Shown here piece by piece: positions 1 through 39,285 of a stretch of DNA of 39,285 nucleotides. The position numbers were made by a program, and so were the translations under genes. The notes beneath the pieces are model-generated. The model worked only from the letters and a program-made list of their open reading frames with translations, made no database searches and had not been told where the DNA came from. Within the stretch, counting starts at the first letter, position 1. Each line of letters opens with the position of its first letter. Source of the DNA: Chromatiales bacterium (GTDB lineage Bacteria; Pseudomonadota; Gammaproteobacteria; UBA6429); the NCBI GenBank assembly GCA_027076405.1, contig JALTJN010000441.1, positions 1 through 39,285 on the forward strand, in the 5' to 3' direction.

Positions 1-1152
1 AAAGTCATCGCTGAAGGCATAGAAACACAGGATGAATACCGAGCAGTTTTCGGAATGGGTATTACACTCGGTCAGGGGTATTATTTTTCACGTCCAAAAC
101 TAATGCCACCCTATTCAGTTTCCAAACAATTATTTAGCTGCCCAACCGCTCATGCCTGCAAATCTAAAACTGATCGTTTATCAAGTAACATCTCAACCAT
201 ACTCAATACTGTACCGGAAGTTTCTCCAAACAGTACCATAGCTGAAATACATACCATTTTCCAAAGCACCAACTTAACTTCTATACCGGTATTGGAAGAA
301 GATAAAAAACCACTTGGATTAATCCGTCGCAGCAAAATATTAAATATACTTTCAACTAAATTTGGACGCTCTTTATACGAGCAAAAACCCATAGTAGATT
401 ATATTGATGATAGTACTGTTATTGTTGATAAAGAATGGAGTATTGAGCATGTTAGTAAATTAGTCACAGACACAATGAAAGTACAAATAGAAGATGATTT
501 TATTATTACAGATAACGGTTGTTACATTGGTATCGGTAAAGTTATACAGCTATTAAAAATAATTACCGAGCATAAGGTGAAAAATGCACGTCATGCAAAC
601 CCTTTAACTATGCTGCCGGGTAATATTCCCATATATGAAAAAATTGATTCCCTTTTAAATACAAACAGCTCCTTTTGTATCGCCTATTGTGATATTGACA
701 GCTTCAAACCTTACAACGATGTATATGGCTATGACAAAGGCGACAAAATAATTAAAAAAGTTGCCGATATACTTTTACAACATAGCTCTTCTTCTAAAGA
801 TTTTGTAGGACATGTTGGTGGTGATGACTTTATTGTTATATTCAGAAGTGATGACTGGAAAAAACGCTGTAACGATATACTGGATAATTTTAAAACTGTC
901 ATTTCAGAATTTTATACCATAGAAGATAGAGAAAATAATGGTATCTGGTCAAAGTCACGTAATGGCGAGGATGATTTTTACCCTGTGATGAGCATTTCCA
1001 TCGGCGCGGTTATGCCAGATCCAACAACCTACAACAACTACGCTGACATAGCAGAACTAGTGACGCAAGCTAAACGAAATGCAAAAAATATTTCCGGAAA
1101 TAGTCTTTTCATAGAGCGCCGTACATTGTCAAGAAATCAAAATCTGCTCTAA
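1..1152 (+). CDS. EAL-CBS-GGDEF cyclic-di-GMP protein, 5' end missing
   Basis: The reading frame is open from the first base, so the gene begins upstream of the window; the ATG at 55 is internal. The first ~30 codons are the end of an EAL phosphodiesterase domain (AEGIET, then LGQGYYFSRP). A CBS-pair region follows (about residues 60-190 of the visible part), then a diguanylate-cyclase domain whose signature reads GGDDF instead of GGDEF. A GGDDF loop may still be active, because acidic residues are kept at positions 3 and 4. The order EAL-CBS-GGDEF is the reverse of the common GGDEF-EAL order, and the CBS pair suggests sensing of an adenine nucleotide; both points are family inference. The protein is probably cytoplasmic. 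Whether it makes, breaks or only binds c-di-GMP cannot be told without the missing EAL residues. Confidence 0.9.
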   Translation, partial: KVIAEGIETQDEYRAVFGMGITLGQGYYFSRPKLMPPYSVSKQLFSCPTAHACKSKTDRLSSNISTILNTVPEVSPNSTIAEIHTIFQSTNLTSIPVLEEDKKPLGLIRRSKILNILSTKFGRSLYEQKPIVDYIDDSTVIVDKEWSIEHVSKLVTDTMKVQIEDDFIITDNGCYIGIGKVIQLLKIITEHKVKNARHANPLTMLPGNIPIYEKIDSLLNTNSSFCIAYCDIDSFKPYNDVYGYDKGDKIIKKVADILLQHSSSSKDFVGHVGGDDFIVIFRSDDWKKRCNDILDNFKTVISEFYTIEDRENNGIWSKSRNGEDDFYPVMSISIGAVMPDPTTYNNYADIAELVTQAKRNAKNISGNSLFIERRTLSRNQNLL

Positions 1153-1188
1153 TACAACACCTCACTCAAGACAGTGCGTATTTCCTGA

Positions 1189-1212
1189 TGCTGCAATAGA
1201 CGAATTGCAGCA
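1189..1212 (+). terminator. Perfect 9-bp hairpin after the EAL-GGDEF gene
   Basis: TGCTGCAAT (1189-1197) and ATTGCAGCA (1204-1212) form a perfect stem with a six-base loop, 37 bases after the stop codon. No clear T-run follows, so this may be a 3'-end processing or stabilising hairpin and not an intrinsic terminator. Confidence 0.4.
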
Positions 1213-1375
1213 GAATAATGGTTACTTAAAATATATTTTTATTAGATTTCTATGTGTATTTAACCTCTAATAAAAAGCTATTTAATTGATTTTCAAGCCA
1301 CCTGTTTATAACATAATAAAAATCCAGTTTTCATTCACATGACTCATGTAATATTAAAACGGAATCAAAAAAATA

Positions 1376-1670
1376 ATGAAATCCTTATTAACGCTATTAC
1401 TCCTTTTTACTACTCCAATTGTATTTGCTGATATTGATGTACCAGAACCACCTCAAAACTTGCAAGCCAACGAAATTATAAATAATGATGCTGCAACCAC
1501 TTTAGTCAATAAAATTAACTCTCATTAAGAAAAAAACATGCGAGACAGATGTTAGTAGATTACTGCTTAAATATGTCTGGTCAAAAAAAGGAAACAAGTT
1601 TCTTTCTCTGGATACAAACTTAATCGAAATATTTGCACCTGATATATGGGATTGGCTTACTGTCTGGTAA
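1376..1670 (+). pseudogene. Small secreted protein, apparently frameshifted
   Basis: An ATG at 1376 opens a 50-codon frame ending at TAA 1526-1528. It starts with a clear signal peptide (MKSLLTLLLLFTTPIVFA, then DIDVPEPP). The +1 frame is open from 1506 to the TAA at 1668, has no usable start codon, and encodes protein-like sequence (KKKTCETDVSRLLLKYVW, ending in DIWDWLTVW). Removing one A from the AAAA run at 1511-1514 joins the two frames into a 97-residue secreted protein. This suggests a one-base insertion: a real frameshift mutation, a sequencing error, or less likely slippage. I do not recognise the family. A possible terminator at 1704-1740 follows the restored gene. Confidence 0.5.
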
Positions 1671-1703
1671 TCAGACTTATAAAACGTGATTAAATAACAG
1701 AGC

Positions 1704-1740
1704 TGGCGGATTTTATAACAACCCGCCAAATATTTTTATT
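1704..1740 (+). terminator. Putative terminator between the small secreted ORF and ridA
   Basis: TGGCGG (1704-1709) pairs with CCGCCA (1723-1728) across a 13-base loop. A short T-rich stretch follows at 1733-1740. It sits between convergent genes and could serve both directions. The stem is short. Confidence 0.4.
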
Positions 1741-2119
1741 CTAACTCCATTACGGCATCCATTTCGACTGGCGCATCTTTTGGTAAAGATGCAACACCGA
1801 TTGCAGCACGAGCAGGATAAGGTTCGGTAAAATATTCTGCCATCACAGTATTTACTGTTGGAAAATGGCTTAAGTCTGTTAAAAAAATATTTAATTTTGC
1901 TATATCTTTTAAATCGCCACCCGCCGCTTGAGCAACCGCTTGTAAATTATCAAAAACACGACGAATATTCACAGCAATATCCCCTTCTACCATTTCCATC
2001 ATTTCCGGAACCAAAGGTATTTGACCTGACATATAAACAGTTGTGCCTACTTTAATCGCTTGTGAATAAGTACCAATCGCTTGTGGTGCTTTATCTGTTT
2101 TAATTATTTCACGTGTCAT
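1736..2119 (-). CDS. ridA: RidA family reactive intermediate (enamine/imine) deaminase
   Basis: The 127-residue length is typical for the RidA/YjgF/UK114 family. These proteins hydrolyse 2-aminoacrylate and related imines released by PLP enzymes, which protects the cell from damage. Visible marks are [10 protein letters not shown] near the N-terminus and the C-terminal block [20 protein letters not shown], which carries the conserved substrate-binding Arg and the trimer-interface Glu. A strong AGGAG lies just upstream of the ATG. The gene follows spoT on the same strand after a ~200-bp spacer holding a palindromic element, so it may be the last gene of the gmk-rpoZ-spoT unit or have its own promoter. 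Confidence 0.95.
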
Positions 2120-2174
2120 TTTTTCTCCTAAAACTTTTTTAAAAATTTATTATCTACCTGCGAGCACAATACGA

Positions 2175-2286
2175 GGTCATGGAATGGGTGAAGCCAGATA
2201 ATGGCCGTCTGCCGCAAGGACGCGGCAGTCGAGCGGCCAAGGATGGCTTTAGCGAGTCATTATCTGGCTTCACCCATTTCGTGACC
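2175..2286. repeat. 112-bp palindromic element (MITE- or REP-like) between spoT and ridA
   Basis: The outer arms, 2175-2203 and 2258-2286, are 29 bases each and complementary except for two positions. Both exceptions become G-U wobble pairs if the plus strand is transcribed. The inner 2204-2257 holds a second GC-rich hairpin, with CTGCCGC pairing to GCGGCAG and GGCCG pairing to CGGCC. The element is clearly more GC-rich than its surroundings. This architecture fits a miniature inverted-repeat or REP/BIME-type element. No second copy was seen in this window. Confidence 0.7.
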
Positions 2287-2317
2287 GACAAATTTAGCCC
2301 AATCTAAAACGTATAAT

Positions 2318-4549
2318 TTACTTATTTATTCTTTGAATCCGAATGACCTCTTCCATCTTCCTCAACTCCCGCATTATCCTTGCAAGGTGTTGTCTGTTCT
2401 CAACCATAACGGTAAAGCTTAAAGTTGAGTGCACACCATCACGTTCTGTAATATTTACATTTTCAATATTCGCTTCCATACCGGCAATGGTTGCTGCAAC
2501 GCGTGCAAGCACACCACGTTTACTTCTAACCAGTAAGTTTATGTCTATCGGGAAGTCACCCTGAATATCATCTTCCCATTTTACATCTAACCATTTTTCA
2601 GGCTTATTTCTGAACTCTGCAACATTTTTACAATCCTGAGTATGGATAACAATACCGCGACCGGCTGTAATAAAACCTAAAATAGGATCGCCGGGTATAG
2701 GATGACAACATTTTGCATAATTTATAACAGCACCTTCGGTACCTTTAATGGCTAGAGGCTGTACTACGAGTTCATCGTCTTCACCCGTGCGAGCTCCCAT
2801 TTTTTTACGGATCTGCTGCAACGCCAGCGCAACAACAATAGGAATATGATTACCTAAACCAACAGCACAATACATGTCACTCGTGCTGACAAAACCCTGT
2901 TCTTCACTAACGAGTTGTACATCTTCTTCAGGGATAACATCAATTGAAGTGCCGTGCACCGCAAGACATTTATTGAGTAAACGCTTGCCAAGTTCTTCAG
3001 CTTCATCATGATGTAGCTGATGTAAATAATGACGAATATTGGTACGTGCTTTTGCAGTAAATACAAAATCCATCCAGATAGGATTAGGTGAAGCATTAGG
3101 TGCCGTAATAATTTCTACCGTCTGTCCGTTTAATAATTTTGTTCTTAGGGGAACAAGCTGTCTATCCACTTTTGCCGCGACACATTGATTACCCACATCG
3201 GTATGAACAGCATAAGCAAAATCCACCACGGTTGCGCCACGCGGCATTTCCATAATCTCGCCACCGGGAGTGAAAACGTAAACTTCATCCGGAAACAGAT
3301 CAATTTTTACATTTTCTAAAAACTCAATCGAGTTACCGGCATGTTGTTGCAACTCTAATAAATCATGTAACCAGCGACGCGCTCTAACTTGCGCATTATT
3401 ACTCGCAGCATCATCGTCATCTTTGTATAACCAGTGAGCTGCGATACCGGCTTCCGCTACCCTGTCCATATCTTCGGTACGAATTTGCACTTCAATCGCT
3501 ACACCATAAGGACTAAATAAAACAGAGTGCAGTGACTGATAACCGTTTGATTTTGGAATAGCAATGTAATCTTTAAACTTGCCCGGCACAGGTTTATATA
3601 AATTATGCACCGCACCTAATACGCGATAACACATATCAACCGAGTTCACGACAATCCGCAAAGCATACACATCCATCACTTCACTAAATGAAAGTTGCTT
3701 GGTTTTCATTTTGTTATAAATACTAAAAAGATGTTTTTCACGGCCAATAACCCGACCGATTAAAGCTTCTTGTCGCATGCGCTCTAAAATAGATTCTTCT
3801 AGCTTACTGATAATTTCTTTGCGATTGCCACGTGCTTTTTTAACATTTTCATCGATAACCCGGTAACGCTCAGGATACATGGCTAAAAAGCCCAAATCTT
3901 CCAGTTCAAGGCGAATTCGATTCATGCCTAAACGATTCGCAATCGGTGAATAAATTTCGAGTGTTTCCCGGGCAATACGACGGCGTTTATCCGGACGCAT
4001 AATTCCGAGGGTACGCATATTATGCAAGCGATCAGCTAGCTTAATAATGATAACGCGAATATCTTTTACCATCGCCAGCATCATTTTGCGGAAATTTTCT
4101 GCTTGCGCTTCAGCCTTACTGGAAAATTCAATGTGAGTCAGTTTACTGACCCCATCAACAAGCTCCGCAACTTCAGAACCAAAACGGCTCTCGACCTGAT
4201 CTTTCGCAAAGCGGGTGTCTTCGATTACGTCGTGCAAAATCGCGGAAATAATACTTTTTTGATCCATGTGCATTTCTGCAAGGATACGGGCAACAGCTAA
4301 AGGGTGGTAAATATAGGGTTCGCCGCTAGCACGACTTTGACCGTCATGTGCTTCAGCACCAAATAGATAGGCTTGATAAACTTCAGCCACTTGCTCCATC
4401 TCGAGATAAGTCTCGAGCATCTCGCAGAGGTGGCTTATTCTAAAGGCGGTAGGATCTTGTTGATATAACGAAGATTTGCCTCTATCGGGGTAATTTTTAT
4501 TCCGCGTTGTTTCCTGCGATATCTGAGTCACTGCTGGTTGATTCTCCAC
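2318..4549 (-). CDS. spoT: SpoT bifunctional (p)ppGpp synthetase/hydrolase
   Basis: This is a 743-residue RelA/SpoT homologue. An N-terminal HD hydrolase domain has its metal ligands intact (H82, H106-D107 in HDVIEDT). A synthetase domain follows ([35 protein letters not shown]), then TGS ([15 protein letters not shown]), a helical/zinc-finger region ([13 protein letters not shown]) and a C-terminal ACT domain. The intact HD site makes it SpoT and not the hydrolase-dead RelA. It sits directly after rpoZ, as in E. coli gmk-rpoZ-spoT. The start taken here is GTG, which overlaps rpoZ by 53 bases and gives ~35 residues more than E. coli SpoT. A GTG at 4531 is an alternative; no start codon lies where the family normally begins. 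Confidence 0.95.
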
Positions 4550-4865
4550 TTAATGCTGCTTTAATTGCCGCTGCCATATCAAGTGTATCAGATTCTTTCA
4601 TTTCGCCTGACTCTTCTGTGCCTTCTTCGGTGTCAATTTCTGTGAATTTCTGTTTCTCAGCAGCTTCTGCTTCATCCAGAATTTGCTCATCGATTAAACC
4701 TTCAGCAATTTCACGTAATGCGATAACAGTTGGCTTATCATTTTCCGGATCAACCAATGCATCTTTACCTTGTGCAAGTTGGCGGGCACGACGTGCTGCT
4801 AATCTCACTAATTCAAAGCGGTTATCAACATTTTCTAAGCAATCTTCAACTGTTACTCGAGCCAT
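4497..4865 (-). CDS. rpoZ: RNA polymerase omega subunit
   Basis: The start is set at ATG 4865, giving [13 protein letters not shown], the canonical omega N-terminus, with GGAG eight bases upstream; the frame stays open 11 codons further up. The 122-residue product contains the conserved [16 protein letters not shown] core that clamps the beta' subunit. The C-terminal half is long and acidic (runs of E, D and S) compared with the ~90-residue E. coli protein. Omega helps RNA polymerase assembly and in E. coli forms part of a ppGpp site, which fits its place just before spoT. The end of rpoZ overlaps the start of spoT, which suggests translational coupling. Confidence 0.95.
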
Positions 4866-4950
4866 CTGGCAAATCTCCAAAAAAATAATAAATCCCAAGG
4901 AAAAGGGACAAAATCAAAAAAGGTCGGCAAGTATACCGATCTCGTGGTGT

Positions 4951-5607
<657 letters not shown>

Positions 5608-5788
5608 TTACCACGAGATGAGTAGTTTAGGCTCAAAGTAAAAACTCATTACAACATTTAACAATTTGTGGCCATATTTTTCATCCTTGATAATTTTAAT
5701 ATTTGATAAATATAATTTAAATATTAAATCCTTTCACATATTTTTCTTTAACCTTAAACAAGCATTTTTAATCTGCTGCCAAATCTCT

Positions 5789-6415
5789 TTACATATCACA
5801 TTTGTCTTTTCTGTTTTTTGCCAACTTTATTTTGAATTTTGGTTTACCAACTAATCTTACGGGTTTGACGTGTATATATGGATTAGCAGAAAGAAATCTT
5901 GAACCACAGATAATCATTTCACCATTATCAAATTCAAAAGTTACTTTCTTTATGAATTCATATACTGCAGAATCATTATTAATAATAAGACTTGCACCGC
6001 CATTCCTTACTCTGTGTACAAAGCTTAAACTCTTATTATTATATTTTGGAATTGCACCAATTTTATTTACCATTATATTTCTTGCCCAGACAGACTGGTC
6101 CCCATCTTGATGATGAATAAAAGCAACAATATTACCGGTTCCTAGGGCACGTATATATAATGAAACTTCTTCAATTCTAACCTTACCTTTCACTTTTGCT
6201 CTTATTATCTCGTTTTCTCTATGTTTTAATATTAAAAGATCGCCCGCTTTCATTGCTGGAGAGATTTTAAGGGTAACAGGTACACGATCCCATTTATCAA
6301 CAACATCAAGGCTTTTAATCATAATCATATATTTGTTGCCATGAGATTTATTCGAAAGGTTCGAGCAACCACTTAGCATAAGACTAAACAAAGTAAACAA
6401 TACGATTCGCTTCAT
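5789..6415 (-). CDS. Predicted lipoprotein of unknown function
   Basis: The start is set at ATG 6415 because AGGAG lies eight bases upstream and the product then begins with a lipoprotein signal (MKRIVLFTLFSLMLSGC, lipobox LSGC). The 208-residue product has a mature part rich in beta-strand-type sequence (DRVPVTLKISPAMKAGDL, then VWARNIMVNK), and the middle looks faintly like the Ig-like carrier fold of SoxYZ proteins. I would not name it on that basis. The C-terminus is strongly basic. It follows the next gene upstream by 19 bases, so the two are probably cotranscribed. Confidence 0.65.
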   Translation of the reverse strand: MKRIVLFTLFSLMLSGCSNLSNKSHGNKYMIMIKSLDVVDKWDRVPVTLKISPAMKAGDLLILKHRENEIIRAKVKGKVRIEEVSLYIRALGTGNIVAFIHHQDGDQSVWARNIMVNKIGAIPKYNNKSLSFVHRVRNGGASLIINNDSAVYEFIKKVTFEFDNGEMIICGSRFLSANPYIHVKPVRLVGKPKFKIKLAKNRKDKCDM

Positions 6416-6434
6416 TTTGTTTTCTCCTGAAAAT

Positions 6435-6992
6435 TTAGCCATCTGAAACTTTTACCATGCATGAATTCCAGGCATCTAATTTAGCCTCTGATCGACTCAT
6501 AGATGAAGAATAAACTTTATCTACTATTTTATTCGGCGTTTTACTTTTAAATTTAGCAAATACTTTATAGGCTAATTTCTTTGGTTCACCTTTTTTCTTA
6601 AATGCATGAGCGACATTTGCGATAAGAGTATTTTGTAAGCAATAACTTGCAAAGTTTATTCTGCTTGACGGTACACCTGCAAGATTAAGTGAACATTCCT
6701 TGAAGAAAGAAACCGAATAATCCCAAGTATTGGTAAATTTTGTGGAGTAGACTTTTTTGACTGTTGCTATATTCATTTTAGCGTTATTGCGAGAACGATA
6801 GTAATTTAAAAGTTCTTTTTTAGATGTGCCCTTTAACTTTTTTGCTGCAACATAACCTGCAGTGTCAGTCATCCCAACGCAGTATGTCATTTTAACATAT
6901 TCATTGTGAGTATAAACTTGTTTTGAACGTGAACCATTTGACGCACAGCTAATTAAAAGAAAAGGTATTGTTATATATAGTATATTTTTCAT
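6435..6992 (-). CDS. Predicted lipoprotein of unknown function
   Basis: The 185-residue product starts with MKNILYITIPFLLISC, a lipoprotein signal with lipobox LISC. The mature part is basic and holds five further cysteines, some possibly paired in disulfides (TYCVGMTD, KECSLNLAG, YCLQNT, WNSCMV). No known family is recognised. It stands just upstream of another exported protein on the same strand. The 232-base spacer behind it (6993-7224) separates it from a third exported protein and holds only a weak inverted repeat (GGTAAG...CTTACC, about 7049-7080). Confidence 0.6.
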   Translation of the reverse strand: MKNILYITIPFLLISCASNGSRSKQVYTHNEYVKMTYCVGMTDTAGYVAAKKLKGTSKKELLNYYRSRNNAKMNIATVKKVYSTKFTNTWDYSVSFFKECSLNLAGVPSSRINFASYCLQNTLIANVAHAFKKKGEPKKLAYKVFAKFKSKTPNKIVDKVYSSSMSRSEAKLDAWNSCMVKVSDG

Positions 6993-7224
6993 TATTCTCT
7001 CTCTGTTTTATAGTTCAAAAACAATAAGAATTACTTTTATCCATATAGGTAAGAAGTTTTACTGTGTTTGTAACTTACCATTATTTATTAATACAACAGC
7101 ACAAATAAAACATGTATCGTATAACGAGTTATTACACAACCGATATTTTAGGGGAAGATTCAAACCTTACCCACGCCCTTAAGCAAAAAATAAACAGGAC
7201 ATTTAAACACTCTACATCAATATG

Positions 7225-7710
7225 TTATCTTTTCGTAAAATAAAATTGAGAATCAATTTCAGTCGGGTATTGGTTTGGGAGAGTTTGTTTACCAAAATAT
7301 AATTTATTACCGTCTTTAATTAATATACTTTTGATTTTGTCGCTAAACAGATTATTTTTCCCTCTTAGTGCGCCCGAAATTTTAGTTGCCTTTATTCCGT
7401 TTGCAAGGACAACAGCGCCTTCAATTCTGTAATCATAATTTACTGTTGTTTCAAATATTTTTTTCTTTGAACATGTTGAATCTGATTTATCGTAAATGGA
7501 AACAGATGTTGTCCACTTGGAAGATTGCGCACGCCAATATATTTTTTGATACGTTCCTATTTCATCGTCACCGGGGTGACTGTTTGGCATATAGATACAC
7601 TTTGAAGACCATAAACCTTTTAGTTCAGAGATTGATGTTGCGTCTTCTGCAGATACGTTAAAAGAAAAAGCAGCAAGTAGTATTGCAAAGTGGGGGAATT
7701 TGCGTTTCAT
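7225..7710 (-). CDS. Predicted periplasmic protein of unknown function
   Basis: The 161-residue product begins with a typical Sec signal peptide (MKRKFPHFAILLAAFSFNVSA, then EDATS). The mature part contains LKGLWSSKCIYMPNSHPGDD and alternating beta-type segments, as in small lipocalin- or META-like barrels, but no family signature is visible. Two cysteines, in SSKCIYM and STCSKK, could form a disulfide. Its own AGAGAG ribosome-binding site is upstream of the ATG. It is the third of three exported unknowns lying between gmk and yicC. Confidence 0.65.
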   Translation of the reverse strand: MKRKFPHFAILLAAFSFNVSAEDATSISELKGLWSSKCIYMPNSHPGDDEIGTYQKIYWRAQSSKWTTSVSIYDKSDSTCSKKKIFETTVNYDYRIEGAVVLANGIKATKISGALRGKNNLFSDKIKSILIKDGNKLYFGKQTLPNQYPTEIDSQFYFTKR

Positions 7711-7844
7711 ATTTCTCTCCGTGAAATTCAGGTAGCCCTGAATTATTATGTTTTATATCCTATAAAAATTATATGAATCTTAAAGATTATACACTTGCTT
7801 ACAATATATAAAACTGCGACTTGCAAGTTGCAATATAATATATG

Positions 7845-8711
7845 TTATTCAATATTCTGAATTTGCTCGCGCATTTGTTCTATTAATACTTTTAGATCGA
7901 CCGAGGCTTTTGTAGTTTCAGTATCAATTGATTTGGAACCAAGCGTATTGGCTTCCCGATTAAGCTCCTGCATTAAAAAATCGAGTCGCCGGCCAATCGG
8001 CTTATCATTCTTTAGTACACGTTCAACTTCTGTAATATGTGTGGACAGGCGATCCAGCTCTTCATCAACATCCGTTTTATGTGCCAGGATGACCAACTCC
8101 TGTTCTAACCGGGCTTCATCAACTTCAACACTTGCTTCTTTAATGCGACTAACCAGTTTCTCACGCCATATTTTCATGACTTCCGGTAAACGTTTTTTAA
8201 CCGCTGCGATTACTTCTGAAATTGACTGACAACGTTGTTGAATTAAGACGGCAAGTTTTTCACCTTCACGCTCGCGCCCTTCAATGAGGTCATTTAACGT
8301 TAGCTCTAACAATTCAAATAAGGCTGAAGTCAGTTCATCTGAATCTAATTCCGGCGTTTTGATTACTCCGGGCCAGCGCAATATATCTAAAGACGAGACC
8401 GCATTCGGATTATATAAAATATGATCAATCTCGCGGCTGGCATTGGTAATTTGCTCTACCAGTTCTTTGTCTATTTGAATTTCACCGTGAGTGGTTTCAC
8501 TGCGAGAAAATCGCAAGCCAATGTCGACTTTACCTCGTGCTAATTTGGCTGAGATTTTTTCACGAATTTTTGTCTCGAGATTACGAAAATCATCCGGTAG
8601 CCGTAAAGAAATATCCAGATAGCGATGATTTACCGAACGTAGCTCCAGAGTTAATGTCCCCCAGTCCTTTTCCAGCTCCTGGCGTGCAAAAGCAGTCATA
8701 CTTAACGTCAT
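7845..8711 (-). CDS. yicC: YicC family endoribonuclease
   Basis: The 288 residues match the YicC/YloC family throughout: N-terminal MTLSMTAFARQE, then ELRSVNHRYLDISLRLPDDFRNLE and the C-terminal block GRRLDFLMQELNREANTLGSKS. E. coli YicC has been reported as an endoribonuclease that promotes decay of the small RNA RyhB. The long central part (residues ~130-230) is predicted to be helical and rich in E, K and R. It is divergent from the kinase-phosphatase-rph block with a 144-base shared promoter region (8712-8855). A yicC/rph neighbourhood also exists in E. coli. Confidence 0.92.
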   Translation of the reverse strand: MTLSMTAFARQELEKDWGTLTLELRSVNHRYLDISLRLPDDFRNLETKIREKISAKLARGKVDIGLRFSRSETTHGEIQIDKELVEQITNASREIDHILYNPNAVSSLDILRWPGVIKTPELDSDELTSALFELLELTLNDLIEGREREGEKLAVLIQQRCQSISEVIAAVKKRLPEVMKIWREKLVSRIKEASVEVDEARLEQELVILAHKTDVDEELDRLSTHITEVERVLKNDKPIGRRLDFLMQELNREANTLGSKSIDTETTKASVDLKVLIEQMREQIQNIE

Positions 8712-8855
8712 AATATTCCTCTCATTTGAGCTACAAACTGTCGTATTACAGATGAATTATAAACTCATATTTATAATTTATGTTCATTCGGCCGCCTGCT
8801 ATGCTACTCTAAAACCCGACCCCAAACGAAAAATAACAGCAGAAATAGACACTTA

Positions 8856-9764
8856 ATGGCTAAATCACCCAATTCTCTTGCAAAAGACGTAACTCTGGAC
8901 GACTACACGATTGAAAGTGTTTTAGGCGGCGGTGGCTTTAGCATCGTTTATTTAGCGCACGACAAAAAAGGCAAACAAGTTGTTATAAAAGAATACATGC
9001 CTAGCAGGCTTGCTTCCCGTGGTGACAATAACGAAGTAAAACCCACCACAGATGCCAATGTCGAACGCTTTGCCCATGGTCGACGCCTGTTTTTTCAGGA
9101 GGCGGGAACGCTCATTAACCTGAAACACCCGAATATAGTCAACGTCATCAACTTTTTCCGTGCCAATGGCACCGTATATATGGTGATGGACTTTGAAGAC
9201 GGGGTAAATCTTCAAAGCTATATTAAAAAGCATAAAGGGGGATTAAGCGAGGCACTCATTGGTGCTGTTTTCATCCCCCTACTCGAAGGTCTGGAGCTGA
9301 TTCATAGCAGCGGTTTATTACATCTCGATATTAAGCCCGGCAATATTCATTTATGCAGTGGTGCTAACCCTTTACTGCTCGACTTTGGTGCTGTGCATGA
9401 AATGATGCATTCTCGCCAGTTTCAACCAAATCAGGTTATCACACCCGGTTTTTCTCCGATTGAACAGCTTGATCCCGGTGGCTATGTTGGCCCATGGACA
9501 GATATTTATGCCATTGGTGCCACAATGCGTGCCTGTATTGATGGCGTGCCTCCGCCGTCATCGCCAAAACGGCGAGAAAAAGACACCATGCGACCTGCAA
9601 TAAATGCCTTCAAGAAAAAATACTCACTCGAATTACTGGAAGCGATTGACTGGGCCATGGAAGTGGACCCGATGCTGCGTCCGCAAAAAGTAGAACCATT
9701 ACTCGCAAAACTTAAAAGTATAAAATCACTGACACAAAACGGTGTCAATAAAGCAGAGGAATAA
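8856..9764 (+). CDS. Serine/threonine protein kinase, Hanks type
   Basis: The 302-residue protein consists of the kinase domain alone, without a membrane segment or sensor domain. The glycine loop LGGGGFSIVYLA and lysine VVIKEYMP are present. The catalytic loop is HLDIKPGNIHL, so the usual Arg of HRD is Leu (a non-RD kinase), and the metal-binding loop is LLDFGAV. Non-RD kinases usually do not need activation-loop phosphorylation; that is family knowledge. The next gene, nine bases downstream, is a PP2C phosphatase, its likely antagonist. Substrates are unknown. The position between yicC and rph suggests a link to RNA processing or growth control, but this is only context. Confidence 0.9.
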   Translation: MAKSPNSLAKDVTLDDYTIESVLGGGGFSIVYLAHDKKGKQVVIKEYMPSRLASRGDNNEVKPTTDANVERFAHGRRLFFQEAGTLINLKHPNIVNVINFFRANGTVYMVMDFEDGVNLQSYIKKHKGGLSEALIGAVFIPLLEGLELIHSSGLLHLDIKPGNIHLCSGANPLLLDFGAVHEMMHSRQFQPNQVITPGFSPIEQLDPGGYVGPWTDIYAIGATMRACIDGVPPPSSPKRREKDTMRPAINAFKKKYSLELLEAIDWAMEVDPMLRPQKVEPLLAKLKSIKSLTQNGVNKAEE

Positions 9765-9773
9765 TTTTTTAAC

Positions 9774-10646
9774 ATGCAATACGAAATAGGCCGTGTCAGT
9801 TTACTTGGCAACCGCAAGAATAATCAGGACAGATTAGGCATAGCGGAAAGTCATGGCGGTGTGGTATTAATTCTTGGTGATGGTCTGGGTGGTAAACCCG
9901 GTGGCGAGTTAGCCGCTGAAACGTTAGTGAAGTCTGTGCAACATGAACTTCGTCATGAAATTATGCCGGTAGAAGAACCGGAAGAATTACTCAAAAAACT
10001 GATCATTAAAGCGCATTACGCTGTACGAGCTGCGGGAAAAAAGAACACCCCACCGATTGAACCCGGCTCCACGGCTGTTTTATGTTTAATTCAAAATAAA
10101 AAAGCCTGGTGGGCCCATGTTGGTGATAGCCGTTTTTATTTATTTCGTGACGGCCTCTCAATTTATCGCACGCAGGATGATTCTTATGTTGAACACCTTT
10201 ATCAAAAAGGTGAAATCTCGCTTGAGAAACGTGATGGTCATCCAATGCGAAATTATGTCACCCAGTGCATTGGCCTGATGGAAACAGAACCCAAAGTCAC
10301 CGTGAGTAAAGGTATTGATTTGCAGGTTAATGATACCCTATTACTTTGTAGTGACGGTTTTTGGGAGCCACTGGATGATGCGCAAATCGGCGCGAATCTG
10401 GTTGATAACAATGTTAAAGATGCCATAACTAAACTTGCAACCCGTGCAGAACAATCCAGCTATCCTAAAAGTGATAACACCACAGTGTTAGCAATGAAAA
10501 TACTTTCTTTGCAAACAATTAAAAACACAACAACACCAGCATCTCCAAAAAAAGGCGCTCCTAAACATAAGGAATCATCACTTGATGGAGCCATTCAGGA
10601 AATAGAAGATGCCTTTAATTACTACCGTGATGAAATGGATGACTAG
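9774..10646 (+). CDS. PP2C-type serine/threonine protein phosphatase
   Basis: The 290-residue cytoplasmic enzyme of the PPM family keeps the metal-binding acidic residues: NQDRLG, GDGLGGKPGGELAA, VGDSRFYLFRDG, LCSDGFWE and the final SDNTTVLAM. PPM enzymes remove phosphate from Ser or Thr using two Mn/Mg ions. A ~45-residue polar tail rich in K, P and E follows the domain. The start ATG is nine bases after the kinase gene, which marks a kinase/phosphatase operon. It is followed 77 bases later by rph. Confidence 0.92.
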   Translation: MQYEIGRVSLLGNRKNNQDRLGIAESHGGVVLILGDGLGGKPGGELAAETLVKSVQHELRHEIMPVEEPEELLKKLIIKAHYAVRAAGKKNTPPIEPGSTAVLCLIQNKKAWWAHVGDSRFYLFRDGLSIYRTQDDSYVEHLYQKGEISLEKRDGHPMRNYVTQCIGLMETEPKVTVSKGIDLQVNDTLLLCSDGFWEPLDDAQIGANLVDNNVKDAITKLATRAEQSSYPKSDNTTVLAMKILSLQTIKNTTTPASPKKGAPKHKESSLDGAIQEIEDAFNYYRDEMDD

Positions 10647-10723
10647 TCAGCTGTTCTACCGGACAGTAATTTTTTTTACTATAATCACTTCAATTATTTT
10701 TATATAAATTTCAAGGAAACCTT

Positions 10724-11443
10724 ATGCGACCGAGTGGCCGAGCTCCTGAACAAATGCGTGAAATTCGCATCACCCGAAACTACACTAAACATGCTGAAGG
10801 CTCTGTCCTTGTTGAGTTTGGTGACACAAAAGTCATTTGTACCGCTTCGGTTGAAGGACGTGTTCCGGGCTTTTTACGCGGCAAAGGTCAGGGTTGGGTC
10901 ACTGCCGAATATGGCATGTTACCTCGTTCAACCGGCAACCGCATGGGGCGTGAAGCTGCGCGTGGCAAACAAGGCGGGCGCACGATGGAAATTCAACGTT
11001 TAATTGGTCGTTCTTTACGTGCCGCAGTTGATTTAAAAGCACTCGGTGAAAATTCCATTACCATAGATTGCGATGTTATTCAGGCCGATGGGGGTACCCG
11101 CACCGCCTCTATTACCGGTGGTTATGTTGCATTAGCCGATGCTATTAATTATATGCTCGAAGAAAAGATGATCAGCAAAACGCCTTTAACTCGACATATA
11201 GCTTCTGTTTCGGTTGGCGTTTACAAGGGAACTCCGGTTTCTGATCTCGATTATATTGAAGACTCTGACTGTGATACCGATATGAATATTATTATGGATG
11301 ACAACGGCGGTTTTATAGAAATTCAGGGAACTGCTGAAGGTGACGATCCATTTACCGCGACACAACTCACCGAAATGCTAGCGCTTGCAAAAAACTCGAT
11401 TGAGCAGTTAATCAAAAAACAAATTGAAGCGTTGGGCAAATAA
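10724..11443 (+). CDS. rph: Ribonuclease PH
   Basis: This phosphorolytic 3'-5' exoribonuclease trims tRNA precursors. The 239 residues are full length for the family. Visible blocks are [39 protein letters not shown] and the phosphate-binding region around [20 protein letters not shown], followed by [19 protein letters not shown]. The intact C-terminus contrasts with the frameshifted rph of E. coli K-12. AAGGAA lies seven bases before the ATG. A repeat-rich spacer separates it from rdgB, with which it is often neighbour. Confidence 0.97.
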
Positions 11444-11448
11444 TATAT

Positions 11449-11630
11449 TAGCCACTAAGTACACAAAGTACACAAAGAAAATAATAAAAAAAACTTAACC
11501 ACTGTAATTAAGGGTACAGGGGACACGGGGTTATAAATTTTTATCTTTCCCCGCGCGCCCAATGATTTATTGATTTTTGTTTCCTTTGTGTACTTTGTGT
11601 ACTTAGTGTACTTCGTGTTCTTCGTGGCTA
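11449..11630. repeat. Inverted repeat with 9-bp tandem units between rph and rdgB
   Basis: The left arm 11449-11477 reads TAGCCACTAAGTACACAAAG and continues with the same pattern. Its complement returns at 11584-11608, and the last four bases (GCTA) end at 11630 after an 18-base expansion. The right arm is made of imperfect 9-bp units: TACTTTGTG, TACTTAGTG, TACTTCGTG, TTCTTCGTG. The ~105 bases between the arms contain a GC-rich piece (GGGTACAGGGGACACGGGG at 11512-11530) unlike the surrounding AT-rich sequence. This looks like a non-coding palindromic repeat or decayed MITE. The apparent ORF over it is low-complexity repeat translation. Confidence 0.7.
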
Positions 11631-11661
11631 TAATAAAAGTAAATATTACAAGGCAATATAG

Positions 11662-12267
11662 ATGCAAAAAATTGTATTAGCGAGTAACAACAAAGGCAAG
11701 GTGCGTGAGTTTGGTGAAATGCTTGCAACTTTAAACATGAAAGTCATACCGCAAGCTAAATTCAACATTGAAGATGCAGATGAAACCGGTTTAACTTTTG
11801 TTGAAAATGCGATTATAAAAGCACGTCATGCTTCTGCTATCGCAAAATTACCTGCTATAGCCGATGACTCTGGTTTAGAAGTTGATTTTTTAAACGGTGC
11901 GCCCGGCATTTACTCTGCACGTTATTCCGATATGGAAAATCACGGAAAAAATGCTACCGATAAAAAAAACCTGCTTAAATTACTTGATGATTTAAAAAAT
12001 GTGCCAGAAGAAAAACGGACTGCCCGCTTCCAATGTGTTCTTGTTTACATGCGACATGCAGAAGATCCTACTCCGATAATTTGTCAGGGCAGCTGGGAAG
12101 GAATTATTATGACTGAGCCGCACGGTGAAAATGGATTTGGTTATGATCCGATTTTTTATGTACCCACTCATCACTGCAGTTCAGCCGAACTCGATGCAGA
12201 AGAAAAAAACAAACTCAGTCACCGTGGTAAGGCTTTAAAAAAATTATTACATGCTTTGCAAAAATAA
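11662..12267 (+). CDS. rdgB: dITP/XTP pyrophosphatase (non-canonical purine NTPase)
   Basis: RdgB hydrolyses dITP, ITP and XTP to the monophosphates and keeps deaminated purines out of DNA and RNA. The 201 residues contain the full signature: [10 protein letters not shown] at the N-terminus, [49 protein letters not shown] and [14 protein letters not shown] is eight bases upstream of the ATG. It is convergent with norD with only three bases between the stop codons and no visible terminator. In E. coli rdgB is followed directly by hemW; here the nor region separates the two. Confidence 0.97.
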
Positions 12268-12270
12268 AGC

Positions 12271-14178
12271 TCATGAGGTTAATCGCGCATACAATAACGG
12301 AAGTTCTTTTGGCAGCTCGGATGGTTTACGAATGACCACAAAATTTTCTGCACCAAACATATAAGGTAAATATTCACCGCCTTTTTTGTCTATAGTTACA
12401 CAAAATGATTGCAAACCTTTTCGCCGTGCTTCAATTAAGGCCATACGAGTATCTTCAATACCATAACGGCCATCATATAAATCCAAATCATTTGGTTTAC
12501 CATCAGTGAGTAATAAAAGTAATTGCTGGCTTGACGATTGGTGACTTAATATTTCACTAGCCTGCCTGATTGCTGCCCCCATGCGGGTATAGTAACCCGG
12601 TTTTATTGCGTTAATACGGCCACGCGATACATTATTATGTGACTCGTTAAAATCTTTTAGAGTATGAAAACGAATATGCTGACGATAACGGGAAGAAAAA
12701 CCATACATAGCAAACTGATCACCGGTAGCAGAGAGTGCTTCGGCAAAGAGTAACAGGCTATCACGAATTACATCAATTACACGTGCATTATTATTCACAT
12801 AGGAGTCGGTTGATAAAGATAAATCCGCAAGTAATAAACAGGCCATATCACGTATGCCTCCTCTAAACTCACGATATAAGCCCTGCTCTGCTATAGCCTG
12901 CGATTGTTTTTGTTCAGTAACAAAATCCAGATAGGCATCAAGATCAATTTCACTGCCTTCCTTTTGTCCTTTATACCAGATTCGCGAAGGTACTAATGCT
13001 TCAAACTGACTACGCAATTTTTTCGCGGTACCTCGTAATGCAGGCGGGAGTTCAATCGCTTCAGCGGCATCGGCCAGCATCAGTTGTAAACAACAAAAAT
13101 CCTTCACTAACTCTGATTTACGATAATCCCATTCAGGTAATAAAATACCTTCACCTAGTGGTGTGTCATCACTTTCTGCTGATGGCAAATCAAGATCAAA
13201 TCGAATGCGCTTGACCGTACTTTTACTATCTCGGGCAACACTTAACTGATCAAGATCCTTTGCTGAGTCTTCTGCCGTTTGCAGATCTTCATCTTCATCC
13301 GTACTACGATCAACTTTAATATATTCTGCCCAGCTAAAAATATTTTCAAAACGATCCAGCACCAGACCATCTTTACCATCAGGCATATCAACCTTTTCTG
13401 CCTGATACCGTCGCTGCTCTTCTGGTTCAAAGGTCTCACCATCCGATTCAGAACTCACGTTTTCTTCTTCAGAATTAACCAAAGCTGTTTGAGACTGCGG
13501 TGGTGAAGGATGTAACCAGAGATAAACCGGCTGTGGCATATAGCTTAAATTTTTCAGCTCAACCGGTGAAGCAAGCAATTCCTGCGGATTATCCAGTGCT
13601 TGTTGAATAGCAAGTTCTAATTGTGCTTCTTCTTTAGACAGTATTTTATGCTCTGGACGCAAAGCCAGTTGCGCGACAACCAGACGTTGGTAACGTTCTT
13701 CCAAACCCGGAAAATGTTTTAATACTCTACAACTCAACCATTGGTTATAACTAATCCAGTCCATGTTATTTTGTTTAATACCAGCATCACCCGATGCTAA
13801 AGCAGCCAGCCATAAATAAAGATCACGATTAAGTTCTGCCTCGGGAAACACATCAATACTAGCAGGCAAATATAATGATGATTCATTACGCCAGCTTAAC
13901 TCAACATGTTTATTGTTACCTGCTATTCGTTGCAACCAGCTACGGCGGACAATATATTCCGTTGCCAATGTGGATTCTATTTTTAATGCTCCATCTCCAC
14001 CAAGTGCACGGAACATCACGGCAACACTGCGACGAATATCATCAAGATAAATAACTGCATCAGGATAATTTTTAGTGGATTTATGTGTAATCATACGATG
14101 CCACAAAAAACCGACATGCTCTTCCATATCAACCAGTTGATGCAGAGTTTGCATAAATTTAGGAGCTTTAAGCGCCAT
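12271..14178 (-). CDS. norD: NorD: von Willebrand factor A protein for NO reductase activation
   Basis: The 635-residue protein has a C-terminal VWA domain with a complete MIDAS metal site: DLSLS (about 452-456), Thr in YYTRMG (about 531) and Asp in LLTDGKPND (about 559). The N-terminal ~250 residues are helical; the middle (about 225-330) is acidic and low in conservation. NorD works with the AAA+ protein NorQ in activating the NorBC reductase, probably in insertion of the non-heme iron FeB; this is known from Paracoccus-type systems. Its ATG overlaps the stop of the polyferredoxin gene by one base (TAATG), so translation is coupled. It is the last gene of the nor operon. Confidence 0.9.
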   Translation of the reverse strand: MALKAPKFMQTLHQLVDMEEHVGFLWHRMITHKSTKNYPDAVIYLDDIRRSVAVMFRALGGDGALKIESTLATEYIVRRSWLQRIAGNNKHVELSWRNESSLYLPASIDVFPEAELNRDLYLWLAALASGDAGIKQNNMDWISYNQWLSCRVLKHFPGLEERYQRLVVAQLALRPEHKILSKEEAQLELAIQQALDNPQELLASPVELKNLSYMPQPVYLWLHPSPPQSQTALVNSEEENVSSESDGETFEPEEQRRYQAEKVDMPDGKDGLVLDRFENIFSWAEYIKVDRSTDEDEDLQTAEDSAKDLDQLSVARDSKSTVKRIRFDLDLPSAESDDTPLGEGILLPEWDYRKSELVKDFCCLQLMLADAAEAIELPPALRGTAKKLRSQFEALVPSRIWYKGQKEGSEIDLDAYLDFVTEQKQSQAIAEQGLYREFRGGIRDMACLLLADLSLSTDSYVNNNARVIDVIRDSLLLFAEALSATGDQFAMYGFSSRYRQHIRFHTLKDFNESHNNVSRGRINAIKPGYYTRMGAAIRQASEILSHQSSSQQLLLLLTDGKPNDLDLYDGRYGIEDTRMALIEARRKGLQSFCVTIDKKGGEYLPYMFGAENFVVIRKPSELPKELPLLYARLTS

Positions 14179-15128
14179 TATCGATCACTCTCCTGAAAAG
14201 CTGATTGTCCATTCTGCCAGGTTAATAATGAAGGTAATTCTTTTTTTAGTTGTACTTTCTGGCAAGCATTAAGACAACGACCACACTCGGTACAATTAAA
14301 CATATATCGTTTAATTGAACGCGGCTTCAGACGCATGGGACATTCATCTTCACAGGCCACATGGCATCCCTGACATTTCACAGCATTTTTTCGATTATAG
14401 CTCACTACCATGGCACGCTTATTCGCCATCCACACCAGACTTTGAAAAACGCCTACAGCACAGGCAAAGCGGCAAAATAAATGACGAGCAAACATAAATT
14501 CAATACTTAACAAAAAGGTAGCCACACAAATAAATAGCATTTGATTACGTGTTAATGAAAAATGTAGCAGATTGTAATAAATTTCTTTAGGCGGTAATAA
14601 ATAAGTAAGAAAAACAACGGCCCATAAAAAAGCAAAGCCCACCACAGCACTCACCACCAGCCACCAGTATATTTTACGGGGCTGAATATCTTTACCATCA
14701 ATATTATGTAACGAAGGTTTTCTATCCCATAGACTAAATTTTCCACTGGCTTTTCGCATTAAACTATTTACCATTTCTACAACAGAGAAATGCGGGCATA
14801 ACCAGCCACAATAAAGACGGCCATATTTCCATGAAATCCAGCCAAACAATACAACTACTCCCAGCAAAGGTAAAAATGCACGAATAATAATATTTAATAC
14901 TGCATCGATAGCACTTCCTTTACCTGCCATTAATGCTTCAAGTCCAAGCGTCCAATTCTGACCAAAAAAAATAAAATGCCCCAGTTCTAAATCCAGTCTG
15001 AAAATATTAAATACCGGCGTAAAAATAAATAGTAAAAAAAAACTGGTTTGAAAAAACCGTCGTTTCAACTGTAACTTTGTATCTATTAAATCCTCTGGTT
15101 TAGTCATAGAAGAACATACATTCATCAC
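14178..15128 (-). CDS. Membrane-bound 4Fe-4S polyferredoxin, NapH/CcoG-like
   Basis: The 316-residue protein has about five membrane segments and two ferredoxin-type clusters near the C-terminus: C252-x2-C-x3-C-x3-C263P and C279-x2-C-x2-C-x3-C289. Two extra cysteine pairs lie at membrane edges (YCGWLCP, C107/C111; FCRFAC, C219/C223), as in NapH, NosR and CcoG (RdxA) proteins. Such proteins pass electrons from the quinol pool or reduce metal during oxidase maturation. Here it lies inside the nor operon between the small membrane gene and norD. It may deliver electrons for FeB insertion or for the reductase itself; that role is inference. Confidence 0.8.
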   Translation of the reverse strand: MMNVCSSMTKPEDLIDTKLQLKRRFFQTSFFLLFIFTPVFNIFRLDLELGHFIFFGQNWTLGLEALMAGKGSAIDAVLNIIIRAFLPLLGVVVLFGWISWKYGRLYCGWLCPHFSVVEMVNSLMRKASGKFSLWDRKPSLHNIDGKDIQPRKIYWWLVVSAVVGFAFLWAVVFLTYLLPPKEIYYNLLHFSLTRNQMLFICVATFLLSIEFMFARHLFCRFACAVGVFQSLVWMANKRAMVVSYNRKNAVKCQGCHVACEDECPMRLKPRSIKRYMFNCTECGRCLNACQKVQLKKELPSLLTWQNGQSAFQESDR

Positions 15129-15129
15129 T

Positions 15130-15534
15130 CTACCCTAAACTCTTTCGTCCTATAATCGGATAATGATAATGCTTTCCATTCATTGCGCGTGTTAACCCGA
15201 AGGTACCAAACATAATAAAAGCAGAGTGAACAGACGTTAAGTATAGAATCACAATAATCCAGACATAAGGAGAATGATAACCGCCTAATAAAATAATTAA
15301 ACCGTTAACCAGTATCAGCATAATCCCCGCCCAGATACTTGCATTAAATGTTTGTCGTAAATGACAACGTGCTAATGATTTTGTGGTATTTCTATAACGC
15401 AGATATAAACCGAGTAAAATAATAAACCCTAGCACTGGTAGAAAAACCAGATTCAACAAAAATAACGATTCAGCAATAACAGCTAAAGTCTGACCTGACT
15501 GTTCTTCAGTCGAATTATCGTCCGAAAGTTGCAT
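15130..15534 (-). CDS. Small membrane protein, DUF4870-like, in nor operon
   Basis: The 134-residue protein has three to four hydrophobic helices. Its layout resembles the DUF4870/Tic20-like family: a central ARCHLRQTFNASIWAGI (compare HxRQALNF) and an end with NGKHYHYPIIGR. The start overlaps the end of norQ by 20 bases, and its stop is one base before the polyferredoxin gene, so it belongs to the operon. The function is unknown; assembly or insertion of nor membrane subunits is conceivable from context only. Confidence 0.65.
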   Translation of the reverse strand: MQLSDDNSTEEQSGQTLAVIAESLFLLNLVFLPVLGFIILLGLYLRYRNTTKSLARCHLRQTFNASIWAGIMLILVNGLIILLGGYHSPYVWIIVILYLTSVHSAFIMFGTFGLTRAMNGKHYHYPIIGRKSLG

Positions 15535-16333
15535 AGACCACTTCCATCAAGGCATTTACTGTTTCTTCATCATCGGTTAAAGGTTCAACTAATGCTGCCC
15601 GACATGCTTCAACCGGATCAAAGCCGGCTGTCATTAAGGTTGCAGTATAAATTAACAAGCGGGTACTGGCACTTTCTTCCAAATCATGATCTTTTAATGC
15701 ACGCAGTGCATGCGCCAAAGACACCAGTTGTTTTGCTTTATGTTCTTCAATGCCTGTTTCAACCAGAATAATTTGTTGTTCTTCTTGTTGCGGAGGATAT
15801 GAAAAACGCATTGATACAAAGCGTTGTCGGGTGCTAGGTTTCATACCTTTTAATAAATTCTGATATCCCGGATTATAAGAAACCACCAACATAAATTCTG
15901 GTGGTGCCTGTAACATTTCACCAGTACGTTCTATCGGAAGAATACGACGGTCATCTGAAAGCGGGTGCAAAACAACGGTGGTATCTTTGCGTGCTTCCAC
16001 CACTTCATCTAAATAACAAATCCCACCCTCACGCACTGCTTTTGTTAACGGGCCATCTACCCAATAAGTTGAACCATCACCAATGAGATGGCGCCCGACC
16101 AAATCTGCGGCCGTCAAGTCATCATGACAGGCTACGGTATAAAGTGGTCGCCCGAGCTTTTCTGCCATGTAACGAATAAAGCGCGTTTTACCACAACCGG
16201 TTGGCCCTTTAATTAAAACAGGTAACTGGTTTTGCCAGGCATGTTCAAACAAGGCATCTTCATTACCCGTCGACAAATAAAATGGAGATTCTTCTTCTGC
16301 TACCTGTCCAATATCTTTTACTGGCTTTGTCAT
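15515..16333 (-). CDS. norQ: NorQ: MoxR/CbbQ-type AAA+ ATPase
   Basis: The 272-residue AAA+ protein has Walker A GPTGCGKT (43-50), Walker B ICYLDE (105-110), a sensor region SYNPGYQNLLKGMKPSTRQRF with the arginine finger, and the CbbQ/NorQ C-terminal domain. It pairs with NorD, which recognises the target through its VWA domain, to remodel and activate the NO reductase. The gene lies between norF-like and the small membrane protein. ATP-binding residues are all present. Confidence 0.93.
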   Translation of the reverse strand: MTKPVKDIGQVAEEESPFYLSTGNEDALFEHAWQNQLPVLIKGPTGCGKTRFIRYMAEKLGRPLYTVACHDDLTAADLVGRHLIGDGSTYWVDGPLTKAVREGGICYLDEVVEARKDTTVVLHPLSDDRRILPIERTGEMLQAPPEFMLVVSYNPGYQNLLKGMKPSTRQRFVSMRFSYPPQQEEQQIILVETGIEEHKAKQLVSLAHALRALKDHDLEESASTRLLIYTATLMTAGFDPVEACRAALVEPLTDDEETVNALMEVVYATFGR

Positions 16334-16343
16334 TTAATTTCTC

Positions 16344-16628
16344 CTATGAAATACCCAGCCAATAAGCCAGCCCAATCAATGAAATTACAAGCAATAAGTA
16401 AATATTAATAATCATTCGCCATAAAGGCCGGGCATGTTTTAATGCCATAAAATAATCTGCAACCAGATGTGTTTTAACCAGTGTCGATAATAGTAATAAC
16501 ACAACAATAGTAATGCCTGATAAACCCGCCTGCCCTATTGCCAGTACAGCAAGTGTTAAAGCGATCAGAATTAACCATGTCCATGTACAGGGACGCATAT
16601 TCATTTTCGTCATTGTTTTCTTCATCAT
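16344..16628 (-). CDS. norF: NorF-like / cytochrome oxidase subunit IV-like protein
   Basis: The 94-residue protein has three predicted membrane helices. The second contains the pattern LVKTHLVADYFMALKHARPLWR, typical of the prokaryotic cytochrome c oxidase subunit IV family and of NorF. It is placed between norE-like and norQ, as in norEF pairs. NorF is needed for full NO reductase activity in Paracoccus but is not catalytic. An ATG two codons in is an alternative start. Confidence 0.7.
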   Translation of the reverse strand: MMKKTMTKMNMRPCTWTWLILIALTLAVLAIGQAGLSGITIVVLLLLSTLVKTHLVADYFMALKHARPLWRMIINIYLLLVISLIGLAYWLGIS

Positions 16629-16649
16629 CTATTCAGTCTAGTTGAAGTT

Positions 16650-17228
16650 TTATCGAATAACATAAACCAGTGGAAACAAAATAATCCATACAAGATCAAC
16701 CATATGCCAGTAAGAAGCTCCTGTTTCTACCCCGGTATACTCTTCACTTGAATAGCCGCCTTTTTTTGCTTTTAACATAACGGCAATCAAAATAACCATA
16801 CCAAGAATGACATGCAAAAAATGAAAATAGGTCATCGACAAATAAAACATATAAAAGGTATTGCTACTAAGCGAAATACCCTGCGAAAATTTTTCACCAA
16901 ATTCAAATAATTTGATCGCTATAAATACAAAAGACAGTGAAATTGCTGCAAGTAACCATCTGGCACATAACAAGGAATTATTTTCACGTATTGCCGCCAC
17001 CGCACGCACAACAAAATAACTACTGGTAATCAAAACCAATGTATTAACTGCACCACTAACCCGGTTTAAATGTAATTGCGATTCATTAAATAATTCAACA
17101 TTGTGGCTACGGGCAAAAGCATAAGCCAAAAAGAAAATACCAAACACCAGTAACTCTGCATAAATAAATATCCAGATGGCAAAATCACCTGGAGGATATT
17201 GTCTGAGGTTCGTTACTGATTGATGCAT
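16650..17228 (-). CDS. norE: NorE-like, heme-copper oxidase subunit III family
   Basis: The 192-residue protein has five membrane helices. The signature of subunit III/NorE is visible: PPGDFAIWIFIYAELLVFG at the start, MTYFHFLHVILGMVIL in the middle and GASYWHMVDLVWIILFPLVYV at the end. NorE supports NO reductase assembly or stability and has no redox centre. It follows norB by 55 bases; that gap holds an imperfect stem. Confidence 0.88.
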   Translation of the reverse strand: MHQSVTNLRQYPPGDFAIWIFIYAELLVFGIFFLAYAFARSHNVELFNESQLHLNRVSGAVNTLVLITSSYFVVRAVAAIRENNSLLCARWLLAAISLSFVFIAIKLFEFGEKFSQGISLSSNTFYMFYLSMTYFHFLHVILGMVILIAVMLKAKKGGYSSEEYTGVETGASYWHMVDLVWIILFPLVYVIR

Positions 17229-17231
17229 AAG

Positions 17232-17277
17232 TAATTAACACCGGGATTCAACTAAAACGAACCCCGGGTTAATTCAA
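17232..17277 (-). other. Stem-loop between norB and norE
   Basis: TTAACACCGGG (from 17236) faces CCCGGGTTAA (to about 17274) across about 16 bases, with one bulged base. No T-run follows in the direction of transcription. It may stabilise the norCB part of the message or set the ratio of norCB to the accessory genes. Confidence 0.4.
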
Positions 17278-17283
17278 CCAGAT

Positions 17284-19112
<1,829 letters not shown>

Positions 19113-19150
19113 AACGGGTTTTCCCCCTATATTTAATAATTATGGGGAAA

Positions 19151-19191
19151 ATTATATTGGACATAATTTGTATAACCTTGACTTACATCAA
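19151..19191 (-). promoter_or_regulatory. norC promoter: Dnr/FNR box plus consensus -10
   Basis: The 14-base palindrome TTGACTTACATCAA (19178-19191) fits the TTGAY-N4-ATCAA consensus of Dnr/Nnr/FNR regulators. On the minus strand a perfect TATAAT lies at 19156-19151. This puts the box centre near -40.5 to -41.5 from the expected start at about 19144, the classic class II activator position. The Dnr-type regulator gene lies immediately upstream. Confidence 0.85.
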
Positions 19192-19219
19192 GATTGACTA
19201 AATTACCGGGACTTAAAAA

Positions 19220-19903
19220 TTAAAGTAACTGTCTGAGGCCATCAACATCCAGCAAACAAATATCATTTCCTTTAACATCAATGTAACCCTGTTTACGCAC
19301 TTGATGTAATACCCGCGAGAAGGTTTCCGGCTGAATCGATAAACGCGAAGCAATAATATTTTTTGGTGTACTTAAATGGATATCCGATAACTCAATGGCA
19401 CCCTCAGGAATTTGTTCAAGCAGATAAACAACAAAACGATAGGTCGCATTATGCAAAGAAAGATTATTGATGTCATTAATCATGACATGTAAATGTCTGG
19501 CCATAATGCCAAGTAAACGAATACAAAGTTCATTAGAATGTTCCAGCATCTCCCGAAACACCTTCATTTCAAAACGATATATTTCACTCTCTTTAATGGT
19601 TTCAGCACTCAACGGATAGACCTGTTTTGTCATAAACATAATAGCTTCAGCAAAGGTTTGCGGAGGATTAATTATTTCCATGACTTTTTCAACCCCGCTT
19701 TCAGATATCGTAAATAGCTTTAACTGGCCACTTCGCAACAAATAGAAATATTCTGCCGGTGTGTCTTTTTCAAATAATACTTTTTTTGCTGGCAAGTTAA
19801 TTTTTTTACAGCTGGCAAGAACTGTTTCTAGCTGTTCATCATTCAAAGCTTTAAACAAGGGAATGGGATGGAACTCGTCTAAATTAAATTTAGTATCCTG
19901 CAT
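19220..19903 (-). CDS. dnr: Dnr/Nnr-type Crp-Fnr transcription regulator
   Basis: The 227-residue protein has an N-terminal cyclic-nucleotide-like sensor domain and a C-terminal winged helix. Blocks such as PPQTFAEAIMFM, NNLSLHNATYRFVVYLL and the recognition helix IIASRLSIQPETFSRVLHQV match Pseudomonas Dnr closely (compare LSIQPETFSR). It lacks the N-terminal cysteine cluster of FNR, so an oxygen-sensing 4Fe-4S cluster is unlikely. Dnr senses NO through heme and activates nor genes under denitrifying conditions. It has its own box 32 bases before its start codon, placed so close that autorepression is as likely as activation. Confidence 0.9.
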   Translation of the reverse strand: MQDTKFNLDEFHPIPLFKALNDEQLETVLASCKKINLPAKKVLFEKDTPAEYFYLLRSGQLKLFTISESGVEKVMEIINPPQTFAEAIMFMTKQVYPLSAETIKESEIYRFEMKVFREMLEHSNELCIRLLGIMARHLHVMINDINNLSLHNATYRFVVYLLEQIPEGAIELSDIHLSTPKNIIASRLSIQPETFSRVLHQVRKQGYIDVKGNDICLLDVDGLRQLL

Positions 19904-19934
19904 AAATATTAATCTTTACCAAAAACAAGTTATC

Positions 19935-19948
19935 TTGATCTCTATCAA
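19935..19948. promoter_or_regulatory. Dnr/FNR box between dnr and the thioredoxin-like gene
   Basis: TTGATCTCTATCAA is a perfect match to the Dnr/FNR consensus. Toward the plus strand, a -10-like GATTAT (19971-19976) lies exactly at class II spacing, predicting a start near 19983 and a 39-base leader for the gene at 20022. Toward dnr the box centre is about 38 bases from the ATG, too near for class II activation of a normally spaced transcript. Confidence 0.85.
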
Positions 19949-20021
19949 GGAAAATTTATAACAACAGGTAGATTATTGTCAGCTACAAATACAAGCTAAG
20001 AGTATAGGAAATTAAAAGCGG

Positions 20022-20282
20022 ATGGTAGCAATATTAATTTTATCCGGCATAGGTGCTTTAAATCATTCTACAGAAACCATATGGAAGAAGGTATGCGAGA
20101 AATACCGTATCGAGCTCGCTACATATAATTTATCGGATGACCGTCTCCCGGAACATATTAAAGAGCTGAAACTCACCTCTTTCCCCTCTTTTATCATGAA
20201 TAATAAAGTCATGGCCGTGGGCCATCCGGATGATCAAGCGGCAGAAGAAATCATCTTAAATTTAATCGATAAGCAACATTAA
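20022..20282 (+). CDS. Thioredoxin-fold protein without CxxC, next to dnr
   Basis: The 86-residue protein shows the compact beta-alpha-beta pattern of thioredoxin-like proteins. It begins VAILILSGIGALNHS, where a CxxC would be expected, and later has LKLTSFPSFIMNNKVMAVGHP, the cis-proline strand pair typical of the fold. The only cysteine (KKVCEKY, about residue 27) is in the first helix, so thiol-disulfide exchange of the normal kind is ruled out. Divergent from dnr with a perfect Dnr box at class II distance, it should be induced together with norCB. The function is unknown; a binding or redox-sensing accessory is possible. Confidence 0.7.
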   Translation: MVAILILSGIGALNHSTETIWKKVCEKYRIELATYNLSDDRLPEHIKELKLTSFPSFIMNNKVMAVGHPDDQAAEEIILNLIDKQH

Positions 20283-20331
20283 ATTGACTATGTTAGATAT
20301 AACAAAATTCTATTTTTGAACGAGGAGTTTA

Positions 20332-20345
20332 TTGATCTGGATCAA
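20332..20345. promoter_or_regulatory. Orphan Dnr/FNR box, no gene start following
   Basis: TTGATCTGGATCAA is a perfect consensus box located 50 bases after the thioredoxin-like gene. To the right, TATTAA (20371-20376) or GACTAT (20368-20373) can serve as a -10 at -41 to -44 spacing. No protein start lies downstream on the plus strand before 21425. Confidence 0.75.
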
Positions 20346-20380
20346 TAACCACAACAGCAAATAGCCTGACTATTAATCCT

Positions 20381-20408
20381 ACATTTATTTCCGATTAAAT
20401 GTTTTTTT
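20381..20408 (+). terminator. AT-rich hairpin with T-run
   Basis: ACATTTA (20381-20387) pairs with TAAATGT (20396-20402), and six Ts follow at 20403-20408. The stem is weak but the T-run is good. It could terminate the transcript of the gene at 20022-20282 or form the 5' stem of the candidate sRNA. Confidence 0.45.
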
Positions 20409-20410
20409 AC

Positions 20411-21046
20411 TCACGGATATTCGACATACCTTGAGTACCTTGCAGGAGAGGAAGCCCCTTCCTCTCCTTTTTTTAATGATAATTCATCAGTATCCGGCAG
20501 GTTTTCAAAAACATCCTTAACTGTTTTATTGGTGGTTAATGCCCGCACAACGACATTAATCGGTTCTGCCAGAATATCGGGGAAATCTTGTTCATTATCA
20601 TCATTAACAGGAAATGCCAGCTGTTCAGTCGGTGGCAGGAACTGTGCATTTACACCTTGTTTATTGCCACGCGCATCAATTCTGTACCAGCCGAAATCCT
20701 TTAAATAGACCGCATTCAGTCCATGTAAACTATACGGCGCACCATCCTCATTGATACTTAAGCGTTGATAACACAAACCGGCGGGTATTTTATTCGCCCG
20801 TAATAAAGCAGCCAGTAAATGACTTTTTGCAAAACAATAACCTGTACCATGTTTTAAAACGTCAGAAGCCTTACAGGTAACCGGGTCGAGTTTATAATCC
20901 CAGCTATGCTTAATATTATCTCGCACCCATTCATAACAATTTTTAGCCGTGTCTATTTCATTCTTTTCAGAAAGTTTATTGGCTAATTTTAAAATAGCGG
21001 GATTTTCCCAATCAAGGTATTTTGAAGATTCTAAAAACTTTTGCAT
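20411..21046 (-). CDS. Transglutaminase-like cysteine protease-fold protein
   Basis: The 211-residue cytoplasmic protein has a transglutaminase core. The catalytic triad is visible: C71 in GTGYCFAKSHLLAALLRA, H108 in YSLHGLNAVYL and D124 in WYRIDARG. Bacterial members act as peptidases, amidases or transpeptidases; the substrate here is unknown. The last ~20 residues (KKGEEGASSPARYSRYVEYP) are encoded by a plus-strand terminator and look like a non-conserved tail. A 41-residue membrane peptide gene ends ten bases upstream, so the two are probably cotranscribed. No signal peptide is seen. Confidence 0.8.
   Translation of the reverse strand: MQKFLESSKYLDWENPAILKLANKLSEKNEIDTAKNCYEWVRDNIKHSWDYKLDPVTCKASDVLKHGTGYCFAKSHLLAALLRANKIPAGLCYQRLSINEDGAPYSLHGLNAVYLKDFGWYRIDARGNKQGVNAQFLPPTEQLAFPVNDDNEQDFPDILAEPINVVVRALTTNKTVKDVFENLPDTDELSLKKGEEGASSPARYSRYVEYP
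20445..20474 (+). terminator. Strong rho-independent terminator inside the antisense gene's 3' end
   Basis: GGAGAGGAA (20445-20453) pairs with TTCCTCTCC (20459-20467), a perfect 9-bp stem with a five-base loop; seven Ts follow immediately. It is directed on the plus strand, although it lies within the final codons of the minus-strand gene at 20411-21046. Confidence 0.8.
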
Positions 21047-21055
21047 ATTAAAATT

Positions 21056-21181
21056 TTAGTTTAAATATTGAGTAATAATGAATACTGAAGATAACAATAT
21101 TCCTGAAATTAGAACCATTATATTAATCATTTTTTTTCTTTGTTCTGCCTTATGAGCAGCTTCTTGATATTCTTCAAACAT
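21056..21181 (-). CDS. Small membrane peptide (41 aa) upstream of transglutaminase-like gene
   Basis: ATG 21181 opens a 41-codon frame with a charged N-terminal part (MFEEYQEAAHKAEQRKK) followed by one hydrophobic helix (MINIMVLISGILLSSVFII). AAGGAA lies about ten bases upstream, and an in-frame stop nine codons before the ATG fixes the start. It ends ten bases before the transglutaminase-like gene. A single-helix peptide with a charged cytoplasmic arm could anchor or regulate its neighbour; no family is recognised. Confidence 0.55.
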   Translation of the reverse strand: MFEEYQEAAHKAEQRKKMINIMVLISGILLSSVFIITQYLN

Positions 21182-21242
21182 GGAATGCGGTTCCTTTTTA
21201 CTATTTTAATTATCATTTTACAGACCGCTTATACTGTAGTTC

Positions 21243-21271
21243 GTACAAGGTACGTTATAACGACCTTGTAC
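21243..21271. promoter_or_regulatory. Near-perfect palindrome upstream of hemW
   Basis: GTACAAGGT (21243-21251) and ACCTTGTAC (21263-21271) flank an inner CGTTATAACG palindrome, making a 29-base symmetrical site offset by one base. A plausible plus-strand -10, TATACT, lies at 21230-21235, just before it. It could be an operator for the divergent small-peptide and hemW genes or the first stem of a leader RNA. Confidence 0.45.
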
Positions 21272-21301
21272 CTTAGTTTATATAATATATATTACAATTT
21301 T

Positions 21302-21325
21302 ATGTGCAATACAGCGCACATTTTT
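21302..21325 (+). terminator. Possible attenuator-like hairpin in hemW leader
   Basis: ATGTGC (21302-21307) pairs with GCACAT (21316-21321) and runs directly into TTTTT (21321-21325). It lies 100 bases before the hemW start on the same strand, downstream of the palindrome at 21243 and before the CTATAAT/ATTATAG palindrome at 21354-21368. The stem is short. Confidence 0.35.
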
Positions 21326-21424
21326 ATATGTATTTTATCAGACTGTGACTCAGCTATAATTATTATAGTTATATAAAGTAAGGACATGTACAATTAAATT
21401 CTCACTATTACTTAACTGTTAATT

Positions 21425-22585
21425 ATGTTCAACTTTACTGAATTACCGCCTTTATCACTTTATATCCATTTCCCATGGTGTGTACAAAAATGCCCCTACT
21501 GTGATTTTAACTCACATGAATTAAAAACAACGCTTGATGAGAGAAGCTACATCAATGCCTTGATCTTAGATCTTGAGCAGGAACTTCCTCTATTTTGGGG
21601 CAGAAATGTGACAAGCATATTTATGGGCGGTGGTACCCCCAGTTTATTTAACCCGGAAAGTATTGATCAACTAATTTCTGAATTACGGGCACGCCTGACT
21701 TTCGCACCTGACATTGAAATAACTATGGAAGCCAATCCGGGAACCGTTGAGCTGGGGAAATTTACAGAATTTCGTCATGCGGGAATTAATCGCTTATCCA
21801 TCGGTATTCAAAGTTTTAACGATGAAAAATTACAAAAATTAGGCCGAATACACGGTCGTAAAGAAGCAATCCGTGCTGCCGAACAAGCGCATGATGCCGG
21901 CCTTAACAGTTTTAATCTTGACCTTATGTATGGATTGCCAAATCAGTCTTTATCACAGGCACGCGAAGACATTAATACCGCCATTGCGCTGGAGCCAAAA
22001 CACCTTTCTCATTATCAGCTCACTATTGAACCGAATACTTTTTTCCATCATCAACCACCAACGACTCCCGATGATGATCATCTATGGGAGATGCAACTCG
22101 CCTGCCAGTCAGAACTGTCTCATAATAATTACAATCAATATGAAATTTCAGCTTATGCAAAAGATGACTATCAATGCCAGCATAATTTAAACTACTGGCA
22201 ATTTGGTGATTACCTTGGCATTGGTGCAGGCGCACATGGAAAACTGACTAATGCCCCCGAACAACTCATTACCCGTAGCTGGAAAGTTAAACAACCTCAG
22301 GATTATTTAAGCAAAGCTAAAACACCACAAAGAATTTCCGGAGAGAAAACATTAACTCGTGATGATGCTGCTTTTGAATTTATGATGAATGCCATGCGTT
22401 TAAATAATGGTTTTGAAACTGAAATATTTCAGCGCCATACCGGCCTGCCTATTTCAACGATAAAAAACACACTGCAACAGGCAGAAGAAAAAGGCTGGAT
22501 ACATTGGGACTTAAAACGAATTAAACCAACAGACACAGGAAGACAGTACCTTAATACATTATTAGAACTCTTCTTACCTGAGTAA
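21425..22585 (+). CDS. hemW: HemW, radical-SAM heme chaperone
   Basis: The 386-residue radical SAM protein has the cluster motif CVQKCPYCDFNSH (CxxxCxxC), GGGTPSLF for SAM binding and the HemW C-terminal domain (NLNYWQFGDYLGIGAGAH). It lacks the extra cysteine directly after the motif that true HemN (anaerobic coproporphyrinogen dehydrogenase) carries, so HemW is preferred. HemW binds heme and delivers it to respiratory membrane enzymes; it could serve NorB/NorC, both heme proteins encoded nearby, but that link is inference. In E. coli it follows rdgB directly. The start codon has only a weak ribosome-binding site. Confidence 0.93.
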   Translation: MFNFTELPPLSLYIHFPWCVQKCPYCDFNSHELKTTLDERSYINALILDLEQELPLFWGRNVTSIFMGGGTPSLFNPESIDQLISELRARLTFAPDIEITMEANPGTVELGKFTEFRHAGINRLSIGIQSFNDEKLQKLGRIHGRKEAIRAAEQAHDAGLNSFNLDLMYGLPNQSLSQAREDINTAIALEPKHLSHYQLTIEPNTFFHHQPPTTPDDDHLWEMQLACQSELSHNNYNQYEISAYAKDDYQCQHNLNYWQFGDYLGIGAGAHGKLTNAPEQLITRSWKVKQPQDYLSKAKTPQRISGEKTLTRDDAAFEFMMNAMRLNNGFETEIFQRHTGLPISTIKNTLQQAEEKGWIHWDLKRIKPTDTGRQYLNTLLELFLPE

Positions 22586-22600
22586 ATGAGGACGTAGTCA

Positions 22601-23383
22601 TTGGAACTTAGCGGGTTTTCATTAGATTTACTTTTTGTACTTTTTATCATTGCCATCATCGCAGGTTTTATTGATACTCTCGCGGGTGGAGGCGGTTTAA
22701 TTACCATGCCCGCCTTACTCATTAGCGGCGTTCCTCCTCTGGCAGCTCTTGGCACAAATAAACTACAAGGCAGTATCGGTACCGCAACATCAACCTACAT
22801 GATGTTAAAGCATAAGCGCATTCACTGGCATAATATAAAAAATCTCATGCTGTTTGCTTTTATCGGCTCTACATTGGGAACCGTTGCGGTTCAGTTTATC
22901 AACATAGAAATATTATCTTTTATTATCCCGGTTGTACTATTTATTATTGTTATCTATTTTATTTTTTCTCCTGTTGCAAAGAACACTCCATCAAAATCAA
23001 AATTATCATATAAGATGTATCAATATACCGTCGTCCCTGCCATTGGCTGGTATGATGGCATGTTTGGTCCTGGTACCGGTTCATTTTTTTCCCTTGCCGG
23101 TGTAGCACTACAGGGCCATGGATTAATTAATGCTACTGCCACAGCTAAAGCACTTAACTTTTCAACCAACATTGCCTCATTATTTGTTTTTATTTATTCA
23201 GGACAACTTGTCTGGATTTTAGGGTTTTCCATGATGTTTGGACAAGCATTAGGCGCATGGTTTGGATCACATTCTCTCTTAAAAATTAATCCTTTATTAC
23301 TAAGAAGTATTGTAGTTTTAATGTGCCTTGTTATGCTGACAAAATATATTATTAATATGGCGACAATACCCGCTATCAACTAG
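22601..23383 (+). CDS. TSUP (TauE/SafE) family transporter, YfcA-like
   Basis: The 260-residue inner-membrane protein has about eight helices. The family signature is the repeated motif near residues 24-47 (GFIDTLAGGGGLITMPALLI, PPLAALGTNKLQGS) and its second half-copy (WYDGMFGPGTGSFF, ATAKALNF). TSUP members export small sulfur compounds or organic anions; the substrate here is not known. Translation starts at TTG, supported by GAGG nine bases upstream and the absence of an in-frame ATG near the family start. It follows hemW by 15 bases and is probably in the same operon. Confidence 0.88.
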   Translation: MELSGFSLDLLFVLFIIAIIAGFIDTLAGGGGLITMPALLISGVPPLAALGTNKLQGSIGTATSTYMMLKHKRIHWHNIKNLMLFAFIGSTLGTVAVQFINIEILSFIIPVVLFIIVIYFIFSPVAKNTPSKSKLSYKMYQYTVVPAIGWYDGMFGPGTGSFFSLAGVALQGHGLINATATAKALNFSTNIASLFVFIYSGQLVWILGFSMMFGQALGAWFGSHSLLKINPLLLRSIVVLMCLVMLTKYIINMATIPAIN

Positions 23384-23394
23384 AGTATAAGCCC

Positions 23395-23838
23395 ATGAAA
23401 AATGCTGTACCAAAACAAGCAAAAACAGATCAGGAGATTATTGACTGCTTTAAAGTGATGTCGGAACTCAGACCTCACCTAATAGAAAATGATTTCTTAC
23501 AAACTGTTCGTCATATGCAAACCGAAGGCTACCAACTCGTATTTATAGAAGATAACAATCATGTTGTAGCCACTGCAGGTTATCGTATTTACACTAACCT
23601 GTTTATGGGAAAGCATCTTTATATTGATGATCTTGTAACCAGAGAAAATTTCCGCTCACAGAGTTATGGTGAAAAATTAATAAAATGGTTAAGAGAACTT
23701 GCTTTAAAAGAAAAATGCAATGTTTTACATCTGGATTCCGGCACACATCGCACTCAGGCACATAAGTTTTATTTTAAACAAGGCTTTACTATTGCCAGCT
23801 TCCATTTCAGCGAGCAATTAGTTAAGCATGAAGCTTAA
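23395..23838 (+). CDS. GNAT family N-acetyltransferase
   Basis: The 147-residue protein has the GNAT fold: YIDDLVTRENFRSQSYGEKLIKWL carries motif A (Q/R-x-x-G-x-G/A variant, SQSYGE) for acetyl-CoA, and LDSGTHRTQAHKFYFKQGFTI is motif B, where the residue after the neutral-substrate pocket is typical of small-molecule acetyltransferases. The acceptor substrate is unknown. It begins 11 bases after the transporter gene and overlaps the next gene by 11 bases, so all three are cotranscribed. Confidence 0.88.
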   Translation: MKNAVPKQAKTDQEIIDCFKVMSELRPHLIENDFLQTVRHMQTEGYQLVFIEDNNHVVATAGYRIYTNLFMGKHLYIDDLVTRENFRSQSYGEKLIKWLRELALKEKCNVLHLDSGTHRTQAHKFYFKQGFTIASFHFSEQLVKHEA

Positions 23839-24085
23839 CAAAAACATATATAAACCTGTTTCATGTGAACAGCATAGTCAGTATGAACTTGCCATCATGC
23901 ATAAAAAAAAGTTGCAGCTTGTCTATAAAGATGAAAATAGTTCAACAATAAGTGATATAGTAACTCCTATTGATGTGCAAACAGTAAATAAAGCCGAATA
24001 TTTAGTTGCTTTATCATCTGAAAATAAAAAATTTCACGTACGACTCGATTACATTGAAAAATTCAATATTTTTAATAAAAGTTAA
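23828..24085 (+). CDS. Rof-like Rho-binding antiterminator
   Basis: The 85-residue protein matches the pattern of the Rof (YaeO) family: YKPVSCEQHSQYELAIMHKK at the start (compare YxPIxCxxYDxLExA), a middle beta-strand set, and the end AEYLVALSSENKKFHVRLDYIEKF (compare EYL...LRLDxI). Rof binds Rho and inhibits Rho-dependent termination. Sequence identity to E. coli Rof seems low, so this is a fold-level assignment. The start overlaps the GNAT gene by 11 bases. A weak stem (TGTAAAT/ATTTACA, 24096-24119) follows the stop. Confidence 0.6.
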   Translation: MKLNKNIYKPVSCEQHSQYELAIMHKKKLQLVYKDENSSTISDIVTPIDVQTVNKAEYLVALSSENKKFHVRLDYIEKFNIFNKS

Positions 24086-24124
24086 ATCTGCATCGTGTAA
24101 ATTAATGTTTGTATTTACATATAT

Positions 24125-24141
24125 AACTTGTAATGCAAGTT
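24125..24141. promoter_or_regulatory. Small palindrome before the thioesterase gene
   Basis: AACTTG (24125-24130) and CAAGTT (24136-24141) form a 6-5-6 inverted repeat in the AT-rich spacer 24086-24238, about 98 bases before the thioesterase start. It may be an operator; no regulator is implied. Confidence 0.3.
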
Positions 24142-24238
24142 TTATAACTAACTATTATTAAAAAAATAAATAATGTTCTAAGTCACAAATTTAGACCAAA
24201 TAAAAAGTAATAAAAAAACATCTAGATGGGAGAAAATA

Positions 24239-24655
24239 ATGAATAAAATATATGAATATAAAACAACCGTGACCATTGGTGACACAAATGCACTTCAAAA
24301 TATGTACTTTTTAAATTTTTTCAAGCTGCAGGGTATTGTTCGTGAGTTATGGGTTAAAAAACATGTAAAAAACGGTTTTCAGGATCTGGCAAATGGCATG
24401 GTATTAATTACTAAAGATGCCCGCTGTAATTTTATGAAAGATTTCTATCTGTTTGATGATATAATTGTCAAACTCAACTTTACAAAAATTGTAAAAACAA
24501 ATACCCGGCTTAATTTTGAATATTTTAATGCAAAAACAAAAGAGCTTCATGCCAGAGGATCACAAACCATTGTTTTTGCAGATCATCAGCATAATGTAAT
24601 AAAAATACCTGATAACTGGGAAGAAGCAATCAAACAATATTTTATTGAGTCATAA
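24239..24655 (+). CDS. Hotdog-fold acyl-CoA thioesterase (4HBT family)
   Basis: The 138-residue protein has the 4HBT layout: YEYKTTVTIGDTNALQNMYFLNFFKLQGIVRELWV, with the conserved Asp and Asn of the hotdog thioesterase active-site loop (D15, N18), then a long central helix and the strand set NFEYFNAKTKELHARGSQTIVF. It resembles the thioesterases attached to enediyne or polyunsaturated-lipid clusters, but no such cluster is here. GGGAG stands nine bases before the ATG. It converges on the histidine kinase gene. Confidence 0.75.
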   Translation: MNKIYEYKTTVTIGDTNALQNMYFLNFFKLQGIVRELWVKKHVKNGFQDLANGMVLITKDARCNFMKDFYLFDDIIVKLNFTKIVKTNTRLNFEYFNAKTKELHARGSQTIVFADHQHNVIKIPDNWEEAIKQYFIES

Positions 24656-24694
24656 ATCAGACTGTAACAAATATACTTATTATAAAGACAAAGG

Positions 24695-26791
24695 TTAAGT
24701 GTGTTGAGCGCCCTGATAAATGCGCTCACACATAACGCCTAAATTTTCTAATAAATCTTCTATTGCCGAATAATCCTTTTCTTTAAGACGATTTTCTATT
24801 TCTTCCGCAATGTTAGTTAAATCCGGATAACCAAACCCTCCTGCTGTCCCTTTTAAATCGTGAGCAACTTGTGCCAGTGCATAGAATTCGTTATTACGAA
24901 AAGTGGAAACAATCTGCTGTTGCATTTTTCGTAAAGAATCAATAAAATTATATAATAGATCTTCAAATCTTGGTTCTTCCTGTATCAATGCTGAATATAT
25001 CGGTTCCTGATAAGAAATACTTTCAGCTGTCTCCAGGTATTTAGCGGTTGTGTCATATAGCTTTTGTCTGACAATTGGCTTGGTAACAAATTCATCTACA
25101 CCTGATTTCATACATTCAGCTTTATCATCTGCCGTTGCATTCGCTGTGAGCATAACAATCGGGCTTTTATATCCCTCACTTCGTAATATTTTAACCGCTT
25201 CGAGTCCGGACATGACCGGCATTTGCATATCCATATAAATAAGATCATAAGGATGATGTTGAGCAAGAGAAACTGCGATTGAACCATTATCAGCGCAACT
25301 GACTCTTGCCCCCATTTTTTCAAGATACATACGAATGAGTTCCTGATTTACATCATTATCTTCAACCAGAAGGATATCGCCCTTCAGCGTTTTATTCTTA
25401 ATCGTACTAACACTATTATCTTCTTTACTAAATACAAGCTCATCAATATTATTATAAAAGAGCTCTTCGGATTTTTTATCCAGCTTTAAACAAAACGTGA
25501 ACACAGAGCCTTTATCTTCTTCACTACTAGCGATTAACTTTCCACCCAGTAAATCTGCAAGCTGGGTTGATAAAGATAAACCCAATCCTGTACCGCCATA
25601 ACGTCGTGATATACTGCTATCTGCCTGTTTAAATGGTTTAAATATTTTATTCAACTGAGCGCGCGTCATTCCGATACCGGTATCTTTCACGATAAAATTC
25701 AGTTCATGATGTTGCGCATCATATTGAATGGTGATTGTTATTTCGCCAGCATCGGTAAACTTTATAGCATTATTACAAAGATTAATTAAAATCTGCTTTA
25801 AACGTATTGCATTACTGTTAATATTTTTTGGAAGAGGAAAGGTGTAATCAATAACAACTTTTAATCCCTTTTTATTCGCCTGTCCCATGATAATCGGTTC
25901 GACTTCATAAACCTGTTGTAACGGGTTAATCAGTGTTTTCTCAATTTGTAACTCGCCTGCTTCTATTTTTGAAAAATCAAGAATGTCGTTAATTAAACCC
26001 AAAAGATGATCACCACTACGACGAATTGTTTTTAAAGCCGTGATCCGTTGTTGTGTTGTCTGATCATGATCTAGTCCTGTATCGGCATAACCAAGAATCG
26101 AGGTTAATGGTGTACGAATCTCATGACTCATATTTGCCAAAAAGCTCTCTTTAGCCCGGGTTGCGGCAACGGCCCTGTCTCTTGCAACGGTAAGTTCTTC
26201 TTCTGTTTTTTTTCTTTTTTCTATTTCATTTTCCAAATCAAAACGCATGGAAAGTTCTAAAGTATGTAATTTTTCCCGATATGATTTTATTGTCCATGTA
26301 ACAATAATAACGCCGATAATAAAAAACACATTAACACTGAATTCCGCAGCACTATTTGCCTGCTCAATCCAGTTCGCTTCAAGTACCAGGTATGGGCCAT
26401 AGATTAAGATAATTGCAATAAAAAAATTCCGATTATTCCAGGGGATAAAACTCAAACCACCAATGGCAACAAGATGTAGAGGAATAAAATAAAGTGCACC
26501 TTGCCCAATAATAAATATCATTATATTAAGAATAGACGCGCAGATAAATGCCAGAAATAAACCAGCATACTCAGCCTGACGAATGTCATCCGTGTGTTTA
26601 AGCCACCAGTTAACGATTAATGCAGTCGGAATGATTAGAAAACGTACTCCAAGAAATTCCCATTTAAGTTGAGGAACATAAATAAGATCCAGGAGCCAAA
26701 ATAAAAAATACAGAGGCACTGCCACTTTATTAGTAATGACGGTGATTATCTGCTTTATTTCAGATAGTTTTTCTTTTTCGAGATTACTCAT
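24695..26791 (-). CDS. Hybrid sensor histidine kinase with REC and HPt domains
   Basis: The start is set at ATG 26791; the frame runs nine codons further to a TTG. The 698-residue protein has about six membrane helices (residues ~20-170) and no periplasmic sensor loop of any size, then a coiled coil and HisKA with SHEIRTPL (phospho-His about 223). HATPase boxes follow (NLCNNAIKF, DTGIGM, GGTGLGLSLS), then a receiver domain (VEDNDVNQ, MDMQMPVMSG, phospho-Asp about 521) and a C-terminal HPt with AHDLKGTAGGFG (His about 644). All phosphorelay residues are present. The final response regulator is not next to it, so output and signal are unknown. Confidence 0.93.
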   Translation of the reverse strand: MSNLEKEKLSEIKQIITVITNKVAVPLYFLFWLLDLIYVPQLKWEFLGVRFLIIPTALIVNWWLKHTDDIRQAEYAGLFLAFICASILNIMIFIIGQGALYFIPLHLVAIGGLSFIPWNNRNFFIAIILIYGPYLVLEANWIEQANSAAEFSVNVFFIIGVIIVTWTIKSYREKLHTLELSMRFDLENEIEKRKKTEEELTVARDRAVAATRAKESFLANMSHEIRTPLTSILGYADTGLDHDQTTQQRITALKTIRRSGDHLLGLINDILDFSKIEAGELQIEKTLINPLQQVYEVEPIIMGQANKKGLKVVIDYTFPLPKNINSNAIRLKQILINLCNNAIKFTDAGEITITIQYDAQHHELNFIVKDTGIGMTRAQLNKIFKPFKQADSSISRRYGGTGLGLSLSTQLADLLGGKLIASSEEDKGSVFTFCLKLDKKSEELFYNNIDELVFSKEDNSVSTIKNKTLKGDILLVEDNDVNQELIRMYLEKMGARVSCADNGSIAVSLAQHHPYDLIYMDMQMPVMSGLEAVKILRSEGYKSPIVMLTANATADDKAECMKSGVDEFVTKPIVRQKLYDTTAKYLETAESISYQEPIYSALIQEEPRFEDLLYNFIDSLRKMQQQIVSTFRNNEFYALAQVAHDLKGTAGGFGYPDLTNIAEEIENRLKEKDYSAIEDLLENLGVMCERIYQGAQHT

Positions 26792-27028
26792 GGGGGAATG
26801 TCTCTCTCGATGGCCCAATAATTTCTTTTTATATTGAGCTAATTGTTATAGAAAGTATAATCAATTACATCTTAAAAGCATACAAAAATAATAACAATTA
26901 ATCATACTAACTTATATCTAATTATTTTCTACACTAACTGTCTTTTACTATCAATTACACATAAAAACTTGATCATAATTTATAAATACGTATTCTGAAT
27001 ACTTTATCGACTTAAATAAGCTTCCAAT

Positions 27029-27391
27029 ATGACTTCACATACCCATTGCAGCGATATTTATTCCTATCGCACCAAAGATGATTCCGAAATCAGGGAACTC
27101 ATGCACCCGAAATATCATGGCAATAAAAATCAAAGTCTGGCCGAAGCGATTATAGGTCCCGGACAAATCACACATAAACATCGCCATAAAACATCAGAAG
27201 AGCTTTACCATATCACACAGGGACAAGGCATGATGATTTTAGGTGATGCTCAATTTGCTGTCGCAGTAGGTGATACTTTATGTATAAAACCCGGTACGCC
27301 ACATCATATTAAAAATACCGGAACCACACCGTTACATATTTTGTGTATGTGTTCTCCTCCGTATAGTCACGAAGATACCGAACTTTTATAA
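27029..27391 (+). CDS. Cupin-domain protein
   Basis: This 120-residue single-domain cupin has the metal-binding residues in two motifs: THKHRHKTSEELYHITQGQG (HxH and Glu) and PGTPHHIKNTG (His). Such small cupins include mannose-6-phosphate isomerase-like and sugar-binding proteins. Its stop codon abuts the ATG of the ROK kinase gene, so the two are translated as a pair, which hints at sugar metabolism. The ribosome-binding site is weak. Confidence 0.8.
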   Translation: MTSHTHCSDIYSYRTKDDSEIRELMHPKYHGNKNQSLAEAIIGPGQITHKHRHKTSEELYHITQGQGMMILGDAQFAVAVGDTLCIKPGTPHHIKNTGTTPLHILCMCSPPYSHEDTELL

Positions 27392-28288
27392 ATGCGTATT
27401 GGTATTGATCTCGGCGGAACAAAAATTGAAGGCATTGCCCTCGATAATGCGGGTAACGAACTTTTTCGTCAACGTATTGATACCCCGCAAGGTAGTTATC
27501 AAAATACCATTACTGCCATCACTCAACTTGTTTTAGATATTGAAACGCAAACTCAACAAACAGGCTCAGTCGGTATTGGTATACCCGGTACCCTTTCACC
27601 TAAAACGGGACTTGTTAAAAATGCTAATTCTGTCTGGCTCATCGGCCAACCTCTGCTGACCGATCTCGAAACACAATTAAAGCGAAAAATTCGTATAGAA
27701 AATGATGCCAATTGCTTTGTTGTTTCTGAAGCGACCGACGGTGCAGCAAAAGATGCCGAAATTGTGTTTGGTGTCATTATTGGAACAGGCACAGGAGGCG
27801 GTATTTATATTCTGGGCCAATCCATTATTGGTGCAAACGCCATTGCCGGTGAATGGGGGCATAACCCGTTACCCTGGCCAACTCAGGATGAGTTGCCCGG
27901 CAGAAAATGTTATTGCGGTAAACTTGGTTGTATTGAAACATGGTTATCCGGTCCCGGATTTGCAAAAGATCATCAAACAATAAACAAACTTAACACCATC
28001 ATGACTGCTAAAGATATTGTCTTGCTTGCAGAAGAAGGTGATCAATCTGCCCAGGCTTCAATACACCGCTATGCAGAACGCCTGGCAAAAAGTCTGGCAA
28101 GTATTATTAATCTTATTGATCCGGATGTGATTGTTCTTGGTGGCGGCATGTCGAATATAAAACCGCTTTATACACTTGTACCGGCAATATGGGATAACTA
28201 TATTTTTTCAGATCATATCACTACTCAACTTGTACCACCTAAACATGGCGATTCAAGCGGAGTAAGAGGGGCTGCCTGGTTGTGGTAA
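27392..28288 (+). CDS. ROK family sugar kinase (NagK/Mak-like)
   Basis: The 298-residue protein has the ATP-binding DLGGTKIEG at residues 6-14, the GIGIPG segment, IGTGTGGGIYI and the ROK zinc motif (GHNPLPWP, then CYCGKLGCIE). These fit N-acetylglucosamine kinase or fructokinase (Mak) of the ROK family; the exact sugar cannot be read from the sequence. The ATG follows the cupin stop without a gap. It converges with the nitrilase gene. Confidence 0.88.
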   Translation: MRIGIDLGGTKIEGIALDNAGNELFRQRIDTPQGSYQNTITAITQLVLDIETQTQQTGSVGIGIPGTLSPKTGLVKNANSVWLIGQPLLTDLETQLKRKIRIENDANCFVVSEATDGAAKDAEIVFGVIIGTGTGGGIYILGQSIIGANAIAGEWGHNPLPWPTQDELPGRKCYCGKLGCIETWLSGPGFAKDHQTINKLNTIMTAKDIVLLAEEGDQSAQASIHRYAERLAKSLASIINLIDPDVIVLGGGMSNIKPLYTLVPAIWDNYIFSDHITTQLVPPKHGDSSGVRGAAWLW

Positions 28289-28327
28289 AATAAATTACTC
28301 TTTCCAGCTGCACCTCTAATAAAAACT

Positions 28328-29287
28328 TTACCACTGTATTTCTTTATTTCCCGCATTAAATACAACCGGTGATTGAGCTTGTTTATTAATATGAAGTTGA
28401 AAAATATCAGGACGAGAATAATGACCTGCAACATCAAAGGTACGTTTTGCGTTACTGACTTTTTCACGATCAACTTCACAATATAATATACCTGCTTCTT
28501 TATGCATGGGGCCCGCAACAATTTCACCACCAGGAGAAATAACAATAGAATCTCCCGGATTCACCCATTCATCCGCATCAGAATATAACGAATCCTTTGA
28601 AGGAAAATCATCTGGAATATCACTTCCCTTCATCAGGTTTCCACATCCAATCACCCAACAACAACCTTCACGCGCAATATATTGTAAGGTTGCTATCCAG
28701 TTTTCACCGCTATCGTAGGTGGGAGCAATATAAACTTCGACCCCTTGTGCATATAAAGCATAACGTGCAAGCGGCATAAAATTCTCCCAACATAATAATG
28801 TGCCAATACGACCAACTGATGTATTAACAACATTTAAACCGGAAGCATCACCAAAACCCCACACCATACGCTCTGGATTCGTTGGCATCAATTTACGATG
28901 TTTATTTAATAATTTTCCATCAGCACCAATCACTATAACCGTGTTATAAATAGTTGACTGACTTAACGCACTATCACGTTCCTCGATACCACATACAATC
29001 GTTACATTATTTTTTTTAGCAGTATCATATAACAACGCCAGATCATCTGACTCCATTACCACCGCATTTTTTAACAAGCGCGCATGTAATTCTTCTGATA
29101 AATTCCAGTCACCGCCAGGTCTGAGCCGCCAGATCCAGGTAGGATATCCGGGAATAAATGCTTCAGTGAAGATGACTAACTCAGCACCTTTGTTTGCCGC
29201 CTCTTCAACCGTGGCAACAGCAGCCAAAATCGTTTTATGCTTATCAAGAAAAACAGGTGGCTTTTGTACTATTGCTAATTTTGACAT
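28328..29287 (-). CDS. Nitrilase (carbon-nitrogen hydrolase)
   Basis: The 319-residue nitrilase-superfamily enzyme has the catalytic triad visible: E42 in TEAFIPGYP, K132 in NKHRKLMPTNPER and C166 in LLCWENFMPL. The FIPGYP and the CWEN context are typical of true nitrilases that turn nitriles into acid and ammonia, though cyanide hydratases and amidases share it. It is in an operon with the methyltransferase 12 bases upstream. Confidence 0.88.
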   Translation of the reverse strand: MSKLAIVQKPPVFLDKHKTILAAVATVEEAANKGAELVIFTEAFIPGYPTWIWRLRPGGDWNLSEELHARLLKNAVVMESDDLALLYDTAKKNNVTIVCGIEERDSALSQSTIYNTVIVIGADGKLLNKHRKLMPTNPERMVWGFGDASGLNVVNTSVGRIGTLLCWENFMPLARYALYAQGVEVYIAPTYDSGENWIATLQYIAREGCCWVIGCGNLMKGSDIPDDFPSKDSLYSDADEWVNPGDSIVISPGGEIVAGPMHKEAGILYCEVDREKVSNAKRTFDVAGHYSRPDIFQLHINKQAQSPVVFNAGNKEIQW

Positions 29288-29299
29288 TATGTATTCCCT

Positions 29300-30166
29300 C
29301 TACTTTGTACCTACGGCAACCAGCATTTCACAAGGCCCTTCAAACTGACCATTATTTTCAAATTGAGTAAGTGCTTCTTCAATTTCACTCCATGCTTCAT
29401 CCTGCTCAGTATCTGATAAGCCCGATAACATTTGATGCAAGGCACCAAAAGATTCCTGTTCAAACTGCAAACACTCTGCTGCAGAAGAAATACGAACGGG
29501 CGCATTTATTTTTTTCACTTCAATATCTTTGAAACCCGCCTGTGCAAAAACTTCTTCGAGTTTACCTTCTGCTCCCAGGCTAAAAGGCCCTGGCTGACCG
29601 GGTAAAGGGGCAGGTAATTTCGCACGACGGCGAATAATCGAAACGGGAATGGAAAAAAATGAATTAGTTTCAGCAGTAGAATAAACCATTGCCCCTATTT
29701 TTCCGCCACTTCTTAATTGTTGCTTCATGCCGGCAAGGGCTTTTTGCTGATCGGGGAAATAAATTAATCCAACACGGGAGATCACTGCATCAAAAGGCGC
29801 TGCTTCAAGACTAGATAATGATTCTCCATCAACAACGCATGTTTCAACATTATTGTACCCTGCAAGTTTTGCCGATGAATCTGCAAAACGTAAAATTTCC
29901 GGTGAAAGATCCGTTGCCAATACATGACCTTGCTCCCCCACACGTTTAGCAACCGCAAGGCTTTGCTCTCCCGCACCTGCTGCAACATCGAGTACCCGAC
30001 TTCCCTTTGAAATATCACACATATCCAACATGGTTTCCGTGCCAGGTCCTAACCATCGATTTAATAATGGACCCCAACGGTGCCAGGCTTCTGCTGCCGT
30101 ATTCCATTGTTGTAATGTTGTTTGTTTATATTTATCTGCATCAAATTTTGGTAGATTTTTAGTCAT
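29300..30166 (-). CDS. SAM-dependent methyltransferase, class I
   Basis: The start is set at ATG 30166 because GGAG lies eight bases before it; an earlier ATG at 30178 is the alternative. The 288-residue protein has motif I VLDVAAGAGEQSLA, motif post-I ATDLSPEIL and the acidic motif IV region FDAVISRVGLIYFPD. The UbiE/COQ5-like pattern fits a small-molecule methyltransferase. It is divergent from a LysR regulator and upstream of a nitrilase, so the pair probably handles one nitrile or nitrogen-containing compound. Confidence 0.85.
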   Translation of the reverse strand: MTKNLPKFDADKYKQTTLQQWNTAAEAWHRWGPLLNRWLGPGTETMLDMCDISKGSRVLDVAAGAGEQSLAVAKRVGEQGHVLATDLSPEILRFADSSAKLAGYNNVETCVVDGESLSSLEAAPFDAVISRVGLIYFPDQQKALAGMKQQLRSGGKIGAMVYSTAETNSFFSIPVSIIRRRAKLPAPLPGQPGPFSLGAEGKLEEVFAQAGFKDIEVKKINAPVRISSAAECLQFEQESFGALHQMLSGLSDTEQDEAWSEIEEALTQFENNGQFEGPCEMLVAVGTK

Positions 30167-30253
30167 GACTATCTCCATTGCGTGTCTAGTTTAAGTGCAA
30201 TAAAGTCTAGGCTGTTTATTTTTACTTACAATTATCAAAAAAAAGAAACATAA

Positions 30254-30269
30254 TGTGCAAATATGCACA
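30254..30269. promoter_or_regulatory. LysR-type operator between methyltransferase and LysR genes
   Basis: TGTGCA (30254-30259) and TGCACA (30264-30269) form a perfect 6-4-6 inverted repeat, the size of a LysR-family recognition site. It lies 15 bases before the LysR start codon, where binding would also repress the regulator's own gene, and 88 bases before the methyltransferase start. Confidence 0.6.
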
Positions 30270-30283
30270 AATAGGTGAAGACT

Positions 30284-31165
30284 ATGAATTGGGATGACAT
30301 GCGGCTTTTTCTGGCAGTAGCGCGTACAGGCTCGATTAGTGGTGCAGCGAAACAACTTGAAGTCCAACATTCAACCGTATCCCGACGCATACGATCATTT
30401 GAAGAAAAACTGGGTGCGCGTTTAATTGAACGCAAAAAAGGCGGTTATGAACTCACCGTAGCGGGTGAAAATATCAAACAATCTGCATTACGTATTGAAC
30501 GAGAAATACTCGGTGTCGATGAAGCCTTACTGGGAAAAGACACTAATCTGGTTGGTTCACTTCGGGTCAGTGCTATCAATAACATGGCATCTTCTGTTTT
30601 AATGCCCATGTTCGCGCGATTTAGTCATGACCATCCTCAAATAGATTTACATATTATTGTCTCGAATATGGATGCAAACTTGTCTCAACGTGAAGCAGAT
30701 ATTGCTATTCGTTTAACAAATTCTCCGACAGATACACTGGTGGGAAAACGGCTGCTCACGGTAGCGTCAACCATTTATGGTAGCCGCAAATACCTCGATG
30801 AAATTAAACTCAAAAATACAGAACCAAAGTGGATTGGCGTAAACTGTTGTACCTTTCACAAGACATGGACTAAACATTATTGTTCTCATCAGTCACATAA
30901 TTTTTATAGTGATGATACCTTACTGACACTATCAGCAATTAAAGCAGGACTGGGTATTTCTTATTTACCATGCTTTCTCGGTGATACAGCCCCGGAACTA
31001 CAACGCTTCAGTGACCCCGAAACACAACATAATTTAGGTTTATGGATATTGCTGCATCCGGATCTTAAACGAACCTCAAGAGTACTGGCATTTAGAGATC
31101 ACATGATCAAAAGCATTCAGAGCCAACAAGATTTATTTGAAGGGAAAGCAGAAAAATATAACTAA
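30284..31165 (+). CDS. LysR family transcriptional regulator
   Basis: The start is set at ATG 30284; a GTG nine bases earlier also fits. The 293-residue protein has the N-terminal winged helix of LTTRs (MNWDDMRLFLAVARTGSISG, then KQLEVQHSTVSRRI) and a periplasmic-binding-like effector domain. The operator-like palindrome just upstream and the divergent methyltransferase-nitrilase operon are the standard LTTR arrangement, so it most likely controls that operon; the effector is unknown. Confidence 0.9.
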   Translation: MNWDDMRLFLAVARTGSISGAAKQLEVQHSTVSRRIRSFEEKLGARLIERKKGGYELTVAGENIKQSALRIEREILGVDEALLGKDTNLVGSLRVSAINNMASSVLMPMFARFSHDHPQIDLHIIVSNMDANLSQREADIAIRLTNSPTDTLVGKRLLTVASTIYGSRKYLDEIKLKNTEPKWIGVNCCTFHKTWTKHYCSHQSHNFYSDDTLLTLSAIKAGLGISYLPCFLGDTAPELQRFSDPETQHNLGLWILLHPDLKRTSRVLAFRDHMIKSIQSQQDLFEGKAEKYN

Positions 31166-31184
31166 TAACTTTAACAGTAAACTC

Positions 31185-31472
31185 TTAAGCAACTTTAATT
31201 CGTACAACATTCATAATTTCAAAGTCCAGTCCTGCAACAACTTCAACGGTTGGATAATAAGTAATATTCACTCTTGCACCTTTTAAGTTTTTATATTGTT
31301 GTTTTCTTTTAAACTTAAAAGGAACTTCACAACCTTCAATCATAACGGTATTTAAAATCCATTCATCTTTATCGCGCTGTACATGAGAAATAACTTTTAC
31401 AGACTCGGAATGTGTCAACTCCTGATGTTTTTTAACCAGTTTGTCAGGATCAGATTGTTTAATTTTTTTCAT
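31185..31472 (-). CDS. Conserved small hypothetical protein
   Basis: The 95-residue protein has a lysine-rich N-terminus and a beta-rich C-terminal part (WILNTVMIEGCEVPFKFKRKQQYKNLKGARVNITYYP), with no signal peptide or membrane segment. I recognise no family. The start codon lies one base after the stop of the DUF4197 gene, so it is the last member of the thiS-thiG-trmB operon. Its length and uniform composition argue for a real protein. Confidence 0.65.
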   Translation of the reverse strand: MKKIKQSDPDKLVKKHQELTHSESVKVISHVQRDKDEWILNTVMIEGCEVPFKFKRKQQYKNLKGARVNITYYPTVEVVAGLDFEIMNVVRIKVA

Positions 31473-31473
31473 C

Positions 31474-32220
31474 TTATTTAGAAAATACGCGACGTAATAA
31501 TTCGGTTGTTCTTTTTGCCGGATCTTTTCGAATAGCCATTTCTTCTTTTGCTAAATAATAAAACAATCCATTAATACTTTTATTTATAACATAACCGTTA
31601 ATATCGCTTTTTACTCTTGGTACAAACGGAATCGAATGATACTGCTTTACAGCATGCTTATAAGATTTTATTACTCCTGCCTGAGCCAATGTTGATTCAA
31701 TCACCGGTTTCATCATGGTGGTTAATGATGGTGTCATTTTCTTTTTGAAATATTGTGTCGCGGCATCACTTTTACCGTTGTATATGGTTTGAACATCTTG
31801 CCAGCGCATATCTTTAATTGCGCGATAAAAGATTTGTTTTGCTTTTGGAGCAGCAAGTTCGGCTGCCCTATTCATTTTAATTTCAAGTTCTTTGGTGTAG
31901 CGCCCTAAACCTAATTGCTTTAAAGTTTTATCCGCTTTTTGTAAGTTTTCCGGCAAGGCGATATGAATGGCTTTATCATTTAAATAGCCATTACGCAGAC
32001 TAAGCCGGGAAACGACTCGCCCGGCTCCCACCTTTAGTGCTTCTTTTAAACCGGCGGCAATATCCTGTTGTGTTAATGGTTTTTTATTTAAACGGTTTAA
32101 TACTTCTTGTCCCGACTTAATAATTTTATCCAGCTGATATTTATCATTCGCCACACATGATAACGATAACAAAGAAAATAAAACTAAAACAATAAACTTG
32201 TTGATGGTCAAAATTTTCAT
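31474..32220 (-). CDS. DUF4197 exported protein
   Basis: The start is set at ATG 32220, after a TTG at 32229 was rejected because AAGG stands nine bases upstream of the ATG. The 248-residue product begins with a signal peptide (KFIVLVLFSLLSLSCVAN) and carries the DUF4197 pattern: MNRAAELAAPKAKQIFYRAI, TQYFKKKMTPSLTTMMKPVI and the closing AIRKDPAKRTTELLRRVF. The role is unknown. It starts one base after trmB on the same strand. Confidence 0.8.
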   Translation of the reverse strand: MKILTINKFIVLVLFSLLSLSCVANDKYQLDKIIKSGQEVLNRLNKKPLTQQDIAAGLKEALKVGAGRVVSRLSLRNGYLNDKAIHIALPENLQKADKTLKQLGLGRYTKELEIKMNRAAELAAPKAKQIFYRAIKDMRWQDVQTIYNGKSDAATQYFKKKMTPSLTTMMKPVIESTLAQAGVIKSYKHAVKQYHSIPFVPRVKSDINGYVINKSINGLFYYLAKEEMAIRKDPAKRTTELLRRVFSK

Positions 32221-32221
32221 A

Positions 32222-32914
32222 TTATGCAACCTTTTTAAAGATCAAATCCCACACACCATGCCCCAGACGTTGGCCACGTTGTTCAAACTTGGTTAAAGGT
32301 CGATATTCAGGGCGGAGTAAATATTGATCTTTGCCCGCGATATTTTCAAAACCTGCTGATGCTGTCATTACGCTCATCATATGTTGTGCATAATGTTCCC
32401 AGTCCGTTGCCATATGAAACACGCCACCTGTCTTTAATTTTTTTCTTAAAAGCTGAACAAATTCCTGTTGCACAATACGTCGTTTGTGATGACGTTTTTT
32501 ATGCCAGGGGTCGGCAAAAAACAAATACACGGCATCAAGTGATTCATCCGCTATCATTTTGTTTAACACATCAACCGCATCATCATTAATGACCCGAATA
32601 TTTTTTAAACCGTGTTCTTCAATTTGTAGTAATAAATTCCCAACACCGGGGCTATGGACTTCTACACCAATATAATTCTTATCCGGATTATTGACTGCCA
32701 TTTCAGCCAACGAAGTACCGTTACCAAAACCTATTTCTAATATTGTTGGCGCAGAGCGTTGGAAAACATCAGAAAAATTAATTGTCTCATCCTGAAGTTC
32801 TAAACCATAAATTGGAAATAAATGATCAAGCGCACGCTGCTGCCCGACCGTTAAACGACCTTGCCGTTTAACAAAAGAGCGAATACGACGAATGAATGTT
32901 TTTTCTTCAGACAT
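32222..32914 (-). CDS. trmB: tRNA (guanine-46-N7)-methyltransferase
   Basis: TrmB makes m7G46 in tRNA variable loops. The start is at ATG 32914 (MSEEKTF). The 230-residue protein has the N-terminal [22 protein letters not shown], the SAM site [14 protein letters not shown], the family motif [17 protein letters not shown] and the end [14 protein letters not shown]. It lies downstream of thiG, an arrangement seen in many gammaproteobacteria, with 30 bases between the genes. Confidence 0.95.
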
Positions 32915-32944
32915 ATAAAATAACAAACCACAGAGGGCATTGCT

Positions 32945-33739
32945 TTAAAAGAACGTTCCATCAACCGGTGACGATGCGCTGGCATAACGTTTACGTGGCA
33001 TACGTCCGGCAAGATAAGCTTCGCGTCCGGCTTCAATCGCTTTTTTCATTGCCGATGCCATAAGCACAGGATCTTTCGCACCTGCGATCGCGGTGTTCAT
33101 TAAGACACCATCGCAACCAAGCTCCATCGCAAAAGCAGCATCAGATGCCGTGCCGACACCCGCGTCAATTAAAACAGGCACATTTAATTCTTCAATAATA
33201 AATTTAATACCATAAGGATTTTGCACACCTAAACCCGAACCAATCGGCGCAGCAAGTGGCATAACGGCAACACAACCCATAGCTTCTAATTCTTTTGCAA
33301 TGGTTAAGTCATCGGTTGTATAAACCATGACTTCAAAATCTTCTTTTATTAAAATTTCTGCCGCTTTTAAAGTTTGAATCACATCCGGATATAATGTTTT
33401 TTCATCCGCCAATACTTCAAGCTTCACTAAGTTATGTCCATCTAATAATTCACGCGCCAAGCGACAAGTACGCACCGCATCATCTACGGTATAACAGCCG
33501 GCAGTGTTTGGTAAAATAGTATATTTTTCCGGTGGAATTGCTTCGAGTAAATTAGGTTCATCGGCTCGCTGCCCCATATTACTGCGGCGTACCGCTACGG
33601 TCACAATTTCTGCACCGCTGGCTTCTGTTGCAAGACGAGTTTGTTCATTGCCGGTATATTTACCGGAGCCGACTAATAAACGTGATGAGTATGTTTTGCC
33701 AGCAATGACTAATGGCGAATCTTTAACTGTATCTGTCAT
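32945..33739 (-). CDS. thiG: Thiazole synthase
   Basis: ThiG builds the thiazole phosphate of thiamine from deoxyxylulose 5-phosphate, dehydroglycine and the sulfur on ThiS. The 264 residues hold the signature [46 protein letters not shown] and [27 protein letters not shown]. The Schiff-base lysine is in the VKLEVL segment. AGGAAAAAG precedes the ATG. It follows thiS after 156 bases that hold a palindromic element. Confidence 0.96.
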
Positions 33740-33805
33740 TCTTTTTCCTGTTTAATTCCTGAAATTTATTGACTTATTTTTTGCTAACGTGCTGTTCGAT
33801 TTACT

Positions 33806-33883
33806 ACGCGGTTTTTCCTGACACCGCGTCGGCCTGATACCCTCTTAATGACTTCGATAAAGAGGGGCACTACGAGAGCCGAC
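33806..33883. repeat. Palindromic element between thiS and thiG
   Basis: Two adjacent hairpins: ACGCGGT/ACCGCGT (33806-33812/33823-33829), then GTCGGC/GCCGAC (33828-33833/33878-33883) enclosing CCCTCTT/AAGAGGG (33840-33846/33860-33866). The GC-rich block is unlike the AT-rich surroundings and sits inside an operon. It may be a mobile palindromic repeat or an mRNA element that controls thiG. No close copy was seen in the window. Confidence 0.6.
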
Positions 33884-33895
33884 CTACAAAACCAT

Positions 33896-34096
33896 TTAGC
33901 CACCACCGACGGCATGAACGATTTCAACCTTGTCTCCGGCCTGAAAAATATGCTCGGAATACCGACTACGCGACACAATTTCGAGATTCACTTCCATGGC
34001 AATCCGTTGACCGGTTATCTCCATTTCACTGACTAATTGTTCAGCCGTTAGCCCTTCTGTAACATCTCGCTGCTCGCCATTAACAATAATTTGCAT
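33896..34096 (-). CDS. thiS: ThiS sulfur-carrier protein
   Basis: The start is set at ATG 34096, giving MQIIVNGEQRD; AAGG lies seven bases upstream, and the frame is open further only without a good start. The 66-residue ubiquitin-fold carrier ends in the required di-glycine tail (VGGG, with one extra Gly compared with the usual GG end). The C-terminal Gly is adenylated by ThiF and carries sulfur to ThiG. The first gene of its operon; the 81 bases to the divergent acyl-CoA synthetase gene contain no TPP-riboswitch-like structure. Confidence 0.92.
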   Translation of the reverse strand: MQIIVNGEQRDVTEGLTAEQLVSEMEITGQRIAMEVNLEIVSRSRYSEHIFQAGDKVEIVHAVGGG

Positions 34097-34177
34097 GCTA
34101 AACCTTAAAATACTGGTCGATGGAGTTTTAGAATTAATATATCCTCTCACTCATCATAACTAAAAAATAATAATACT

Positions 34178-35986
34178 ATGAGAATTCTACCACAGCTTAT
34201 ACCCTGCAACACGGCTGGTACGCTTGACCGCTTATTTCGTATCCGCTGCCTAACCTCACCTGAACGCGCGGCTTACCGCTATTTTGATCGTGCCACGAAA
34301 ACCTGGCCTCAAGTCACCTGGAAAGAAATGGCGGATTTATCCAGCCGTTATCAACAGGGGCTACAACAAGAAGGGCTGGGTAAAGGGGATCGCGTCGCTA
34401 TACAGCTAAAAAACTGCATTGAATGGGTTGCCTTTGAACAAGCCGCACTTGGTCTTGGCTTGGTGATCGTACCGCTTTATGTCGATGACCGTGCAGATAA
34501 TGTGGCTTACATAACACATGATGCCGGGGTCAAAGTCCTTTTGGTTAATGATGCCAAACAATGGCAGGATCTCTCTGTCCATATTACTGAAGATTCCCCT
34601 CTCAAACGGGTGGTCTTATTGCATTGTGATAAACCGGAGCTCGTAGAGCAAAATTCTATTCTCAGCCCCATTGAAAACTGGTTGCCTGAAGAGCCCGCCC
34701 ACTTGCAGGAACGCGGGGGAGATCCAGATGATCTGGCTACAATCGTTTATACCTCAGGGACAACCGGCCGTCCAAAAGGTGTAATGTTAAGCCATCGTAA
34801 TATTTTGTTTGATGCCGAGTCACTACTAAAGAAAATTGGAGTGGAAGATCCTCACACACTGGAGTTTTTGTCCTTCCTGCCTTTATCACACATGTATGAA
34901 CGTACCATTGGTTATTATGTCCCCATGATGGCAGGTGCTAAAGTCAGTTATGCGCGCTCAGTACAAACTTTAGCCGAAGATTTTCAGACCATTAAGCCAA
35001 CGATTATCGCTACAGTACCGCGAATATTTGAACGCTTCTATGACAAGATGCAACAAAAGCTCACCAAGCAATCCATTGTTGCCCGCTCTCTGTTTCGTCT
35101 GGCAGTGCATGTCGGCTGGAAAAACTTTAAATTCAAGCAAAAAACGGGATGGTTTAGTCCTGTTATTTTACTTAACCCGCTACTACACAAAATAATTGCC
35201 GTTAAAGTTCAGCAGCTTCTTGGTGGCAACTTAAAACTCGCAGCTTCCGGTGGTGCTGCACTGCCCGAATCGGTTGCAAAAACATTTATTGGTCTCGGAA
35301 TTAATATTTTTCAGGGATACGGTATGACCGAAAGCAGCCCGGCTGTGACCATGAATAATTTTTCACTCAATATCCCTACCAGTGTCGGTCAAATTATGCC
35401 GGGCATTGAATGTCGCACCGCAGAAAATGACGAACTACAAATTAAAGGCCCGGTTGTCATGCTCGGTTACTGGAATAACCATCAGGCAACCAGCGAAGTA
35501 TTAACAGAAGATGGCTGGTTACGCACCGGTGACAAGGCTCGCATTGAAAATCAGGTTGTTTATATTACCGGTCGAATTAAAGATATTTTAATTATGTCGA
35601 ACGGTGAAAAAATCCCGCCGGTTGATATGGAAATGGCCATTACCCTCTTACCTGAATTTGAACAGGCACTGATTATTGGTGAAGGAAAATCCTATCTAAG
35701 TGCATTGATTGTTCTAAATGGTGAAACATGGCCAGAGCTTGCTCAACAACATGGTCTTGATCCGCTTGATCCTGAAAGCTTAAAAAACAAAAAACTCGCT
35801 CACGATATTTTAAAACTCATTGCCAAAGCGTTACATGATTTCCCCGGTTACGCAAAAGTACGACGAGTGACTTTAACCTTAAAGCCCTGGACCATCGAAG
35901 ACGGGCTGATGACACCAACATTAAAAATTAAACGTGCGTTGGTAATTAAAGAATTTCAAAAAGAAATTGATGAAATGTATAAATAA
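34178..35986 (+). CDS. Long-chain acyl-CoA synthetase (AMP-forming)
   Basis: The 602-residue ANL-family enzyme activates fatty acids to acyl-CoA through acyl-AMP. Motifs in order: YTSGTTGRPKGVMLSH (P-loop, about residue 191-206), FLPLSHMYERT, GYGMTESSP, GWLRTGDKARI and GRIKDILIMSNGEKI (hinge). The C-terminal lysine is in TLKIKRALVI. The FadD15/ACSBG-type architecture fits this length. It stands alone, divergent from thiS, and is followed by REP-like palindromes. Confidence 0.92.
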   Translation: MRILPQLIPCNTAGTLDRLFRIRCLTSPERAAYRYFDRATKTWPQVTWKEMADLSSRYQQGLQQEGLGKGDRVAIQLKNCIEWVAFEQAALGLGLVIVPLYVDDRADNVAYITHDAGVKVLLVNDAKQWQDLSVHITEDSPLKRVVLLHCDKPELVEQNSILSPIENWLPEEPAHLQERGGDPDDLATIVYTSGTTGRPKGVMLSHRNILFDAESLLKKIGVEDPHTLEFLSFLPLSHMYERTIGYYVPMMAGAKVSYARSVQTLAEDFQTIKPTIIATVPRIFERFYDKMQQKLTKQSIVARSLFRLAVHVGWKNFKFKQKTGWFSPVILLNPLLHKIIAVKVQQLLGGNLKLAASGGAALPESVAKTFIGLGINIFQGYGMTESSPAVTMNNFSLNIPTSVGQIMPGIECRTAENDELQIKGPVVMLGYWNNHQATSEVLTEDGWLRTGDKARIENQVVYITGRIKDILIMSNGEKIPPVDMEMAITLLPEFEQALIIGEGKSYLSALIVLNGETWPELAQQHGLDPLDPESLKNKKLAHDILKLIAKALHDFPGYAKVRRVTLTLKPWTIEDGLMTPTLKIKRALVIKEFQKEIDEMYK

Positions 35987-35994
35987 CTTCACTG

Positions 35995-36057
35995 TAGATT
36001 CCGGCTTAAATCTTGCCGGAATGACAATATAGCTTATATTGATACCAGTTTTTAAAT
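35995..36057. repeat. REP-like repeat, copy A
   Basis: A 63-base unit starting TAGATTCCGGCTTAAATCTT and containing the hairpin ATTCCGG/CCGGAAT; it ends in TTTTTAAAT. Copy B at 36115-36177 has about 85 percent identity in the same orientation. Confidence 0.75.
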
Positions 36058-36072
36058 AAGAAAAAGCACGTT

Positions 36073-36097
36073 ATTCCCGCATGGTGTTAGCGGGAAT
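36073..36097. repeat. Palindrome ATTCCCGC/GCGGGAAT
   Basis: A perfect 8-bp stem (36073-36080/36090-36097) with a nine-base loop, between the two REP-like copies. It resembles the ATTCCCGC-type palindromes widespread in proteobacterial intergenic regions and shares the ATTCC core with its neighbours. Confidence 0.65.
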
Positions 36098-36114
36098 CCA
36101 GAGGGTTTAAATAA

Positions 36115-36177
36115 TAGATTCCGGCTTAATGCTTACCGGAATGACATTATAGCTTATATTAGTACTGGCTTTTAAAT
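36115..36177. repeat. REP-like repeat, copy B, overlaps hydrolase C-terminus
   Basis: The second 63-base copy of the unit at 35995, with hairpin ATTCCGG/CCGGAAT. It extends over the stop codon of the minus-strand hydrolase, so the last codons (FKSQY) are encoded by the repeat. Confidence 0.75.
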
Positions 36178-36818
36178 TTGCTTAACCATTTAATAACAGC
36201 GGAAGTAAAATCAGTTTCATAATCATCAAACTTATGGTTTGCACCCGCAATTGAAACTTGCTGATAAAGCGGCCCGACAAATTCAACACGTTCATCGGCA
36301 TCATTAACATCTTTAGCATTATCTCCGCCCCAAATATCCAGCACCGGGACAGTTACTTCACTAATTGTTTCACTACATGACAAAGGATAATCGCCATTAT
36401 TACGACAACCGGCAATAATTAAACCCGCAATTGGCGCAGCCTTATTTTCTGCCATAAAAGCACTCACCATACGTGAGCCCATACTGTGTCCCATAAGATA
36501 AATATGTTTTACCTTTTTTTCTTTTCTTAAAAATCTGATCGCTGAATTAATGGTTTTATATGCTTCAGGAAAGTCTAAAGCATAATCCCGCCAATATTTA
36601 TTCTCTGCTGGCATTTGCAATGACAAGGTATGCCAGTGCATTTTTTCATTAACATCCTTACGCAAAGGATCAACCACTTTCCAGTCGGGTGAATGAGCGC
36701 GACCATGTGCAAGTATTAATGCCGAGTTGGTATTTCCCTCAAGATACAAAGAATTTTCTGGCTTATCGGCATAAGCAGAAAAAGAAAATAATAAAAATAA
36801 AGTGAATATTATTTTCAT
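36159..36818 (-). CDS. Exported alpha/beta hydrolase
   Basis: The 219-residue protein starts with a signal peptide (MKIIFTLFLLFSFSAYA, then DKPEN), so it works in the periplasm or outside. The nucleophile elbow GHSMGSR is visible, with possible acid D in VLDIWGGDNA and histidine in GANHKFDD near the end. The substrate is unknown; esterase or dienelactone-hydrolase-like families are candidates. It begins six bases after the gspG stop, so it is likely cotranscribed. Its end is formed by a REP-like repeat. Confidence 0.8.
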   Translation of the reverse strand: MKIIFTLFLLFSFSAYADKPENSLYLEGNTNSALILAHGRAHSPDWKVVDPLRKDVNEKMHWHTLSLQMPAENKYWRDYALDFPEAYKTINSAIRFLRKEKKVKHIYLMGHSMGSRMVSAFMAENKAAPIAGLIIAGCRNNGDYPLSCSETISEVTVPVLDIWGGDNAKDVNDADERVEFVGPLYQQVSIAGANHKFDDYETDFTSAVIKWLSKFKSQY

Positions 36819-36824
36819 TTATTG

Positions 36825-37247
36825 TTATTCAATATTCCAGTTACCAATATCATCATCACTGGGCTGACCATCCGGCCCGAGAGAATAAAGATCTAAATCT
36901 GAGTGTGTGCCCGGAAAGAGGTATAAATATTCCTGCCCCCATGGATCTTTATTTAACTTTTTAATATAGCCACCCTTTTTATAATTACGCGGCTGAGGTG
37001 AACCGGAAGGTTTAGTTACCAGCGCTTCCAAGCCTTGATCAGTACTCGGGTACTGATAGTTATCTAATTTATAAATATTTAAAGCGCTTTCCAGTGAGGT
37101 AATATCATGTTTGGCTTTTTCAATTCGCGCCTGTTCCGGACGGCTCATAATTTTAGGCACGACTGCTGCGGCTAAAATCCCCAGAATAACCACAACCACC
37201 ATGATCTCGATTAAAGTAAAACCGCCTTGTTTAATATTATTTCTCAT
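36825..37247 (-). CDS. gspG: GspG-type major pseudopilin
   Basis: The 140-residue protein has the prepilin peptidase site KQGG-FTLIEIMVVVVILGILAAAVVPKIM with Glu5, the helix that holds the pseudopilus, and the GspG C-terminal calcium-binding block (DPWGQEYLYLFPG, then DLDLYSLGPDGQPSDDDIGNW). It builds the type II secretion pseudopilus. No other gsp gene is in this window, so it is either an orphan or part of a split locus. Downstream is the exported hydrolase, a possible T2SS substrate; that link is inference. Confidence 0.92.
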   Translation of the reverse strand: MRNNIKQGGFTLIEIMVVVVILGILAAAVVPKIMSRPEQARIEKAKHDITSLESALNIYKLDNYQYPSTDQGLEALVTKPSGSPQPRNYKKGGYIKKLNKDPWGQEYLYLFPGTHSDLDLYSLGPDGQPSDDDIGNWNIE

Positions 37248-37385
37248 TCCATTAAATCCTGTTTTAAATTTATTTTACATCGTTCACGTTACAGTAATCT
37301 TACGCTAAAAAACGTGAATCAGCACCAAAAGATAACCATTCCAGACTATACTCAAACTTTCTACATAAAAATATGTCTCTTTATC

Positions 37386-37943
37386 ATGGCTCTCAACACC
37401 GCAGCATGTTTTATTATAACGCTTAGCTTAATGTCTTTTCCGGTATTTTGCGGTGAAGTTATTCAAAGTCATATTAGTTATGATGATGGCGTTTATAAAG
37501 CATCACTTGAAATGCATATTTCTGCACCTGTTGAACGGGTGTATGCGTTATTTACCGATTTTGAATCTCTCTCCCGCTTAAGTGAAAACATCACCAGCAG
37601 TATCGTTCTTGAGGAAGATGCCCCCGAGTATATTGTTGAAATTGATACGCATAATTGTATTTTGTTTTTTTGCAAAACTTTAACTCAAACACAACATGTA
37701 CTGGAACTTGATGAAGGCTATATTTCTGTTGAAGATATTCCGGATAAAAGCGACTTTATATTTGCCAATACCGTGTGGCATATTCGCGCAGACAAAAAAG
37801 GCACCCGTATTAATTTTAATAGCGAAATGAAACCCGATTTCTGGCTGCCCCCCATGCTTGGGCCATGGTTATTCAAGAATAAAATGATCAGCAATACATT
37901 CGCTATGATAGAAAAAATTGAACAACTTGCAGCAGATAAATAA
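37386..37943 (+). CDS. Exported START-like (SRPBCC) protein
   Basis: The start is set at ATG 37386 because it produces a signal peptide (MALNTAACFIITLSLMSFPVFCG, then EVIQ); the frame is open 53 codons earlier but overlaps gspG's start and codes for unlikely sequence. The 185-residue product carries the SRPBCC/START pattern (SLEMHISAPVERVYALFTDFESLSRLSENI, then WHIRADKKGTRINFNSEM), a hydrophobic-ligand-binding fold, here apparently exported. It diverges from gspG. No clear ribosome-binding site is seen before this ATG. Confidence 0.65.
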   Translation: MALNTAACFIITLSLMSFPVFCGEVIQSHISYDDGVYKASLEMHISAPVERVYALFTDFESLSRLSENITSSIVLEEDAPEYIVEIDTHNCILFFCKTLTQTQHVLELDEGYISVEDIPDKSDFIFANTVWHIRADKKGTRINFNSEMKPDFWLPPMLGPWLFKNKMISNTFAMIEKIEQLAADK

Positions 37944-37959
37944 TAAAATATTAATAACA

Positions 37960-37990
37960 CATTCCGACTAAAGGCATACCGGAATGACGA
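37960..37990 (+). terminator. REP-like hairpin / terminator after START-like gene
   Basis: CATTCCG (37960-37966) and CGGAATG (37980-37986) form a stem, with a T5 run a few bases later (37994-37998). The core is the same ATTCCG/CGGAAT as in the REP-like repeats at 35995 and 36115, so it may be a shortened relative used as terminator. Confidence 0.5.
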
Positions 37991-38016
37991 GGCTTTTTAC
38001 CTTTCGCAAAAGTCAA

Positions 38017-38886
38017 TTACCAATTCCAGATAAACTCGACCCCCAAATTTCGCGTCTCACTTCTTGGTTCATAAATTACTGTGCCGGTGGCCACGCCACC
38101 ACTGTATACCTGAACCGCATTACTTTTACCGATATCAATTATTTCAACATATGGGGTGATAAAAAAAGAATCGTCCTGCATATTTATTTCAATCGGCATT
38201 GCGAGACGCGCTCCCATTTTACTGCCCAAATTAACCGAGGTATTATCATAATTTTTAAAGCCTAAAAAATTAATCCCCATTTTTGCGCTGAACATTTGTG
38301 TTAAACGAAAATCAAAACCAACCTGTGTTGTATCCGAGGCTTTAAACTGAACGGTGTATCCAATCAAACTGTAAAACCAGGAATACTCTTCCAGAATACC
38401 GGCAACCGCATTACCCTTGTTATCATAACCGGGAAGAATGTTTCTAAACCAGTAACGATAACCCAACCCGGCATACACTGACTGCTCACGCCCATAAGAT
38501 GGGCCCAGTCTTTGACCATACTTTATATGGCTGTCGATAATCAACGCATCGGATACCGTCATCAAGGGTGTCCCCGATTGTGTTTGCCCGTCGTAGGTTA
38601 TTTTATTGTAATACAACCGGTTGACCCATTCGGAGTATGAACGACCGTTGTCGTTATTGAGCGTTAGGATAATGCCGGGAATAATGCCCCTCTCTGCATC
38701 TAAAAAAACATTGTTATCATCATATTCAACATAATCAAACTTCATTAGTCCGGCACCAATTTGCAAACCGCCTCCGGCTGCCGCCGCCTTCACCTCACTG
38801 ATAACAAAGGTAAAAACCGGCGTAAAAAAAAGCCCCGAATAAATACCCGTTAATATAATAAACCGTTTAAAATTCTTCACTCTCAT
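38017..38886 (-). CDS. Outer-membrane beta-barrel protein
   Basis: The 289-residue protein has an N-terminal hydrophobic signal region (GIYSGLFFTPVFTFVISEVKA) and then a run of alternating amphipathic strands with aromatic girdle residues (AGLGYRYWFRN, SLIGYTVQFK, GFDFRLTQMFSAKMGINFLGF). It ends with FIWNW, the C-terminal aromatic residue that marks outer-membrane proteins. Function is not recognisable. The REP-like/terminator region separates it from the convergent START-like gene. Confidence 0.75.
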   Translation of the reverse strand: MRVKNFKRFIILTGIYSGLFFTPVFTFVISEVKAAAAGGGLQIGAGLMKFDYVEYDDNNVFLDAERGIIPGIILTLNNDNGRSYSEWVNRLYYNKITYDGQTQSGTPLMTVSDALIIDSHIKYGQRLGPSYGREQSVYAGLGYRYWFRNILPGYDNKGNAVAGILEEYSWFYSLIGYTVQFKASDTTQVGFDFRLTQMFSAKMGINFLGFKNYDNTSVNLGSKMGARLAMPIEINMQDDSFFITPYVEIIDIGKSNAVQVYSGGVATGTVIYEPRSETRNLGVEFIWNW

Positions 38887-38993
38887 TAAACCTTATAATC
38901 ATCCATATCATTCATCATTCCGAATCAACGTTTATACATAACAATAGCAACGCGGTATACTTAATTATCTTAATTTTATGAGTAACCACCATC

Positions 38994-39285
38994 ATGAAAC
39001 GTCTTCTGAAAATCTCTGCTGGATTTATTGCCCTTATTTTAATTGTTGTTTTGGGCTTTGCTTTAACAATAAACCCGAATGACTACAAAGATGATATTGT
39101 GAAACTTGTGCAAGACAACACAGGGCGCACCTTATCCATTAAAGGGGATATTTCGCTCTCTCTCTTTCCCTGGATTGGCCTTGAACTCGGTAAAACAGAA
39201 ATCAGTAATGCAAAAGGGTTTGGCAAAAAGCCTTTTGCAAAACTATCCCGCTTACAAGTCCGGGCAAAACTCTGGCCATTATTGT
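38994..39285 (+). CDS. AsmA-family protein, 3' end beyond the window
   Basis: The visible first 97 codons start with MKRLLKISAGFIALILIVVLGFAL, one N-terminal membrane anchor, followed by the AsmA N-terminal pattern NPNDYKDDIVKLVQDNTGRTLSIKGDISLSLFPWIGLELG. AsmA proteins are large envelope proteins of the bridge-like lipid-transfer type that affect outer-membrane lipid and protein balance. The gene runs past the right edge. It is divergent from the beta-barrel gene across 107 bases. Confidence 0.88.
   Translation, partial: MKRLLKISAGFIALILIVVLGFALTINPNDYKDDIVKLVQDNTGRTLSIKGDISLSLFPWIGLELGKTEISNAKGFGKKPFAKLSRLQVRAKLWPLL

Follow-up and report, generated by a model that had tools for sequence, protein, structure and literature searches.

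A candidate FNR-type small RNA gene conserved in relatives of a Chromatiales bacterium and its possible descent from ompW

The stretch of DNA analysed here (the window; 39,285 nucleotides of contig JALTJN010000441.1 from a Chromatiales bacterium) carries a perfect FNR-type box that is followed, at a distance of 98 nt, by a terminator hairpin. This raises the question of what is transcribed from the box, under which regulator, and where such a unit comes from. In a first-pass annotation, a Dnr-driven small RNA (sRNA) antisense to a transglutaminase-like gene had been proposed. According to the present analysis, 20332-20475 is very likely an sRNA gene with an oxygen-response switch, conserved in related bacteria. 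The reading preferred here, with a probability of about 0.75, is that of a stand-alone gene for a trans-acting sRNA, activated by a regulator of the FNR family and descended from the promoter and the 3' end of an ompW gene.

To our knowledge, few FNR/ANR-dependent sRNAs have been well studied. The genomic neighbourhood of FnrS and the locus of PhrS both differ from the locus described here. FnrS of Escherichia coli is a hypoxia-induced sRNA that depends on FNR, and PhrS of Pseudomonas aeruginosa is an sRNA whose expression needs ANR, the FNR counterpart (both as given in the available part of PMC5703892). The present sRNA is similar to the former in its predicted FNR-type regulation and to the latter in its predicted FNR/ANR-type control, but it has no Rfam match.

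Promoter, terminator and neighbouring genes

The FNR/ANR-type box TTGATCTGGATCAA is located at positions 20332-20345 (no strand assigned), with its centre at -41.5 from the predicted transcription start, and this position is common to the four relatives that carry the sRNA. Two perfect copies of TTGATNNNNATCAA (at 19935 and 20332) were found in the window against 0.17 expected, a number reached by two of 100 shuffled sequences; the perfect box reported at first pass was confirmed. With a class II activator bound at -41.5, the -10 hexamer ends 34.5 nt from the box centre. Of the two hexamers originally put forward, GACTAT (20368-20373, forward strand) is the one that this geometry demands, its place at box start + 36 being that of a class II promoter. 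TATTAA lies 3 nt off. At the same offset, GAACAT, GATCAT, GACTAT and GAATAT were read in G283, G285, G287 and G282, respectively, as well as GAACAT and CAGTAT in two further loci with a box (G289 and G288).

An intrinsic terminator could be located at 20444-20475 on the forward strand. Its seven Ts, which extend to 20475, had been described correctly before, while the stem, then given as 9 bp, comprises 11 bp (20444-20454 paired with 20458-20468) around a 3-nt loop. This terminator ranks first among 22 terminator-like sites in positions 10000-29999, where 14.8 are expected. With the start taken from the promoter geometry and the end from the terminator, the predicted sRNA spans 20380-20475 on the forward strand and measures about 96 nt. 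Folding of this RNA gave -29.6 kcal/mol (z = -7.0), mostly due to the terminator. Since the box, the spacing of the -10 hexamer, the core and the terminator are all found again in four further genomes, the layout goes beyond chance, and at the level of sequence the earlier proposal of an sRNA gene of 90-95 nt is supported at the slightly greater length. The FNR-type box stands at an activating position ahead of the predicted promoter, as in FNR/ANR-dependent sRNA genes, and the unit behind it is short, terminator-ended, conserved as RNA and apparently non-coding, a short open frame over the core being possible.

To the left of the sRNA, an rdgB-like gene (Ham1 family, PF01725), behind which the sRNA or ompW is found in relatives, is situated at 11662-12267 on the forward strand. 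It is followed on the reverse strand by a nor-type cluster together with a Crp/Fnr-family regulator gene, dnr (12271-19903), names that were derived from Pfam matches and gene order. An ORF of 86 amino acids (20022-20282, forward strand) is oriented divergently from dnr and has its own box at 19935-19948, also of the FNR form and with GATTAT at the corresponding offset ahead of the ORF. No Pfam or NCBIfam match was obtained for this ORF; by eye only, it appears thioredoxin-like. To the right, a transglutaminase-like ORF of 211 residues (PF01841) is found at 20411-21046 on the reverse strand, and a hemW-like gene (PF04055 and PF06969; 21425-22585, forward strand) marks the slot on its right-hand side.

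Between rdgB, which ends at 12267, and the sRNA, the window thus carries the nor cluster, dnr and the 86-aa ORF. The nor-dnr cluster is absent between rdgB and the sRNA in four relatives (G282, G283, G285 and G287), and we infer that its position in the window represents an insertion. The sequence ATATAACAAAATTCTATTTTT ahead of the window box is still similar to the end region of rdgB in the relatives.

Conservation in related genomes

Relatives were selected with SpoT, which over 274 sampled genomes of the class pointed to G126; family and order gave 40 genomes. The searches for the sRNA type of the window, here called class A, covered these 40 genomes of the nearest order, and the class A genomes beside the window are G282, G283, G285 and G287. 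A DNA search with 20326-20480 matched G283 (95%), G285 (94%), G287 (88%) and G282 (84%) with E values of 3e-30 to 3e-17, each match having a box match upstream. Bases 20395-20474 recur once per genome in these four of the 40 genomes at 84-95% identity. Conservation of box and terminator in close relatives had been set beforehand as a test of the first proposal, and all four genomes keep both, the box in its perfect form and followed at equal spacing by a -10-like hexamer.

In the layout shared by the class A loci, TTGATCCAGATCAA is followed by the hexamer at box + 36 and by a leader that varies; then come the core ACTCA(C/T)GGATATTCGACATACCTTGAGT and a U-tailed terminator. The hairpin core ACTCACGGATATTCGACATACCTTGAGT (20409-20436, forward strand) is invariant in 27 of its 28 columns across the five genomes; as a yardstick, 30 of 176 four-fold sites of rdgB and rph are invariant among four of the five (window, G283, G287 and G282). 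Counted from the box start, the element GGATATTC begins at a distance of 83 nt in the window but of 111-118 nt in the relatives, so the RNA of the window would be about 30 nt shorter than theirs.

A covariance model (R2) was built from the five sequences, window included. In the window, it matches 20405-20475 with 98.5 bits and nothing else up to E 10, the window being itself a member of the model. At E <= 1e-5, five of the 40 genomes were found, namely the four class A genomes and G289, with a diverged locus at 41 bits. When G289 was added, three terminator pairs proved to be changed on both sides, each in one of the six sequences, a count reached by 3 of 500 shuffles; sliding the partner by +2 still gives two double-changed pairs, and the alignment was fitted to the model. 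No co-variation was seen in the pairs of the core hairpin in these six sequences. A weak R2 match in G305 (L118, 1501-1577) differs at three positions from a 16-nt part of the class A core; no box was found within 350 nt upstream of it.

Comparison with Rfam gave no family at gathering score in the window or in ten loci of relatives. Membership by descent in an Rfam family, be it that of FnrS, PhrS or another, was rejected, as the matches did not exceed chance level. In IMG/VR, an exact match was found neither for the class A core nor for that of a second candidate type, class B.

OmpW genes in the same slot and a second candidate type

In G282, G283, G285 and G287, the sRNA is located directly behind rdgB and ahead of a phosphonate-binding-protein-like gene; the contig of G285 carries only the end of rdgB, and in G287 hemW follows further on. 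In other genomes of the set, this position is occupied by ompW, the gene of an outer-membrane protein. The order rph, rdgB, box, ompW was observed in G288, G276, G126 and G312, and the gene next to the rdgB-side box of G288 is an intact member of the OmpW family (PF03922, 4e-54). Boxes also precede ompW in G313, G306 and G307, with the last base changed in the latter two, and no box was seen in up to 260 nt read upstream of the distant OmpW genes of G277 and G278. Between rdgB and hemW of G289 (L124), a box, two pieces of ompW, a diverged core and a terminator could be distinguished. The two pieces correspond to residues 2-23 (E 0.005) and 164-207 (E 1e-7) and represent a decayed ompW. OmpW was detected at E <= 1e-5 in 11 of the 40 genomes, one of these matches being weak (22% identity). 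The four class A and the six class B genomes are not among them.

The 3' part of the sRNA was compared with the region behind ompW. Towards G289, all five class A sequences beat 500 of 500 shuffles, and towards G288 four of the five beat all 500, while for G282 the score was reached by 3 of 500. A general likeness among terminators may contribute to this similarity. The leader resembled the ompW leader in G287 twice (score reached by 9 and 16 of 500 shuffles), in G282 towards G288 (9) and, weakly, in G283 towards G289 (21); the other six of the ten comparisons, including both of the window and those of G285, did not beat the shuffles. A search of the five class A loci for remnants of an ompW peptide gave nothing convincing (best E 1.2). 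Among seven loci with intact ompW, R2 gave a match in one (G288, 20 bits), compared to the 41 bits of the remnant locus of G289. We infer that the sRNA consists of the ompW promoter and 3' end that were left after loss of the coding sequence, the direction of change being from ompW to sRNA. Since the tree based on rdgB and rph does not resolve the clade (supports 21-53), the intact ompW of G288 may mean that several losses took place.

In the case of MicX and MalH, the parent gene persists. These two occupy one genomic location, with an own promoter in one species and an origin from a 3' end in the other, and NarS is an sRNA from the 3' end of an FNR-controlled gene, where RNase E cuts the narK mRNA (both as described in the available part of PMC9438474). 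As far as that part of the source goes, NarS and MicX/MalH would be the nearest analogies to an origin from the 3' end of ompW. On the proposed origin, the present locus would differ from NarS in having no coding sequence left between the promoter and the 3' end, which adjoin each other, and from MicX/MalH in that the parent gene was lost.

Class B sRNA candidates were found upstream of hemW in six genomes, G294-G299 (L132, L140, L145, L148, L150 and L153), each with an FNR-type box, -35 and -10 elements, a core and a terminator. Their core, GCTGGCAT(T/C)ATCTCCATGACCGCTT, is different from that of class A, starts 149-173 nt after TGATCCAGATCA, and comprises 25 nt that are invariant save one base in one genome. 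In the class B promoter, a -35-like TTGNNN begins 9 nt past the box and is followed after 17 nt by TATA(T/G)T, a placement that would put the box near -51.5. The corresponding model R3 finds the six genomes at E <= 1e-18 (69-84 bits), while no score exceeds 28 bits among the other genomes of the 40 or among 369 genomes of the class; in the class-wide search, performed with stricter filters, 53 of the 369 genomes gave matches at E <= 0.01, the best with 27.6 bits. Forty-two weaker matches of the two models (15 of R2 and 27 of R3) were read, and in none of them was a box (up to one mismatch) present within 350 nt upstream. These loci are mostly plain terminators, and a few are coding-like. The class B loci have no Rfam match.

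A common descent of the class A and class B cores is possible. Cross-matches were obtained with R2 on one class B locus (16.9 bits) and with R3 on five ompW or G289 loci (13-15 bits). The tree places G126 and G312 beside its four class B genomes. Both have two boxes ahead of ompW, and the second one is CTGATCCAGATCAA, the form found in five of the six class B boxes. The two FNR-type boxes upstream of ompW in these genomes (L231 and L232) are 50 bp apart, an arrangement that recalls the two sites of E. coli ompW. As separate observations, the predicted class B loop UAUCUCC looks anti-Shine-Dalgarno-like, and in G294, when the core piece is folded together with its 3' neighbour, the hairpin with this loop appears in the centroid fold only and not in the MFE fold.

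Activator, mode of action and alternative readings

FNR (NF008365) was found in 38 of the 40 genomes and, at E <= 1e-30, not in G294 and G308. The Dnr of the window was matched in 22 of the 40 at E <= 1e-50, including all four class A genomes; at this threshold, no match was obtained in G289, which has a box and the diverged sRNA, or in G294, which has a box and a class B candidate. The class A boxes keep TTGAT-N4-ATCAA; in many relatives, the boxes of norC and of the 86-aa ORF have TTGAC or GTCAA halves. In E. coli, FNR activates ompW from TTAATCCAGATCAA at -81.5, a site that resembles the TTGATCCAGATCAA of the class A loci, and represses it from a second site (available part of PMC4886647), while oprG is a member of the core Anr regulon of Pseudomonas (available part of PMC6588701). 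The window and its four class A relatives differ from ompW and oprG in having no ompW coding sequence left. On these sequence comparisons, FNR at low oxygen is most likely the activator of the predicted sRNA. It is a better guess than Dnr because the box is of FNR/ANR type, ompW, whose slot this is, is an FNR/ANR target, and G289 and G294 have boxes without a Dnr match; the role of Dnr as driver, assumed at first pass, is unproven. As all four intact class A genomes have Dnr, a Dnr/NO input, direct or via read-through from the 86-aa ORF, may act as well.

In the proposed mechanism, an activator of the FNR family would bind the box at -41.5 and start an RNA of about 96 nt near 20380, which would end at 20475. 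This RNA would carry an invariant imperfect hairpin, ACUCA..UGAGU enclosing GGAUAUUCGACAUACC, beside the U-tailed terminator. It would probably act in trans, with the top of the core hairpin, a part that is weakly paired in the fold prediction, as the surface for base pairing. It would descend from an ompW behind rdgB that lost its coding sequence, the FNR promoter and the 3' end being what was left.

A G-U tolerant search for the complement of the core in four genomes gave 33 matches, including four to the sRNA itself; the reversed control gave 15. The 29 other matches were all read; no site occurs in more than two genomes, and no target is common to the four. Four pairs are shared between genomes; three of them are located far inside coding sequence, and the fourth (G282 and G287) is situated 42 nt inside an ORF start. 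The lack of a four-genome target, the core pairs without co-variation and the presumed derivation of the core from the 3' end of an mRNA would also suit a conserved 3'-UTR remnant or a protein-binding hairpin with no base-pairing function. However, the promoter is kept at its exact spacing with no other gene to transcribe, and the invariant, weakly paired top would fit a pairing surface. We therefore consider this alternative improbable.

A reading in which the terminator does no more than end the mRNA of the 86-aa ORF, the second box having no promoter function, is very improbable. The stop codon of this ORF does lie 49 nt before the box at 20332, none of the listed terminators is present between the ORF and 20444, and its mRNA may run on through the sRNA. 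However, box, -10 hexamer and core recur in G282, G283, G285 and G287 behind rdgB and not behind that ORF. The ORF is divergent from dnr in 11 of 18 nor loci of the order genomes, with an FNR/Dnr-like box between both genes in all 11, and the 450 nt behind the pair showed neither a perfect box nor such a terminator in any of these 11 relatives. The same observations speak against the tie to nor that had been suggested at first pass, and judged by gene order, the sRNA locus is not part of the nor locus.

Slightly less credence still is given to a gene for a short peptide ending in ..YS(R/W)IFDIP over the core, 11 residues long in the window. Each of the five genomes keeps this frame open up to the stop; an in-frame ATG is present in the window, G283 and G287, and GTG or TTG in G285 and G282. 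On the other hand, start codons and lengths vary, the sequence is missing in G289, no clear Shine-Dalgarno sequence could be seen by eye, and the sole change in the core alters a residue (CGG/TGG). Within the core, the third positions of codons vary no more than the first two, so coding is an unlikely cause of its conservation.

The transglutaminase-like ORF as called overlaps the sRNA at 20411-20475, and its residues 190-211 (20411-20479, stop included) come from reading the strand opposite the sRNA gene as codons. Among the best 120 of 7999 homologues, query included, lengths are mostly 189-198 residues. With 95% identity, the closest other homologue in that set is 189 residues long, its end lying in the conserved NLPDT region; the C-terminus in the window is 22 residues longer, so the "last codons" of the ORF 20411-21046 are not conserved coding sequence. 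In 20 loci found by a search with this ORF, the match stops at residues 185-193 and the frames mostly end within a few codons; in L002 and L011, a stop is present right where the match ends. At the sRNA loci of G283 and G285, only the tail matches (residues 188-211 or 192-211), and the transglutaminase body is absent from the five relatives' sRNA loci that were read (G282, G283, G285, G287 and G289). As the extra residues complement the sRNA gene, the proteins of relatives have no such tail and the sRNA loci have no transglutaminase body, the overlap appears to be an incidental read-through tail that is not seen in relatives. The sRNA as antisense of this gene was consequently rejected, and control of the gene in cis under Dnr/NO deserves hardly any credence.

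With class A and class B, the FNR/ANR-type sRNA candidates are joined by two sequence families for which Rfam gave no match. Among the open-licence papers listed, titles and abstract openings mention no sRNA at rdgB-hemW and none that is derived from ompW. A more far-reaching and rather doubtful extension is that the sRNA gene was born by collapse of the porin gene ompW, selection having frozen its RNA part afterwards, that the ompW promoter gave rise to an sRNA a second time in a sister clade (class B), and that in the window the arrival of nor-dnr just upstream may have added an NO-responsive input by read-through. If this is true, the oxygen response of the locus would have been passed twice from protein to RNA. 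Related genomes show intact ompW, an ompW remnant with a core and the bare sRNA side by side, and the origin of sRNA genes from the 3' ends of decaying genes thereby becomes testable by sequence and experiment.
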